Origin: Bacteroidales bacterium
GTDB lineage: Bacteria; Bacteroidota; Bacteroidia; Bacteroidales; M50B96
Direction: 5' to 3'
DNA: 60,225 bases
Assembly (NCBI GenBank): GCA_021740905.1
Contig: JAIOYV010000040.1
Location: 1-60,225 of the forward strand
The notes beneath the pieces are model-generated. The model worked only from the letters and a program-made list of their open reading frames with translations. It was not told where the DNA came from and made no database searches. Below are positions 1-60,225 of the stretch, in pieces (positions within the stretch are counted from its first letter, which is position 1; every line of letters begins with the position of its first letter). A program made the translations under genes and the position numbers.

Positions 1-158
1 TTTCAACAAGGGGAAAGTCGAATTTTTTATACTTTTATGCAGTGGAATAAAGCCCATAATTTTTTTTAAAAGTTTGCGCTTCAAAAATTGGAATTTTCGG
101 GCTTTATTCCTATATTAATCTTTCGGACAGCTATGACTCTTAACTAATAAAAAATAAA

Positions 159-704
159 ATGAAGACTTTGAAAACCCTTATTTTGCTTGTCATTGCCGGC
201 ACTTTTCTTGTTTTTTCTTCCTGTAAAAAGGATGATGACAAAAGCGATCCAGGCAAATTCACGTACGATGGTACCGAGTATTCTTTGAAAGGTGGATTTC
301 TCGAATATTTTGGACCTAACTCTGCCAATGATGGATATAATCTGGACTTGACATTTTATACACCCGAAATAACCGTTCAGGAAGTATTGGGATTTCCTTA
401 TGCAACTGGTAATGGTAAAGTGATTTATTTCTGGATGTACTCTTCACATTCCGATGGGCTTGCTACCGGAAACTATGTATTCGATGCATTATCAACAGAA
501 GCCGCCGGCACTTTCGTCTCAGGCTATCTCGATACAGACCCGAATAATGGGGTATTCGTTGATTTTGAAAGTGGTGTGGTCAATGTGACCAGAGATGGCA
601 ATAACTACGAAATTGATTTCGATGTGATTGATATTGATGGAAAGAATATTAGCGGTACCTTCAAAGGAACATTGAAGTATTACGACGAGAGTGAAACGAA
701 ATAG
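159..704 (+). CDS. Small lipoprotein of unknown function
   Basis: A 181-residue predicted lipoprotein. Residues 1-22 form a signal peptide ending in the lipobox FSSC, and the mature protein starts CKKDDDK, a linker typical of surface lipoproteins in this phylum. The rest is polar and beta-strand-like, with many Gly, Asp and Tyr residues and no motif I recognise. The start is the only ATG that gives a complete signal peptide. A hairpin terminator follows about 50 bases after the stop, so the gene looks monocistronic. It is a real gene by its signal peptide and composition, but its function is unknown. Confidence 0.8.
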   Translation: MKTLKTLILLVIAGTFLVFSSCKKDDDKSDPGKFTYDGTEYSLKGGFLEYFGPNSANDGYNLDLTFYTPEITVQEVLGFPYATGNGKVIYFWMYSSHSDGLATGNYVFDALSTEAAGTFVSGYLDTDPNNGVFVDFESGVVNVTRDGNNYEIDFDVIDIDGKNISGTFKGTLKYYDESETK

Positions 705-751
705 CTGAAAGTACAAATATATTTGTATTTTCGGATAAGAGATTTACCATG

Positions 752-788
752 ACAAAAAAAGCTGTCCACAAAATGGGCAGCCTTTTTT
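752..788 (+). terminator. Intrinsic terminator after the first lipoprotein gene
   Basis: The arms GCTGTCCA and TGGGCAGC pair with one G-T wobble around a CAAAA-type loop. A-rich sequence precedes the stem and a run of six T follows it. It lies between the lipoprotein stop and the glycosyltransferase start, so it separates the two transcripts. Confidence 0.8.
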
Positions 789-839
789 ATGCCATACCCC
801 TTCCTTCAATTTCCTGAAAAGGAATATCTTTGCCCAAAG

Positions 840-2795
840 ATGAAACTATCCATAGTAATAGTAAACTTTAATGTAAAGCATTTTGTCGAGCAGTGCCTGC
901 ACTCGGTGGAGAAAGCCATTGCCTCGATCGATGCCGAAGTGTTTGTGGTCGACAACAGTTCGGTGGATGGTTCGTGCGCCATGATAAAGGAAAAATTCCC
1001 CTGGGCGAATCTTATCGAAAACAAAAAGAATGTCGGTTTCGCCAAAGCCAACAACCAGGCCATCAAAAATGCAAAGGGCGAATATATCCTTTTGTTGAAC
1101 CCCGACACAGTCGTTGAGGAGGATAGCTTTGAAAAACTGCTTGCTTATGCCGAAGAAAATCCCGAAGCCGGTGGAATAGGGGTGAAGATGATTGATGGCA
1201 AGGGGAACTTCCTCCCCGAATCGAAACGTGCTTTCCCCTCGCCCATGGTCTCGTTTTATAAGACTTTTGGCTTCTCTCGTTTGTTCCCCCACTCAAAACG
1301 TTTTGCCCGCTACCACCTTGGGCATCTCGACAAAGATAAAAACCATGAGATTGAAGTGTTGGCAGGCGCCTTTATGTTGTTGCGCAAATCGGTTATCGAC
1401 CAGGTTGGTATGCTCGACGAGAGCTTCTTTATGTACGGAGAAGACATCGACCTTTCTTACCGCATTACCCTGGCCGGGTATAAAAACCTTTATTTTGCCG
1501 GCACCACCATCATCCATTACAAAGGCGAGAGCACCAAAAAAGGCAGCATCAACTATGTAATGGTATTTTACAATGCCATGATCATTTTTGCCCGGAAACA
1601 CTTCTCCCAAAAAAATGCCCGGTTTTACATTGCGCTTATCAACCTGGCCATATACTTCAGGGCGGCCTTGGCCATTACCAACCGTTTTGTGAAGAATTTT
1701 CTGGTGCCCATTACTGATGCTCTGCTCATATTTTTGGGATATATGCTAATAAAGCCTCTTTGGGAGAAGATAAAATTTGGCGATAGCAGCTATCCCGACG
1801 AATTCCTCTTTATCGCGGTGCCGGCTTATATACTGATTTGGTTGGTGTCGGTTTATTTCTCGGGGGGATATGAGCGACCGGTAAAGCTGCCTAAAATTGC
1901 AAAAGGGCTGGTCATTGGCACCATGGTTATCCTGGTTGTCTATAGTTTGTTGAATGAGGAATTCCGCTTTTCGAGGGCATTGATCCTGATCGGTTTTGCC
2001 TGGGCCTTGATTGCCTTACCCGTTTCGCGATTGTTGCTGCATTTTTTGGGCTTGTGGGGCTTCAAGATTTATTTTGGACAAAAAAAGCGGATTGTCATTG
2101 TTGCGCGGAAAGAGGAAGGAAATCGCATCTATCGGCTCATCAACCAGATAGAGCCAGTTGCGAGCCTGATCGGAATTGTTACTCCTTTAGAAATAGAAGA
2201 AGAACGGGATTATCTTGGCAGCATTGGTCAACTGCGCGAAATAGTGGAGATAAACCAGGTGGACGAGGTAATCTTCTCGGCCCACGATGTGTCGGCCCAA
2301 CAGATCATATACAACATGCACCTGATCAGCGACATTAATGTAGACTATAAAATTGCCCCCCGCGAAAGCATGTCGGTTATTGGGAGCAACTCCATCGAAA
2401 CAGCGGGCGATTTGTATGTGCTAGATAATAATTCCATCAGCAAAATAAGGAATGTACGCAAGAAACGCCTTCTCGACCTTGGCCTAAGCTTGGTATTTTT
2501 GATCATAAGCCCCGCATTGGTTTGGTTTCAGAATAAAGCAGGAAGATTTTATAACAATATTTTCAAAGTGCTGATTGGAAGATTAAGCTGGGTAGGGTAT
2601 TATTCAGGAGATGAAATCTCGATTGACCATTTGCCCGGATTAAAACCTGCCGTGCTATCACCTGTCGATGCACATAAAAAACGCAAACTCTCGAACCGCC
2701 AAATCGAAAAGCTAAATCTTATTTATTGTAAGGACTATACTGTTCTCACCGACTTGTCTATCCTGTTTAACGGATGGAGGAAATTGGGGGGATAG
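840..2795 (+). CDS. GT2 glycosyltransferase fused to a degenerate WcaJ-like phosphoglycosyltransferase
   Basis: Residues 1-240 are a family 2 glycosyltransferase: the nucleotide-binding start MKLSIVIVNFN, then VVDNSSVDGS, the metal-site region LLLNPDT, and FMYGEDIDLSYR near the acceptor site. About five membrane segments follow (residues 255-440). A Rossmann-like part then runs from RIVIVARKEEGNRIY to VDEVIFSAHD. This order matches the N-terminal half of polyprenyl-phosphate sugar-1-phosphate transferases (WcaJ/WbaP). The tail keeps traces of that catalytic domain (KRLLDLGLSLVF, RLSWVGY, LIYCKDYTVLTDLSIL) but lacks the KFRSM segment and the acidic catalytic pair. I chose ATG 840 because the earlier ATG at 789 adds 17 residues in front of the first beta strand. 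The GT2 part probably acts in envelope glycan synthesis; the C-terminal part is probably inactive and membrane-anchoring. Confidence 0.8.
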   Translation: MKLSIVIVNFNVKHFVEQCLHSVEKAIASIDAEVFVVDNSSVDGSCAMIKEKFPWANLIENKKNVGFAKANNQAIKNAKGEYILLLNPDTVVEEDSFEKLLAYAEENPEAGGIGVKMIDGKGNFLPESKRAFPSPMVSFYKTFGFSRLFPHSKRFARYHLGHLDKDKNHEIEVLAGAFMLLRKSVIDQVGMLDESFFMYGEDIDLSYRITLAGYKNLYFAGTTIIHYKGESTKKGSINYVMVFYNAMIIFARKHFSQKNARFYIALINLAIYFRAALAITNRFVKNFLVPITDALLIFLGYMLIKPLWEKIKFGDSSYPDEFLFIAVPAYILIWLVSVYFSGGYERPVKLPKIAKGLVIGTMVILVVYSLLNEEFRFSRALILIGFAWALIALPVSRLLLHFLGLWGFKIYFGQKKRIVIVARKEEGNRIYRLINQIEPVASLIGIVTPLEIEEERDYLGSIGQLREIVEINQVDEVIFSAHDVSAQQIIYNMHLISDINVDYKIAPRESMSVIGSNSIETAGDLYVLDNNSISKIRNVRKKRLLDLGLSLVFLIISPALVWFQNKAGRFYNNIFKVLIGRLSWVGYYSGDEISIDHLPGLKPAVLSPVDAHKKRKLSNRQIEKLNLIYCKDYTVLTDLSILFNGWRKLGG

Positions 2796-3164
2796 ATTGG
2801 TAAATTTTATCCCATTAATCCATCCCAACCCTTCCTTAAAATTAAGGAAGGGCTTGTCCCTGTTGCTCAAATCGTGTAAGATTGTACTGTCATGTCAAGA
2901 AACACCGATTGTCCCCCTTTTTAAAGGGGGAGACTGAAATGTATTATAAAACAGGGACTTGAGTTGGGGATGAACCGAACCACCCAATCCGCCCATATTT
3001 ACCTATGCAACCACTTTAAGCCCGCAACAAAGTCGAACTTTCATTTTGTAAAACTTTTATGACACCACGTATATTTCAGTGCCTTATATGGGCTTGAAGG
3101 ATCTGCGTCATCCACGTTCCGATTTTTAATTGTAGCTTTAGCTGTCTTATTTAAATCCGTATCC
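2796..3164. other. Intergenic region between convergent genes
   Basis: This 369-base gap separates the convergent glycosyltransferase and FolE genes. It holds a compound palindrome (listed separately) and no open frame with coding character. Bases 2975-3164 show nothing I can name. Confidence 0.6.
2821..2972. repeat. Compound inverted-repeat element, possible bidirectional terminator
   Basis: Several nested hairpins are visible: CCCTTCCTTA/TAAGGAAGGG (2829-2852, 4-base loop), CCCCCTTT/AAAGGGGG (2913-2930), GTCCCTGTT/AACAGGGAC (2856-2864 with 2950-2958), and outer ends CATCCCAAC/GTTGGGGATG (2821-2829 with 2963-2972, one bulge). It sits between two convergent genes, where a bidirectional terminator is expected. 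The nested design also resembles a small non-autonomous element. Confidence 0.6.
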
Positions 3165-3788
3165 CTAGTGCAACTTAGCACCGATCAAATGCACAAATTC
3201 TTCGCGGGTTTTATCGCTTTTAAATGCCCCTGTAAAATCGGAAGTGGTGGTCACCGAATGTTGTTTTTGCACCCCCCTCATCTGCATACATAAATGCTGC
3301 GCTTCAATAACAACAGCTACACCCAATGGTTTGAGCGTTTCCTGGATGCAATCTTTTATTTGGGAGGTCATGCGTTCCTGGATTTGCAGGCGGCGTGCAA
3401 AGGCCTCTACTACGCGGGCTATTTTGCTCAATCCTGTCACATATCCATTTGGTATGTAGGCCACGTGGGCTTTTCCGATAAAGGGCAACATGTGGTGTTC
3501 GCACAGCGAAAATATCTCAATGTCTTTCACAATCACCATTTGCCGGTAATCTTCTTTAAACATGGCCGATTTCAGGATTTCCTCCGGGTTCATGTCGTAT
3601 CCCTGGGTAAGGAATTGCATGGCTTTGGCTACCCGCATAGGGGTTTTTAGTAAACCTTCGCGCTCGGGGTCTTCGCCCAGATGGCCCAATATATTTTTGT
3701 AATTATCGGCCATCGAGTTGGTGCTGGCTTCGTCGTAGCGTTCTATTTTTTCATATCCGCCGTCTTCGTCATGTATTGAAAAATCCAT
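3165..3788 (-). CDS. folE: GTP cyclohydrolase I
   Basis: Converts GTP to 7,8-dihydroneopterin triphosphate, the first step of folate and other pterin pathways, in the cytosol. The protein shows [14 protein letters not shown], the zinc-site segment [11 protein letters not shown] with Cys and His ligands, [17 protein letters not shown], and the second Cys ligand in [10 protein letters not shown], followed by [11 protein letters not shown] chose the ATG at 3788 ([10 protein letters not shown]); the longer open frame to 3821 would overlap the upstream PTPS gene. The gap to the PTPS stop is 10 bases, so the two genes form an operon. Length of 207 residues is normal for the family. Confidence 0.95.
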
Positions 3789-3798
3789 TATCTGTTTT

Positions 3799-4212
3799 TT
3801 AATGTCCGTAAAATTCAACAAAATTGTTTTCAGTCTCTATTACTTTTATGCAATGCAACTCGCAACCAAGCTGCTTGATATGCGGCTCAAGTTGGTCCCA
3901 TATCCTAATAGCCAGGTTTTCGGTCGACATTATTATGCCCGAAAGAAAGTCAACCTCCGTGTTTAGGTTTTTATGGTCGAGTTTCTCGGTTACTTCTGCC
4001 CTTATGATTTCGCCCAGGGTTTTCAGGTTCACCACAAATCCCAGCTCAGGGTTCACTTCGCCCTTTACGGTCACAAAAAGGTTATAATTGTGCCCGTGCC
4101 AGTTTGGATTCGAACATTTTCCAAATACCTCCAGGTTTTTCTCGTCGTCCCATTCGGGGCGATACAACCGGTGTGCTGCGTTAAACCTTTCCCTGCGTGT
4201 TAGATAAATCAT
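3799..4212 (-). CDS. 6-pyruvoyltetrahydropterin synthase / QueD family protein
   Basis: A 137-residue T-fold enzyme acting on dihydroneopterin triphosphate, the FolE product. The zinc ligands are the His of FNAAHRL and the two of HGH in [12 protein letters not shown]. The putative catalytic Cys is five residues before HGH. The family His occurs in LDHKNLN and the substrate Glu in the ETENN segment. The C-x5-HGH spacing, the phrase LDHKNL and the STENLAI region look more like animal PTPS than E. coli QueD, whose spacing is C-x3-HGH. The product could therefore be 6-pyruvoyltetrahydropterin or 6-carboxytetrahydropterin; sequence alone does not decide. It is the first gene of a two-gene operon with FolE. 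Confidence 0.85.
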
Positions 4213-4222
4213 AGTGTCGAAA

Positions 4223-4252
4223 TTTGAGTTTCACGAATAAAACTTAGTTTTG
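4223..4252 (+). promoter_or_regulatory. Bacteroidota-type promoter of hldD
   Basis: A TTTG at 4223-4226 and TAGTTTTG at 4245-4252 are 18 bases apart, matching the TTTG / TAnnTTTG promoter form known in Bacteroides. Transcription would start near 4259, leaving a leader of about 15 bases before ATG 4274. This rules out the in-frame ATG at 4250, which lies inside the -7 element. Confidence 0.6.
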
Positions 4253-4273
4253 CACAAATATAAAAACATTAAG

Positions 4274-5239
4274 ATGATAATAGTAACTGGAGCTGCCGGA
4301 TTTATTGGCAGCAATATGGTCTCGAAACTCAATGCCGAAAATTTCAAGGACATTGTTTTGGTTGATGATTTCAGCAAAAATGAAAAATACAAAAACCTGG
4401 AAGGGAAGGTTTTTTCGCAAAAGGTTGATAGGAATGAATTCTTTACCTGGCTAAAAGAGAATCACCGTTTTGTCCAGTTTGTGGTTCATATCGGGGCCCG
4501 TACCGATACCACCGAATTCGACAAAAATGTGTTTGATGAACTAAACCTGGGTTATTCGAAAAAAGTCTGGGACCTTTGTGTTGAATTTGGCCTGCCCTTA
4601 ATTTATGCTTCATCGGCTGCCACGTATGGATTGGGCGAATTTGGATATAATGACGATCACGATGTGGTTGACAAGTTAAAGCCACTGAACCCGTATGGGG
4701 ATTCGAAAAACGATTTCGACAAATGGGCTTTGGTGCAAGAAAAGAAACCCTATTTCTGGTCAGGTCTTAAATTCTTCAATGTATATGGGCCAAACGAATA
4801 CCACAAGGGAAGAATGGCCTCGGTAATATTCCATGCTTTCAATCAAATTGGGAAAACCAACAAGATGAAGCTGTTCCGTTCGCACAAACCCGATTTTAAG
4901 GATGGGGAACAATTGCGCGATTTCGTGAATGTGAAAGATGTGACAGATGTGATTTATTTCCTTATGAACCACCGAAAAGACTCGGGCATCTACAACCTGG
5001 GCACCGGAACCGCGCGCAGTTTCCTCGATCTTACCCGCAGCACCTTCAAAGCCATGAATGTGGCCGAAGACATTTCGTTTATCGACACCCCCGAAGACAT
5101 CCGCGACAACTACCAGTATTTTACCGAAGCCAACATGGACAAACTCCGAAGCATTGGCTATAAAGCCGGTTTTCATTCCCTCGAAGAAGGGGTGGAAGAT
5201 TATGTGAAGAACTATTTGGTGGGGAAGAGGTATCGGTAG
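4274..5239 (+). CDS. hldD: ADP-L-glycero-D-manno-heptose 6-epimerase
   Basis: An extended short-chain dehydrogenase of about 321 residues that epimerises ADP-D-glycero-D-manno-heptose for the LPS inner core. The start MIIVTGAAGFIGSN is the NAD(P)-binding GxxGxxG motif. HIGARTDTTE is typical of this epimerase. The catalytic triad is seen as SSAATYG and YGDSK (Tyr and Lys), and FNVYGPNEYHKGRMASV is the substrate-binding segment. REDFVNVKDV-type residues occur here as LRDFVNVKDVTDV. The start at ATG 4274 is fixed by the promoter immediately upstream. No other heptose genes lie nearby. Confidence 0.93.
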   Translation: MIIVTGAAGFIGSNMVSKLNAENFKDIVLVDDFSKNEKYKNLEGKVFSQKVDRNEFFTWLKENHRFVQFVVHIGARTDTTEFDKNVFDELNLGYSKKVWDLCVEFGLPLIYASSAATYGLGEFGYNDDHDVVDKLKPLNPYGDSKNDFDKWALVQEKKPYFWSGLKFFNVYGPNEYHKGRMASVIFHAFNQIGKTNKMKLFRSHKPDFKDGEQLRDFVNVKDVTDVIYFLMNHRKDSGIYNLGTGTARSFLDLTRSTFKAMNVAEDISFIDTPEDIRDNYQYFTEANMDKLRSIGYKAGFHSLEEGVEDYVKNYLVGKRYR

Positions 5240-5269
5240 GATCGGCGGCGGTTTGAAATCATTGGTGGC

Positions 5270-5298
5270 TATTGGTGGTCATTCAGTAGTCATTAAAA
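5270..5298 (+). repeat. Short GTCATT repeats before the four-helix-bundle gene
   Basis: Imperfect copies of TCATTGGTGG, CTATTGGTGG, TCATTCAGTA and GTCATT run up to about 12 bases before the ATG of the next gene. They are related to the regular 11-base array that follows that gene. Confidence 0.6.
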
Positions 5299-5308
5299 AA
5301 TACATATA

Positions 5309-5662
5309 ATGAAATTAGAGGAATTACAGGTATATCAATTTTCAATGGATATGGGTGAGAAGGTTTGGGATATTGTTGACAAATGGAACTATTTTCAGAA
5401 GGATACTGTTGGAAAGCAACTGGTACGGGCAGCCGATTCGGTCGCTGCCAACCTTAGCGAAGGATTTGGAAGATATCACTACAAAGAGGCTAAGAATTTC
5501 AGCTATTATTCCAGAGGCTCACTTTATGAAACCAAAACCTGGTTAACAAAAGCGTTTAACAGAAAACTAATCTCAGAAGATGAATTTCAAACTTTTCAAA
5601 CTGAACTAAACAACATTGGTGTAAAACTTAATAATTACATCAAGTCAATAGGAAAGGTATAA
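5309..5662 (+). CDS. Four-helix-bundle protein (S23/IVS family)
   Basis: A 117-residue all-helical protein of the family first seen in 23S rRNA intervening sequences (TIGR02436-like). Diagnostic phrases are LEELQVYQFSMDMGEKVWDI, VGKQLVRAADSVAANLSEGFGR and the Tyr-rich segment KEAKNFSYYSRGSLYETKTWL. The same fold includes Avd, the accessory protein of diversity-generating retroelements, but no reverse transcriptase or variable repeat is present here. The molecular role of the stand-alone proteins is unknown. The gene is framed by short GTCATTC repeats on both sides, unlike its neighbours, which suggests insertion of a unit into the HldD-LRR interval. Confidence 0.85.
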   Translation: MKLEELQVYQFSMDMGEKVWDIVDKWNYFQKDTVGKQLVRAADSVAANLSEGFGRYHYKEAKNFSYYSRGSLYETKTWLTKAFNRKLISEDEFQTFQTELNNIGVKLNNYIKSIGKV

Positions 5663-5673
5663 ATAAGTAATTG

Positions 5674-5750
5674 GTCATTCGATTGTCATTCAATTGTCAT
5701 TCGGTAGTCATTCGGTAGTCATTCGGTAGTCATTCGATTGTCATTCGATT
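5674..5750 (+). repeat. Seven-copy 11-base tandem array
   Basis: Seven copies of an 11-base unit, GTCATTCGGTA or GTCATTCGATT, start at 5674, 5685, 5696, 5707, 5718, 5729 and 5740 without slippage. A partial GTCA follows at 5751. The array begins 11 bases after the four-helix-bundle stop. Confidence 0.9.
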
Positions 5751-5785
5751 GTCAAGAATTCTAATAATTTTATGTACATTGCAAC

Positions 5786-5885
5786 CAATGACAGCAAAGC
5801 AAATGACAATTGAATGACAGCGAAGCGAATGACGCGAAGCAAATGACAGGGAAGCAAATGACAACCGAATGACAGCATAGCGAAG
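5786..5885 (-). repeat. Reverse-oriented GAATGAC repeat array
   Basis: At least seven copies of AATGAC, several within GAATGAC, are spaced by 11-15 bases and separated by words such as AGCGAAGC. GAATGAC is the reverse complement of the GTCATTC unit in the array at 5674-5750, so the two arrays converge and could pair as a long hairpin. The spacer between them (5751-5785) is AT-rich. Confidence 0.8.
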
Positions 5886-5900
5886 GATTCAAAGAAAATT

Positions 5901-6809
5901 ATGCAAATAGAGAATTTATATACAACATTGACCGAAGCATATTCCGATGCCAACCTAAACCAGATTTCTGGGAAGTTGATTCAATTGTATAAATCGAAGC
6001 AACATGGTGCGATTATCGAAATTACGAATAAAATTGCTGGATACACCGGGGTTATTGCAGATGAAAAGATCAATAAGTGTTTCTCTGGATTGATTATGTT
6101 GTACCACCCCGATCGGGGGGAGTTGATTCGAAATGAAATCGGTAGTTTATTCCAAGTTGGCGATTACGAAAAAATGAAAGGGTATTCACACATTCTACTT
6201 ACTGCCGAGTTTGTGAATGAGGATCATTCGGTTGAATTTGATGATGATGAATATTTCGACATTGACTATGAGCCAGAATATGTCTGGGATGAATGTACGG
6301 ATGAATATGGTTTCAATACCTACAGGGCCGAAGATTTATCGGGAGACAATGAACCCATTTATGCCACCGAGGAGTTTGAGAGATCGTTTTACAATGTGCT
6401 AAAATTGCGCATTTATGGCAACCTTGATATGAATTTCCCTACCTACTACCTGGAGGATTTCGAGGAAATTGAAATGGCTGATTCCGATCTTGATTATCTC
6501 GATGGCATTCAATATTGCAAACAGGCAAGAATTATCAACCTCTCGGGGAACAGGTTGAGCGACCTGGCCATTTTGTACAACATGAAAGGGATCGAAGAAC
6601 TTTACCTGGCCGACAATCAAATCCAATACACCGAGATTCTTGGGAAACTGCCAAATCTAAAATCACTCGACTTGTCAAACAACGAAATTGAGGATATATC
6701 ACCGCTGTTGCAATTGGAAAACCTTCAATATATCAACCTGGTCGGAAACAAAGTCCCACGTCAACAGATCGATCAACTAAAGGATTTGGGGGTAATGGTT
6801 GTTGCCTAA
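5901..6809 (+). CDS. Leucine-rich-repeat protein
   Basis: A 302-residue protein with no signal peptide, probably cytosolic. Residues 1-110 are mixed helical; residues 105-150 are very acidic (a run of Asp/Glu with Tyr around DDDEYFDIDYEPEY). Residues 205-300 hold four 22-residue leucine-rich repeats of the SDS22 type, recognisable from INLSGNRLSD, LYLADNQIQ, LDLSNNEIED and INLVGNKV. Such repeats usually bind a protein partner, which cannot be guessed here. It follows the repeat arrays and has no clear operon partner. Confidence 0.8.
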   Translation: MQIENLYTTLTEAYSDANLNQISGKLIQLYKSKQHGAIIEITNKIAGYTGVIADEKINKCFSGLIMLYHPDRGELIRNEIGSLFQVGDYEKMKGYSHILLTAEFVNEDHSVEFDDDEYFDIDYEPEYVWDECTDEYGFNTYRAEDLSGDNEPIYATEEFERSFYNVLKLRIYGNLDMNFPTYYLEDFEEIEMADSDLDYLDGIQYCKQARIINLSGNRLSDLAILYNMKGIEELYLADNQIQYTEILGKLPNLKSLDLSNNEIEDISPLLQLENLQYINLVGNKVPRQQIDQLKDLGVMVVA

Positions 6810-6842
6810 TTTTGATCCTATTCCTTAAAAGTCAAAAAAATA

Positions 6843-6880
6843 CCACTTAGGCACTTAGGTCACTAAGAATCACTAAGGAT
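6843..6880. repeat. CACTTAGG/CACTAAG word repeat
   Basis: Copies of CACTTAGG (6844, 6852) are followed by inverted copies of the same word, CACTAAG (6861, 6871). This is a short intergenic repeat between the convergent LRR and methyltransferase genes, of the same general kind as the other word repeats in the window. Confidence 0.6.
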
Positions 6881-6942
6881 TTATTTTCTATTAGCATTGC
6901 AAGGATACGAGAAATGGTGTTTGTAAGCCCGAAACTACCAGC

Positions 6943-7788
6943 TTATTCGCATTTCCAAAAAACGCTTGAACCATCAATTGCTTTGATGTCGGCGGAAATT
7001 GAGTTTTTTAACAAAAAATCGGAAACTGCCCGCTGGCAAGCCGGCCAGGAATAGTAATCATCTATGATTATATAACCTCCTTTGTTTACCTTGTGGTAAA
7101 GGTTGTCGAGCGAATCCATAGTAGAACTGTACATGTCGCCATCGAGGCGTAAGATGGCCAACTTGTCGATTGGTGCTTTAGGAAGAGAATCTTTAAACCA
7201 ACCTTTCAGGAATACAACTTGATCGTCGAGCAGGTCGAATTTGGCAAAATTTGCCTGGACCATTTCAAGCGACACATTCAGGGTGTTTTCCTTGCTGTAA
7301 TCCCAGCCATCGTCTTTGTTTAGTGGAAGTGGCATCCCCTCGAACGAATCGGCAACCCAAACTTTGCGGTCAGCTATGTTATATGCTTTCAGCATGGCCC
7401 TCATAAAAATAGTTGCCCCACCGCGCCAGGCTCCTGTTTCAATAAAATCCCCTTGAATATTGTTCTTTAAAACATCCTCAATACATGCCTGAAGGTTATT
7501 CAGCCTTTTATGGCCAATCATAGTGAATCCGAAAAGCGGCCAGTCTGTCCCATCATCTCGCCTGGCGGCATCATAAGCTCGTGTTTTAACCAATAAAATG
7601 GATCGTTTTTGTAAAAATTGGATTATCTTGTTTCGCATCAAAACGAAGAGCAACTTAAGCGGGTTTTTCGAATCGTATGCTTGATTGGCCATTACCAACC
7701 AAGTGCTCTCATCGTAAATCGAGGCCGACAGAGTCTTTTTCATTAAGTCGATATACAATCGGGTCCCGGGTTCACTAGGTTCTGTCAT
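6943..7788 (-). CDS. TylF/MycF-family O-methyltransferase
   Basis: A 281-residue SAM-dependent methyltransferase related to macrocin O-methyltransferase TylF. Residues 113-133 contain DFIETGAWRGGATIFMRAML, the SAM-binding loop. VWVADSFEGMP (144-153), LDGDMYSST (215-223) and GGYIIIDDYYSW (238-248) are the family motifs; the Asp residues in LDGD and IIDDY match the metal and substrate sites. Family members methylate sugar hydroxyls of macrolides or surface glycans; with no antibiotic genes nearby, a glycan substrate is the likelier guess. The gene appears to stand alone. Confidence 0.85.
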   Translation of the reverse strand: MTEPSEPGTRLYIDLMKKTLSASIYDESTWLVMANQAYDSKNPLKLLFVLMRNKIIQFLQKRSILLVKTRAYDAARRDDGTDWPLFGFTMIGHKRLNNLQACIEDVLKNNIQGDFIETGAWRGGATIFMRAMLKAYNIADRKVWVADSFEGMPLPLNKDDGWDYSKENTLNVSLEMVQANFAKFDLLDDQVVFLKGWFKDSLPKAPIDKLAILRLDGDMYSSTMDSLDNLYHKVNKGGYIIIDDYYSWPACQRAVSDFLLKNSISADIKAIDGSSVFWKCE

Positions 7789-7921
7789 TTATGCTAAAAT
7801 TTATTTTTCTCCATTTTGCCCGAAATGTACGATTGTTTTTTGTATTTATAATCTACTCGAGTATCAAAACCAAATATTTTTTCATTGAAATTATTTTGAA
7901 GACCTCCCTCGGTGAAATCTT

Positions 7922-8509
7922 TTAGTGTAAAACAAAACCACCGCTTTGATGCTTAATAGCCCGACCATTTGAAACGCCTAACGAAATCTCAAAATTCTGT
8001 ATACCGCCTGTGCAAGTTGTGTCTATCAAATATAAATCAAAACTGACTTCCTCTTCTTCATACATAAAATTACTTTCATTGATTTGAAGAACCATATTGT
8101 CGAGGGATATATAACTACTTTCCGGCTGGTCTGATGCTCTTGCCATGAATAAGTGAGTGATATCTGCAAGTGCTAAATATTCATCCGAATAATCACTGAG
8201 TGTTTCTATGGTGATGCTTTCCAGATCGTTGGTCCTTGTGTAATGGTGGGCGCAGGAAGTTGCTCTACATTCATTAATAATCCTAAAATTCTGTGCAAGA
8301 GAAGGAATACTGGTTGCCATTTTCACCCTTAGTCCAAAAGCATCTTTATTAATCTGAGGACTTTGAGCAATAACAGGGCCTGTGCCGGAGTTATCCAGGA
8401 TTCTTACTTCAAAATCTTCCCAATAATATTCATATTCTTCTGTGCAGCAACTTTGAGCAATAGCAACCCCAAAAATCACCAACAATATAACTGACACTTT
8501 TTTTATCAT
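7922..8509 (-). CDS. Exported Cys-containing protein, unknown
   Basis: A 195-residue exported protein. The signal peptide runs to about residue 19-21 (LLVIFGVAIAQSCC); the adjacent SCC may be a lipobox, although the fit is imperfect. The mature part is beta-rich, with further Cys residues in NECRATSCAHH and IDTTCTGG that could form disulfides in the periplasm. I do not recognise the family. It stands between a methyltransferase and an ABC exporter without an obvious operon link. Confidence 0.65.
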   Translation of the reverse strand: MIKKVSVILLVIFGVAIAQSCCTEEYEYYWEDFEVRILDNSGTGPVIAQSPQINKDAFGLRVKMATSIPSLAQNFRIINECRATSCAHHYTRTNDLESITIETLSDYSDEYLALADITHLFMARASDQPESSYISLDNMVLQINESNFMYEEEEVSFDLYLIDTTCTGGIQNFEISLGVSNGRAIKHQSGGFVLH

Positions 8510-8642
8510 ACCATTTGTTTCTCAATGTGATGTATAGATTCAAGGAAGGGTTGCGTCTTCTATAAACCTAACCAATATGCCGAGACCAACTATTCTTTTG
8601 TTCACCGATTCCTTTACTGTATTTTGCGATTAATCAATCAAC

Positions 8643-9344
8643 TCAGTCTTCAACAGAAAAATAGCTTTCCAGTTCTTTCAGGGTATTTTCGGTTGTTTTA
8701 ATATCATGTACAATGTCACCTTTGTCTAAAACCACGATCCGCCCACATACTTCGGTCACATGGTTCAGGTCGTGACTGGAAATAAGCATGGTCACTTGCT
8801 TTTCGGTTTGCAGGTCTTTCAAAAGCTTTTTTAGCCTGATTTGCGAACTGGGGTCGAGGCTGGCAAAAGGTTCGTCCAGCACCAGGATGTCGGGTTCGCC
8901 AATCAGTGCGGCAGCAATACCCACTTTTTTCTGGTTCCCTTTCGAGAGGGTGCGTACATATTTCTTTTTGCTGAGGATTTCATCGTTGAAGAAATCGGCA
9001 AAACGTTCCAGGAATTTGTTCACCTGGTCTTTCGAAATACCATGCAGGTCGCCCAGGAAATAAAAGTACTCTTCAGGTGTCAGGAAATCGATCAGGAAGC
9101 CTTCGTCGAGAAACGATCCGGTGTGCTTTTTCCACTCTTCGTTTTCGCGCACATTAAACCCATCGGACAGCACCTCGCCTGATTCGGGTTTCACCAAATC
9201 GAGGAGCATCCTGAAAAAGGTAGTTTTTCCTGCACCATTGTTCCCCACAAGACCAAAACTCTCGGAACGTGGAATAGTTAAAGAAGGGATGTTCACTACT
9301 GTAACACCGCCATATTGTTTGGTTAGATTATTTACTTGTATCAT
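8643..9344 (-). CDS. ABC transporter ATP-binding protein
   Basis: A 233-residue ATPase subunit. Walker A is GNNGAGKTT, the signature LSKGNQKK takes the place of LSGGQ, Walker B is DILVLDEPFASLD, and the switch His occurs in ISSHDLNHV. I chose ATG 9344 (MIQVNNLTKQYGG), the normal start of these proteins; the frame is open further upstream but that part has no homology-like features. It pairs with the permease encoded just upstream. The pair resembles ABC-2-like exporters; the substrate cannot be deduced. Confidence 0.92.
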   Translation of the reverse strand: MIQVNNLTKQYGGVTVVNIPSLTIPRSESFGLVGNNGAGKTTFFRMLLDLVKPESGEVLSDGFNVRENEEWKKHTGSFLDEGFLIDFLTPEEYFYFLGDLHGISKDQVNKFLERFADFFNDEILSKKKYVRTLSKGNQKKVGIAAALIGEPDILVLDEPFASLDPSSQIRLKKLLKDLQTEKQVTMLISSHDLNHVTEVCGRIVVLDKGDIVHDIKTTENTLKELESYFSVED

Positions 9345-9431
9345 TTTATAATTTATTATTGATGAATGTTTATTGATTAATATTTCGGTTATCCCTATGC
9401 TCCATTTACTAGTTATTTCTCTTCTTTTTAT

Positions 9432-9452
9432 GAGACGCAAGCCTTGCGTCTC
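9432..9452. repeat. GAGACGC palindrome
   Basis: Two perfect 10-base arms, GAGACGCAAG and CTTGCGTCTC, are separated by a single C. It lies between the permease stop and the ATPase start and is followed by no T-run on the coding strand. It may be a dispersed palindromic repeat or an mRNA hairpin that tunes expression within the operon. Confidence 0.75.
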
Positions 9453-9490
9453 TACATTTCAGGTAACAACCTAATTCCCTAATTACTTAA

Positions 9491-10975
9491 TTACTCATTT
9501 TCGCGGAAGCCGGACGCAATCACATACTTCTTCTTATGAAAAGCTTTTACAATCTGGTTGAGCCAGTACTTTGTAAACACTACTCCCAGAATGCCCATTG
9601 CGCCAATTGCATAAAGGCCATAATTTTGGACACCAAAGAGTTTGAAAAGTCCGTAAATCAGTATGGGCAGGATCAACACGGGAATCATCATTATAAAGTT
9701 TTTGCCGGAGACTCCCTGCCAGTTAAAGGCGGCAGCCCCGGCCAGATCAATCTTTTTGTAATTGTAGAGCGAAAAAATAAAGATGATGAGTGGCGTTATT
9801 CCCAGGTTAAAAAGGTAGGCCATGAAATTCACCAGCACAATCTTCCATCCAAAATAAAAATAGGGCAACGACAGGGCGAACATTATAGTAGACACTACCC
9901 AGAAGAGCCATAGCTTGGCCATGTAATAATTGTAGGTCGATATATTGGTCGAGAGCAAACGGTCGAAATGTGAAGCCTCCCAGCCCGACATAAACTGGCC
10001 ATAGCTTAGGGTAAACATCCCGCTTATGAAAATCCCCACGAAAATCAACATGCCGCTCATATTCTGATAGGTTTCCTGTGGATAGAAAATGAGGCCGTAA
10101 AATACCATCAGCGGAGTCATTATCAAAACCCCCCGTGTACGTTTATGACGCAATAACATTTTTATTTCGAGGGCAATCAGGTCGCCCAACTGATCGAAGC
10201 GCTTTAGGAAACTGATGTCGCCCTCAGCAATGGTTTTCGAGCTTTGCCCAGTCTTCATTTCCTCGGGGTAGATTTTCGATTTCAGGTAGTTGAAATTGAG
10301 CCAGTACAACAAGGCCGCCAAAAACAAGGGAACAAGGAAGGCAACCGGGCTGGTAATAAAGCTGTCGAACAGGTTCATCGAAATCGTCGAAAAATCAAAT
10401 ATGTCATAACGATCCAATATTATGAGTCCGGCTATGAAGGCAATAAAAACGAAGGACATCCAAGGGCGCGAATTAGTCTGTTTTTTCACCCAGAAAATAA
10501 AATAGTTCGATGTGAGCATGATGAAGAAAATGCCGAGGATCCAGGTAGCAAAGCCCCCGCCGGAATAATAGTTAGGAATGGTCTTCAACCCAAAGGGGAT
10601 AAAGAGCACGAGGGGGATGATGTTGAACAAACTGGTGATCGCCCTGGCAAGGATAAAATGAAACAAACGGGTTCGTTTTATCGGCAGGTGGAAATAGGGC
10701 TGGATGCTCATTACCGGGATGTCCTGCATAAAAAAGCGGATCACCATCTCGATGCAGAAATAGTACAGGATGAAGCCGTTGAATACATCCACCGGGTTTG
10801 CATCAGGGAAAGCTTCCAGCAAAATTTTGTCGGCAAAAAGGCCCAGGAGGACGAAGTTGGCCAGGAAGTAGAGTATGAAAAATCCCATCAGGATTTTCAC
10901 AGCCAGGTTCTTGTCAAAAACAGGCGATCGCTTGGTCTCGTCCCATTTGTGTTTAATAAGCCATTTGTAAATCAT
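9491..10975 (-). CDS. ABC transporter permease (DUF5687-like)
   Basis: A 494-residue polytopic membrane protein with about ten to twelve hydrophobic segments, including ILMGFFILYFLANFVLLGLF near the N-terminus and a last pair around IPVLILPILIYGLFKLFG. The N-terminal soluble segment YKWLIKHKWDETKRSPVF and the length fit the Bacteroidota permease family annotated as DUF5687. ATG 10975 is preferred over 11008 because the longer form adds only a polar stub. The next gene downstream is the ABC ATPase, its likely partner in the inner membrane. Confidence 0.85.
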   Translation of the reverse strand: MIYKWLIKHKWDETKRSPVFDKNLAVKILMGFFILYFLANFVLLGLFADKILLEAFPDANPVDVFNGFILYYFCIEMVIRFFMQDIPVMSIQPYFHLPIKRTRLFHFILARAITSLFNIIPLVLFIPFGLKTIPNYYSGGGFATWILGIFFIMLTSNYFIFWVKKQTNSRPWMSFVFIAFIAGLIILDRYDIFDFSTISMNLFDSFITSPVAFLVPLFLAALLYWLNFNYLKSKIYPEEMKTGQSSKTIAEGDISFLKRFDQLGDLIALEIKMLLRHKRTRGVLIMTPLMVFYGLIFYPQETYQNMSGMLIFVGIFISGMFTLSYGQFMSGWEASHFDRLLSTNISTYNYYMAKLWLFWVVSTIMFALSLPYFYFGWKIVLVNFMAYLFNLGITPLIIFIFSLYNYKKIDLAGAAAFNWQGVSGKNFIMMIPVLILPILIYGLFKLFGVQNYGLYAIGAMGILGVVFTKYWLNQIVKAFHKKKYVIASGFRENE

Positions 10976-11026
10976 ATTATCAGGTTTTGGTTTTATTTGA
11001 TGTGGCAAAATACGAGAAAGTGCCGA

Positions 11027-13189
11027 TTATATTTCAAGCGCAGGGTCATTTTCTTTTAAAAAACGCAAACAGCTCTTTGCCATGATTTGCTTCGCCTCTT
11101 TTTTTGATGGAGCCATGGCCTGATTTTCAAAATCCTCCTCTTTGATCCTCATCTTCATCGTACCCAGAAAAATTTGTTTTCCTTCTACGATCTCTTCCGA
11201 AAATGAAAAAATAGGCCTGAACCATTGCTTGTTATGGCAAAGTTCATAGAGGATTGCCAGAGGTGATTTTCCATCTTTTACTAGTTTCTTCTCTTTTTTC
11301 ACTTCAGTAAATAAGGGATGCTCTTGTTGCAACCATTCAAGACAGGCCAGGGCTGCCATATTTTTTGCCCTCGCTTTACTTTTTTGAACTGAAGTAAATA
11401 GTACATCATTACCCTTTACAGTTGCTACACAAGTACAAATAAACCGGGGTCTATCATCCGGGCCTTCTTTTTCGAAGGTATATTCGGGTTGTCCCAAATC
11501 AGGGTTTGAGGCAGCTATACTGGCGAGTTTCCCCGTCCAATTGCCTTGTCTGTACGGCTTTATTTTATGATTTAATCCGGAAAAGTTTTCTGGTTTTTCC
11601 ACCTGGCTTGCGTCGACCAGCGTATTTTGAACCCATGCTTTTAGAAATTCGCTACTGGCTTTTGCTACTGCATCTTTTTTGCTCGCAGCCTGCGAATAGG
11701 ATGCACACGACACCTTCACTCCATCTACTATCCCAATTATCCTACACATAAAACCACTTGCCACATTTACGGTTATAGGGTGATACTCTGAGAGTGGAAA
11801 TTTCTTCTGGGTAGAAATATTTAAGACCATCCTGGGATACCCCTCTTTTTCGAGGGCATATTCCAATATTTGTTCCTTGATTTCTTTCCATTGGGCAGGA
11901 GTACGTTTTGGGACAAACAGGATGTAAAGAATATTTCCCGGATCTATATTGTTTTGACCGATCCTTTTTTGCACTGCATACCTAAAACTTTTCGGTACCT
12001 CTTCCAACTGGCAGGCCTGGAGTACAACACGTGTAAATTCGCGCGAAGAAATATCATAAAGGGCATTTACCTCTTCACGTCCCAAAAGATCGTTTGCCTT
12101 TTTGGTGGCGCGTACTTTTTCGTGTTGCGACCGTGCCTCGCGTTCTTCCTCTGTTTTAGCATTTATGGATAATGCCAGTTCGAAAAGCTGATGCTTCGAA
12201 AAGGGTAGTTCGGAATTCGTAATGTGAGCCTTTATCTGATAGTGGTTCACCATGTCGGCAAAGCGTCGTATGGGCGAAGTAAGGTGAGTGTAGGCAATCT
12301 CGTTCAGTCCGAAGTGGCCCTTTAATTCCGGGCCATAGTCGGCACGGTTAAACCAAAGTGCTGTCCGGTTATTGTGCGTATCGACCTGGCCGTACCCGGC
12401 GAGCAACTGGTTTACCTGGGCCAGTATTTCTTCCCGGTCGGGGGCATTTTGTCGTACGGTATGGTTACGGAAAAGGATTGGGACATCCTGCCCGGCCAGG
12501 TGCATGGCCACGGCCTTGTTGGCCATAATCATCAGCTCCTGAATCAGGATGTAGCCCCGGTTGGCTTTATCGGCCGATAGTCTTTGAATCTGTCCCTCCT
12601 CGTTGGTGAAGATTCCTTTCTTAATGTCGTAAATAGCCAACGCCCCGTTTTGCCTTCGTAACTTATGCAGGGTGTTGGCAATTTTGAATAAGGTTGAAAT
12701 GTCATCGAAGTGTTCATCTTCTATCTTTTGGGTAACAATCTGGTCGATCTCCAAAAAACTATACCGGCGGATGTTCTTAAAGCTGGTATGTTTTATATCG
12801 ACCGAAAGTATTTGCGCCACAGGACTAAGTTCCACCTCAAAAGTAACCGTTGGCCTGATCTCATTTTCGAGCAGGCTGAGTTTGTGTTCCGAAAGGCTTT
12901 GGGGCATCATTGGGATATTAAAAGCCGACAAGTAGAGAGTATGTACCCGCTTTTTTGCCTCGAAGTAAACCCGTGAATCGAGGGGTATCAGAGCGGCCAC
13001 ATCAGCTATGGAAACCTGAAGGATGAAGTTTTGCCCCATCCGTTTCAACGAGATGCCATCGTCCAAATCTTTCGAATGGGGCGCATCAATGGTGAACCCT
13101 TCAATGAGTTCGCGCTCAAAAAGTGCATTGTCCGGTTTAATGGAGGCTGCTTCAAGAAAGGTGTCGTTGTCGAAATTTGCGAATGTCAT
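11027..13189 (-). CDS. RNB-family exoribonuclease with three dsRBD-like domains
   Basis: A 720-residue predicted 3'-5' exoribonuclease. The RNB core (residues 28-335 from this start) has the four metal-binding Asp residues in IDAPHSKDLDDG (D35, D41, D43, D44, spaced as in RNase II) and the RNA-gripping motif YTHLTSPIRRFADM near residues 300-313. The N-terminal cold-shock domains of RNase II/R are missing and no S1 domain is visible. Instead the C-terminal part has three segments of dsRNA-binding-domain shape, at about 445-520, 550-622 and 641-713, each ending in the characteristic Lys/Ala helix (SKKDAVAKASSEFL, SKARAKNMAALACLEWL, SKKEAKQIMAKSCLRFL). I prefer ATG 13189; 13240 is possible. A role in degrading structured RNA is inferred. 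Confidence 0.85.
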   Translation of the reverse strand: MTFANFDNDTFLEAASIKPDNALFERELIEGFTIDAPHSKDLDDGISLKRMGQNFILQVSIADVAALIPLDSRVYFEAKKRVHTLYLSAFNIPMMPQSLSEHKLSLLENEIRPTVTFEVELSPVAQILSVDIKHTSFKNIRRYSFLEIDQIVTQKIEDEHFDDISTLFKIANTLHKLRRQNGALAIYDIKKGIFTNEEGQIQRLSADKANRGYILIQELMIMANKAVAMHLAGQDVPILFRNHTVRQNAPDREEILAQVNQLLAGYGQVDTHNNRTALWFNRADYGPELKGHFGLNEIAYTHLTSPIRRFADMVNHYQIKAHITNSELPFSKHQLFELALSINAKTEEEREARSQHEKVRATKKANDLLGREEVNALYDISSREFTRVVLQACQLEEVPKSFRYAVQKRIGQNNIDPGNILYILFVPKRTPAQWKEIKEQILEYALEKEGYPRMVLNISTQKKFPLSEYHPITVNVASGFMCRIIGIVDGVKVSCASYSQAASKKDAVAKASSEFLKAWVQNTLVDASQVEKPENFSGLNHKIKPYRQGNWTGKLASIAASNPDLGQPEYTFEKEGPDDRPRFICTCVATVKGNDVLFTSVQKSKARAKNMAALACLEWLQQEHPLFTEVKKEKKLVKDGKSPLAILYELCHNKQWFRPIFSFSEEIVEGKQIFLGTMKMRIKEEDFENQAMAPSKKEAKQIMAKSCLRFLKENDPALEI

Positions 13190-13343
13190 TGTCTGTACCT
13201 GTTTTGGAACAAAAGTATTGATTATACAAGCTTCAGGCAAATTTCCGTGAATGGAAAAAAGGGATAGTCAAAATAACAATTGAATCTATTTTGAATTCAC
13301 ACACAATCATCTTATTTTTACAGAAGTTTTTAGATAAACAAAA

Positions 13344-13394
13344 GCCGGGCGCATATTTGCTAAAATGTAAGAGTAGCTGCAATGTGTGCCCGGT
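13344..13394. ncRNA. Conserved hairpin element, copy A
   Basis: First of three related elements. Arms GCCGGGCGCATATTTGC and GCAATGTGTGCCCGGT pair almost throughout with G-T wobbles; the loop contains the conserved ATGTAAGAGTAGCT. T-rich runs flank both sides, so it may be a bidirectional terminator. It lies downstream of the T9SS cargo gene at 13421-14866 and upstream of the nuclease gene. Confidence 0.6.
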
Positions 13395-13420
13395 GTTTTT
13401 TATAGCAACCTGTTATATCC

Positions 13421-14866
13421 TTAGTTTTTAACCCACCTCCCAGACAATATTTCCTTCTCTTTGGTGAAAATCTTAAAAACATACATTCCTGTAGGCAAGT
13501 TTTGGGTATTGATAGTATTGTTACCGTTTTGTATTTCCTTGTACAGGCAGGCCTTGCCGTTCAGGTCAAACAATTCGATTCGGTTTTTTTGTTCGGGCAA
13601 GCGCACATCCAACATAAAATAATCCCTGCCGGGGTTGGGATATATCTTTACTTCCATAAGGCTGTGTGGGATTTCGGGGCTGGAGAGAAACTCGCCGTTG
13701 GGGCCAATTTTGGCCATCATCAAATCGAGCTTGTTTTCGGGGTGGGCAAAATCCCATCTCGAGCCAAATAGATAACAGCCACCATCTGCCGCTGTATCAA
13801 GGGTCCAAAGCATATAATAATTATCGCCCCCGATAAACTTCTGCCATTGAAGGTTTAGGTTCGAATCGAGTTTGTTTATAACAATCCAGGTTGTGTCGGT
13901 TGGGTTTACATAAATATTGAAATTGATGATACCACCCAGGTACATTTCTTTATTGTGATTCATTACCAGGTTCTGGAAAGCTCCGGGTTGTGTTACGGTA
14001 TCTTCTTTTCCATACCAAAACTCATTTAAAACATTGCCAAGTGTATCCATTTCGACTACCCCAAGATATCTCCCACTGTCAAACTGATAAAGTTTCTTGT
14101 GCCCGGAGGCGACAAAAGTTGAATCGGTAAGCCAAAATGCACTGTTTTTATTAGAGGGCAACAATGAAAAAAAGGTGTCCACTTCAAGATCATAGGTGAA
14201 TTTTACCACTTGATTATACGTATTGATAGAAGGTTGCTGGTTAAAATATTGTGACTCAAGAAAACAATAATATCCATTCTTGCCCTTTAAGATATCCATT
14301 GCATACTCTAATCCGGGAAAATCAATCCATTTGAAATCAATTGAATCACCGATCTGATTTATCCGGAAAAAGAACTCTTTAGAGTTTGCCGGGTCTGCTG
14401 AATTACATCCGAAAATTAGGATGTTTCCATCAGCATCCTTGCAGTGGTTTAATAAAGCTATTCCATAATCATCAAAAATATAATTATTGTTTTCAAGAAT
14501 ATTCAAGCTGGTATCGAATAATATAACCCAAGTTGTGGATACATTTAAATCATAATTATAACTTTTTCCTACTCCCAGTATTTTATTGTTGTCAACTTTT
14601 ATAAGATGATGAATACCATTGAAATTAACCTCATCCAATATTATAGAATCGACTAAATTTCCTGTAATTGCATATTTATTTATTTGGCTGTATGCAATTG
14701 TATCATTCAACAATTTCGTAATGCTAAGAAATAAAGATGAATTGACAGTAATAGAAGCATTTAACCCACTACTTTTATTTTCAATAAATACTTTGTAAAA
14801 GGAAGATTGAGCAAAAACACAATTTAATAATAAGCTGAACAAGATAGTAACAAGTAATTTTTTCAT
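13421..14866 (-). CDS. T9SS cargo protein, beta-propeller-like (copy 1)
   Basis: A 481-residue secreted protein. The signal peptide is MKKLLVTILFSLLLNCVFAQ, which fixes the start at 14866. The body consists of repeated beta-strand units with motifs such as WVILFDTSLNILE and KLDSNLNLQWQKFIGGD, suggesting a beta-propeller. The last 80 residues (from VKIYPNPGRDYFML to LSGRWVKN) are a type A type IX secretion sorting domain, so the protein should be exported and attached to or released from the cell surface. It is a paralogue of the gene at 16047-17498; the sorting domains are nearly the same while the middle has diverged. Its function is unknown. Confidence 0.88.
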   Translation of the reverse strand: MKKLLVTILFSLLLNCVFAQSSFYKVFIENKSSGLNASITVNSSLFLSITKLLNDTIAYSQINKYAITGNLVDSIILDEVNFNGIHHLIKVDNNKILGVGKSYNYDLNVSTTWVILFDTSLNILENNNYIFDDYGIALLNHCKDADGNILIFGCNSADPANSKEFFFRINQIGDSIDFKWIDFPGLEYAMDILKGKNGYYCFLESQYFNQQPSINTYNQVVKFTYDLEVDTFFSLLPSNKNSAFWLTDSTFVASGHKKLYQFDSGRYLGVVEMDTLGNVLNEFWYGKEDTVTQPGAFQNLVMNHNKEMYLGGIINFNIYVNPTDTTWIVINKLDSNLNLQWQKFIGGDNYYMLWTLDTAADGGCYLFGSRWDFAHPENKLDLMMAKIGPNGEFLSSPEIPHSLMEVKIYPNPGRDYFMLDVRLPEQKNRIELFDLNGKACLYKEIQNGNNTINTQNLPTGMYVFKIFTKEKEILSGRWVKN

Positions 14867-14929
14867 ACCAGTATATTTAGATTGCTCCCTGGAATGCAAA
14901 AAGCATTTCAGGGAGCAATCTATTAAGCA

Positions 14930-15961
14930 TTAATTAAATCCAATAAATGAAGAACATACACCAAGTATATATTTCCTATAATAGAAATCAGCTTTATGTC
15001 CAAGATTATAATCCCCTGATGGGAACGACATATAACTTTCACCTATTTCCATAGACATAAAATGCCATCCTGTACCTTGCGGCATATTATCAAGCATTTC
15101 CGCTCTGGTGCCAGATGTATGGCAGTTCATTTCTTCGGGGCTTAAACAGGTATGGAATGTGCCGTATAATTGATTTTGTGGATTTGAACGGTACGCATTC
15201 CAAAACAGGCGATAATCACAAATATTATCTAAAGGGTTTCCAGTTCCTGTACAAATTGTTTCACCGCCGTTAATTTCGGCCCATTCGGTTTGGATAGTAA
15301 TAGTATGGGCAATAGCGGGGTAAGACCAGTTTATATGTTGGGTTATCAATATCCCAGCATCCAAATACTCATAGCCTGAGTATGTCCCACATTTTCCACC
15401 AGAGTTATTAGCACCACCTGTATAAGCCCAATAATCAGTATCTCCAAATATTGGCACCTGAAACGACCCGCTCCCATAACCAATGTAACTTCGTAAAACG
15501 AATGTAGCTTCTTGATTTTCGATCCCTTTACTTTCCACATCAACAATAACCATATATTTTGTTGTGTCGTCGGTAACCACAGTATCCCAAAAATCTTGTA
15601 AACTGTCGATCATTGCCTGGTATAAATCGTTGTAATCCCTTGCAATAACCATGTTGTTGTCATCTACATCAATGTTCAATTCACAAAAATAGGTTTTCGA
15701 ATACAAATGCTCGTGGTTGGCATCACAATAATAATAGTTAATGTCGGCTTCTGTGTACCAAACCACACTGTCGACCGATAAGGGCCTGTCAATCTTTAAA
15801 TTGCCAGTAACTGCTTCGTGAAAACCAGTGATCTTCGCAACAATTGCACTGCTTTCGTTCCCACCCACAGGGTCATTTTGCTGAATAGCATCTTTGTCAC
15901 AACTTGTAAGCCCAAGGCCTACTACTAATCCAAATAGGATCATTGTCTTGATTTTAATCAT
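14930..15961 (-). CDS. Lipoprotein paired with T9SS cargo (copy 1)
   Basis: A 343-residue predicted lipoprotein with lipobox LTSC at residue 20. After the linker comes IVAKITGFHEAVTGNLK and then SVDSVVWYTEADINYYYC, phrases shared with the paralogue at 17554-18570. Later shared blocks include DYNDLYQAMIDSL, KCGTYSGYEYLDAGILI and GNPLDNICDYRLFWNAY. Many aromatic residues suggest a ligand-binding beta fold, but I do not recognise the family. It lies just upstream of T9SS cargo copy 1 and is probably co-transcribed with it. A hairpin element precedes its start. Confidence 0.8.
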   Translation of the reverse strand: MIKIKTMILFGLVVGLGLTSCDKDAIQQNDPVGGNESSAIVAKITGFHEAVTGNLKIDRPLSVDSVVWYTEADINYYYCDANHEHLYSKTYFCELNIDVDDNNMVIARDYNDLYQAMIDSLQDFWDTVVTDDTTKYMVIVDVESKGIENQEATFVLRSYIGYGSGSFQVPIFGDTDYWAYTGGANNSGGKCGTYSGYEYLDAGILITQHINWSYPAIAHTITIQTEWAEINGGETICTGTGNPLDNICDYRLFWNAYRSNPQNQLYGTFHTCLSPEEMNCHTSGTRAEMLDNMPQGTGWHFMSMEIGESYMSFPSGDYNLGHKADFYYRKYILGVCSSFIGFN

Positions 15962-15987
15962 AATAATAAATTATTTAGTTAAACAAA

Positions 15988-16038
15988 ACCGGGCGCGGCC
16001 TGCAAAAAATGTAAGAGTAGCTGCGAACCGCACCCGGC
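15988..16038 (-). ncRNA. Conserved hairpin element, copy B
   Basis: Read on the minus strand, arms CCGGGTGCGGTTCGC and GCAGGCCGCGCCCGG pair at 14 of 15 positions including wobbles, around a loop containing the conserved ACTCTTACATTTTT. The sequence TTTTGTTT follows, so it looks like an intrinsic terminator or attenuator. It lies between T9SS cargo copy 2 and lipoprotein copy 1. Confidence 0.65.
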
Positions 16039-16046
16039 ATAAATTT

Positions 16047-17498
16047 TCAATTTTTAACCCATTTCCCCGACAATACTTCTTTCGTATTGCTGATAATTTT
16101 AAATACATACACACCTGAAGGCAATTTTGATGTGTTTATGGTATTGCTACCATTTTGGATATCCTTTTGCAAACAGCACTTACCGTTCAAGTCGAACAAT
16201 TCAATTCGGTTTTTTTGTTCGGGCAATCGTACATCCAACATAAAATAATCGCTGCCGGGGTTGGGATATAGTTTTACTTCCATTAGGCTTTGTGGGGTTT
16301 CGGGGCTGGAAAGGAATTCTCCGTTAGGGCCAATTTTAGCAAGATAAAGATCTAAGTCATCGTTGCCATTTAAAAAGTCAATTGCAAATCCAGTTAATAA
16401 ACAAGATCCATCTTCTATAACATACATTGAGAACACTTGGTAAAATTTATCTCCACCAATAAACTTTTGCCATAAGGGATTCAAGTTTGAATCAAGCTTA
16501 ATTAATACAATCCATGAAACATCAGTAGTATAGGGTAAATGAAAATTTAAAACTCCACTATAATATATATCACTATTGTGAAATCCAAGATTGTTGTATG
16601 CAGTAGGTTGAATTATTGTATCGGGTTGCCCCCAATAATACTCGTTAATAACTGTATCAGATAAACCAATAATAGAAACCCCAATTTTTTCTATATAATC
16701 GGTGGAGAGTGGAGATGTTGAAAAATTTCTATGCCCTGAAGCGATAAAACTGGTGTCATTAAACCACTCTACTGAAGCGTTCCTAGTATTATGTGTAGTC
16801 CCAAGGATTTTTAATACTTCAAAATTATAATCCACCTCTACAATAGATGTTTTACCTTCATTATAGTTCAGTCCTGGCCAAATACTAAAAAGATAATAAC
16901 CATTACTGTTTTGGGTCTCAAGTATGTCAGAAGCAAAATGGAGTCCTGGAGTATCATATATTTTCGCAAACAATGAATCTCCATCCTGGTTTAATCTAAA
17001 AATGAAATTCTTCCATAAATTAATAGGATCCATAGTGTTACAAAACAGGATGACATTCCCATAACTATCGGTAATGGAATTGAATATCGCAATATGCGAT
17101 AACCCTGTATGGTATAAGTGTTCGTCAATTACATTAAGCGATGTATCCAATTCCAATACCCAAAGATCGTATATATCTACTCCTGTCCAATAATCTCCAA
17201 ATGCCAAAAGGGTTCCATCGTCGCACAAATGAAGTTTCTGAATGTTTGTATATTCATCACTATTATTTGGAAATTCAACCTTGTCAATTACATTGCCATC
17301 CGCATTGAATTTATAGAGTTCAGGAAACCAGGATGTATCGTTTCGGGACAATACAGGTAGAAGAGTGTTACCCGATTCAAGAACTAAAATATCTCCTGCC
17401 GCCTTATTTGTTCCATCATCATAAATATTAAAATATGTACTTTGGGCAATCAAGGTCATAGGAAGAAAAAGTATAAATATTGAAATATGTTTTTTCAT
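16047..17498 (-). CDS. T9SS cargo protein, beta-propeller-like (copy 2)
   Basis: A 483-residue secreted protein and paralogue of the gene at 13421-14866. The signal peptide is MKKHISIFILFLPMTLIAQ. The body has the same repeated units, for example LWVLELDTSLNVID and KLDSNLNPLWQKFIGGD. The type A sorting domain spans about residues 400-483 and ends LSGKWVKN. Compared with copy 1 the sorting domain is almost unchanged while the first 380 residues are much more divergent. It follows lipoprotein copy 2 by 55 bases and should share its transcript. Confidence 0.88.
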   Translation of the reverse strand: MKKHISIFILFLPMTLIAQSTYFNIYDDGTNKAAGDILVLESGNTLLPVLSRNDTSWFPELYKFNADGNVIDKVEFPNNSDEYTNIQKLHLCDDGTLLAFGDYWTGVDIYDLWVLELDTSLNVIDEHLYHTGLSHIAIFNSITDSYGNVILFCNTMDPINLWKNFIFRLNQDGDSLFAKIYDTPGLHFASDILETQNSNGYYLFSIWPGLNYNEGKTSIVEVDYNFEVLKILGTTHNTRNASVEWFNDTSFIASGHRNFSTSPLSTDYIEKIGVSIIGLSDTVINEYYWGQPDTIIQPTAYNNLGFHNSDIYYSGVLNFHLPYTTDVSWIVLIKLDSNLNPLWQKFIGGDKFYQVFSMYVIEDGSCLLTGFAIDFLNGNDDLDLYLAKIGPNGEFLSSPETPQSLMEVKLYPNPGSDYFMLDVRLPEQKNRIELFDLNGKCCLQKDIQNGSNTINTSKLPSGVYVFKIISNTKEVLSGKWVKN

Positions 17499-17553
17499 AG
17501 AAACAGATTTAAAATTGCCTCCATCAATAGCGATGGAGGCAAAATTAATTATT

Positions 17554-18570
17554 TTAAAATTCTAAAACAGGAGCTGGTACTTGTGTGGAATATGGTTTTC
17601 CATATTTGAATTGACCTAAATGAAAATACACAGGGTCTGATAAAGAAAAATATGTTGGATAAAGATTTATAAAAATATTATCATATTCACTTGGATTTGG
17701 ATTATTATCATCGTAAACGTAATCCGTTCCATTGTAATAAAAATTCATTTCATCAGGGTCTAAACATAAATCACATTGTTCAAAACCAGAAGGCAATGGA
17801 CTATTAATATAATCTACGCTATGATACAATCTATAATCACAATAATTATCCAATGGATTTCCGGTAACTGGTGCTAATGGATAATAAGTAGGGAAAACTT
17901 CCTCAAAATATACAATGTCAGTATAGGCGATATACTGTTGTAGGCCTGTTTGTGAACGGATTTTATTTGCAATAAGAATTGCGGCATCTAATCCTTGATA
18001 ACCTGAGTATGGGCCGCATTTACCTCCCCCAAAACCATAAACCCAATAGTCTTCATCACCAAATTCATCAGGAGTGTACATACCTGCCCCATATCCAATA
18101 GCTCCAACCATCTTTAGAGTTGCTATCCCATCATTTACCGATTTAATGGAAACATCTACCACAACCATATACATGGGGTCTTCATCAATAGAATGCCAAT
18201 AATCGCCAAGGCTGTCGATCATAGCATCGTAAAGATCGTTGTAGTCTCTCGCTTCTACCATATCGTATTCATCTGTTTCTACTTCAAGCAGAAAAGAATC
18301 CAATATTGTGTAATTATACTCTTCGTAAGGCACACAATAATAGTAGTTGATGTCGGCCTCGGTGTACCAAACCACACTGTCAACCGACAAGGGACGGTCG
18401 GTTTTTAGGTCTCCGCTCACAGCTTCATGGAACTGCGTTATCCTGGCAACTATGGCCTTGCCATTGTCCAGAGGGGTAGAGGCCGGTTGGTCGGCAGCCT
18501 CTTTTACACAACCCGTAAGCCCCAGGCTTACTACTAATCCAAATAGGATCATTGTCTTGATTTTAATCAT
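17554..18570 (-). CDS. Lipoprotein paired with T9SS cargo (copy 2)
   Basis: A 338-residue predicted lipoprotein with lipobox LTGC at residue 21. The first 70 residues are nearly identical to copy 1, including MIKIKTMILFGLVV and SVDSVVWYTEADINYYYC. The middle and C-terminus diverge, though GKCGPYSGYQGLDAAILI and GNPLDNYCDYRLYHS are kept. Together with the next gene it forms a two-gene cassette that is duplicated in tandem. Its function is unknown; conserved Cys residues (CGPYSGY, CDYRLY, CDLCLDPDE) may form disulfides. Confidence 0.8.
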   Translation of the reverse strand: MIKIKTMILFGLVVSLGLTGCVKEAADQPASTPLDNGKAIVARITQFHEAVSGDLKTDRPLSVDSVVWYTEADINYYYCVPYEEYNYTILDSFLLEVETDEYDMVEARDYNDLYDAMIDSLGDYWHSIDEDPMYMVVVDVSIKSVNDGIATLKMVGAIGYGAGMYTPDEFGDEDYWVYGFGGGKCGPYSGYQGLDAAILIANKIRSQTGLQQYIAYTDIVYFEEVFPTYYPLAPVTGNPLDNYCDYRLYHSVDYINSPLPSGFEQCDLCLDPDEMNFYYNGTDYVYDDNNPNPSEYDNIFINLYPTYFSLSDPVYFHLGQFKYGKPYSTQVPAPVLEF

Positions 18571-18975
18571 AATAATAAAGTATTTAGTTAAACAAAACCG
18601 GGCACGGCCTGCAAAAATGTAAGAGTAGCTGCGAACCGCACCCGGCAGAATTATTTCTTTTTATGAATTAAATATGAAAATTGTAAAATCCTGTGAAAAT
18701 AACTGGTTCTATAGTCTGGCTTATTTCGGTTCAAAATTCTCATGATAATTTGATTGAATTTTTTACTTTGTAAATGTACAAAAAAAAAAAAAACATAAAA
18801 AGCAAATTTTTATAGCATAAATATTAAATATATTGTATTTATTGCTTTTTAGAACTGAAATGAATTGAAAGTTAAGTGTTTATGTTTTTATTTAATTTCT
18901 ATTTCTGTGATACTTAACAAAAGGATAATAATAATACAACTTTTAACCTAAATAATTTAACCCCCAAACAAAATT
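18571..18975. other. AT-rich intergenic region
   Basis: A 405-base gap upstream of the duplicated cassette. It contains hairpin copy C at its start, then AT-rich sequence with a long A tract near 18779. The promoter of the cassette probably lies here, but I could not pick a convincing -7 element. Confidence 0.5.
18598..18648 (-). ncRNA. Conserved hairpin element, copy C
   Basis: On the minus strand, arms CCGGGTGCGGTTCGC and GCAGGCCGTGCCCGG pair at 14 of 15 positions with wobbles; the loop again contains ACTCTTACATTTTT and TTTTGTTT follows. It is in the leader position of lipoprotein copy 2. No sorting-domain remnant lies upstream of it. Confidence 0.65.
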
Positions 18976-19779
18976 TTATTTCAACACCTCCACATCAATA
19001 TATACACTGTTTATCGGCCAATGACCTTTATCCGTTTTAAGTTTGGCAATGCTATCGACCACCGCCATCCCTTCGTACACCTCGCCAAAAACGGTATGGT
19101 CGCCATCGATGTGTGGAGAGCCGCCAATGTCACGGTAAACTTCGCGGTGCGCTTCGGGTATTTTAATCATGTAGGTGTTTTCGATGGTGTTTATTTCCCA
19201 GGTGGTAAGCACTTTCCCCTGTACGATATAAAAATTGTAGGCTGACGAGCGTTTCTCGGGGTTATCATCGTAGGTACGCCCCATTGCCACAGCCCCCCGC
19301 TTGTGAAAATGATGGGGAAGGATTTCCGCTTTCAGGTCGTAATTGCCAAAAGTCCGGCGGCGCTTGGCCACTTCCTGGTCGTCGGTTTCGCCTGCCTGTA
19401 TCATAAACTGGGGGATAACCCGATAAAATTGGTTGTCTTTGTAAAAACCGTTATTCGCAAGCCAAAGTATATTTGCCCGGTGTATGGGTGTGTCGTGGTA
19501 TAATTTTATTTTAATATCCCCAAATTTGGTTTTTACTACAAACTTATCTTCCGGGTTTTTCTTTCCATATTCAAGAAGGAAAGCATCGGCATTATCATAC
19601 GTAAGGAAGGGCCGCTCTGTTTTTTTCTTCTCTTTTTTCTTGATTTCTTTTTTGGCCTGTTTCTCAACCTTCTTCGTTGGGCTTTGCTTTTGGGCTTCCT
19701 TTTTTGCTTCGGAAGATTGGCACGAAACCAGAAACCCCATCAGGCTAAATATTGCAATGACAATTATACTTTTTTTCAT
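18976..19779 (-). CDS. Cyclophilin-type peptidyl-prolyl isomerase lipoprotein
   Basis: A 267-residue protein that should catalyse proline cis-trans isomerisation in the periplasm. The signal peptide ends in lipobox LVSC (MKKSIIVIAIFSLMGFLVSC), which fixes the start at 19779. A long Lys/Glu-rich linker follows (residues 20-60). The cyclophilin fold is shown by FGDIKIKLYHDTPIHRANILWL, FYRVIPQFMIQAGE, GAVAMGRTYDDNPEKRSSAYNFYIVQG and HTVFGEVYEGMAVVDSIA; the catalytic Arg is that of FYRVIP. An upstream in-frame extension to 19935 passes through a short repeat and is not likely translated. Confidence 0.9.
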   Translation of the reverse strand: MKKSIIVIAIFSLMGFLVSCQSSEAKKEAQKQSPTKKVEKQAKKEIKKKEKKKTERPFLTYDNADAFLLEYGKKNPEDKFVVKTKFGDIKIKLYHDTPIHRANILWLANNGFYKDNQFYRVIPQFMIQAGETDDQEVAKRRRTFGNYDLKAEILPHHFHKRGAVAMGRTYDDNPEKRSSAYNFYIVQGKVLTTWEINTIENTYMIKIPEAHREVYRDIGGSPHIDGDHTVFGEVYEGMAVVDSIAKLKTDKGHWPINSVYIDVEVLK

Positions 19780-20123
19780 TTTCACACTTTGACCGTCAAA
19801 AGTATAAAAAGCATCTGAAATGAGAAGGGGGACTGGAGTGTTGGAATGAAGGAGTATTGGCATTCTGGAGTTCTGGAGTGATGGGGTGATGGGGCAAAGT
19901 TGCGCAATTGGCAAACCGCCCACCACATTTATCATACGAAGCTTTTGCGTAGTATGACTCCAACACCATGCTTTGTTTAATAAACTACAGATTTATCATA
20001 CTTCATGAGATTTGTCGTACACCAAAGCTATTTTTAAAGAATTTAAATTGGGAATAGTGTGCATAAGTCCTGCAACCAATTTTAAACCAATCAGTAAAAA
20101 TTGTTTATTTGTTTGAATAAAAA
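19780..20123. other. Divergent intergenic region with word repeat
   Basis: A 344-base region between the divergent cyclophilin and cysteine synthase genes. It contains a GGAGTG word repeat at 19831-19894 and two copies of TTTATCATAC (near 19928 and 19991). Both promoters should be here, but none was clear enough to place. Confidence 0.45.
19831..19894. repeat. GGAGTG/TGGAATGA word repeat
   Basis: Imperfect repeats of GGAGTGTTGGAATGAAGGAG, CTGGAGTTCTGGAGTGATGG and GGTGATGG. A reverse-oriented relative lies at 35568-35602, sharing an 18-base stretch GTGTTGGAATGAWGGAGT. Confidence 0.7.
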
Positions 20124-21251
20124 ATGCTCGAAAATATGGATGAAAAATTAGTTCAACGTATCAAAGGCTTATCAAGCCTGGTCGGCAATACACCCTTATT
20201 GGCTATTCGATTTAATTACAAAGGCCAAGAAAGAGTTATCTATGCAAAAGCCGAAAACCTGAACATGACAGGCAGCATAAAAGACCGGATGGCCCTTCAT
20301 ATTTTGGAAAAAGGCTACGAACGGGGGTTACTTAAACCCGGCGATGCGATTGTCGAGGCCACAAGCGGAAATACAGGGGTTGCCATTGCTGCAATAGGCC
20401 GTGCATTGGGGCATCCGGTCACCATTTTTATGCCCGATTGGATGAGCATGGAACGGATCAATCTCATTAAAAGCCTGGGGTCAAAAATACATTTAATCAG
20501 CAAAGAGGAGGGTGGCTTTTTGGGAAGTATTGACAGGGCTGAGAAAATGGCCAGGGAAAATGGGTCAACGTTCCTGCCCCGGCAGTTTTCGAACAAAGAT
20601 AATGTGGAAGCCCATACCCTGACTTCGGGCCCTGAGATATGGTCGCAGTTGAGGTTTAGGGATTTAGTGCCCGATGCCTTTGTTGCCGGCGTAGGGACAG
20701 GTGGTACTATTATGGGAATTGGGAAATATCTGAAAGAAAAAAATCCGAACATAAAATTATACCCGCTTGAACCTGAAAATTCACCTACACTGTCCACGGG
20801 GCATAAGGTTGGCAAGCATAGGATACAGGGCATTTCGGATGAGTTTATCCCTTCCATCCTAAAATTAGATCAACTGGATTCCATTATTTGCGTTGATGAT
20901 GGGGATGCTATTATTATGGCCCAGCAATTGGCCTGTGTGCTGGGTATTGGTGTTGGGATTTCGTCGGGGGCAAATTTTTTGGGCGCTTTAAAAGTTCAAA
21001 ATGAATTGGGTGGCAATGCTGTTGTGGTAACTGTTTTTGCCGATGACAATAAAAAATACCTGAGTACAGCCCTCTTAGGTGTCGAACCGGTCAGGGAAGG
21101 GTTCCTATCGCCCGATGTGGAGCTGATCGACTTCCGTGCATTTAAACGTACCTGCTATACTTGTTGCGACCCTGTAAACTGCATGGATGCAGTACATGGC
21201 CATCTTATAGATGATCTACCATTGCCACATTGCGTAAGGAGAGGGGTGTAG
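20124..21251 (+). CDS. Cysteine synthase-like PLP enzyme with Cys-rich tail
   Basis: A 375-residue fold type II PLP enzyme. [20 protein letters not shown] (PLP Lys at K53), [29 protein letters not shown] and [10 protein letters not shown] are the O-acetylserine sulfhydrylase/cystathionine beta-synthase motifs. It should make cysteine, or handle a related beta-replacement. Residues 335-375 form an extra C-terminal tail with C344, C347, C348, C353, C370 and H358, H360, H369, absent from classical CysK/CysM and looking like a metal or redox site. No CysE or sulfate genes are adjacent. The start could also be the ATG four codons later. Confidence 0.85.
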
Positions 21252-21578
21252 GAAATATTTCGGAATATCTTGATCGTTTCTACTTGTTCTTCCCCCTATA
21301 ACTTCTCTGAAAATATCATTAAATAGTTCCCTTGGGGATAAACAATCGACATTCCGGAATGGACTAGAAGTGGGCTTATGTTAAAAATTTGCTAAAGCCA
21401 CCTTTTCGCATTTTTATAAGTCAATATATTTGATGAAATATCAGAAAGTTAATTTCGAAAATAGTATTTTAGCACCAAAATATAGTGGCCTTCTAATTTT
21501 CATTGGTTGTATGGTGGAATTAGGGATTTCGCAATATAGATACACACTTACAAACTAAACATACTTAATAATATTCAG
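21252..21578. other. Intergenic region upstream of the M4 protease
   Basis: A 327-base leader region. A -7-like TATATTTG is at 21425-21432 but no TTTG lies at the right distance upstream, and it would give a leader of about 140 bases. Nothing else stands out. Confidence 0.4.
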
Positions 21579-24500
21579 ATGAATAAGCTTTTTAAGATCA
21601 CCGCCATTTTGTTGGTTTTGCTTTTTTCGCAGAGCTTGCAAGCTCAGGTTTATTACGGGCCTGATGCAAACCAAAAAATCCAGGGGAGCGAAACTGTTCG
21701 CGTGTCAGCCCGGACCGATATCCCCACTTACATCAAATTTCGGGAAGCCGACCGCTTTCAATATTCCTTTCTCGAAAGTTACCTAAAAAAGCAATTCCGG
21801 TTAAGCACCGATTTCAGCCTGCGAAATTACCAGACCGACAAGGATGCAATGGGTGGAACGCTTTACCGGTACGTTCAGCTATTCAAAGGAGCCGAAATCA
21901 ATGATGCACGCATCAACGTATTGGTTGAAAATGATCAGGTGGCAAGCATTAGTGGTTTTTTGTACAACAACATCCAGCTACAAAACACCCCTATGATCAG
22001 CAAGGAAACAGCCTTTCAAAATGCTCTTTTGGAAGTTCCGGCAGAAGTGTACAAATGGGAAATCGAAGGGGAGGAAATATTGATTAAAGAGTCGAAAAAC
22101 GACCCGGAGGCTACCTATTGCCCGAAAGGGGAGTTGGTTTTATTTCCTTCGGCATACCCAACCTATAATGGTAGTTACAAGTACGCTTACAAATTCGATA
22201 TTTATGCCGACAAGCCCATCAACAAAAAAGATGTTTTTATTGATGCAGAAAATGGCAAGGTATTGATTACTATCGACCGACTGCTACATGCTGATGTCAC
22301 AGCCACTGCCCTGACAAAATACAGCGGTACCCGGGAAATCACATCCGACAGTTACAATGGCTCCTTCCGTTTGCGCGAAACAGGCCGGGGCAATGGGGTC
22401 GAAACCTACGATATGAACGAAGGGACCAGCTACAGTGGTTCGGTCGATTTTACCGATGCCGATAACTACTGGAATAATTTCAATACCGATTTCGACGAAG
22501 TGGCCACCGATGCCCATTGGGGCGCCGAGATGACCTACGACTATTTCTTTTACAAACACAACCGAAACAGCATCGACAACAATGGTTTCAAACTAAAAAG
22601 TTATGTCCATTACGATGTTGCCTATTCCAATGCCTTTTGGGATGGTACACGCATGACGTATGGCGATGGCAGCGGTAGTACCACACCATTTACTGCACTC
22701 GATATTTGCGGGCATGAAATTGCCCATGGACTTACTACTTTTACGGCCGACCTGGATTATGCCTACGAATCGGGTGCACTGAACGAAGCATTCAGCGATA
22801 TATTTGGGGCCTCGATAGAATTTTATGCCAAGCCCACCATGGCCAACTGGTTGATTGGCGAAAATATTGGGTCGGTGATCCGTTCCATGTCGAACCCAAA
22901 CCTATACAACCAGCCCGATACCTATCATGGGAATTCCTGGTATTTCGGTTCCGACGACAATGGTGGTGTACACTATAATTCTGGCGTGCTAAACTATTGG
23001 TATTATTTGGTTTGCCAGGGAGGAAGTGGGACAAACGATCTCGGAAATCCCTTTTTAGTAACTGGTATTGGTATGGATGATGCCGGAAAAATTGCCTTTC
23101 GCACCTTGGTTACTTATCTCACCAACAGCTCGCAGTACGAAGATGCCCGGTTTTATTCTATCATAGCTGCCATCGACTTGTTTGGTGCCTGTAGCGCTGA
23201 GGTTGAAGCCGTGACCCGTGCATGGTATGCAGTGGGGATAGGCTCAAATTATGTGAATTATGTAATGAGCGCTTTTACGTCCGATTTTCAACAGTTTTGT
23301 TCGGCTCCGGCAGTAGTCAATTTTCAGAATATGTCGGTAAATGGGACTATTTTTACGTGGGATTTTGGCGATAACAGTACTAGTACCAGCCTTTCGCCCA
23401 GTCACATTTACAGCAACTATGGAACTTATAGCGTTAGCCTTATGAGCGATGGTGGCACTTGTGGCTCCGACACCCTGGTACAAACCGCCTATATCAACAT
23501 AGACCCGTCCAATCCTTGTGTCGAAATATTATCGCCAACCGCACAGTTCAACACACAAACCTCTTGTTTTGGAACCCTGTTCGACAGTGGAGGGATGGAC
23601 AATTATCAGGATAATACCGATTATTCCATCACCATAGCTCCGGTTGGGGCGTTGAATGTGACACTTACTTTTATTAGCTTTAATTTTGAAATAGGATACG
23701 ACTATCTTTATGTTTATGATGGTCCCTCTACCAGCAGCACCCTTATCGGGCAATACGATGGGGCAAGCCTTCCCAATTTAGGGACGATAACCTCCACAGG
23801 GCCTTCCATAACCATCCGCCAAGTTACCGACCCGGGTGTTACAGAGTCTGGTTTCGAACTCGACTGGGCCTGCAATTTTGCCAACACTGCCCCTGTTGCC
23901 GATTTTAATGTCGATCAGGAGGAAAGCTGTTCGGGCGATGTCTTTTTTCACGATATGTCGGCCAATGGTGCCACTTCCTGGTTATGGGATTTTGGTGATG
24001 GAAGCACATCTTCTTTCCAGCACCCATCGCACAGCTATTCGAGCAATGGCGTTTTTACTGTGCAATTAATTGCGACAAATGCTTTTGGAGCCGATACTGT
24101 TATCAAGATTAATTATGTGTCGGTTATCAACCCGGAAGTCCCTGTGGCTGTGCTAGCCGAAAATTGTGGCCCTGCCAGTTTTGACCTTACCGCCACCGGT
24201 TTTGGTTTGAAAGCGTGGTTTGCCGATACCCTGGGCGAGAACCTATTGCATGTTGGCGATACTTTCACCACCCCCAACCTTACCCAGAGCACCGAATATT
24301 ATGTGTCGGCTTATGCCCTGAGCGAACCCGACAAGGCGGGTAAAACTAATAATTCAGGCAGTGGGAACTATTTTACTAATAATGGGGAGCATTATCTCGT
24401 TTTCGATTGCTATGCCCCAATGCGCTTGCTATCGGTGAAAGTATATGCAGGAAGCAATGGAAACCGCACCATATCGTTAAACGATGAAAACGGAAATACC

Positions 24501-25295
24501 CTTCAACAAAAAACAGTATTTATTCCCGGAGGGGAAAGCAGGGTTTATCTTAACTTCAACATTCAACCAGGGGTGAATTATCAATTGGCAGGCCCCTCGG
24601 CCCCCGACTTATTCCGTAATGATAATATGGTGAATGAATACCCCTTTACCCTAAATGGTGTTGCAAGCGTAAAATACAGCTCGGCCTCATCATCCCCAAC
24701 AGGTTATTATTATTATTTCTACGATTGGGACGTGATGCAGGGCATCTGCGAAAGTGACCTGGCACTGGTAATGGCTTACATCCAGGATCAGGTGGTTCAA
24801 GCCGGGTTCAGTTTTCAGGGCGATAGCGGGACCATTACGTTCACCAACACCTCGATTGACGGCACCTGGTTCGAATGGGATTTTGGCGACGGGCTAATCA
24901 GCAACGATGCCAACCCTGTCCATCACTATAGCCAGGTTGGGACATATCAGGTATCATTAATTGCCTCGAACGCCTGCGGACAAGATTCCGTTTTGCAAAC
25001 CGTTGACATTACCATTACGGGTTTTGAAGATGGGGTGGAAGAAGCCCAGTTTAGCTTGTACCCAAACCCTAATGTTGGTATTTTTAATTTGAACTATTCC
25101 ATCGCCAATGGCTCGCAGGAAGTTTCCATCGAAGTATTTAACTTGTTGGGCGAAAGGGTTTATTTTAAAAAGTCGATGGTTTATTCTGCAAAAAACAGCG
25201 AGCGCATCGATTTAAGCAACCATGCCAAAGGGATATATCACATCAGGTTGTCGAACGGAGGTTTTATCCGGATAGCAAAGGTTGTCATTCATTAG
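21579..25295 (+). CDS. Secreted M4 (thermolysin-like) metalloprotease with PKD, CUB and T9SS domains
   Basis: A 1238-residue zinc protease for extracellular protein breakdown. After the signal peptide (to about residue 22) comes an FTP/PepSY-type propeptide (to about 230), then the peptidase domain with HEIAH at 379-383 and the third ligand Glu403 in GALNEAFSD, spaced exactly as in thermolysin. Then follow PKD-like domain 1 (about 575-640, TWDFGDNST), a CUB domain (645-765, YDYLYVYDGPS), PKD 2 (770-850, LWDFGDGST), an Ig-like and a beta-sandwich region, PKD 3 (1075-1145, EWDFGDGLI) and a type A sorting domain (1158-1238, YPNPNVGIFNL). It should leave through the type IX system. A terminator follows. 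Confidence 0.93.
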   Translation: MNKLFKITAILLVLLFSQSLQAQVYYGPDANQKIQGSETVRVSARTDIPTYIKFREADRFQYSFLESYLKKQFRLSTDFSLRNYQTDKDAMGGTLYRYVQLFKGAEINDARINVLVENDQVASISGFLYNNIQLQNTPMISKETAFQNALLEVPAEVYKWEIEGEEILIKESKNDPEATYCPKGELVLFPSAYPTYNGSYKYAYKFDIYADKPINKKDVFIDAENGKVLITIDRLLHADVTATALTKYSGTREITSDSYNGSFRLRETGRGNGVETYDMNEGTSYSGSVDFTDADNYWNNFNTDFDEVATDAHWGAEMTYDYFFYKHNRNSIDNNGFKLKSYVHYDVAYSNAFWDGTRMTYGDGSGSTTPFTALDICGHEIAHGLTTFTADLDYAYESGALNEAFSDIFGASIEFYAKPTMANWLIGENIGSVIRSMSNPNLYNQPDTYHGNSWYFGSDDNGGVHYNSGVLNYWYYLVCQGGSGTNDLGNPFLVTGIGMDDAGKIAFRTLVTYLTNSSQYEDARFYSIIAAIDLFGACSAEVEAVTRAWYAVGIGSNYVNYVMSAFTSDFQQFCSAPAVVNFQNMSVNGTIFTWDFGDNSTSTSLSPSHIYSNYGTYSVSLMSDGGTCGSDTLVQTAYINIDPSNPCVEILSPTAQFNTQTSCFGTLFDSGGMDNYQDNTDYSITIAPVGALNVTLTFISFNFEIGYDYLYVYDGPSTSSTLIGQYDGASLPNLGTITSTGPSITIRQVTDPGVTESGFELDWACNFANTAPVADFNVDQEESCSGDVFFHDMSANGATSWLWDFGDGSTSSFQHPSHSYSSNGVFTVQLIATNAFGADTVIKINYVSVINPEVPVAVLAENCGPASFDLTATGFGLKAWFADTLGENLLHVGDTFTTPNLTQSTEYYVSAYALSEPDKAGKTNNSGSGNYFTNNGEHYLVFDCYAPMRLLSVKVYAGSNGNRTISLNDENGNTLQQKTVFIPGGESRVYLNFNIQPGVNYQLAGPSAPDLFRNDNMVNEYPFTLNGVASVKYSSASSSPTGYYYYFYDWDVMQGICESDLALVMAYIQDQVVQAGFSFQGDSGTITFTNTSIDGTWFEWDFGDGLISNDANPVHHYSQVGTYQVSLIASNACGQDSVLQTVDITITGFEDGVEEAQFSLYPNPNVGIFNLNYSIANGSQEVSIEVFNLLGERVYFKKSMVYSAKNSERIDLSNHAKGIYHIRLSNGGFIRIAKVVIH

Positions 25296-25352
25296 GCTGT
25301 GAATAGGTCAAATGATGAGTACGACTAGATAGAATATGGATTACGATTGGCT

Positions 25353-25403
25353 AGAACACAGCCTCTCCCAAAAAAATCGGGGCAGGCTGTGTTCTGTTTT
25401 TTT
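25353..25403 (+). terminator. Strong intrinsic terminator after the M4 protease
   Basis: Twelve perfect base pairs (AGAACACAGCCT with AGGCTGTGTTCT) plus inner CCC/GGG pairs around an A-rich loop, followed by a T run. It closes the M4 protease transcript before the adhesin operon. Confidence 0.9.
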
Positions 25404-25465
25404 GCCCAAAATTTCGGTAAATGCTTATTATTTATCATATTTACAAAAAATATAAAAGTATTTAT

Positions 25466-25502
25466 AAAGACACACAACCATTTACCGGTTGTTGCGTCTT
25501 TA
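25466..25502 (+). promoter_or_regulatory. Leader hairpin before the adhesin operon
   Basis: The arms TAAAGACACACAACC and GGTTGTTGCGTCTTTA pair with one bulge and one mismatch, 22 bases before the first ATG of the operon. No T run follows, so it is not a simple terminator; it could stabilise the transcript or affect translation. Confidence 0.45.
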
Positions 25503-25524
25503 GGGAAATTTCAAAAATATCAGT

Positions 25525-25917
25525 ATGAAAAAAATGCGTGTTTTGATTACAGTTATGATGATGATTACATCATTAAGCCTTGTGGCACAAAATGAAAAGA
25601 GTTTAATTGCTGAGTTTAAAACGGCCGATGAAGTGTTGGTCTCGAAAGATGGAAAGACAAGCAGCAATTTTACAGTTACAATAGATAAAAAAGGGTTGGA
25701 GGAAATGCAGCGCAAGGCTGAAGATTTCGGGACATCCATGCGCCTTTCGGTTACACCCGACAAAGAGCAGAATGATAAATACTCGATGAGCCTGCAGTTT
25801 GACCACGAAGCCCAGTATGCTGAGATTTACAAAATAGTCCTGTATTTTGGATTTTCGGGAGTAAAAATAAATACCGAAGAGTTCGCTCTCGACCATTTGT
25901 TAAACATCAAAAAATAA
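25525..25917 (+). CDS. Small exported protein, first gene of adhesin operon
   Basis: A 130-residue protein with a cleavable signal peptide (MKKMRVLITVMMMITSLSLVAQ). The mature part has a short beta/alpha pattern with a Lys/Asp-rich segment (EVLVSKDGKTSSNFTVTIDKKG) and no Cys. I do not recognise a family. It ends five bases before the first of three giant adhesin genes, so co-transcription is very likely; a periplasmic helper or surface partner for the adhesins is a guess. A start at the second Met (25534) is also possible. Confidence 0.7.
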   Translation: MKKMRVLITVMMMITSLSLVAQNEKSLIAEFKTADEVLVSKDGKTSSNFTVTIDKKGLEEMQRKAEDFGTSMRLSVTPDKEQNDKYSMSLQFDHEAQYAEIYKIVLYFGFSGVKINTEEFALDHLLNIKK

Positions 25918-25922
25918 ACATC

Positions 25923-28856
25923 ATGAAAAAGTTATTAACAAGTCTTTTGTTCATCCTTTTTATTTGTCAGGGTTGGTTGATGGCGCAACCTATAAAGCTG
26001 GTAATACCGAACAGCGACACAACTATATGTATGGGTACAAGTGCATTGCTTGAGTGTCAATTTGACACCATGCTTTATGAAACGACCTCTTACACATTTA
26101 ACCAGATCCCCCATAATCCTTTGCCATTGATTGGCACTTCGGTGGCAAGCCCCTTGGTAGATGACCATTATTGGGGACCCTTCCCGATAGGTTTTGAGTT
26201 TTGTTTTTTTGGACAAACCTATACTCAATTTTATGCTGGTGCAAATGGTTGGATTTCATTTCAACCATTGAGTAGCCTCACGTACGACCCCTGGGTCACA
26301 CAAGCAATCCCAAACCCCGACCCTTCTAGGCCACGGGCTTGTGTTATGGCCCCTTATCGCGATTGGTACCCAGGTACCGGGGCGGTGGGTGATATTAAAT
26401 ATGCTACTGTAGGCAATCAGCCGGGCAATAAAAAACTGATCGTAAGTTGGATTGATGTCCCTCTCTTTTCCTGTACAGGTACCCACGGGACTTTTCAGGT
26501 TGTTTTGCATCAATCATCCAATTATATCGATAATCATTTAATTAGTGTACCTACTTGTCCGGGCTGGAATTCTGGCAACGGGGTTCAAGGTATACAAAAT
26601 GCACTGGGTACACAAGCCTATGTGGTTCCGGGCCGGAACAATACCAACTGGCAGGCATCGGCCGAGTCATGGCGTTATAAACCAAACGGCCCTCCCCAAC
26701 CCCAGGTATTTTCATGGACCGCAAACGGACAGGCCGCAGGAACCGGTAGTACATTGTTGGTAACGCCACCAACCACAACCCAATACATAGTAAATTATGA
26801 ACCATGCGGTAATTTTGTTTTTGCAGATACAGTAACAGTGACTCCTGAGCCTTGTGGCTTTTTGACCATTTCGTCTACCGATGCCATCTGTAATGGACAA
26901 GCTTCGGGAACGGCTACAGTTGTAGTCAGCGAAGGGATTGCCCCTTTTGATTTTTCCTGGACCGATATGTTTGGGAATACTGTTGGTACCACATTAGCAT
27001 CGACCGATTCGGTGAATACGATCACGAACCTGTTGGCAGGTACCTATTATGTTACAGTATCGATGCTGGGTGGGGCGTACGACCTTACTGAAACCATTTC
27101 ACTCGGAGAGCCGCAAGCCGTCATCGTTAGCTTGGCTACCACGCCTGAAACCTGCCCAGGAGCAGGAGACGGAACGATTACCTCCTCTGTCACAAATGGG
27201 ATTCCTCCTTTTGTTTTTGCTTGCCAGGGACAGCCAAGCTCGTTTCCTACTAATGTTAACTCATTCACCTTCGAAAACCTGCCAAAAGGAAACTATAACT
27301 TAACGATTACCGATGTGAATGGTTGCCAGGGGACTGGCCAAATCGAAGTGGCGGAACTCCATTTGGAATTTACCACTTCTCAATCGGAAATTAAATGCCA
27401 TGGCGATACCAATGCGCTAGCTTATATTTCGGTTACAGGTGGGGTTACCCCATACATTTATACATGGTCGCCAATTGGAGGGAACGCACCGGGTATTACC
27501 AATTTAGGGGCAGGTACTTATTTTGTGACTGTAACCGATGAGAATGGTTGTGCGGTAAATACGTTCCTTACATTTGCCGAACCACCACCTGTAAGTATAT
27601 ATACATCAGCCGATAAAACGATATGTTATGGACAATCGGCCAATATTACATCGACGGCTTTGGGAGGGACTACTCCATATAATTACATTTGGACACCTGG
27701 AGGGTATATCACCCAAAGTATTACTGTAGATCCAATAGAATCAGACGAATACTGTGTGTCGGTAACCGATGCTTTTGGTTGTCCAAGTGCTACGAAGTGT
27801 ATTTCGGTTTTTGTAAATCCGGTTCTTGAAATCGAAGCCGATGTCAAAGACGACACTATTTGCCAGGGAGATACCACAAGTATTTTTGCTCATTTGTCCG
27901 GTGGCGACGGTGGCCCTTATTTATTCCAGTTATACAATGGTCCTATTGTTTCACCTCCCTTTAAGGTATCGCCTGATATTACAACCAAATACATAATTAT
28001 TGGAAGCGACAATTGCAATACCCCAATCGTAAAAGACACGGTTCAGATTATTGTTAAGCCCGCTCCCTTTATCAATATCACATCGAGCAAAACAAAAGGG
28101 TGCCAGCCTCTTACTATCCAATTTTCGGAAAATAGCCCCGATGTTGGCCAAACTTATTTATGGGATTTCAGCGACTCTGACATCTATAATTATTCGGCTA
28201 GCAAAAATCCGGTGCATGTATTTCAAAACCCAGGAATCTACGAGGTTAGCTTAAAGGTTATTTCGCCTTGGAATTGTACTTCCGAAGCACAGCACCACGA
28301 AGATATTATCGTTTACCCAAAACCAATATCTTTGTTTTATGCCGATCCTGTGGTAACCAATATCATCGACCCGATTGTCAGCTTTAGCAACCAATCAGTT
28401 GATGTGCATACCTCGCGATGGGCGTTTGGCGATGGTGATTCGGTAATTGCTCACACTCCCTATCCACACAGTTTCCCTCCCGAACCTGGGAAATTTACAG
28501 TTTCGCTGATTGCAATAACTGCTGAAGGTTGCCGCGATACATCTTATCAAACTATTACGATTGAAGAAAAAGATGACATATTCTATATCGCAAATGCCTT
28601 TAACCCTTATAGTAATGTTGATGGAAATACCATTTTCAAACCGGTTATCAGTTTGTTGGATGAAAATTCGTACCATTTTTATATCTACAACAGGTGGGGC
28701 GAACTGATCTTTGAAACAAACGATATTGATGTGGGCTGGGACGGAACTTATGGTTCCGATGCGTGTCAGGTCGGTTCGTACACCTGGTTGGCTATTTTCC
28801 GGGACTTAAATGGCAAGGATTACCGTAAAACAGGAACGGTGACCATTGTGAAATAA
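25923..28856 (+). CDS. SprB-like surface adhesin 1, T9SS type B
   Basis: A 977-residue exported protein. Signal peptide to about residue 21 (GWLMAQ). Residues 50-260 are a beta-sandwich with a nidogen-like flavour (FCFFGQTYTQFYAGANGWISF, then a W-rich strand pair). From about 310 to 640 come SprB-type repeats (for example GIAPFDFSWTD, GGVTPYIYTWSP, VTDENGC) with Ig-like units. PKD domains follow (YLWDFSDSD, WAFGDGDS). The last 90 residues (YIANAFNPYSNVDGN, FYIYNRWGELIFET, GWDGTY, GTVTIVK) are a type B sorting domain, the gliding-associated C-terminal type. It should be displayed at the surface for adhesion or gliding-like motility. Confidence 0.9.
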   Translation: MKKLLTSLLFILFICQGWLMAQPIKLVIPNSDTTICMGTSALLECQFDTMLYETTSYTFNQIPHNPLPLIGTSVASPLVDDHYWGPFPIGFEFCFFGQTYTQFYAGANGWISFQPLSSLTYDPWVTQAIPNPDPSRPRACVMAPYRDWYPGTGAVGDIKYATVGNQPGNKKLIVSWIDVPLFSCTGTHGTFQVVLHQSSNYIDNHLISVPTCPGWNSGNGVQGIQNALGTQAYVVPGRNNTNWQASAESWRYKPNGPPQPQVFSWTANGQAAGTGSTLLVTPPTTTQYIVNYEPCGNFVFADTVTVTPEPCGFLTISSTDAICNGQASGTATVVVSEGIAPFDFSWTDMFGNTVGTTLASTDSVNTITNLLAGTYYVTVSMLGGAYDLTETISLGEPQAVIVSLATTPETCPGAGDGTITSSVTNGIPPFVFACQGQPSSFPTNVNSFTFENLPKGNYNLTITDVNGCQGTGQIEVAELHLEFTTSQSEIKCHGDTNALAYISVTGGVTPYIYTWSPIGGNAPGITNLGAGTYFVTVTDENGCAVNTFLTFAEPPPVSIYTSADKTICYGQSANITSTALGGTTPYNYIWTPGGYITQSITVDPIESDEYCVSVTDAFGCPSATKCISVFVNPVLEIEADVKDDTICQGDTTSIFAHLSGGDGGPYLFQLYNGPIVSPPFKVSPDITTKYIIIGSDNCNTPIVKDTVQIIVKPAPFINITSSKTKGCQPLTIQFSENSPDVGQTYLWDFSDSDIYNYSASKNPVHVFQNPGIYEVSLKVISPWNCTSEAQHHEDIIVYPKPISLFYADPVVTNIIDPIVSFSNQSVDVHTSRWAFGDGDSVIAHTPYPHSFPPEPGKFTVSLIAITAEGCRDTSYQTITIEEKDDIFYIANAFNPYSNVDGNTIFKPVISLLDENSYHFYIYNRWGELIFETNDIDVGWDGTYGSDACQVGSYTWLAIFRDLNGKDYRKTGTVTIVK

Positions 28857-28874
28857 ATTTGTAATGAAAAAACA

Positions 28875-31800
28875 ATGACAATGAAAACAAAAATATTAAT
28901 CCTAATGCTGGTGTTTGGCTACAGCCTTTCATATAGCCAAAACCTTTCGGTGAGTATGGCTGCAACCCCGCAGGCTATGGCAGAAAGCATAGTTAGTGGT
29001 TGTATGGAGGTTTCCAATGTAACCTATACAGGAGGACCCAATGCACGAGGGACATTTTCCAATGGACAATCACTTGGCCTTACAAATGGGGTGATCCTTA
29101 GCAGTGGAAATATTATGAATGCACCCGGGCCAAACAACACCGGATCTTCGAACTGGAACAATTGGCAACCGGGTGATCCTACGTATACTGCCGTATTTGG
29201 AACCAATACCGATGCAGCCGTACTTGAGTTCGATTTTATTCCCCATTCGAATTATGTGCAATTTAAGTATGTGTTTGCCTCCGAAGCCTACACCGAAATG
29301 ATCAATACCAATCCGTATGGGGTAGGGGTATTCGTGAACGGTCCTTTCCCCGGCGGAACGCCACCTTCTTATGTGGATTATAATATTGCATTGACACCCG
29401 ACTTTACCGGATTACAAGTCAATATTGATAACCTGAATTATGCAGTACCTGCCGGTGGTGCTTACTACATCAACAATTTTATGGGTTTGAATTGCCAGTA
29501 CGATGGTTATTCAGTGCCTCTTCAAACTGGCCCACAGCAAGAAGGTTTGGCCGTTATTCCTTGTCAGACGTACCACATGAAGATTGTGGTGCCCGATGTG
29601 GGGTCTATGCCTCATTGGGATTCTGCCATTTTGATTGAAGCCGGGAGTATGCAATCCGATTTTTTCCTTACGGTTGAAAATTATACCACATCGGGATCGA
29701 ACACCGATATTTCGGAGAGTTGCACCAATCAATTGGTCGTAATCAGGGGCGACCCTTTAAACACCGACCCGTTTCCATTTACAATTACAATAACAGGGAC
29801 GGCTACTGCTGGTGTTGATTTTACAGGCATAACATCAGGTAATTATGTGATCCCTGCTACCTCAACTCTTGTTACGATTCCTTATACCGCATTGTTGGAT
29901 GGCCTTACCGAAGGGATCGAGACCATTATTTTTACCTTTACCCATGCCAGTGTGTGTGATTCGCTTTGCACGGCATCTTATGAATTAGTTATTGATGTGT
30001 TAGATAACTGGGAACTTGAAGCAGGGATCGTTCAAAACGATACGGGCATTTGCTCGCAACAAACAAACTTTTTTCAGATACAAACTTATATCCCACCTTC
30101 AATGGATCCCAATTTGGTTTTCTATGTGTGGAATACCGGGCACACATCACCAAATATTACCATACCACCACCGGTGGGCGCTAAAACTGAGTATTCCGTG
30201 AAAATTACGGATATTTGTGGACAGGTGGTTTATGACACAATCAATATTACCAACTCCGATTTCACCGACATCCAAATTGGCGTGGTCGACGTACCATGTT
30301 ATGGGCTCGATTCGGGCCAGGTTACCGTAAATACCGTAAATGGGATGGGCCCTTTTACATATGAATGGGATCCTCCAGGTCTTGGATCAAGTACATCGGG
30401 CGATATTGTTAGTTTACCAGCTGGGTCTTATCATGTTACTGTGACCGACTCGGTGGGTTGTTCAATTTCAGATCCGTTTGTGGTGCATCAGCCCGATTCT
30501 ATTTATGACAACCTAACCGTTTACAATGCCAGTTGCCACGACTCCATTGATGGCTCTATTTTTTATGAAACCTTCAACGGAGTCAATCCATTCACCTTTC
30601 AGTGGTCGAATGGTGAAACCACTCCAAGTCTGAGTCATTTGGCTGCGGGCAGCTATTCTGTGACCGCCTCCGATCATAATGGCTGTAAGGTAACTGCCTC
30701 CGGGACAATTTTAGAACCAGAGGTTTTGAACATCTTTGCTTCACCTGATTTAACTATATGCGAGGGGCAAACTATTCAGCTAAGTGCCTATGCTACGGGT
30801 GGCACACCTATTTATACCTTCTATTGGGGTGGTGTCGCTGCCGGGTCAAGTATCAGCATCACGCCATATAACTCGAACACCTACAAGGTAATGGTTAGAG
30901 ACCTGAACGGCTGTGAGAGTAAAACCGAATTTATTGAAATCAATTTATTCCCTCCCATATCATTGCAATTGCACGCTCTGGAGGACTCGATATGCCAAGG
31001 CGAAAGCACAACCATTTTTACGAGCATCCAGGGTGGGACAGGGGGACCTTATATTGCTAAATTCAGCGATGGTGCCAGTTCGGAATTATTGCCCCCACCC
31101 TACATTGTGAAACCAGATAAAACGACTACGTATGAAGTTTGGATCGATGATTTTTGCCATAGCCCATCAGGACACCAAACTATTACTATTGAAGTTTTTA
31201 AACCGCCAAAGATTGAAATTAAGGCCGACATCACATCAGGTTGCCGACCAGTAACTGTGTCTTTCGAAGATCTTTATTATGAAGATGGTAAGGATTACCA
31301 TTGGGACTATGGCGATGGCAGCAATGAAATATTGGCCATTCTACCAAACCCCTCGCATACTTATGTTATTCCTGGTCGTTTCGATGTGACACTCACTGTT
31401 ACTTCGGCAGCAGGATGCGTGAATGAAGTTGTGGCAGAAGAGTTGATTGACATATATCCTATCCCAAAAGCAAGGTTTCACCCCGAGCCAGCTATTACAA
31501 GTATTGTCGACCCTCAGGTATTTTTCAATAACGTATCGGATGGGGCGACGATCAGTACATGGGATTTTGGAGATGGATCCGACACATCGAATGCTGTAAA
31601 TGGCAAAAATGTGTATCACGCGCTGGGCGAATATCTAGTGACCCTGGTTGTTGAAAACGAATACGGGTGTACCGATAAAGCCGAAGGCATTGTGACTATC
31701 CGTAGCGAATATACTTTTTATGCCCCCAGTGCTATAAGCCCCAATAGTTTGGTTTCTGAAAACAAATACTTTATGGCAAGCGGCGTGGGTATCGATCCGA

Positions 31801-31994
31801 AAAATTTCCACATGATAATATACGACCGTTGGGGTACTAAGGTATTTGAAACGTTTGATATGTACCACCCCTGGGATGGACGAATAAGAGGTGGAGATAC
31901 CGAAAAGGGGGCTAGTTATCCCTGGGTGATAATTTATAAAGACCTCAATGGTGAAGAGCACCGGAAATCGGGGACTGTAACAGTAGTAAATTAA
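28875..31994 (+). CDS. SprB-like surface adhesin 2 with choice-of-anchor L domain
   Basis: A 1039-residue exported protein, 18 bases after adhesin 1. The signal peptide ends near YSLSYSQ; a start at the second Met (28881) is equally possible. Residues 25-255 are a choice-of-anchor L domain (GCMEVSNVTYTGG, GVILSSGNIMNA, LEFDFIPHSNYVQFKYVFAS). Residues 265-375 look like Calx-beta (TATAGVDFTGI, GLTEGIETIIFTF). SprB-type repeats follow (GMGPFTYEWDPPG, VTDSVGC), then an Ig-like unit, PKD domains (HWDYGDGS, TWDFGDGS) and the type B sorting domain (FYAPSAISPNS, IYDRWGTKVFET, WDGRI). It is a clear paralogue of its neighbours. Confidence 0.92.
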   Translation: MTMKTKILILMLVFGYSLSYSQNLSVSMAATPQAMAESIVSGCMEVSNVTYTGGPNARGTFSNGQSLGLTNGVILSSGNIMNAPGPNNTGSSNWNNWQPGDPTYTAVFGTNTDAAVLEFDFIPHSNYVQFKYVFASEAYTEMINTNPYGVGVFVNGPFPGGTPPSYVDYNIALTPDFTGLQVNIDNLNYAVPAGGAYYINNFMGLNCQYDGYSVPLQTGPQQEGLAVIPCQTYHMKIVVPDVGSMPHWDSAILIEAGSMQSDFFLTVENYTTSGSNTDISESCTNQLVVIRGDPLNTDPFPFTITITGTATAGVDFTGITSGNYVIPATSTLVTIPYTALLDGLTEGIETIIFTFTHASVCDSLCTASYELVIDVLDNWELEAGIVQNDTGICSQQTNFFQIQTYIPPSMDPNLVFYVWNTGHTSPNITIPPPVGAKTEYSVKITDICGQVVYDTINITNSDFTDIQIGVVDVPCYGLDSGQVTVNTVNGMGPFTYEWDPPGLGSSTSGDIVSLPAGSYHVTVTDSVGCSISDPFVVHQPDSIYDNLTVYNASCHDSIDGSIFYETFNGVNPFTFQWSNGETTPSLSHLAAGSYSVTASDHNGCKVTASGTILEPEVLNIFASPDLTICEGQTIQLSAYATGGTPIYTFYWGGVAAGSSISITPYNSNTYKVMVRDLNGCESKTEFIEINLFPPISLQLHALEDSICQGESTTIFTSIQGGTGGPYIAKFSDGASSELLPPPYIVKPDKTTTYEVWIDDFCHSPSGHQTITIEVFKPPKIEIKADITSGCRPVTVSFEDLYYEDGKDYHWDYGDGSNEILAILPNPSHTYVIPGRFDVTLTVTSAAGCVNEVVAEELIDIYPIPKARFHPEPAITSIVDPQVFFNNVSDGATISTWDFGDGSDTSNAVNGKNVYHALGEYLVTLVVENEYGCTDKAEGIVTIRSEYTFYAPSAISPNSLVSENKYFMASGVGIDPKNFHMIIYDRWGTKVFETFDMYHPWDGRIRGGDTEKGASYPWVIIYKDLNGEEHRKSGTVTVVN

Positions 31995-32006
31995 TAAACA
32001 ATATAT

Positions 32007-35000
32007 ATGAAAATGAAAACCAAGGTATTAATTCCGATCCTTTTCCTGTTGCTTTTTGGCGGAAAGCTTTACTCCCAACCAATGCAAGTATGGGATTATG
32101 CAAACTATCCGCTAATCGCAAACCCAACTCATTTGGTTGAAGATGTACTTATTACAGGGTGTCTTCAAGCATATAATGTATCTTATACCGGTGATAATCT
32201 TTCGATTGGATACTTTCATCGTAACCCTGCTGCGGTTCCGCCGAACTGGCCTTTTGAAGGGGGTATCGTGATGACATCGGGTAAGGCTACTAATGCTGTA
32301 GGCCCCAATAATTCAGGGGCTATCTCCTATAATTCCACTGGGCCAAGCGACCCTACACTGAATGCAATCATACCCCAATCAACAAACGATGCATGTATTT
32401 TGGAGTTTGATTTTATCCCTGCGGATAATGTGGTTGCCTTTCGTTACATATTTGGCTCCGATGAGTACCTCGAATGGGTTGGTACAAGTTTTAACGATGT
32501 ATTTGCCTTTTTCCTTTCTGGGCCAAATTGCAATACAGCGAATAATAATTATAATAATTTGAATATTGCACTTGTACCTGGTGCTGGAGCAACTCCGGTT
32601 AGTATCAATAATGTGAACAATGTTGCAAATTCAGCATTTTATTACAACAATGGAAATGGCTCAACCCCTGCAGGCCAGGCTTGCCAATATGATGGGTACA
32701 CCGTTCCATTGTGGGCACATAAATGCGTAATCCCGTGCCAAACCTATCACATAAAATTGGCCATTGCCGATGCTGGCGATAGTATTCTGGATAGTGGGGT
32801 TTTCCTCGAAGAAGGAAGTTTTGCCTCGGGAGAAGTAGTTTCTATGAACAATGTGAACCCTGTTGGCGACGATACACAGATTATTGAAGGCTGTGAGAAT
32901 TATTACATTTTCACCCGTACAGATACGACCAACACATCGGATTCCATTCAAATTTTAATGAACATATCCGGTACAGCAACAGTAGGGGGCGATATATCAG
33001 GTTTCCCGCCTTCGTTTTGGATACCCGTTGGGCAAATTTCTGATACGATCTTTTATTCGGCTTTGTTGGACAATATCGCAGAGGGGACAGAATATCTCAT
33101 TTTCACCTTGTTGAATGGTTGTCCTTGTACAGTTGGAGGCACTAATGATACGATTTGGATTATCGACAATGTTACCCTCGAAGGCGGCATTATCCAAAAC
33201 GATACGCTTATTTGTAGTGCCACAACACCATCAGTAACTCTAAATGCAGTGGCTACAACTGACCCCGCCATTACTCATTATTTGTGGTACAATGGAGCCA
33301 CCACCACCCAGATTACAGTCCAGCCTGTAGCCGGACAAATAACAACATACACTGTTGATATCTGGGACGATTGTGGACAGGAATTAACCGATAGTGTGAA
33401 GATCACAGTTTCTAATATGTCGACGTTGAGTATAGCAACCTTTCCCCTTACCTGCAACAATGTGTGTACCGGTCATGTCTTGGTAACACCTGTTGATGGT
33501 TTTGCACCTTGGACCTTTTCTTGGAACCCGGGAGGATTGGGATTGGCAACAGTGGGTGAGGCCTATAATTTATGCGCCGGCAACTATACAGTTTCGGTTT
33601 CCGATACTTATGGATGCGTTAAAGCAGAATCTTTTACAATCACCGAGCCTCCTGCTGTAACCCTTAGTTTCACTTCAACGCCAGCCTCATGCCCTGGAGC
33701 TTCAGATGGTACTTTAACGGTAAATGTTGCAAATGGATTTGCGCCCTATCAATTCAGTGGGACAGGCTTAACATTGGTTTCTGGGATATCCAGTTCGAGT
33801 TACACGTTTATCAATATCCCGACAGGAAACTATACTGTTAATGTAATGGATGGCAAAGGATGCCTTGCATCTAATATTTACCCGGTCGATGAACTGGTGC
33901 TGACTTATACAACTATTATAACCGATGTTTCATGTTTTGGTTATCAGGATGGTAAAGCACAGGTGAGCATTAGCGGGGGTACACCACCCTATTTGTATGA
34001 ATGGACAAATGGACAAAACAACTCGCTGTTGAACAATGTAATTACCGGTAATTACACCTGTACTGTAACCGATAGCCACGATTGTCAAATAACTATCCCG
34101 GTTACTATTGAGGAGCCAGATATTCTTACCATGGCCAACTCGCTCGATACCATTATGTGCCTGGGCGAAACCGCCACTATAGTTGTAGAAGCCGATGGTG
34201 GGACAACACCCTATTCGTATAATTGGAGTTCCGGTTTAGTAGGAAATCCTGTACAGGTATCACCCCCTGAAACTACTCCATATACTGTTACCGTTGTCGA
34301 TGCCAATGGCTGTGAGGCTTCTTCCCCAGGTATTCTCGTTGCTATTTATCCGGATGTTGACCCAAAAGCCTATGCAAACATCGACTCCATCTGTAAGGGG
34401 GAATCAACAGTAATATATATTGATGTAGTTGGCGGAAACGGTGGACCTTACGCGTATACCAACGACTTAGGCGAGATCATTCAAATGCCACTCACAGTAC
34501 AGCCAGAAGTAACAACTACGTATTCCATTTTTGCGAATGATGATTGTGGTTCGCCTCAGGGCAATTCAACGGTTACGATTTTTGTGATGAACCCCGAGCC
34601 AGGCTCCTTCGTTGTGGACGACACTATTGGTTGTGCACCATTGACAGTGAAATTCAATGAAACTTCGCCTAATGTTGGGCAGAGCTATTTTTGGAAATTT
34701 GGTGATTTGATCGAGGATGGGTATTCAGTCACAAAAAGCCCATCGTATACTTTCGAATACGCAGGGAAATATGATGTTGCCCTGACCGTTACATCGCTAT
34801 TTGGATGTCCAACTACCATTGAAATGAACGAGATGATCACTGTTCTTCCTCAACCAGAAGCGAACTTTCTTCCTAATCCGGAATCCGCAAAAATTACACT
34901 TCCTGTTATTTTCTTTGAAAACAGGACATTAGGAGGAGTAATGGACCGGATAATCTACAATTTTGGAGATGGCACTACTACCACACTGGAAATTGATTTA

Positions 35001-35402
35001 TTTACAGATATTAGCCATCGATATGGCGATACGGGAACATACGTGGTGCAGATGGTTGCAGAAAACACACAAGGATGTATCGACACAACGTATCGTACAA
35101 TCCATATCATGGGCGATCATGCTTTTTATGCACCCAATGCTTTTAACCCACGAAGCCAATATGCAGAGAACCGGATTTTCCGACCACTCTCGTACGGCAC
35201 TGATGTAGATAGTTACCAATTGATTATTTATGACCGTTGGGGTCACAAGGTATTCGAAACCTTCGAATTCTTCCATGGATGGGATGGAAAGATCAACGGT
35301 GGCCCAATTGGCCCAATTGGTTCTTATCCCTGGACTGTAATTTACAAAGATAACCTGGGCAAAACTGTTCGTCAATCAGGGGTTGTTAACCTAATTGAAT
35401 AA
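32007..35402 (+). CDS. SprB-like surface adhesin 3 with choice-of-anchor L domain
   Basis: A 1131-residue exported protein, 12 bases after adhesin 2. Signal peptide to about residue 24 (GGKLYSQ). Choice-of-anchor L at 40-275 (ITGCLQAYNVSYTGDN, GIVMTSGKATNAVGP, LEFDFIPADNVVAFRYIFGSDEY). A Calx-beta-like region at 280-390 is followed by five or so SprB/Ig-like units (GFAPWTFSWNPGG, GGTPPYLYEWTNG, GGTTPYSYNWSSG), PKD domains (FWKFGDLIED, YNFGDGTT) and a type B sorting domain (FYAPNAFNPRSQ, IYDRWGHKVFETFEF, WDGKI). It closes the operon; a strong terminator follows 17 bases after the stop. Confidence 0.92.
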   Translation: MKMKTKVLIPILFLLLFGGKLYSQPMQVWDYANYPLIANPTHLVEDVLITGCLQAYNVSYTGDNLSIGYFHRNPAAVPPNWPFEGGIVMTSGKATNAVGPNNSGAISYNSTGPSDPTLNAIIPQSTNDACILEFDFIPADNVVAFRYIFGSDEYLEWVGTSFNDVFAFFLSGPNCNTANNNYNNLNIALVPGAGATPVSINNVNNVANSAFYYNNGNGSTPAGQACQYDGYTVPLWAHKCVIPCQTYHIKLAIADAGDSILDSGVFLEEGSFASGEVVSMNNVNPVGDDTQIIEGCENYYIFTRTDTTNTSDSIQILMNISGTATVGGDISGFPPSFWIPVGQISDTIFYSALLDNIAEGTEYLIFTLLNGCPCTVGGTNDTIWIIDNVTLEGGIIQNDTLICSATTPSVTLNAVATTDPAITHYLWYNGATTTQITVQPVAGQITTYTVDIWDDCGQELTDSVKITVSNMSTLSIATFPLTCNNVCTGHVLVTPVDGFAPWTFSWNPGGLGLATVGEAYNLCAGNYTVSVSDTYGCVKAESFTITEPPAVTLSFTSTPASCPGASDGTLTVNVANGFAPYQFSGTGLTLVSGISSSSYTFINIPTGNYTVNVMDGKGCLASNIYPVDELVLTYTTIITDVSCFGYQDGKAQVSISGGTPPYLYEWTNGQNNSLLNNVITGNYTCTVTDSHDCQITIPVTIEEPDILTMANSLDTIMCLGETATIVVEADGGTTPYSYNWSSGLVGNPVQVSPPETTPYTVTVVDANGCEASSPGILVAIYPDVDPKAYANIDSICKGESTVIYIDVVGGNGGPYAYTNDLGEIIQMPLTVQPEVTTTYSIFANDDCGSPQGNSTVTIFVMNPEPGSFVVDDTIGCAPLTVKFNETSPNVGQSYFWKFGDLIEDGYSVTKSPSYTFEYAGKYDVALTVTSLFGCPTTIEMNEMITVLPQPEANFLPNPESAKITLPVIFFENRTLGGVMDRIIYNFGDGTTTTLEIDLFTDISHRYGDTGTYVVQMVAENTQGCIDTTYRTIHIMGDHAFYAPNAFNPRSQYAENRIFRPLSYGTDVDSYQLIIYDRWGHKVFETFEFFHGWDGKINGGPIGPIGSYPWTVIYKDNLGKTVRQSGVVNLIE

Positions 35403-35419
35403 GTATATTATTGACACAT

Positions 35420-35450
35420 AAAAAAAGAGGGTTTCGACCCTCTTTTTTTA
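35420..35450 (+). terminator. Terminator of the adhesin operon
   Basis: AAAAAAGAGGG and CCCTCTTTTTT form a near-perfect stem around a TTTCGA loop, flanked by A and T runs. It ends the four-gene transcript and could also work in the reverse direction. Confidence 0.92.
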
Positions 35451-35567
35451 TGCGATAAAGTTTTATTCTCAAAACCTGAGAACTCATTATTTGAGCAATT
35501 TTTCCACAGGCAAATAATTATTGACCTTTCGAGGTTTTTTAAAATATACGGGATTTGCAATGTTTCG

Positions 35568-35602
35568 TCCATCACTCCATCATTCCAACACTTTATCACT
35601 CC
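35568..35602. repeat. Word repeat related to 19831-19894
   Basis: Repeats of ATCACTCC, CATCATTCCAACAC and TATCACTCC. Read on the minus strand it shares the stretch GTGTTGGAATGAWGGAGT with the repeat at 19831-19894. Confidence 0.6.
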
Positions 35603-35694
35603 TGAAAAAGATGGAAAACAATTCAAAGTTAAGGTTGTCCCGTGCACCCTACAGGGATTGCCATAACCCAGTAAATGTCCTCTTTTTCGATTCC

Positions 35695-36084
35695 TTACGA
35701 GTGGTGTGCACGTGAAAAATGCTCGTGTACAATTTTCCAATCATCGCCTTTTTTTACATATAAGTGCGATCCCCGTCCATTCATTTCTCTGCGGTTCGAT
35801 CCTTCAATTAGGGCCACCACCCAATAAAAGCTAACCATAGCAGTGTCACCAAAATCCTGTACGATTGGCGAGAAAATGAAGTATTCGATCTCAAGCGATT
35901 GCATCTTGTAATATTCAAAAGTCTTTTTAAACTCTTCCAGGCCACCAATGCGTTCAAGCATGGTAGACGAAAAACAAATTACATCTTTGTCGAAGTAGGT
36001 AAGCACTTTGTCAATTTCGCCACGGTTGAACGCGTCCACCATTTGCTCTTCTTTTTCGATAATTGTCCTTTCAATTTCCTTCAT
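35695..36084 (-). CDS. NTF2-like (SnoaL/DUF4440-type) protein
   Basis: A 129-residue cytosolic protein of the nuclear transport factor 2 fold. The first helix IIEKEEQMVDAFNRGEIDKVLTYF, then DKDVICFSS, GLEEFKKTFEYYK, GDTAMVSFYWVV and the last strands GSHLYVKKGDDWKIVHEHFS are typical. Such proteins are ketosteroid-isomerase-like enzymes or binding proteins; there is no evidence for a specific substrate. It is not obviously in an operon. Confidence 0.8.
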   Translation of the reverse strand: MKEIERTIIEKEEQMVDAFNRGEIDKVLTYFDKDVICFSSTMLERIGGLEEFKKTFEYYKMQSLEIEYFIFSPIVQDFGDTAMVSFYWVVALIEGSNRREMNGRGSHLYVKKGDDWKIVHEHFSRAHHS

Positions 36085-36307
36085 AGCTTTTCATTTATAG
36101 GGTAAATATTCAATTCTTAAAATCACCCTACTAATTTACCAAAAAAAATGAAGAAAATCATGTGCTATTGAAAAAAAGTGACATTGGAAAAGAAATTGAG
36201 AAGTTGGAAGAATCCTAACCTCATATACTCACTCCAGGCTGCCCTGGAATTAAAAGTTGAATAGGCATTTGGGTAAGTTGGTACTAGTACTACTAATGCT
36301 CCAATAT

Positions 36308-37012
36308 TTATCCATTTTCACTAATCTGTTCTAACCTATTTTCATCAAGAACCTCTATTTGTTTCCCACTAACCCGGATAATTCCGCTGTTTGCGAAACT
36401 CTTCATTTCACGGATCACACTTTCGCGCGAGGCACAAATAAGTGCTGCCAGATCTTTCCTGTTTAATGGTAAATTAAATTTCGATTCTTTATATATATCC
36501 CTTACAAAAAACAAAATAGTTTCGGCCAAACGTCCATCTATTTGTTTTTGGGCATGGTTCACAAACCTTTTGTAATATGATAATTCTTCCCTGCTTATAT
36601 CTTTAATGATTTCAAGTGCAAAGTCTCCATTCATTTCAATAAATTGCTTAAAGATATTGATATGGATAAAACATGCACTTGTTGCTTCGATAGCAGTTGC
36701 CGAATAATTGTTGATGGTATCGCCAAATAAATTGGCAAGACCAAGGTAAGTATGGGCATGCGTAATTTTCAATATCTGATCTTTGCGCTGGTTGCCTTCC
36801 ATGTGGATTTTCACCAAGCCTGATTTTATAAAAATGACGTGGGTGCAAAAAGAATTTTGCTTGAGCAACATCTCTCCCTGACGAAAATCAACCTCAACAC
36901 AATTTCTTTCCAGGAGATCCATTTCATCAGGCCCCAAACTTATAACAGCTCGCGATTTAATGAGGCACGTCCGGCAATCGGGCGTTTTAGAAGTGTGTAT
37001 TGTGCAACTCAT
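36308..37012 (-). CDS. Crp/Fnr family transcriptional regulator 1
   Basis: A 234-residue regulator. The N-terminus carries Cys residues at 3, 13 and 16 (also C38), a set that could hold an iron-sulfur cluster as in Fnr, though spacing differs from E. coli Fnr. A cyclic-nucleotide-like beta roll spans about 25-140 (FRQGEMLLKQNSFCTHVIFIKSGLVKIHME), then the dimer helix, and a Crp-type helix-turn-helix at 175-225 (LPLNRKDLAALICASRESVIREMKSF). It lies directly downstream of the cytochrome/rhodanese operon and is similar to the regulator on its far side, so both probably control anaerobic respiration genes. Confidence 0.9.
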   Translation of the reverse strand: MSCTIHTSKTPDCRTCLIKSRAVISLGPDEMDLLERNCVEVDFRQGEMLLKQNSFCTHVIFIKSGLVKIHMEGNQRKDQILKITHAHTYLGLANLFGDTINNYSATAIEATSACFIHINIFKQFIEMNGDFALEIIKDISREELSYYKRFVNHAQKQIDGRLAETILFFVRDIYKESKFNLPLNRKDLAALICASRESVIREMKSFANSGIIRVSGKQIEVLDENRLEQISENG

Positions 37013-37052
37013 TTTGTTTTCTTTGCTTACATTTTCATCCTAAAAGAAATCT

Positions 37053-37147
37053 AAAAAAAATGTCTTATCAATCTAGCCCCAGTTTACGACTGAAATTTTC
37101 AGTCAATTGCCCGGAGTAATTTTCCGGTGGGAACGATTGATAAGACA
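37053..37147 (-). terminator. Structured terminator of the cytochrome-rhodanese operon
   Basis: Perfect 13-base inverted repeats TGTCTTATCAATC (37061-37073) and GATTGATAAGACA (37135-37147) enclose two inner hairpins: GACTGAAA/TTTCAGTC near 37088-37104 and CCGGA/TCCGG near 37111-37127. On the minus strand the structure is followed by a run of eight T (37053-37060), so it reads as an intrinsic terminator with a three-way-junction shape. It lies between the rhodanese stop and regulator 1, so a role in the regulator's leader is also possible. Confidence 0.65.
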
Positions 37148-37187
37148 CTAAATTTTGTTCCTGAGATAAACTCAATCTGGGTTTGAT

Positions 37188-38174
37188 CTATTCGCAGTCG
37201 TAACCCATGATCTGGGCATCGCTGAATATTGTCAAACCTCCGGCAACCATTTTATCATAGATCATCCCGTTGGCTCCGTAGAGCAACGATTTTGCATCAT
37301 ATCCCAACAGGCGCAGGTAAGCTGTTAAAAAAGCACTTGTTTGTCCGGTGTAGCAATAAACAACAATAGTTTTGTCGGTTGGCAAAGTTTTTAAATCGGC
37401 TGCCAATTTTATTGTTTCTTTCGGAGTATATTGGATTGCTCCGGGAATATGTCCAGGATCGGTATAATGATTAGCTGGCCAGTAATTCACGATGTAATAA
37501 TTGCTAGGGTTTTCGAATACTACTGTGCTTGTGATATTTGCAAACCCATCAAGCAACACAGTATTCATCCGGGCTTCCAGAATCTCTTGTCCTGTAGTTT
37601 TTCCTGTTGACAATACAGGTAGATCTCCAATAGGACCTTTTTCGGTAACATCGGAAGTAAACTGAGTGGCATAAGCATTACCATTTGAAACAGCGGTGTT
37701 CCATTTCCCGGCAAAATCAGCATTCCATGAGCTCATTCCCCATTTCATTGAATACACCTTGTCGTATCCCATAATCCGTAACAAACTGGCAGCAAAACCA
37801 GCAGTTTGACCTGTATAACATACGATGGCCACTTTTGTGTAAGGGGTTAAATCCAATGCATCCATGTGTGTTAAGATGTCGCCTAAAGCAACGTTATGGG
37901 CGTTTGCAATGTGACCAGTAGCAAAATCAGTTGCGCTTCTGATATCAATAATATAAACCTGACCTGTTTCGTTAAGTGTTTTCACTTCGCTTGCAGGCAT
38001 GATGGTCGGCATATCAGTGTTAACGAAATCCTTCATTAAAGGGGAGTTCGTTGATTCCAAATAAGTCGCAAGGACTTCGGATTCGTTAATTGTAGCATCA
38101 TCATCTTTTGTACAAGCACTAAAGACTAAAAAGAGAGACAGCATACTCAGCAATAAGATTCTTGTGTTTTTCAT
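37188..38174 (-). CDS. Double-rhodanese lipoprotein
   Basis: A 328-residue predicted lipoprotein (MKNTRILLLSMLSLFLVFSAC, lipobox FSAC), which fixes the start at 38174. It has two tandem rhodanese domains, each with the active-site loop CYTGQT: domain 1 at about 60-155 (IDIRSATDFATGHI, VAIVCYTGQTAGFAA) and domain 2 at about 190-320 (GHIPGAIQYTP, IVVYCYTGQTSAFLT). Rhodaneses carry persulfide sulfur, so the protein may trap or relay sulfane sulfur at the cell envelope. It follows the multiheme cytochrome by about 50 bases on the same strand and probably shares its transcript. Confidence 0.88.
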   Translation of the reverse strand: MKNTRILLLSMLSLFLVFSACTKDDDATINESEVLATYLESTNSPLMKDFVNTDMPTIMPASEVKTLNETGQVYIIDIRSATDFATGHIANAHNVALGDILTHMDALDLTPYTKVAIVCYTGQTAGFAASLLRIMGYDKVYSMKWGMSSWNADFAGKWNTAVSNGNAYATQFTSDVTEKGPIGDLPVLSTGKTTGQEILEARMNTVLLDGFANITSTVVFENPSNYYIVNYWPANHYTDPGHIPGAIQYTPKETIKLAADLKTLPTDKTIVVYCYTGQTSAFLTAYLRLLGYDAKSLLYGANGMIYDKMVAGGLTIFSDAQIMGYDCE

Positions 38175-38225
38175 ACTTCTAAATTTAATTTTGTTTAACA
38201 TTTTATTAATTATTTGAACGATCAA

Positions 38226-39614
38226 TTATTTTACTTCAAACCATGATGCCGGTAGTTTACCGTCAACAGTGATTCCAGATGTAGCATTTACTTCCCAATT
38301 GAGCAAATCATCCTGGAATAGATATAATTCCTTATTAATCAATACACCTGCTTCATCGCGGATATGACAATTCTGAGAACAGGATTTTCCTGCACCAACC
38401 TGTGTCCTGCTTGTCCATTTCAGGATATTGTGAGGAGATGTATAATTATAGGTGGGGAAAGCATCGAAATTGGCATATTCCGTGACACCCCATTCCTGCC
38501 AGTTTTCAGGAGCAGCAAGCGTTCTTCTTACGAGTACAAGATCCGATTTAAATCCTGTTTTCACATCAGGTATTGGATTCACAGCAATTTTAAAACCCAG
38601 GTAGGCAGCTATTTGAGCACCTGGTCCACTCTTATCGCTACTATTCGCGTTAGGAATGTGACACTGTCCACAATTATTGTAATCCTGAGAATGACAAACC
38701 TGGCAATTAAAATCATTGTAGTGCATTGAATGATAAGAATTATTTGTTTCCAGACCGGTATGGCAATCCTCGCATGCAGGCAGCTTATTGTATGCATAGC
38801 GCTGTTCAACTGGTTGTCCATCTCCATGCAATTCTTCTGAATTATGGCAATCAAGGCAGGTGTAGTTTAAACTTGTTAAGTGAACATCAGGTTGCGTACC
38901 AGATGCCATGCCCATATAAGCATGGCCACCCCGTGAGGTATGACAGGTAACACAAACTCCAACCATATCGGGGGTTTTGGTAAAACTGTGGCCTTTAGAA
39001 AGCCCCCCACCACCTATTGGTGGACGAACAATGTGACAGTCGCCACAACTTGCATGGCAAGTCGCACAATTGGTATTGTACCCCTCGATTTGGTGTGCAG
39101 GAAGCTGATCAAAATCCTCCGACCCATTATATCCGCTACGAATGGCAACTTTTCGTTTTTGTCCGGTACCATTATGCAGGCTGGTGGCAGAATTTGAAAC
39201 TATGTCCTGATGGCACGAACCACACTTCTCATCAGCCATTACAGATGGGTGCCTGAGAAAGTTGCCCGAATGTGCCAGCTCTTTGTCGTCTGTATTATCA
39301 GTACCATTGTGGCATCCCACACATCCTATCGCGTAATGTCCCGATTCTTTATAGGCAGCAAATCCATCGCCTCCCATATATACCCTGTCGTAAGGTTCGT
39401 AATGAGGGGCTTCACCACCACATCCTCCTGCCGGGGCAACTGAGTCAGGGGTGTACACTTCCTGTAAATGAGCATAATTGGTATGACATCCTTCGCAAGA
39501 CGCAACGGATAGGCTATCTGGTCCTTTTTTATCTTCTGAACAGCTCATGGCGATCATCCCTAAATAAATAAGGATCGACATGATTAGTAGAAAATGAATT
39601 TTTTGTGTTCTCAT
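38226..39614 (-). CDS. Multiheme cytochrome c lipoprotein
   Basis: A 462-residue exported lipoprotein (signal peptide with lipobox IAMSC, Cys25). Ten CxxCH heme sites begin at residues 40, 98, 131, 183, 190, 221, 253, 281, 304 and 315, and an unusual CSQNCH (CX3CH) lies at 412-417. Additional His residues between them can serve as distal ligands. It should transfer electrons in the periplasm or at the outer surface; the terminal acceptor is not evident. Its partner is the double-rhodanese lipoprotein, and it is transcribed divergently from a Crp/Fnr regulator. Confidence 0.92.
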   Translation of the reverse strand: MRTQKIHFLLIMSILIYLGMIAMSCSEDKKGPDSLSVASCEGCHTNYAHLQEVYTPDSVAPAGGCGGEAPHYEPYDRVYMGGDGFAAYKESGHYAIGCVGCHNGTDNTDDKELAHSGNFLRHPSVMADEKCGSCHQDIVSNSATSLHNGTGQKRKVAIRSGYNGSEDFDQLPAHQIEGYNTNCATCHASCGDCHIVRPPIGGGGLSKGHSFTKTPDMVGVCVTCHTSRGGHAYMGMASGTQPDVHLTSLNYTCLDCHNSEELHGDGQPVEQRYAYNKLPACEDCHTGLETNNSYHSMHYNDFNCQVCHSQDYNNCGQCHIPNANSSDKSGPGAQIAAYLGFKIAVNPIPDVKTGFKSDLVLVRRTLAAPENWQEWGVTEYANFDAFPTYNYTSPHNILKWTSRTQVGAGKSCSQNCHIRDEAGVLINKELYLFQDDLLNWEVNATSGITVDGKLPASWFEVK

Positions 39615-39763
39615 AATTGGATCTTTTATTAATAAAAAAACTCGTTAATCGCTTGTTATATATTTCACAACAAGATTGCCTCTTTTTAGTGATATTTCAA
39701 AAAATAATTAGCTGTCATTGGTATGTGTTTAGATTGTTTTGCAATGGTAAAACAACTGATCTG

Positions 39764-39797
39764 AATCATGTTTGTGATTGATTAATGACTATATTTG
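39764..39797 (+). promoter_or_regulatory. Candidate operator and -7 element of regulator 2
   Basis: An inverted repeat AATCA-N6-TGATT (39764-39779) lies just upstream of TATATTTG (39790-39797), which matches the TAnnTTTG -7 element. No -33 TTTG is at the usual distance, as in an activator-dependent promoter. The -7 position excludes the ATG at 39778 and supports ATG 39811. The repeat may be a Crp/Fnr-type site serving both divergent genes. Confidence 0.45.
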
Positions 39798-39810
39798 CCA
39801 TCTAAAGAAT

Positions 39811-40518
39811 ATGAATATGAATATGAATTCAAGCCATGTACTTACATCTTGTACAGTAAGCAACACGACTTGCAAATGTTTCGATAAACTTACTGTAGAG
39901 GAGACAGAACTTGTTGAGAACAATAGTGTCACTGTAAATTTCAACAAAGGGGAGTTTATATGCAAACAAGGCACTTTTGCGTCGCATGTAATGTTCGTAA
40001 AAGATGGCCTTGCCAAAATTTATGTGGAAGGAAAGAACGACAACCTAATTCTGAAAATAATCCCCGAAGGCAACCTAGTTGGGCTTACTTCAATATTCGA
40101 AGGGAACACCATTTTCCAATATTCGGCCATAGCTTACATCGATTCGGTAATAAAGCTCATTGATATAAATGTGTTTCGAAAACTGATCAAATCAAATTCT
40201 GAATTTGCCTCTGAGGTCATCAATATCCTCACTGAAAACAACCTCCAGATCTATGGCCGCTTTTTTTGCCTTACCCATAAACAATCGTATGGCCGGTTGG
40301 CCGATATTATCTTATGCCTTGCGGAGCGGATTTATAAATCGTACGACTTTGAGCTTTTACTCACCCGGAAAGATTTGGGCGAACTGACCGGAATGTCAAC
40401 CGAGAATGTGATCCGCATGCTCAAGAAATTCAAAGACGAAAGTTTGATCGACATCCAGGGAAAACAATTCAAAGTATTAAGCCCTGAGGCATTGATGAAG
40501 ATCAGCGAAAACGGATAG
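39811..40518 (+). CDS. Crp/Fnr family transcriptional regulator 2
   Basis: A 235-residue regulator starting MNMNMNSSHV; two further Met residues at 39817 and 39823 are possible starts. Cys residues at 14, 21 and 23 near the N-terminus might bind an iron-sulfur cluster. The sensor beta roll (VNFNKGEFICKQGTFASHVMFVKDGLAKIYVEG) is similar to that of the regulator at 36308-37012, and a helix-turn-helix follows (LLTRKDLGELTGMSTENVIRMLKKF). It is divergent from the cytochrome operon and 39 bases before mobA, which fits control of anaerobic respiration. Confidence 0.9.
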   Translation: MNMNMNSSHVLTSCTVSNTTCKCFDKLTVEETELVENNSVTVNFNKGEFICKQGTFASHVMFVKDGLAKIYVEGKNDNLILKIIPEGNLVGLTSIFEGNTIFQYSAIAYIDSVIKLIDINVFRKLIKSNSEFASEVINILTENNLQIYGRFFCLTHKQSYGRLADIILCLAERIYKSYDFELLLTRKDLGELTGMSTENVIRMLKKFKDESLIDIQGKQFKVLSPEALMKISENG

Positions 40519-40557
40519 AAGATATCCGGTCAAGCAAATCTGGGGACAAACCATTTT

Positions 40558-41142
40558 ATGAAATCGACTGATCTTTGTGGAATTATTTTAGCCGGTGGCG
40601 AGAGCAAGCGAATGGGCCGCGACAAAACCATCCTTCGATTTGAAGGACAAAGCCTGGTTGAACGGATGGTGCACATCCTATCGCCTTTCTGCCAAAACAT
40701 TTTGATCAGTTCGAATAACAGGTTACATCAAGGTATAGGGTATGAGGTAATTGCTGATGCGATACCATCGAAAGGGCCCATCGGGGGCATCTATTCCTGC
40801 TTGATAAAATCGGAGTATACATATAATATGGTTCTGCCCGCTGATGTCCCGCTAATTTCTATTGAACTAATTCATTTCCTTTTAGAAAACGCACATCCCC
40901 AAAAAATTAGCGCAATTGTTACGCCCACTGGCTTTATCGAACCTTTATGTGCAATTTATCCCACTACAATAATTCCTGCATTGAAAGATTTCATCGAATC
41001 GGGCAGCAACAAACTGATCGACTTTTTAGAAGCTGAAAACTTCCATCCCGTTCAACTATCCAAAGAACATTCATTCTACCATCCAAAATTGCTGATGAAC
41101 ATAAATACCCCGGAGGATTTTGAAAAGCTTATAGGGAAATAG
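40558..41142 (+). CDS. mobA: Molybdenum cofactor guanylyltransferase
   Basis: A 194-residue nucleotidyltransferase that joins GMP to molybdopterin to make the guanine dinucleotide cofactor of DMSO-reductase-family enzymes. The signature IILAGGESKRMGRDKTIL binds GTP; PSKGPIGGIYSCL and MVLPADVPLIS are the other family motifs, and the C-terminal NINTPEDFEKL is typical. It follows regulator 2 closely and probably shares its transcript. No molybdoenzyme is in the window. Confidence 0.92.
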   Translation: MKSTDLCGIILAGGESKRMGRDKTILRFEGQSLVERMVHILSPFCQNILISSNNRLHQGIGYEVIADAIPSKGPIGGIYSCLIKSEYTYNMVLPADVPLISIELIHFLLENAHPQKISAIVTPTGFIEPLCAIYPTTIIPALKDFIESGSNKLIDFLEAENFHPVQLSKEHSFYHPKLLMNINTPEDFEKLIGK

Positions 41143-41145
41143 GGG

Positions 41146-41176
41146 GCTGGTTGCTGGTTTGCTGGTTGCTGGTTTT
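41146..41176. repeat. CTGGTTG word repeat
   Basis: Four copies of the word GCTGGTT with slight spacing changes immediately follow the mobA stop. It is of the same class as the other word repeats in this window. Confidence 0.6.
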
Positions 41177-41189
41177 CAATTTTCAAATG

Positions 41190-41340
41190 TGAATAATAAT
41201 ACGGTGCTCTGCACCTTTCGGAATATGTCGTTTTATTAGCTACAAATATTTCGGCGCTCAGAACCATGAAAGACGGCAGAGCCGAGAATTATTTTAGCAA
41301 CCAGGAATATTCTAAAATAAAGGTGCAAAGCACTGGAATA
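41190..41340. repeat. Hairpin-series element
   Basis: Three small hairpins with 3-base loops lie in a row: GGTGC/GCACC (41203-41215), CGGC/GCCG (41274-41284) and GTGC/GCAC (41323-41333). They are separated by AT-rich stretches with GGAATAT words. No coding frame fits. It looks like a dispersed non-coding repeat. Confidence 0.5.
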
Positions 41341-41496
41341 TCATTTCATTCCTGGCGACTTTTACAAAACACTAAATAAATATTGGATTTTTGTTGTGAA
41401 CCCCTTCATTTTTCAGCCAACTAAAATGTATTTAGTTTTGTCTACTGCTTTTTGGAAACAATGCTAAAATCCCTACATTTGGTGCAAAATAAAATT

Positions 41497-42510
41497 ATGA
41501 GACCCATCCTCCTTTTCATCCTTGTTTTGCTGACTTGCCCGGTCAGTATGCTGGGGCAAGATATCCACTTTTCGCAAGCTGGAACGACCCCATTGATCTA
41601 TAATCCCGCCCTTACCGGCAATTTTTATGGCTCCTGGCGTTTTGCCCATAGTTTCCGTAGCCAATGGAATGCTATTGGTCAGCCATACAACACACTTTCG
41701 CTGTCGTTCGATAAATCAATAAATGTGGGACGTAAAAAAATTTATGCAGGAATAGCCCTTTTAGATGACAAATCGGGTGTGATTGGCCTTCATAAATCAG
41801 GACTTATGCTGTCGGGTGCATATCAGTTTCTGATGCGTAATAGTATTTTACGTCTGGGTGTTCAAGCTGGTATTTTCAATTTGGGATACAACCTAAACGG
41901 TGCAACTGTTCCCGGTCAATACGATCACAGTATTGGTGGGTTCAACCCCGATTTACCCTACAACGAACCTAACCTGGGCGAATCGAAACTATATCCCGAC
42001 CTCAATTTAGGCGCACTGTATAAAGTTTTGCTCGGGAAATATAATACGGAGATTGGGGTTGCGGTTTTTCATGTCAATCAACCTAATTATAGTTTTTATG
42101 GTGCCGATTCCATTAAATTGGATATGACTTATAAGACACATTTTACCATTAAATTCCCAGTAGGAGAAAAATTAAATATTCAACCGGCGGCCTATTTTAT
42201 TTCCATGGCCCATGCCAATAACCTGCTAATCGGCAGTGATGTGTTGCTTGATGTGCCCCCCAACAAAAACAGATTACATGCTTTGTATGCCGGGGCATAT
42301 CTTCGTACTGGTTTTGACCGGAATACCGATGCTATAATTGCTGTTCTTGGGGCAAAGTTGTTTCAGTTCAACATCGGTATTAGTTACGATTTAAACATCT
42401 CTCAACTTCAGAAAGCTCCTCAAATACAGGGTGCATTTGAGTTATCACTAACTTATACAGGGATGGGCAAGCAAATAAACCCGGCCACTATTCCTTGTTT
42501 CAGACAATAA
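41497..42510 (+). CDS. PorP/SprF-family outer-membrane protein
   Basis: A 337-residue outer-membrane beta-barrel of the PorP/SprF family, which helps the type IX system place SprB-like adhesins. Signal peptide MRPILLFILVLLTCPVSMLGQ sets the start at 41497. The mature start DIHFSQAGTTPLIYNPALTG is diagnostic. Further family features are FRSQWNAIG, YNTLSLSFD, the DDKSGVIG loop and GAYLRTGFDRNTDAI near the C-terminus. It is 32 bases upstream of a PorE-like gene. Confidence 0.92.
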   Translation: MRPILLFILVLLTCPVSMLGQDIHFSQAGTTPLIYNPALTGNFYGSWRFAHSFRSQWNAIGQPYNTLSLSFDKSINVGRKKIYAGIALLDDKSGVIGLHKSGLMLSGAYQFLMRNSILRLGVQAGIFNLGYNLNGATVPGQYDHSIGGFNPDLPYNEPNLGESKLYPDLNLGALYKVLLGKYNTEIGVAVFHVNQPNYSFYGADSIKLDMTYKTHFTIKFPVGEKLNIQPAAYFISMAHANNLLIGSDVLLDVPPNKNRLHALYAGAYLRTGFDRNTDAIIAVLGAKLFQFNIGISYDLNISQLQKAPQIQGAFELSLTYTGMGKQINPATIPCFRQ

Positions 42511-42542
42511 CTCCCTATCCGATGAACCTAAACGACCAATCC

Positions 42543-44945
42543 ATGACAAGCAAATTATTTCGCAAAGCGATCCCTATACTGATTCTATTGTTCATTCAGC
42601 TTTCGTGTTTTGGGCAGAACATCCCTGCACTTTTAAAGGCCGATGGCTTCGATTTGCAAGCATCGGGGGATGTGTATGGGGCTATCGAAAAATTCGAATT
42701 GTATTGCGATAAGAGGCCTGATGATGGTGAAATTGCTTTTCATCTGGCCAGTCTGTACGAACAAACCCGCGATTATCACAGGGCTGCAAGTTTTTATCAG
42801 AAGGCATACAATAGTGAGCCAGATGAATATTCCATTGCCAAATTTCACGAAGCCCGGATGCGGAAAATGACAGGGGCTTACGAAACGGCTCTTCAGGGAT
42901 TTTATACCTATCGAGACAATACCCGGAGTATCGATAAAAATATCAGGGAGCAGTTGGAAATGGAAATTAAAGGCTGTTTGCAGGCCGACAGCATCCGGAA
43001 CAAACCCTTAAAAATCGACATTAAGCATCTCAACAATTCGATCAATAAGGTCTATTCGGAGTTTTCTCCCTGGCCATTAAACGACACCACCCTTCTGTAT
43101 GCCTCATTTCGTACCGATTCATTTGTGCAAAGCAACTTTGGGCTTCCTGAAAAACAATTTTATTTAGCCACTAAAAAAAATGACAAGTGGGAGGGGGGCA
43201 AAGAATTTCCAGGCCCATTCAATTCTTCCAATTCCATTACCGGGAATGGCTGCCTTACGGCTGATGGAGACCGTTTCTATTTTACAAAATGTAATTATTC
43301 GGTAAATAATCAATTGCAATGTGCCTTGTACATGAGCCGTAAAATGGTGCTTGGTTGGAGCAGGCCAAAAAAATTGAACACGGATATAAACCCACCGGGT
43401 ATATCTTCATCGCAACCCGCTGTAGGCCCAGACCCGAGGAACAAGACAAAAGAAATCCTCTATTTTATTAGCGACCGCCCCGACGGAAATGGCGGGAAGG
43501 ACATCTGGTTTACGGTGTACGATACAAAGGAGAATGATTTTTCGGAGGTCAGAAATGCAGGAAATTCTATTAATTCGCCCGGTAATGAAACAAGTCCTTT
43601 TTATAATCCGGCCAACTCGGTGCTTTATTTTAGCTCGGATGGCTGGCCGGGGCTGGGTGGTTTGGACATTTTCAAATCGACCGGCTCGAAAAAAAACTGG
43701 ACAGAGCCAACCAACCTGGGATACCCGCTAAATTCGAGTGCCGACGATTTATATTTTACAGTTGTAAAAGACCGGCGGGAGGGTTTTTTTGTTTCGAATC
43801 GCACCGGCAGCGTAAGCTACAAAGACTTTAATTGCTGCGACGATATATACTCCTACAAATGGACCGAATATACTGCCATGACTGTATTGGGTAGCATTGG
43901 GGCTTTGCTCTCGAACAATTCGGAAGAAATGTCGCCGGAATTTCGCAGCGATATTACAAACGATAGCCTAATGTCGACCCTGCCAAAACTTTCGCCCAAC
44001 CTGGTCGATTCGGTTACAGGGCTTATAAACCTCGAACCCGATACATCTACTTTTTTTGCAATACTTGACAAAACCAGGCCCCGGCTGAGCTGGGAGGATT
44101 CGCTCACCCTTTTCCACAAACTTGGTACTATTGATGAGTTTATTCAGCAAGGAAATGACAAGGAGGTTCAGAGGGAGTTTCAGAAGTTAAAGAACCTGGG
44201 TATCAACCTCGATAAAAAAGACTGGGAAACATATATTGAAGGTCGTAAAAAGGAATTTACCGACCTTCGTGAGATGATTGAGACAGGGCAGGTCGATCCC
44301 AAAACTGCCTATATAAAAGTCCGTGACAAGGTTCAAAAACTTGATTATCGAAAAACATACATTTCGCTTTATGTGCTCGACCCCATCGACAAACGGCCCG
44401 TTCTGTTGAAAAACGATTCGGTGTGGCCCGACGGGAAATTTAAACTGGAAGTAGAACCTGGGAATGATTACCTGTTGATTGCAGAATCGCCCCAGTTCTT
44501 GCGGAAATCGTTCCGTTTTTCGACCCACGACATGCAATGGTCCGATTCGCTGAACCTCGATATAAAACTGGACCCGATCACCGACAAGCCAATCGTGCTT
44601 TCCAATATTTATTTCGATTTCGACAGCAATGTCTTAAATTCTGATGTCAAGGAATATCTCGACAGCACATTGTACATGGTCTTGGTGGACAATCCCGAAA
44701 TCACCATCGAAATTTCGGCACACACCGACAGCAAGGGAGCCGACGATTACAACAAAAAACTTTCGCAGCGACGGGCCGATTCGGTGGTTGCTTATTTGAA
44801 GAGTAAAGGGATCAAACCCGAAAAGCTAATAGCCAAAGGCTACGGGGAAGAACAACCCATTGCCCCCAACACGAATCCCGATGGAAGTGACAACCCGGAA
44901 GGAAGGCAGAAAAATCGGAGGGTAGAGTTTCGGATTTTGCAGTAA
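42543..44945 (+). CDS. PorE-like OmpA-family protein with TPR and beta-propeller
   Basis: An 800-residue envelope protein with the architecture of PorE, a peptidoglycan-linked component of the type IX system. From ATG 42543: signal peptide to about 22, TPR helices (30-130, GDVYGAIEKFELYCDKRPDDGE), a PD40/WD40-like propeller (about 190-430, DGDRFYFTKC, LYFSSDGWPGLGGLDIF), a middle region with a CRD-like beta domain, and an OmpA peptidoglycan-binding domain (about 687-800, IYFDFDSNVL, HTDSKGADDYNKKLSQRRAD, GRQKNRRVEFRIL). A Cys sits near the cleavage site, but the lipobox is imperfect. The partner gene is the PorP/SprF protein upstream. Confidence 0.9.
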   Translation: MTSKLFRKAIPILILLFIQLSCFGQNIPALLKADGFDLQASGDVYGAIEKFELYCDKRPDDGEIAFHLASLYEQTRDYHRAASFYQKAYNSEPDEYSIAKFHEARMRKMTGAYETALQGFYTYRDNTRSIDKNIREQLEMEIKGCLQADSIRNKPLKIDIKHLNNSINKVYSEFSPWPLNDTTLLYASFRTDSFVQSNFGLPEKQFYLATKKNDKWEGGKEFPGPFNSSNSITGNGCLTADGDRFYFTKCNYSVNNQLQCALYMSRKMVLGWSRPKKLNTDINPPGISSSQPAVGPDPRNKTKEILYFISDRPDGNGGKDIWFTVYDTKENDFSEVRNAGNSINSPGNETSPFYNPANSVLYFSSDGWPGLGGLDIFKSTGSKKNWTEPTNLGYPLNSSADDLYFTVVKDRREGFFVSNRTGSVSYKDFNCCDDIYSYKWTEYTAMTVLGSIGALLSNNSEEMSPEFRSDITNDSLMSTLPKLSPNLVDSVTGLINLEPDTSTFFAILDKTRPRLSWEDSLTLFHKLGTIDEFIQQGNDKEVQREFQKLKNLGINLDKKDWETYIEGRKKEFTDLREMIETGQVDPKTAYIKVRDKVQKLDYRKTYISLYVLDPIDKRPVLLKNDSVWPDGKFKLEVEPGNDYLLIAESPQFLRKSFRFSTHDMQWSDSLNLDIKLDPITDKPIVLSNIYFDFDSNVLNSDVKEYLDSTLYMVLVDNPEITIEISAHTDSKGADDYNKKLSQRRADSVVAYLKSKGIKPEKLIAKGYGEEQPIAPNTNPDGSDNPEGRQKNRRVEFRILQ

Positions 44946-45003
44946 ATATTGAATTTTTCACTAAGGAGGATTTGTAAGTTTTGAAATAAATAGAAGCTGT
45001 ATT

Positions 45004-46035
45004 ATGACAACAAGAACTGAATATTGGGAAGAACTTTTAGTTCTGGCAGCCGAAATTAAGGAGTTGGAGCCTTGGGGGTGGATGTACGAATCGGATATTT
45101 TTGGGGTGGAAGACCCAGTTACTGGTATAGTGAATTATGTCAGCATAATGGGAAACTTGGGCGAGCATTATTCTGTTAGTGCATACATGGGCGAGGAAGG
45201 TTTGAAAAGCTATATTTATTTTAACGAGAACCACGAAACTTTGCCACCCGAAACCATTCTTGAAATGCCTCAGCTAATGCTTTCTTTCGAGTACAGGGAT
45301 CGCCTACAAAAGGAGGATTATGAATTAATCAAAAAATCGAAATTGAAATTTAGGGGCAGTAATTCGTGGCCATTATTTAAACAATATTCACCTGGTTTTT
45401 TGCCCTATACCTTAGAGCCTGCCGAACAACGCACTATGTTGTATATTTTGCAGCAGGCCATTGAGGTGGCGAAACGGTTCAAAGATGATGAAGAGGTAAT
45501 TTTTCACCCCGATCCTGAAAAAGAGGATTATTACATGATCCGAAAACCTGAAACCAAGAACAACGAAATAATTTGGACCGATACATTTCAGGAAATAGTT
45601 TACCCTTCGGACATAATTCAGAGTAGGGTTTCAACGGAAATGATCAGCAGTTTTAACAAAATGCCTCTTGGTAGCCTTATCTTTGCAGCTGATCTTTTTA
45701 TCCTAAACCACCCTACGGAAGAGCCCGGACATAAGGTATTCTTTCCCTATCTTTTATTATTGGTCGAAAAAAACAGCCGAATGGTCGTAGGCACTGAGAT
45801 GCTTACACCCATGGATGGATTTGACGAAATGTTGTCTAAAGCACCTGAGACATTATTAAAATTCTTATTAAATCAAGATGCAAAGCCAAAGAAAGTCCAG
45901 GTCCAATCCGAAAGGTTATTTAATTTGTTGGAGCCATTATTTGAGGATTTAATCTTTATCAGTTTGGAATTGATACCCAACTTAGGGTATTTAAAGGAGA
46001 CAAAAGATGATTTGATGGGAATGATGGGGGGATAA
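45004..46035 (+). CDS. DUF7309/DUF6930-like protein
   Basis: A 343-residue, probably cytosolic protein. The N-terminal half (about 1-110: ELEPWGWMYESDIFGVEDPVTG, VSIMGNLGEHYSVSAYMGEEGL) resembles the family I know as DUF7309, and the C-terminal half (about 150-330) resembles DUF6930. These names are from memory and were not searched. No catalytic motif is visible. It has no signal peptide and lies downstream of the PorE-like gene without a clear link. The function is unknown. Confidence 0.7.
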   Translation: MTTRTEYWEELLVLAAEIKELEPWGWMYESDIFGVEDPVTGIVNYVSIMGNLGEHYSVSAYMGEEGLKSYIYFNENHETLPPETILEMPQLMLSFEYRDRLQKEDYELIKKSKLKFRGSNSWPLFKQYSPGFLPYTLEPAEQRTMLYILQQAIEVAKRFKDDEEVIFHPDPEKEDYYMIRKPETKNNEIIWTDTFQEIVYPSDIIQSRVSTEMISSFNKMPLGSLIFAADLFILNHPTEEPGHKVFFPYLLLLVEKNSRMVVGTEMLTPMDGFDEMLSKAPETLLKFLLNQDAKPKKVQVQSERLFNLLEPLFEDLIFISLELIPNLGYLKETKDDLMGMMGG

Positions 46036-46049
46036 TATGCGGTTCAATT

Positions 46050-46210
46050 GCACACATTCAGGATCATTTTATTTTTAAATATTGTGTCGCCGCCTACGGG
46101 GCTTTTATGATATCACCCCATTTTTTTTTTACCATACTGCCGCTCCTAACGGAGCTATGAAAATCCCGTCAGGGATGATGGTATGGTAGAAATGTGTCAC
46201 CAAAATGCTT
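46050..46210. repeat. Hairpin-series intergenic element
   Basis: An outer inverted repeat TACCATAC/GTATGGTA (46130-46188) contains hairpins GCTCC/GGAGC (46142-46155) and ATCCC/GGGAT (46163-46176); further short palindromes (GCCGCCTACGGGGC and GTGCCGTAGGTAC) lie on either side. It fills the gap between two convergent genes and looks like a dispersed non-coding repeat. Confidence 0.5.
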
Positions 46211-46265
46211 TGAAGTGCCGTAGGTACGACAGTCTATAAGCGTATTTGAACGGACACGATATTTG

Positions 46266-47258
46266 TCAACCATTCACCTCACTCAACACCTTTTCCACAT
46301 CCTCAAGGCATTTTGTTTCCATCAGTTTGGCACGCAAATCGGCGGCCCCATAAAAGCCATTGGTGTAAATTTTAAAGAATCGTTTCAGGATATTGAAGTT
46401 CATTTCCTTGCCCCAGGTTTCCACAAAAAGGCTGGCATGTTTCCAGAGCAATTGTATTTTTTCTTCTGTTGAAGGAATTTTTTTATCAGGATTGAAAATC
46501 CAGGGGTCTTTGAAAATACCCCGACCAATCATTACCCCATCCACCTTGTACTGATCAATTTTTGAGAGGCAATCTTCCATCGAGAACAAATCGCCATTGC
46601 CAAGCAGCAGGGTTTCGGGCGAAAGTTCATCGCGCAGTTTTACGGCTTTTCCAATCTCATCCCACTCAGCCGGAAAATCCGACATCATCTTTTGTGTCCT
46701 TCCATGAAGGATCAATGCAGCGGGTTTTGTTTCCAGAAGATGTGGTATCCAACTTTCGGTTTCATGTTTTTTGATGCCCGTGCGGGTTTTTACGCTCACA
46801 GGCAGATGGGTGGCCTCCTGGGTGGCCCGGATAATTTCTTTGGCCTGATCGGGGAAAGCTATAAGAGCCGAGCAGGTGGCTTGCTTAACAATCTTTTTCA
46901 CAGGGCAGCCCATGTTAATGTCGATGCCATCAAAGTCCCACTCTTCGTTGAGCATTTTAGTGGTCCGGTGAAATTTTTCAGGGTCAGAACCCCAAATCTG
47001 AGCCACCAGTTTCACGTTCATTTTTTTGAGGAGTGCCCTTTCGCTTTCGTTCATCTTTAGCCGGTGGCTTACCTTTTCTTTCCCAACAGGGTGGCACATA
47101 CCATCGGTGGAGGTGAATTCGGTGAACAGAACTTGCAAATAATCGGGGTGTGAAATGGACAGGACAATCTCACGAAAAACCGTGTCGGTGACATCCTCCA
47201 TAGGGGCCAACGAGAAAATGGGTTTATGTATATCTTTCCAGAAATTCGTTTTCTGCAT
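46266..47258 (-). CDS. tRNA-dihydrouridine synthase
   Basis: A 330-residue FMN enzyme that reduces uridine to dihydrouridine in tRNA. The TIM-barrel start is FSLAPMEDVTDTVFRE; VKLVAQIWGSD and IDINMGCPVKKIVKQATCSALI follow, where the Cys of GCP is the catalytic acid. VSVKTRTGI, LILHGRT and GVMIGRGIFKDPWIF are the remaining FMN- and RNA-binding motifs. Which Dus subtype it is cannot be decided by eye. It appears to stand alone. Confidence 0.93.
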   Translation of the reverse strand: MQKTNFWKDIHKPIFSLAPMEDVTDTVFREIVLSISHPDYLQVLFTEFTSTDGMCHPVGKEKVSHRLKMNESERALLKKMNVKLVAQIWGSDPEKFHRTTKMLNEEWDFDGIDINMGCPVKKIVKQATCSALIAFPDQAKEIIRATQEATHLPVSVKTRTGIKKHETESWIPHLLETKPAALILHGRTQKMMSDFPAEWDEIGKAVKLRDELSPETLLLGNGDLFSMEDCLSKIDQYKVDGVMIGRGIFKDPWIFNPDKKIPSTEEKIQLLWKHASLFVETWGKEMNFNILKRFFKIYTNGFYGAADLRAKLMETKCLEDVEKVLSEVNG

Positions 47259-47382
47259 CTTAAATGAATATCCTTAATTTTGCGCAAAACAATATAAAAT
47301 TAGTGAAACATCGACACTATTGTTTAAAACAGCAATTTTTGGTAACATTACAACGTATTAGCAACGCATAAAAACAAGGGAT

Positions 47383-48762
47383 TTGAAACATAAATGTAGT
47401 ATTCTTTTAATGATTGTATTGGGAGTGTTTCTGAGTTTTACCTGCCAATCGCAGGTGAAAAAACCGAAGCCTCCACTTACGCGGATATTGTTTGTTTTCG
47501 ATGCTTCGCAAAGTATGCTGGGGAATTGGGAAAGCGACCGTAAAATTACCATCGCCCGGTCTATGCTCATCAATATGGTCGACAGTGTGGGCAAACTTGA
47601 AAATGTGGAGATGGCCTTGCGTGTTTATGGGCACCAGTCGTATGTCCCCCCACAGGATTGTGGCGATACAAAACTTGAGGTGCCTTTTGGTGAGAATAAT
47701 GCTTTTAAGATCAAACAAAAATTGAGAGCTATCAGCCCAAAAGGAACTACACCTATTGCCCACTCGTTGGAATTGGCCGGCAATGATTTCCCGAATTGCG
47801 ACAAATGCCGGAATATCATCATCCTCATTACCGATGGAATTGAAGCTTGCGATGGCGACCCATGTGCGGTTTCGCTTGCTCTTCAGAAAAAAGGCATCGT
47901 TTTAAAACCATTTGTTATTGGCATTGGCCTCGACGTAGAGTTTCGTGAGACTTTCGAGTGTGTGGGGAATTATTTCGATGCCGCCGACGAAGAACAGTTC
48001 AGGGAAGTGTTCGGGGTAGTTATTTCGCAGGCACTAAACTCAACAACTGCCCAGGTAAATCTTCTGGATATCTATGGCAAGCCCACCGAGACCAATGTGA
48101 ACATGACTTTTTACGATAATTTTTCGGGCAAGATAATGCACAATTATGTACATACCATAAATAATCGGGGAGTTCCCGATACGGTGATCCTCGACCCCCT
48201 TGTGAAATATAATATGGTGGTACATACTATTCCGCCTGTACGGGTCGATAGTATTGTGCTTACACCTGGAAAGCATACCATTATCCCAGCCGATGCTCCT
48301 CAGGGAAGCCTGTTGGTTAAATCGACTAGCAACCAACACCGTGATTTGGAATTTTTAGTTCGCAAACAAGGGGGGTGTGAAACGCTGAACCGCCAGAAGG
48401 TAAATCGACCGGAAAAGTATTTGATTGGCAAATACGATATCGAAATCATGACTTTGCCTAAAATTGTCCTTACGGCTATTGAAGTGACTCCCAATGCCGA
48501 AACCAAAATAGAAATCCCCAATCCGGGCCTGGCAACATTTTTAATGAAAGCTACAGGTTATGGAAGCATTTATCTTATGGAAGAGAATCAACAGAAGTGG
48601 ATCAAAAACCTGAACCCCGAATTGACCAACGAAACCCTGATATTGCAACCCGGTTCATACTTTGTTTCATTCCGAACGAAAAACTCCAAGCAAACCCTGT
48701 ACACCATCACAAAGGATTTTACCATACGATCGGGTAGCTCGGAGCAGGTGCAATTGTATTAG
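47383..48762 (+). CDS. Exported von Willebrand factor A protein
   Basis: A 459-residue exported protein. The VWA domain (about 30-215) has the metal-ion adhesion site: DASQS, the Thr of GTTPIAHSL, and TDGIEACDGDP. The following 240 residues are beta-rich (two or three Ig/CNA-B-like units). The start is a TTG at 47383 giving signal peptide KHKCSILLMIVLGVFLSFTC, since a stop lies just upstream and the first ATG (47410) would cut the signal peptide short. Surface or periplasmic binding is likely but the ligand is unknown. It converges with the GH81 gene 12 bases away. Confidence 0.82.
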   Translation: MKHKCSILLMIVLGVFLSFTCQSQVKKPKPPLTRILFVFDASQSMLGNWESDRKITIARSMLINMVDSVGKLENVEMALRVYGHQSYVPPQDCGDTKLEVPFGENNAFKIKQKLRAISPKGTTPIAHSLELAGNDFPNCDKCRNIIILITDGIEACDGDPCAVSLALQKKGIVLKPFVIGIGLDVEFRETFECVGNYFDAADEEQFREVFGVVISQALNSTTAQVNLLDIYGKPTETNVNMTFYDNFSGKIMHNYVHTINNRGVPDTVILDPLVKYNMVVHTIPPVRVDSIVLTPGKHTIIPADAPQGSLLVKSTSNQHRDLEFLVRKQGGCETLNRQKVNRPEKYLIGKYDIEIMTLPKIVLTAIEVTPNAETKIEIPNPGLATFLMKATGYGSIYLMEENQQKWIKNLNPELTNETLILQPGSYFVSFRTKNSKQTLYTITKDFTIRSGSSEQVQLY

Positions 48763-48774
48763 GATTTTTCAAAT

Positions 48775-51700
48775 CTATTTGATCACCTTAAAAACCGATG
48801 AGCTTTTTCCATTTATCACTTTAAAGAGATATAACCCTGATTCAAAACTGCTCATATCGAATTTAAAATACCTATTTGAAACGGCGAAATTAGTAATCTC
48901 TTTTCCAGTGTAATCATATACTGTTATCTCCTTTTCTCCTGCTGGAAATTCAATATTCAGAATATCTGTTACCGGGTTTGGATAAAATTTCACCTCGAAG
49001 TTTTCGCCATTATCAGCAATAGATAGTGGTTGACAGCTACCAACCACATAAGTATCCATGTTTGCGGAATTATTATGTTCACCTTGCCCGGGGTAGGAGT
49101 AGGTGTAATAAAAATGGATAAGAGTTCCTTCGCTGGCTGAAATTTGATAAGGTACGTTTGGAGTTACCGGATAACCCGGCAAAGGGCCGCTGGGACTTGT
49201 CCCATAATACAAAATACAAGTGGGGCTGCCCATGCCTGCTAATGATGGAATAAAAGTTATGGTTGGATTGTTGTCGTCGGGTGAAAATTCATAGTCGAAT
49301 TCCCCGTTCCCGGATGTGCCATAACATGATGGTGCCTCGGTTATTGTAACATTTACTTCTAGCGATGTGGTTGAGCTTCCATCGTTATCGGTAGCAATTG
49401 CAGTTAAACTATATTGGCCCACAGAAGGAGTCCAGTTGATTTCATAAGGAAATTGGGTTGCAGTTCCCAGAAATAAACTATTTACGTAGAATTTTACATC
49501 TGCAACATAGCCAATTAAATCGGAAGCAAGGGCTGATATGTTGATGGTTTCGCCGGTGATAAATTCTGAATTGTTGGCCGGGGAGAATATGGATACTTTG
49601 GGGGCAACATTAGAGGTGGTGCTCGAAATTACATACACTTCATCATCATCGGAATAGCTACCGTTGTCAACTGTTAATTTAATCAGATAAACCCCTTCTA
49701 CTAAGGATGACAATCCGGGTTGAGCAACCTGCGTATTTGAAAACACAAGACTCGACGGCCCATATACTTGCGTCCATGAATAGGATAAACCGGCAGTGCC
49801 TGGATTTGTGCTACCACTGCCATCCAATGTGGTGATCGAATTGGGAAGTAAAACAAGGATATTGTCGCCGGCATTGGCTAGAGGTTGATCGTAAGGAAGA
49901 GGTGAACTGTATGCAAAGGTCATATTTCCCAGGTTGAGTTCGCCATTTTCAAAGGACAATCGCAAGACTTGGTTGCCGCTTTTTAGTGGAATATCATTTA
50001 CTGTTTTATTTGTCCAGGTGCCCCAATTGCCGGAATAACTAACCGTAATCCCTGTTTTGATCACCACCCCATCCGATTCCATTTTGAAGGGGCCACCTCC
50101 GCTTTGGTTTCCGCAAGCGTACCTGAAAACGAGTGTATATAATCCTGCCTGCTGCACATCGATTGTGTATTCCAGCCATTCACCGGATGAAATCCATCCT
50201 ACAACAGCCCCTTCGGTGAAATCCATCGAGGCATCCACATATTCGCTTTCCCGGAAATCTCCTTCATTTTTGGGCGAAACATCGCTGTATGAAATGCCCT
50301 GGCCAATGCCTCCTTCAAAAATATCGAAATGCCCTGCTTGAATCGTTCCGGGTATTTCGGACGGATAACCCAAATAAGGTAATTGCTCGCCAACAATTAC
50401 TGTTATCAGATTACTGATCCCAAAGTTATTCCCTTCATAAATTCTTGCATAGAAACTGTGCTTACCAACGCCAAGATTGGTGGCCTGAAAAGTAAAAGGT
50501 GCCTGGCTGATCTGGCCGATCATGGTTTCCCCATCCACAAATTCTACCTGCGTAGGCGTTCCTCCGCTTACAGAAAGGAGCAACTCCACACTTCCTCCTG
50601 GATATGCCTCCGGGAAACTTGATGACAATGTTCCATTCATGGAAATATCTTTGCTGGTGGCCATCCTCTGGGCCGGAACAGCAAGCATAAAACCATTAGA
50701 ATAGGTGACAACTATGGGGCTGTTCCCATAATTGTGTGCTGTATAAATTGTGTCACCGCCTTGGGTGAAAGCTGCCGCCAATGGGTGATTGGCAGTTAAT
50801 GTCGCATCGACCCTCCCAAGTACATTCATTGAATGGAGCCAATGGTAAGTCTGGGCATCGGAAATTCCAAATTTGAGCGATCGCTGTGGATAGGAATCGT
50901 ACATATCAATGGCTGCTTGCGGATCGATAAATGCCAGGTACTCCCACATTACATCGTGCCATAAATTGTCGTTCGCCTCATTCACTAAAATGCCGGTGTG
51001 TTGCTCAATCTCAGACCATACCTGGTTGACGTAATTTGTGTCCTGTCCCAGATACAGCGATCCGCCATGTATGGGGTACATTTCGATGCCGTAAGATGCT
51101 GCAATATCGGCGGTCCAGAAAGTGCCATTGTCGTAGCTATTGCCCCAAACCCGCGAAACCAGGCTGTATTGTTGTGAGGGTTGAAACACCCTGTCGTACA
51201 TATCGAACCAATACTCTTGAATGGCGGATTGTTCGGTGGTATAGAGATAAATCCCCAAATCCCTTATTGAATCGTTTCCGGTAATCGATCCCCAATGGAT
51301 GAGCGACGAATTAAACTGCATACTCTCGGATGTTGACTCCTGGTCGTTTCCTTGCGGAAAAGTAGCAAAGCCGTTGGCCCAGCAATGCCCGGCATAAGGA
51401 CTAAAATTTCGGAGGAAGGGGAACATGCTGTCGTCGCGTTTGGCATTGGCCGCATCGCGGATCAAATAGTTGATCATTTCGCCCCATTGGTTTGCCCAGC
51501 CAGGCTCGAACTGCTCGACAAACGAAGCGGCATGGATAAAGTATCCCCAATGAAAATGATGGTCGTTTATGTTATCGTCCTGGCCATGTCCGGCAGGATA
51601 GCCTATCAGGACAGACCAGGGCGCATAGTAATAAAATAAAAAGGCCACTTCACCAGCTTCTGCCTTAAGCCAATCTTCCAAACGGTTTCTTATGGTTGAA

Positions 51701-52905
51701 AGGATTTTACCTCTGGCAATTGTATCGCCCGTTAAATCGGCAATGCGGGCAGTCTGGATCAAACGGTTCATCATTTGGCCTTCGTTGTACGAATCGGTCC
51801 AACTGTCTAATCCATCATTCTCCAAAAGCTGGACTTTCTCCATAATCTTTTGAGGGCTGAAACCTGAGCTATAATAATCCAGGTAGGGTAGGGTAGGTAA
51901 AATCCCATGAAAAGTGTTTTCGACACTGAACGAATTTCCATCCAGGGTTTTTAGTTCACCCCTTATGGTGGCATAAGAATATTGACTGGGAACCGGCGAA
52001 TTGGCTGCCAGGTTCGACCATTGATGAGGAAGTAAACCAATCAGCATCGTTGTGTCAGTGCCTTCTTTTACATCGGTTTCAACCACAAAATCGGTTCGTA
52101 CTACCGAAGTGCTCTCGTCATATTCCCAGCTTGTTATTGTATTCACAGGAAAAACATAAGCGTATTTTTTATATTCGTTGGCAACAGTCGTGATGTTTGT
52201 GGCAGTGAGGGGAATAAAAGCCAGCGACCAGTAATTTTTTCCATTCAGGGTTGATGTATATATATTTCCAGCCTGGGTCCAGGTACTTCCAAGCGGAGCA
52301 TAAATGGCAAAGTCGGCACCGTTGTGGGCATTGGTAATAATTATCATTTCGTTGGAAATGGTAACTGTCCCTTCGGTTATGGTGACTTGTGCCACATCAG
52401 TCGAATCTTTTGTGAAGTAGAGGAGGGGCATTCCAATACCGGCTGTGGCCTGGAAATTATGGCCTGTATTACTCCAATCCATAGTCACTGTCCAGTCGGA
52501 AAAATCTGAGACCCTGGCTGCGCTTGCATTCAATCCGCTAATCCCAACAGTAACCGGCTCAAAACTATCGATAACTCCCCAGGGCATGTAAGTTACCACC
52601 AATCCAGTGGTTTTGGTTTTAAGGGTAAATGGATAATTGAAAAGATTATCGGCATGGGCTTCTTTTATCTTTTTCGACCACCAGTCGTTGGTTGGAGCCG
52701 GTTTTGTGGCTGCTACTCCAGTTGTGTAAGGCGTACCTGTTGGAAAATGGTTTCTACCTGCCGCATCCAGTCCTGGGTATTGTGTGGTATAAGCACCTGC
52801 TCCAACATTTACAAATTGTCCATACGAAGTGAGGCCTAAGTGGGCCAAAAATAGAACGATTACAATTTGAGCAAATCGCTGTGATGTTTTTAAAAATCCT
52901 TTCAT
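48775..52905 (-). CDS. GH81 endo-beta-1,3-glucanase with CBM6, CBM56-like and T9SS domains
   Basis: A 1376-residue secreted laminarinase. Signal peptide to about residue 29. The GH81 domain (about 60-740) has the catalytic acid region DDNINDHHFHWGYF (Asp448) and the base region GNDQESTSE (Glu523 and Glu527), with spacing like characterised GH81 enzymes. Next come an Ig-like unit, a CBM6 (845-985), a PKD-like domain (990-1085, DGSGSTNPGTAGLSYSWTQ), a bacterial Ig domain (1100-1180), a CBM56-like beta-1,3-glucan-binding domain (1187-1290, ending SYPGQGEHNNSANMDTYVVG) and a type A sorting domain (YPNPVTDILNIEF). It should degrade laminarin or other beta-1,3-glucans outside the cell. Confidence 0.93.
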   Translation of the reverse strand: MKGFLKTSQRFAQIVIVLFLAHLGLTSYGQFVNVGAGAYTTQYPGLDAAGRNHFPTGTPYTTGVAATKPAPTNDWWSKKIKEAHADNLFNYPFTLKTKTTGLVVTYMPWGVIDSFEPVTVGISGLNASAARVSDFSDWTVTMDWSNTGHNFQATAGIGMPLLYFTKDSTDVAQVTITEGTVTISNEMIIITNAHNGADFAIYAPLGSTWTQAGNIYTSTLNGKNYWSLAFIPLTATNITTVANEYKKYAYVFPVNTITSWEYDESTSVVRTDFVVETDVKEGTDTTMLIGLLPHQWSNLAANSPVPSQYSYATIRGELKTLDGNSFSVENTFHGILPTLPYLDYYSSGFSPQKIMEKVQLLENDGLDSWTDSYNEGQMMNRLIQTARIADLTGDTIARGKILSTIRNRLEDWLKAEAGEVAFLFYYYAPWSVLIGYPAGHGQDDNINDHHFHWGYFIHAASFVEQFEPGWANQWGEMINYLIRDAANAKRDDSMFPFLRNFSPYAGHCWANGFATFPQGNDQESTSESMQFNSSLIHWGSITGNDSIRDLGIYLYTTEQSAIQEYWFDMYDRVFQPSQQYSLVSRVWGNSYDNGTFWTADIAASYGIEMYPIHGGSLYLGQDTNYVNQVWSEIEQHTGILVNEANDNLWHDVMWEYLAFIDPQAAIDMYDSYPQRSLKFGISDAQTYHWLHSMNVLGRVDATLTANHPLAAAFTQGGDTIYTAHNYGNSPIVVTYSNGFMLAVPAQRMATSKDISMNGTLSSSFPEAYPGGSVELLLSVSGGTPTQVEFVDGETMIGQISQAPFTFQATNLGVGKHSFYARIYEGNNFGISNLITVIVGEQLPYLGYPSEIPGTIQAGHFDIFEGGIGQGISYSDVSPKNEGDFRESEYVDASMDFTEGAVVGWISSGEWLEYTIDVQQAGLYTLVFRYACGNQSGGGPFKMESDGVVIKTGITVSYSGNWGTWTNKTVNDIPLKSGNQVLRLSFENGELNLGNMTFAYSSPLPYDQPLANAGDNILVLLPNSITTLDGSGSTNPGTAGLSYSWTQVYGPSSLVFSNTQVAQPGLSSLVEGVYLIKLTVDNGSYSDDDEVYVISSTTSNVAPKVSIFSPANNSEFITGETINISALASDLIGYVADVKFYVNSLFLGTATQFPYEINWTPSVGQYSLTAIATDNDGSSTTSLEVNVTITEAPSCYGTSGNGEFDYEFSPDDNNPTITFIPSLAGMGSPTCILYYGTSPSGPLPGYPVTPNVPYQISASEGTLIHFYYTYSYPGQGEHNNSANMDTYVVGSCQPLSIADNGENFEVKFYPNPVTDILNIEFPAGEKEITVYDYTGKEITNFAVSNRYFKFDMSSFESGLYLFKVINGKSSSVFKVIK

Positions 52906-52939
52906 TTCTTTTTTCCTTTTTGTGAATTCAATCCCATTT

Positions 52940-52947
52940 CAAAATTA
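52940..52947 (-). promoter_or_regulatory. Possible -7 element of the GH81 gene
   Basis: On the minus strand the sequence is TAATTTTG, matching TAnnTTTG, 35 bases before the ATG. No clear -33 element is present, which fits a regulated promoter. Confidence 0.4.
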
Positions 52948-53004
52948 AGGAAACAAACATCGGCAATAAAATATGGAAAATAGAAATTGCTACCCCATTT
53001 TGCT

Positions 53005-53105
53005 TACATCATGGATATTAAATTCTACATCATGGTTACATCAAAATAGGGTGGGATTGCTAAATGTCAAGAATTTATATTTGGGTATTAATTGTTTTTA
53101 CATCA
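53005..53105 (-). promoter_or_regulatory. TACATCA direct repeats upstream of GH81
   Basis: TACATCATGG occurs at 53005-53014 and 53026-53035, and TACATCA again at 53037-53043 and 53099-53105. The first three starts are 21 and 11 bases apart, close to whole helical turns, as expected for an operator bound by a multimeric regulator. They lie 60-170 bases upstream of the possible GH81 start of transcription. Confidence 0.45.
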
Positions 53106-53145
53106 GTTTCTCGCATTTTGCCATCGTTTGCCATCATTTTCAACT

Positions 53146-53162
53146 GTCCCAATTTTTGGGAC
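53146..53162 (+). other. Hairpin GTCCCAA/TTGGGAC
   Basis: Seven perfect base pairs around a TTT loop, followed by GTTTCTTTCC. It is in the leader of the HAD gene and could be an attenuator-like or terminator-like structure. Confidence 0.4.
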
Positions 53163-53222
53163 GTTTCTTTCCTTTCCTGAAAAATTTCCCACCTTTGCGT
53201 TTCATAGATTTAAGCATTGAAA

Positions 53223-54065
53223 ATGTCTCATAAACAAGCTAATATTATTTTTACTGATCTGGATGGCACCTTGCTTAATTCGAAAGGGGAATGTAGCTCG
53301 GCGGATTACCAAAGCCTGTTTGCCTTGAAGAAAAAACAAATTATCCGTGTTGCCGCCACAGGTCGTTCCCTTTTTTCAGCCCATAAAGTGCTGGCCCCCG
53401 ATTTTCCCATCGACTATTTGATTTTCTCCTCCGGTGCCGGGATTATGGACTGGCAGCACAAAAAGATTCTACATCGTCAGCAACTCAGTTCCGATCAGGT
53501 AATTTCGATTACAAAAACGCTAAAAGAAAGCGATGTTGATTTTATGCTGCATTACCCCATCCCCGAAAACCATCACTTTGTGTACCATTCAACAGGAAAG
53601 TACAACCCCGATTTTTACAAGCGCATCGAAATTTATAAAGCCTTTGCCGAACCTATGTTCCTGAGTGAGGAGACTTTTGGGGCTGCCTGCCAGTTTATTG
53701 CCATAATCCATAAGGATGTAGGACTTTACGCCAAAATTGCAGAACTGTTTCCCGATGTAAAGGTTATCCGTGCCACCTCGCCCCTCGACCATGAGTCGAT
53801 ATGGATTGAGATTTTTCCGGCGAATGTTTCCAAAGGGAAGGCTGCATGCTGGCTGTGTTCCTATCTGAAAATCGACCCCTCCAACACCATCGGTATAGGC
53901 AACGACTATAACGACATCGACCTGCTGGATTTCACGGCACAAAGCTATGTGGTCGAAAATGCACCTGAGGATTTGAAAAGCCTTTATCCGGTCTGTGGTC
54001 ATCACAACGAGAGTGCCTTTTCGGGAGTAGTCAAGAATTGGAGTATAGAGGAATTTGGGAATTAA
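53223..54065 (+). CDS. Cof-type HAD-superfamily phosphatase
   Basis: A 280-residue cytosolic phosphatase, likely acting on sugar phosphates or similar small substrates. Motif I is IIFTDLDGTLLNSKG (nucleophile Asp and acid Asp), motif II the Thr of RVAATGRS, motif III the Lys of VSKGKAACWL, and motif IV GIGNDYNDIDLL. The cap insertion between motifs II and III is of the C2 type. I start at the ATG 53223 (MSHKQANIIF); the ATG at 53217 is equally possible. Confidence 0.9.
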   Translation: MSHKQANIIFTDLDGTLLNSKGECSSADYQSLFALKKKQIIRVAATGRSLFSAHKVLAPDFPIDYLIFSSGAGIMDWQHKKILHRQQLSSDQVISITKTLKESDVDFMLHYPIPENHHFVYHSTGKYNPDFYKRIEIYKAFAEPMFLSEETFGAACQFIAIIHKDVGLYAKIAELFPDVKVIRATSPLDHESIWIEIFPANVSKGKAACWLCSYLKIDPSNTIGIGNDYNDIDLLDFTAQSYVVENAPEDLKSLYPVCGHHNESAFSGVVKNWSIEEFGN

Positions 54066-54226
54066 GTAATTAAGAAATTTGGGGAATAAGGGAGACCTGT
54101 GCTGCTACACACCCATTACTCCATTACCAGAACTTGTCATACACTTAGTCGTTTATGTCAATGAAAAAAAATGTATTTTTAAACAAAATTTCCGTGGATA
54201 GGGTTTGATGAAAAAGAGATAATAGT

Positions 54227-57200
54227 ATGGCATTTCAATCGGAATTAGTTCATTTTGCCGACGATTTAAAATCGGCTTTCAAAGTAACAATATTGGCCGA
54301 TCTTGATCGGGAATTGGATGTATCTACTAGTCTTATCAAGAAAATAAATAAAGCTAAGGCTGATTTTGAAAGTCGCTGCAAACCATTAGTTTCTGAGGGG
54401 AAGCAATCTGCTTACCTGTTTGAATATTCAAATTACAAACGCCTTGTGCGTAAATTGATCCTTGATGCTATTTCGGATAAACCAGCGATGGATTTTTATG
54501 CTGCCGTTAGCGATTGTATGGTCCAAAGTGAAGTGGTCGTCGAAAAGTATTTGGAAAGGGAAGAAAGCAGGCAAAGCATGATTGCTCTTGTGCAAAAAGC
54601 AAAGCAATATTCGAGGTTTGGCAGGTTTACCCGAAAAGGCGCTTTTAAAATTCGCGACAGTTTCTCATTCAGAAAAAAGGCCGATCCACAAATTCAAGAA
54701 ATAATAAACAAGTCGAAGGCCGAATCCGAAACCGGGTTTTTCTATCATTATTTACTACTGAAAAACCTCACCGACGCAGAGTCTCTTTTTAATGATATCC
54801 TTAAAGCCAATTCAATACGTTTGCTATATTATTATGATATAGACAATGCTCCAGAACTAATGCCTAACTCACTGGAGCTTGCTGATTCTCAGTTGAAAAT
54901 AAAACAGGATGAGGCCGGAGGTAAATACGACCCCGGGGCGGAGAAGATTTTAGGTGACAAGATAGAGCAAGCGAAAGAAGCTTTTTCGAGAGCCTTTTTC
55001 GATGGCATTGACGGATTTTTAGAAAAAGGGGATTATTCTTCGTGGCAAGGAAGCAAGGCAGTGACCGATATTCCCAGCTTCCCCGTATTTAGAAATCTGG
55101 CAAAAGATAGTTTCGATATTTTGAGATCCTATCATCAAAAATTTGATAACTGGCACAATAGCATTTATTTATTGGCCGAGGACTGGACCTTGAACCTGGA
55201 AATAGACAGCCTGAGTTATTCATTTGAGAAAGAATATCTTGATTTCTCCAAAATTATTGACTCTCAGCTTAGAACTCCATTTTCATCCAAATTAGGCGAA
55301 CTAAAACAGTTGATTGAAGAGAGTTCAAATACGATTACTATACAATACGATTTAACGGCGACTGATTTTATTGAAAGCCTGGACAAAATGCGGATCGATC
55401 TTAGGAAAAAGTTGATATCCGGGTATTTGCCCCAATTGTATGAAATTGTTGAAAGGCTAAATTTAGCAGAACTGATTGACCGGTTTCAAAAGGATTCAAA
55501 GCTACAATTCGAAGGCATTTCGAAGATCAATTATCTGATGAAAAATGCACGATATGACGTTCCCTTATCCCGATCCTCATTCGAAAAAATTTCTCCTTCC
55601 GAACTAATAAATTACAAAATGGTGCCCGATTTTATGGACACCTTCCCTCGCTTAAAAATTGCCTTTATAAACTATTTTCAAGGCATACAGAATCGTGTGA
55701 ACGAAATTCCTGAAATTGTTGATTTTAGCATCGAGTCAGCTATTCACAATTTTGAACAGGAAAAGGATAAATCAGTTGCCATCGAGATTGGCCAGAAGGG
55801 ATTGAAACGTACTGAAATTAAGTTATCCGCTCTTCTTGAATTCCATCAGTCATTTATTGACAAGGAGCTTCAGGGTTTAAAGTCCCCTATAGAAAAACTT
55901 ATTGAGGACATAAATGAGATTAAAGAAAACGATAATGCCCTTCAGGTAAAATTCTATATCACACGGCACAAAGCCATTGAAAAGTCAAAAGCCATCCGAG
56001 ATAGGATATTGAAGAAAATAAGACATTTCATACCTGTGGTACTTACCAAGGCTGGTCATATTTTTAACTTTTTGAAAATATCGTCACAAAAAATTTCGGA
56101 ACAATTAAAGGTCGAAAAGGGCAAATATTTTATTACCTCGGATATATCGGATTATTTGGTTGCTACGGAAAGCACAATTGCCAGGCTTCCTTATGTGTAT
56201 CAGCAACTCTTTAAAATGGAAGCTTTGTCGACATTCGAGTTTTATTACGAGCGAACTAAGCCCTGGGAGAAGTTGACTAAGGCGTATGAAAAATGGCAGG
56301 AAGGAAAATACGCACCTGTAGCCTTTGTCGGAGAAAAAGGAACAGGAAAAACCTCTTTGATACACAAATTCCTGAGCCAGGAAACAGGGAAGAAAAAAAC
56401 CGTTTACCTCGATCTGTATTCGAAACATCAAAGTATAAAGGATTTCTATTTGAGACTCGAAGAAGAAGCCCTGCCGGCAAACAATGCATTGGCAAATTCA
56501 CAAGTTGTCGAAAAGAAAATTATTGCTGTTGATGGCTTGGAGCAGTTGTTTTCCCTTCGGCTTGATGGATTTGAATACATGCACAAACTGTTGCAATTAA
56601 TTTCAGCTACTTATCAAAATATTTTCTGGGTTTTTGCTTGCCATTCTATATCGTGGGACTACCTTGAGAAAACATTGGTTTTGTCCGATTTTTTTGGCTA
56701 CACCATAAAACTTAACGAATTAAGGCCAGCTGATTTGCAGCAATTGATTGAGCGAAGGCATAATGTAAGTGGCTACCGGATGGGTTTTGTAAACCATCAA
56801 AGGAAAAAATCATTCTTTCGTATAAAAAAGATTGATGAAGGGGAGTTGCAAGAAATTCTGAAGCAGGAATATTTTGAAAAATTGCATGAGTCGGTGAAAG
56901 GAAATATTACCCAGGCCTTTTTGTTTTGGCTTATTTCTGCAGGTCAAATCGACGAAGACATAATTTATTTTGATCAGGAATTACTGCCCGAGTATAGTTT
57001 TTTGAAATCGATAAACAAAAACAAATTGTTGATCATGAGGGCTATCCTTATTGAAAATGGGATTACGGTTGAAAACCTCACGGATATTATTCGATGTAAC
57101 AAGGAAAGCGCTCGACTAAAATTAGATCAACTTATGGACGATGGTCTCCTGAAAAAAAAAGAAAATATTTATTACCTGAATCCTTTTGTATATAGGCAAG

Positions 57201-57238
57201 TTGTCGACGAATTATTCAAAATCAATATGCTTCATTAA
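54227..57238 (+). CDS. Large P-loop ATPase with long helical N-terminus and winged-helix end
   Basis: A 1003-residue protein of unknown family. Residues 1-690 are almost entirely helical, rich in Lys, Glu and Leu, and suggest long coiled-coil bundles; there is no signal peptide or membrane segment. A P-loop NTPase domain follows: Walker A GEKGTGKTSL at about 702-711, Walker B-like IIAVDGLEQLF at about 764, a sensor-like strand IFWVFACHSISWDYL, and the LNELRPADLQQLIERR helix, as in STAND/ORC-type ATPases. Residues 935-1003 look like a winged helix (VENLTDIIRCNKESARLKLDQLMDDGLLKK). The MscS gene starts 14 bases downstream, so the two form an operon. The ATPase may be a sensor that controls the channel, but this is inferred only from position. 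Confidence 0.8.
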   Translation: MAFQSELVHFADDLKSAFKVTILADLDRELDVSTSLIKKINKAKADFESRCKPLVSEGKQSAYLFEYSNYKRLVRKLILDAISDKPAMDFYAAVSDCMVQSEVVVEKYLEREESRQSMIALVQKAKQYSRFGRFTRKGAFKIRDSFSFRKKADPQIQEIINKSKAESETGFFYHYLLLKNLTDAESLFNDILKANSIRLLYYYDIDNAPELMPNSLELADSQLKIKQDEAGGKYDPGAEKILGDKIEQAKEAFSRAFFDGIDGFLEKGDYSSWQGSKAVTDIPSFPVFRNLAKDSFDILRSYHQKFDNWHNSIYLLAEDWTLNLEIDSLSYSFEKEYLDFSKIIDSQLRTPFSSKLGELKQLIEESSNTITIQYDLTATDFIESLDKMRIDLRKKLISGYLPQLYEIVERLNLAELIDRFQKDSKLQFEGISKINYLMKNARYDVPLSRSSFEKISPSELINYKMVPDFMDTFPRLKIAFINYFQGIQNRVNEIPEIVDFSIESAIHNFEQEKDKSVAIEIGQKGLKRTEIKLSALLEFHQSFIDKELQGLKSPIEKLIEDINEIKENDNALQVKFYITRHKAIEKSKAIRDRILKKIRHFIPVVLTKAGHIFNFLKISSQKISEQLKVEKGKYFITSDISDYLVATESTIARLPYVYQQLFKMEALSTFEFYYERTKPWEKLTKAYEKWQEGKYAPVAFVGEKGTGKTSLIHKFLSQETGKKKTVYLDLYSKHQSIKDFYLRLEEEALPANNALANSQVVEKKIIAVDGLEQLFSLRLDGFEYMHKLLQLISATYQNIFWVFACHSISWDYLEKTLVLSDFFGYTIKLNELRPADLQQLIERRHNVSGYRMGFVNHQRKKSFFRIKKIDEGELQEILKQEYFEKLHESVKGNITQAFLFWLISAGQIDEDIIYFDQELLPEYSFLKSINKNKLLIMRAILIENGITVENLTDIIRCNKESARLKLDQLMDDGLLKKKENIYYLNPFVYRQVVDELFKINMLH

Positions 57239-57252
57239 AAATAGATGGTAGG

Positions 57253-58251
57253 ATGAAAAACCGTAAAGCTTTACTATATACCGTCAAAACCATTTTATTT
57301 GGGATTGCGATTAGCCTTTCGTTCGTATTGCAGGGTCAGGAAACCACAGGTGTTCAAAAAAATAATGTAATCATTGACACTACTGCATCTGCACAAATCC
57401 AGGTAGTTGATACACTTACCGAACCGGCATCAAAAACAATGGCAGAAACAATATTGGCTCCGCCTTCTTTGGCCGATATTATTTCTATATCAAATATTTT
57501 TTGGACAATCATATTCCTTTTGATTGGCTATTTTGGCATAAAATTGATCATCGCTTTTCTTAATAGTTTGACTGCCCGAAAACCAAAGTATGAGTTCTCT
57601 GTCAAACGTCTAATCCCAATTATCAGGATTCTAAGCTGGTTTATACTGATATATATTATTATCGTTGGTGTTTATAATCCACCGGCATCCACACTGTTGG
57701 CTGCTCTTGCATCCTTGGGGGTGGCTGTTGGCTTTGCTGCCCAGGATTTGTTGAAGAATGTTTTTGGCGGTCTTGTAGTAATGTTCGACAGGCCCTTTCA
57801 GATTGGCGACAAAATTGAAGCGGGTAAATTTTATGGCGAAGTCACCGAAATTGGGATCAGGTCAACGAAGATTGTCACAGCCGACGATTCGGAAGTCAGC
57901 ATCCCCAACAGCGAGTTTATGAGTCAGTATGTGTCAAATTCAAATTCGGGACAGAACAATTGCCAGGTGGTGGCCGAGATTTATTTACCGGTGGATATTG
58001 ATACCTCCAAAGTGCGCGAAATTGCAATTAAATCGGCCCAGGTTTCACAATACATTTATCTGAACAAGCCTATTGTAATCATTTTTGTAAATGAGATTGT
58101 CGACCGGAAACTGGTGTTGAAAATGCGCATCAAGGCTTATGTGTCGGACCTGAGCAAGGAATTTGTATTCAAAAGCGAAATGACAGAGATTGTGCTTGGT
58201 GAATTGATCAGACAAAAAATCTTGAACGAGAATTTTTATCTGTCATCTTAA
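57253..58251 (+). CDS. MscS-family mechanosensitive channel
   Basis: A 332-residue inner-membrane channel. A signal-like first segment (TVKTILFGIAISLSFVLQGQ) is followed by a periplasmic stretch, then segments ISNIFWTIIFLLIGYFGIKLI and ILSWFILIYIIIVGVY. The pore helix and its glycine/alanine pattern are in LLAALASLGVAVGFAAQDLLKNVFGG, continuing into the beta domain (DRPFQIGDKIEAGKFYGEVTEIGIRSTKI, VSIPNSEFMS). It should open on membrane tension or, if gated by its neighbour, on another signal. It follows the ATPase gene by 14 bases with no terminator between, and converges with the exchanger gene. Confidence 0.92.
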   Translation: MKNRKALLYTVKTILFGIAISLSFVLQGQETTGVQKNNVIIDTTASAQIQVVDTLTEPASKTMAETILAPPSLADIISISNIFWTIIFLLIGYFGIKLIIAFLNSLTARKPKYEFSVKRLIPIIRILSWFILIYIIIVGVYNPPASTLLAALASLGVAVGFAAQDLLKNVFGGLVVMFDRPFQIGDKIEAGKFYGEVTEIGIRSTKIVTADDSEVSIPNSEFMSQYVSNSNSGQNNCQVVAEIYLPVDIDTSKVREIAIKSAQVSQYIYLNKPIVIIFVNEIVDRKLVLKMRIKAYVSDLSKEFVFKSEMTEIVLGELIRQKILNENFYLSS

Positions 58252-58274
58252 ACGAAATCCGGTTTTTAAACAGG

Positions 58275-59324
58275 CTAACTTACTGTTATTATTGCCCATA
58301 CAATGTAGGCTATATAAAGCAATACTAAAAACAGGCCCATTTTTTTACCCACAACCCATTTGTTAATAATAAATAGCACAAACATAATTGCAATGGATGA
58401 TAGCAGAAACCATGAAGTCACATTCAAATTGCTAACATCAAGATCGATAGCTGTTCCATGAATGAGAATTATCAATAAAAAGGGCAAGCCAAGACCGATT
58501 AATATATCAAAGATATTTGAACCAATCGCATTACTTATAGCCATACCTCCGCGACCTTGCCTGGATACACTAATTGATGATAATAAATCGGGAACAGAAG
58601 TGCCAGCTGCTAATATTGTAACGGCAATAATTGTTTCAGAAATATTCAGGATATGAGCTATCCCAATTGCAGATTCTACTAATACCCAACTAAAGGCAGC
58701 AATTATTAGAATGGAAATAAAAAAGGTAGGATAATAATATTTCGGATTTGGAAAAAAGATGCCGAGTGTTGAATCAACTGGATGTGTTATTGTTTTAAAA
58801 ATCTTTGGTGTATTGGTTTGGGGGTCAGCTACCTGTATTTCTTCATTCGGGTCGACATATTTGAATACTTTTCGCCAAAATACAACAACCACAACATATA
58901 TTAGATACAATCCAATCAATATAGCAGCATCTAATGTTTCCACTGTTCCACCTCTGAATAATAAAATTAAAAGGAAAACGGCAATTGCGTAAAATACAAG
59001 GTCACGAACGACAGCCTGCCAGGCAATCAGTGCTTTTTTAACAATGGCTGCCGCTCCAATAATTGCCAAAAGATTAAATATTGCTGAGCCAACAATATTC
59101 CCAATCCCAATGGCTGCATGGTCGCCAGGGCGAAATACAGCGAAAAGAGCAACGAATAATTCTGGCGAACTCGAACCAACTGCCATTAGGGTAGCCCCTG
59201 CTGCATCTGAAGAGAGTCTCAGATCTGTGGCGATTTTATCCAATGAGGGCAAAAAGTATATATCTACAACTTTTGCTAATAAATAAAACGATAAGAGCAG
59301 TGCAACAAAAAACAGGATAGTCAT
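58275..59324 (-). CDS. Cation/calcium exchanger (CaCA family)
   Basis: A 349-residue inner-membrane antiporter. The two inverted alpha repeats are visible: GATLMAVGSSSPELFVALFAVF with GIGNIVGSAIFNLL, and VTILAAGTSVPDLLSSISVSRQG with ISNAIGSNIFDILIGLG. The acidic residues in SSPELF and TSVPDL are the ion-binding positions. Ten or eleven membrane segments are apparent, with a polar loop at about 165-200. The pattern resembles the Na+/Ca2+ (K+) exchangers; the exact ions cannot be decided. It is next to but convergent with the MscS channel. Confidence 0.9.
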   Translation of the reverse strand: MTILFFVALLLSFYLLAKVVDIYFLPSLDKIATDLRLSSDAAGATLMAVGSSSPELFVALFAVFRPGDHAAIGIGNIVGSAIFNLLAIIGAAAIVKKALIAWQAVVRDLVFYAIAVFLLILLFRGGTVETLDAAILIGLYLIYVVVVVFWRKVFKYVDPNEEIQVADPQTNTPKIFKTITHPVDSTLGIFFPNPKYYYPTFFISILIIAAFSWVLVESAIGIAHILNISETIIAVTILAAGTSVPDLLSSISVSRQGRGGMAISNAIGSNIFDILIGLGLPFLLIILIHGTAIDLDVSNLNVTSWFLLSSIAIMFVLFIINKWVVGKKMGLFLVLLYIAYIVWAIITVS

Positions 59325-59500
59325 AACAAAAATTAAGTGGTCAAAAGTATTTTAAATAAAGTTTCAATGGGTTGCTTGTATAAAGACAAAAAGGATTGCA
59401 TCTTGTTCAACTGTCAAATGTCAAATTTCCGGTTTTTCACTGTATAGCATCAGCGTATTTGGACCAGTTTCCAACATCAGGTTTCATGCTTCATTTTGCC

Positions 59501-59540
59501 AACTGAGGACTGAGGACTGAGAACAGTAGACTGAAGACTA
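59501..59540. repeat. GGACTGA/GACTGAAGAC word repeat
   Basis: Copies of GAGGACTGA, GAGGACTGA, GAACAGTAGACTGA and AGACTA follow one another between the exchanger and tatA genes. It belongs to the same class of intergenic word repeats found at several other places here. Confidence 0.6.
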
Positions 59541-59547
59541 CCGGCTA

Positions 59548-59859
59548 TCATTTCATTCTGTCAATATTTTTTTTAACAGAGCTTATATCTTTTCCAATCT
59601 CCGATTCTTCGATTCTTCGTTTTACATTTTGAGTGGTCTCCTGGATGCTGTTCTTTATATCCTTCACATCTTTCATCAGTCCCCCATCAGTGTTGTTGAT
59701 TTCCTTTTTGATATCGGCTGTTGCCTTTCTGAATTCATTCATCCCCTTGCCAAAACCACGAGCCAATTCGGGGATTTTTTTCGCCCCAAATAATAATATC
59801 ACTACCATTATGATAACAAAAATCTCGGCCCCGCTTATGAATAAAAGTACAGTTTTCAT
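59548..59859 (-). CDS. tatA: Sec-independent translocase protein TatA
   Basis: A 103-residue inner-membrane protein that forms the pore of the twin-arginine pathway. ATG 59859 gives the usual short N-terminus and transmembrane helix ([33 protein letters not shown]), then an amphipathic helix and a charged tail with KKEIN and further Lys/Glu pairs. The FGxKKxPELxxGxGK segment is diagnostic. No tatC lies in the window. An open frame upstream to 59922 is not part of the protein. Confidence 0.92.
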
Positions 59860-60066
59860 ATTCAATTTAATTATGCCCCAAAGATAGAAATTATTCGATG
59901 ATGGATGGATGAAGATCACCACTTCAAAAGTTTATGTAGCGTATGAAAAAGATGGAAAGGTGAGAACTGGAACACCAGGATAGCTGACCTCTATTTGAAT
60001 TATTAACTTTTGAAGTGAGGCTATCTCCTGCTTTGCTGTCGCTCGTGAAATATTCAAGAAAAAGCT

Positions 60067-60108
60067 ACCAATCCCGATACGCTTCTCTATCGGGATCAAT
60101 TCGACCAT
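60067..60108. repeat. 42-base direct repeat with hairpin, copy 1
   Basis: Identical to 60184-60225, 117 bases apart. Within it ATCCCGATA and TATCGGGAT form a perfect 9-base-pair hairpin with an 8-base loop. Confidence 0.85.
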
Positions 60109-60183
60109 CACTTTTCAGTGCGCTGACGCTTCTTGAGTAATTGCAAAATAAGGAACATTAAAGACACAGGGTGAAAACTTGCC

Positions 60184-60225
60184 ACCAATCCCGATACGCT
60201 TCTCTATCGGGATCAATTCGACCAT
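60184..60225. repeat. 42-base direct repeat with hairpin, copy 2
   Basis: Second identical copy, running to the window edge, so the true repeat may be longer and there may be further copies beyond. Confidence 0.85.

Follow-up and report, generated by a model that had tools for sequence, protein, structure and literature searches.

RNase R (E. coli rnr; structures from B. subtilis and M. genitalium) joins the RNB catalytic domain to cold-shock domains (CSDs) and S1, with an HTH domain as well in the E. coli enzyme, and Dis3L2 joins it to OB domains and CSDs. RNase III and Dicer-type enzymes couple double-stranded RNA-binding domains (dsRBDs) to a ribonuclease with a catalytic domain unlike RNB; RNase III is an endonuclease. 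The usual plan of the RNB family is given as CSD-RNB-S1 in the available text of two reviews (PMC12320835, PMC10240344). Passages of two papers describe RNase R (PMC12320835) and Dis3L2 (PMC10023572) as unwinding and degrading structured RNA, with Dis3L2 gripping the duplex by its OB domains and having to move its CSDs (PMC10023572). The odd RNB plans named in excerpts of the RNase R review are Dss1, Ssd1 and the minimal enzymes, D. radiodurans RNase II and H. volcanii RNase R having minimal accessory domains, and the term 'dsRBD' occurs 0 times in this review (PMC12320835).

Here we analyze an RNB protein with three dsRBDs, encoded in a 60,225-nt stretch of DNA (contig JAIOYV010000040.1, hereafter the window) from a Bacteroidales bacterium. 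Its RNB domain shares the fold and active site of RNase R (VIA-align Z ~39) and the fold of Dis3L2 (Z 33-38), for which a wedge-type opening of the duplex has likewise been proposed. In contrast to RNase R, the window protein has neither CSDs nor S1, and carries a helical module and three dsRBDs instead; in contrast to Dis3L2, it is without both OB domains and CSDs and its wedge segment is shorter. The minimal RNB enzymes D. radiodurans RNase II and H. volcanii RNase R likewise have few accessory domains (PDB 2r7d, Z 33.8), and two minimal plasmid RNB proteins (L135, L136) carry HTH or RNase_II_C_S1 domains, not dsRBDs. The likeness to RNase III lies in the dsRBDs (dsRBD2 against the Aquifex RNase III dsRBD, Z 11.2). 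No description of RNB-dsRBD proteins was found in full texts of open-licence PMC papers, among the matches listed, which agrees with an earlier, sequence-only reading of this DNA that knew of no family with such a plan; the scattered bacterial-archaeal RNB-dsRBD group is apparently undescribed. The available text of a paper on Zam treats two cyanobacterial RNB clades, and the words 'dsRNA' and 'Acaryochloris' occur 0 times in the paper (PMC9145284).

Domain architecture of the window protein

The reading frame runs on the minus strand from an ATG at 13189 to a stop codon ending at 11027, where the sequence-only reading had placed it. The features of the gene are as follows.

11027..13189 (-): gene for the RNB exoribonuclease with three dsRBDs, 720 aa (ORF, Pfam, model)
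13097..13189 (-): N-terminal lead-in, residues 1-31, short and helical (helices 8-16 and 21-25), no CSD match (Pfam, model)
12218..13096 (-): RNB catalytic domain, residues 32-324 (PF00773; VIA-align Z ~39 to RNase R)
13058..13087 (-): metal-binding Asp set D35, D41, D43, D44, residues 35-44, equivalent to RNase II D201/D207/D209/D210 (alignment; 48/48 members)
12932..12934 (-): Y86, equivalent to RNase II Y253, the 3'-end clamp (alignment; 48/48 members)
12344..12457 (-): position of the tri-helix wedge of RNase R and Dis3L2, residues 245-282, here shortened to two helices (alignment, model)
12263..12280 (-): TSPIRR motif, residues 304-309, with R308 equivalent to RNase II R500 (alignment; R308 in 48/48)
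11849..12070 (-): helical module between RNB and dsRBD1, residues 374-447, no Pfam match (Pfam, two models)
11630..11839 (-): dsRBD1, residues 451-520, degenerate, without GPxH, SKKDA kept at helix 2 (models; family HMM E 5e-3)
11321..11539 (-): dsRBD2, residues 551-623, the most canonical (dsrm 568-620; family HMM E 1e-16; VIA-align Z 11.2 to 1di2 and 1yyk)
11048..11263 (-): dsRBD3, residues 643-714, SKKEAK at helix 2 (family HMM E 1e-11; VIA-align Z 11.8 to DCL4 dsRBD2)

The stop-free frame comprises 746 codons, of which 720 are used, and the nearest alternative start, a TTG at 13240, lies only 17 codons upstream, which leaves no space in which cold-shock domains could be hidden; a truncated gene is ruled out in the same way. 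In Pfam, PF00773 (RNB) matched residues 32-324 (E 1.5e-62; 212.2 bits vs. a cut-off of 29.3) and dsrm (PF00035) matched at E 1.7e-13 (51.4 bits vs. a gathering score of 23) over two stretches, only the best of which (568-620) was placed, while a DND1_DSRM match to dsRBD3 (E 1.6e-4) fell below the cut-off of that model. The S1, CSD and OB_RNB families were absent from the Pfam matches of the window protein up to E 10, and the structural model has neither room nor matching elements for cold-shock and S1 domains, both of which had been read as missing from the sequence alone. The NCBIfam models for RNase R (TIGR02063, an equivalog; 187 bits vs. a cut-off of 597.85) and for RNase II (TIGR02062, 110.1 vs. 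641.9 bits; NF003455, 118.7 vs. 542 bits) matched below their cut-offs and through the RNB part, and a seadornavirus dsRNA-binding model matched weakly (25.9 bits vs. 125). A dsRBD HMM built from the family detected all three domains, at residues 478-516 (E 5e-3, weak), 568-617 (1e-16) and 659-708 (1e-11); at the dsRBD1 position of two relatives, L065 and L098, it gave E 2e-6 and 6e-5. PDB sequence matches to the RNB part comprised RNase R, RNase II, Dis3L2, Rrp44/Dis3 and their relatives, and no solved chain covering both RNB and dsRBDs was among the matches listed.

An AlphaFold2 model built from 48 sequences (mean pLDDT 91.3, pTM 0.69) shows a short N-terminal lead-in, RNB, the helical module at 374-447 and three alpha-beta-beta-beta-alpha units (451-520, 551-623 and 643-714) joined by low-confidence linkers; the model was read for its predicted folds. 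A second model, restricted to the C-terminal 349 residues, gave the same C-terminal architecture (mean pLDDT 89.8), and an S1 or other OB fold was found in the C-terminal part neither by Pfam nor in the two models. With the full model, Foldseek placed RNase R and Dis3L2 first and the dsRBDs of TARBP2, DRB4 and MLE lower down; with the C-terminal model, the leading matches were TARBP2, DRB4, MLE, Loqs-PB, DCL3/4, R2D2 and ADAR2, weaker matches to LeuA regulatory domains being taken as unrelated. VIA-align superposed model residues 3-361 on RNase R with 22-25% identity, and dsRBD2 on several dsRBDs at Z 11-12, including the dsRNA-bound 1di2 and 1yyk (Aquifex RNase III with dsRNA). The domain dsRBD1 was not singled out by VIA-align and is supported by the model and the family HMM. 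In a search of predicted viral proteins, giant-virus Rrp44-like nucleases were the top matches. Domain search and structure prediction thus bear out three C-terminal dsRBD folds without an OB fold, as the sequence-only reading had expected; the helical module and the shortened tri-helix wedge segment had escaped it.

Active site and wedge segment

Residue equivalences were taken by aligning the protein to RNase II and RNase R of E. coli. D35/D41/D43/D44 and R308 align with their RNase II counterparts; the catalytic Asp set and TSPIRR motif are intact, as first read. All six of D35, D41, D43, D44, Y86 and R308 are conserved in 48/48 aligned members, and the active site therefore looks selected for. 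The position of RNase II Y313 is taken by F145 in the window protein and by 39 Y, 6 F and 3 H among the 48 members. At the position of RNase II E390, all 48 members of alignment A3 have Q, a biased count, as the retrieval pattern for the genome contigs itself required Q there; in alignment A1, made with no such selection, E does not occur, 15/17 having Q, L042 A and L062 S. Both E. coli enzymes, RNase R and RNase II, carry E at this position, as do 23/29 RNase R of relatives (6 did not parse). Both E390 and Y313 of RNase II have a role in choosing RNA over DNA.

The wedge segment, measured from H243 to G291, spans 41-54 residues (median 49) in the 48 members; the corresponding lengths are 69 and 70 for two RNase R proteins and 68 for RNase II. 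In the model of the window protein the helices of this segment lie at 252-263 and 269-279. The length of the segment alone predicts nothing, because the segment is also long in RNase II, an enzyme limited to RNA that lacks extensive structure. In human Dis3L2, deletion of the whole trihelix and linker stops the decay of dsRNA but not of ssRNA, and single-helix deletions gave no such build-up, according to the available part of the study (PMC10023572). Since one helix of Dis3L2 can be spared in this way, the shortened two-helix wedge may, by analogy, still be functional.

Members, distribution and phylogeny of the family

A tblastn search of plasmids gave 176 records, ordinary RNase R and RNase II included, of which 6 cover at least 80% of the query. 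The best nine plasmid rows all come from Acaryochloris, with A. marina MBIC10699 contributing four plasmids and Acaryochloris sp. 'Moss Beach' five, and plasmid-borne relatives occur in Cyanobacteriota, Actinomycetota and Pseudomonadota; of the 26 plasmid regions read, two supplied RNase R and II of E. coli and another four were intended as outgroups. A profile scan of genome contigs, which relied on one short peptide pattern, yielded 56 loci in Ignavibacteriota, Chloroflexota, Bacteroidota, Cyanobacteriota, Methanosarcina, Armatimonadota, Pseudomonadota and candidate phyla, including five (L115-L119) that have no dsRBD. Members with two dsRBDs each are carried by two viral contigs, and PHROG 13933 ('nuclease') matches both of these as well as the window protein. 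None of the 40 records from the phages collection reached 80% query coverage, and a search for close relatives by DNA pattern gave 14 stretches in genome contigs and 7 in viral contigs, none of them confirmed.

Alignment A3 (n = 48) consists of the window protein, 45 of the 56 genome-contig loci and the two viral-contig loci; omitted were L120, the fragments L089 and L114, L068, which is divided between two frames, L081 and L113, which extend past the contig end, and L115-L119, which are ordinary RNB proteins or lack a dsRBD. Pfam finds RNB in 48/48 of these members and dsrm in 46/48, L095 being one of the two without dsrm, and no S1 or CSD family at E<=0.01 in any. Among the 65 dsRBD-positive tree rows, the family HMM (per-match E<0.1, a few matches lying near that limit) gives three matches in the window protein and 22 others, two in 34, one in seven and four in one. 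The same scan found a dsRBD in 0/8 of the RNB proteins that lie outside the group in the tree (L052, L053, L063, L064, L115-L118). Within the group, the scanned ORFs of L095 and L044 gave no dsRBD match; L044, from Frondihabitans, looks split, with the dsRBD part annotated as the next gene. Other broken or split-looking members are those of Rhodococcus pDK1 (L041), R. pyridinivorans with an internal IS3 element (L060), Gloeothece (L058, short) and a Chloroflexi contig (L068). In translations and alignment, the helical module and a dsRBD have apparently been duplicated together on a Streptomyces plasmid (L056:6950-9391) and a Dietzia plasmid (L048:6001-8526), which suggests that the two may form one repeating unit. 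Two near-identical members come from a Crocinitomicaceae MAG contig and from Crocosphaera watsonii (L090 and L092), owing either to MAG contamination or to recent transfer.

Judged by sequence searches, the gene is rare within the phylum. The C-terminal half, used as a single-sequence query, matched 3/395 sampled phylum genomes (its own, G239 and G350), the G350 match lying in a 528-aa frame without dsRBD. Profile A5, which compared with A3 additionally omits L092, L095 and L108, matched 336/395 genomes; among the matches listed, the near-full profile was covered only in the genome of the window and in G239, and the others cover part of the profile, mostly in 240-390-aa frames that presumably represent RNase III dsRBDs. 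Within its own family and order, 55/60 genomes (own included) have a match, and among the matches listed all but the gene itself end by residue 374.

An RNB-only tree of 104 rows, which omits short or fragmentary rows, unites 67 of them (the 65 dsRBD-positive rows plus L095 and L044) in one set with an SH-aLRT of 96. The second RNB-only tree, of 84 rows, also drops L117 and most RNase R rows and adds four RNB proteins; it has 69 rows, L044, L095, L137 and L138 counted in, on one side of a branch with an SH-aLRT of 91, short of the 95 mark. Originally retrieved as outgroups, L137 and L138 were assigned to the group only once a dsRBD match had appeared, in L137 by the family HMM (E 2.7e-5) and not by Pfam, in L138 by Pfam dsrm (25.6 bits). 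The bare dsRBD label needs 3 changes in the 104-row tree and 4 in the 84-row tree because L044, L095, L137 and L138 lie inside the group. The simplest reading of these quick trees, made without Dis3 and archaeal RNase R, is that the group may have arisen once, with subsequent losses and extensive lateral transfer. The four nearest rows of the window protein belong to Chloroflexota and Ignavibacteriota, and the fifth, in the same seven-row set, to Prolixibacteraceae (Bacteroidota).

Genomic context and possible function

The same genome also encodes a canonical RNase R with OB_RNB, CSD2, RNB and S1 (Pfam), so the window protein is an addition and not a replacement. Downstream on the same strand, the gene for a DUF5687 protein starts 18-51 nt away and is followed by an ABC ATPase gene; there is no sign of this arrangement in relatives (66 loci), and a promoter and terminator scan gave nothing useful. 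Elsewhere in the window, two adjacent gene pairs at 13421-18570 (-) look like tandem duplicates, one member of each pair encoding a short lipoprotein-like protein (14930-15961, 17554-18570) and the other a Por-secretion-tail protein (13421-14899, 16047-17498), and the region 21579-35402 (+) encodes four very large predicted secreted proteins of 977-1238 aa, of which three resemble each other at the C-terminal end. In Acaryochloris, on plasmids or contigs, recA copies were seen close to the gene (L039, L045, L047, L075). On the Allomeiothermus silvanus plasmid pMESIL01, a TROVE-domain (Ro-like) gene directly precedes the gene for an HTH-bearing RNB ribonuclease outside the dsRBD group (L135:269-3622).

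The window protein is likely to be an active hydrolytic RNB-family 3'-5' exoribonuclease, of a lineage without CSD/S1 clamps in which the helical module and the tandem dsRBD array would tether structured RNA; its activity, polarity, unwinding, duplex preference, tethering and role we infer from domain content and predicted folds. Its substrate would probably be folded or paired RNA, which it would destroy. The dsRBDs would hold the duplex part of such RNA while the 3' strand threads into the RNB tunnel, where metal ions on D35/D41/D43/D44, together with R308, would cleave one nucleotide at a time, and the shortened wedge beside the tunnel mouth would split the strands. Dis3L2 must swing its CSDs ~70 A to expose the wedge, and here the wedge would be open from the start because no cold-shock domains lie over the tunnel mouth. 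This explanation is favored by the RNB and dsrm matches with no CSD or S1 family, by the invariant active-site residues, by the high-confidence model with three dsRBD folds, by the Foldseek and VIA-align matches to RNase R and to dsRNA-bound dsRBDs and by the retention of dsRBDs across the group; against it count the weak dsRBD1 without GPxH, F145 at the Y313 position, a wedge ~20 residues shorter, and L095 and L044 without dsRBD match. The earlier view that dsRBDs have replaced the OB-fold clamps holds, but not its premise that RNB enzymes are simply single-strand enzymes, as RNase R and Dis3L2 are described in the available text as degrading structured RNA (PMC12320835, PMC10023572). The contrast therefore lies in how the duplex is held, not in whether it is handled, and, given its domains, it is reasonable to expect that the protein may be specialized for RNA that is structured or double-stranded.

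A wider proposal, which we put forward tentatively and hold to be somewhat doubtful, is that this undescribed bacterial-archaeal lineage represents a duplex-directed 3'-5' exoribonuclease without OB-fold clamp, whose permanently open wedge and dsRBD array would let it engage and degrade RNA that is double-stranded or highly structured, and that it might be spread by plasmids and viruses as a means of controlling duplex RNA (antisense pairs, interference, foreign dsRNA).

Another possibility, which we regard as rather unlikely, is that plasmids and some viral contigs carry the enzyme as a tool to clear antisense-sense or other duplex RNA, in copy control, interference or counter-defence; it is compatible with the exoribonuclease explanation above and would add a role to it. 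The presence of matches on four plasmids of A. marina MBIC10699 and five of 'Moss Beach', ParA-like neighbors at 6/66 loci and the two viral contigs would fit such a role. However, the abundance of plasmids is no measure of preference, because plasmids make up the whole of one of the two main collections searched; the ten neighbor genes scanned in the window include no plasmid marker, and a Methanosarcina member sits on a 917-kb contig. Neither are the neighbors consistent, and the defence models of PADLOC-DB 2.0.0 (E<=0.1) gave 0 families for 5/5 members tried.

It is also conceivable, though unlikely, that the dsRBDs serve mainly as addressing or dimerization modules, in which case they would bring an RNase R paralogue to rRNA, to ribosomes or to a protein partner, and there would be nothing special about its duplex unwinding. 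The leading VIA-align matches of dsRBD2 and dsRBD3 do include dsRBDs of protein complexes (DRB7.2:DRB4, Miranda/Staufen dsRBD5, Dicer-TRBP, and DCL4 dsRBD2 with DRB4), yet dsRBD2 matches dsRNA-bound dsRBDs too, at Z ~11 (1di2, 1yyk). The GPxH motif is absent from most family dsRBD matches, being present in 30/147 (KKxAK-like motif in 69/147; near-copies included in both counts), and several family dsRBDs may be structural or protein-binding. Against recruitment by a partner, no convincing conserved partner gene was found over the 66 loci, the commonest neighbor clusters being response-regulator-like (7 loci) and ParA-like (6 loci). That the protein is an ordinary RNase R or II whose dsRBD resemblance arose by chance or by mis-calling is highly improbable, for although its RNB half has a normal RNB fold and dsRBD1 is weak by sequence, the idea is contradicted by the dsrm match at E 1.7e-13, by dsrm in 46/48 members and S1 or CSD in none, and by the confident alpha-beta-beta-beta-alpha folds.

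With the duplex-tethering exoribonuclease as the preferred explanation, the anatomy given by the sequence-only reading was right, and its guess at function appears reasonable. New here are the helical module, the short wedge, and the RNB-dsRBD family with the grouping of its RNB domains and its occurrence in bacteria and archaea as well as on plasmids and viral contigs. If the explanation is true, the ability to degrade duplex RNA from its 3' end would also make the enzyme a useful reagent. The existence of RNase R-like enzymes in cyanobacteria is called unclear in the available part of a review (PMC10989914), and the cyanobacterial members found here are direct candidates. A natural lineage with dsRBDs in place of clamps would provide a ready test of clamp function, and of whether the wedge alone may open a duplex.
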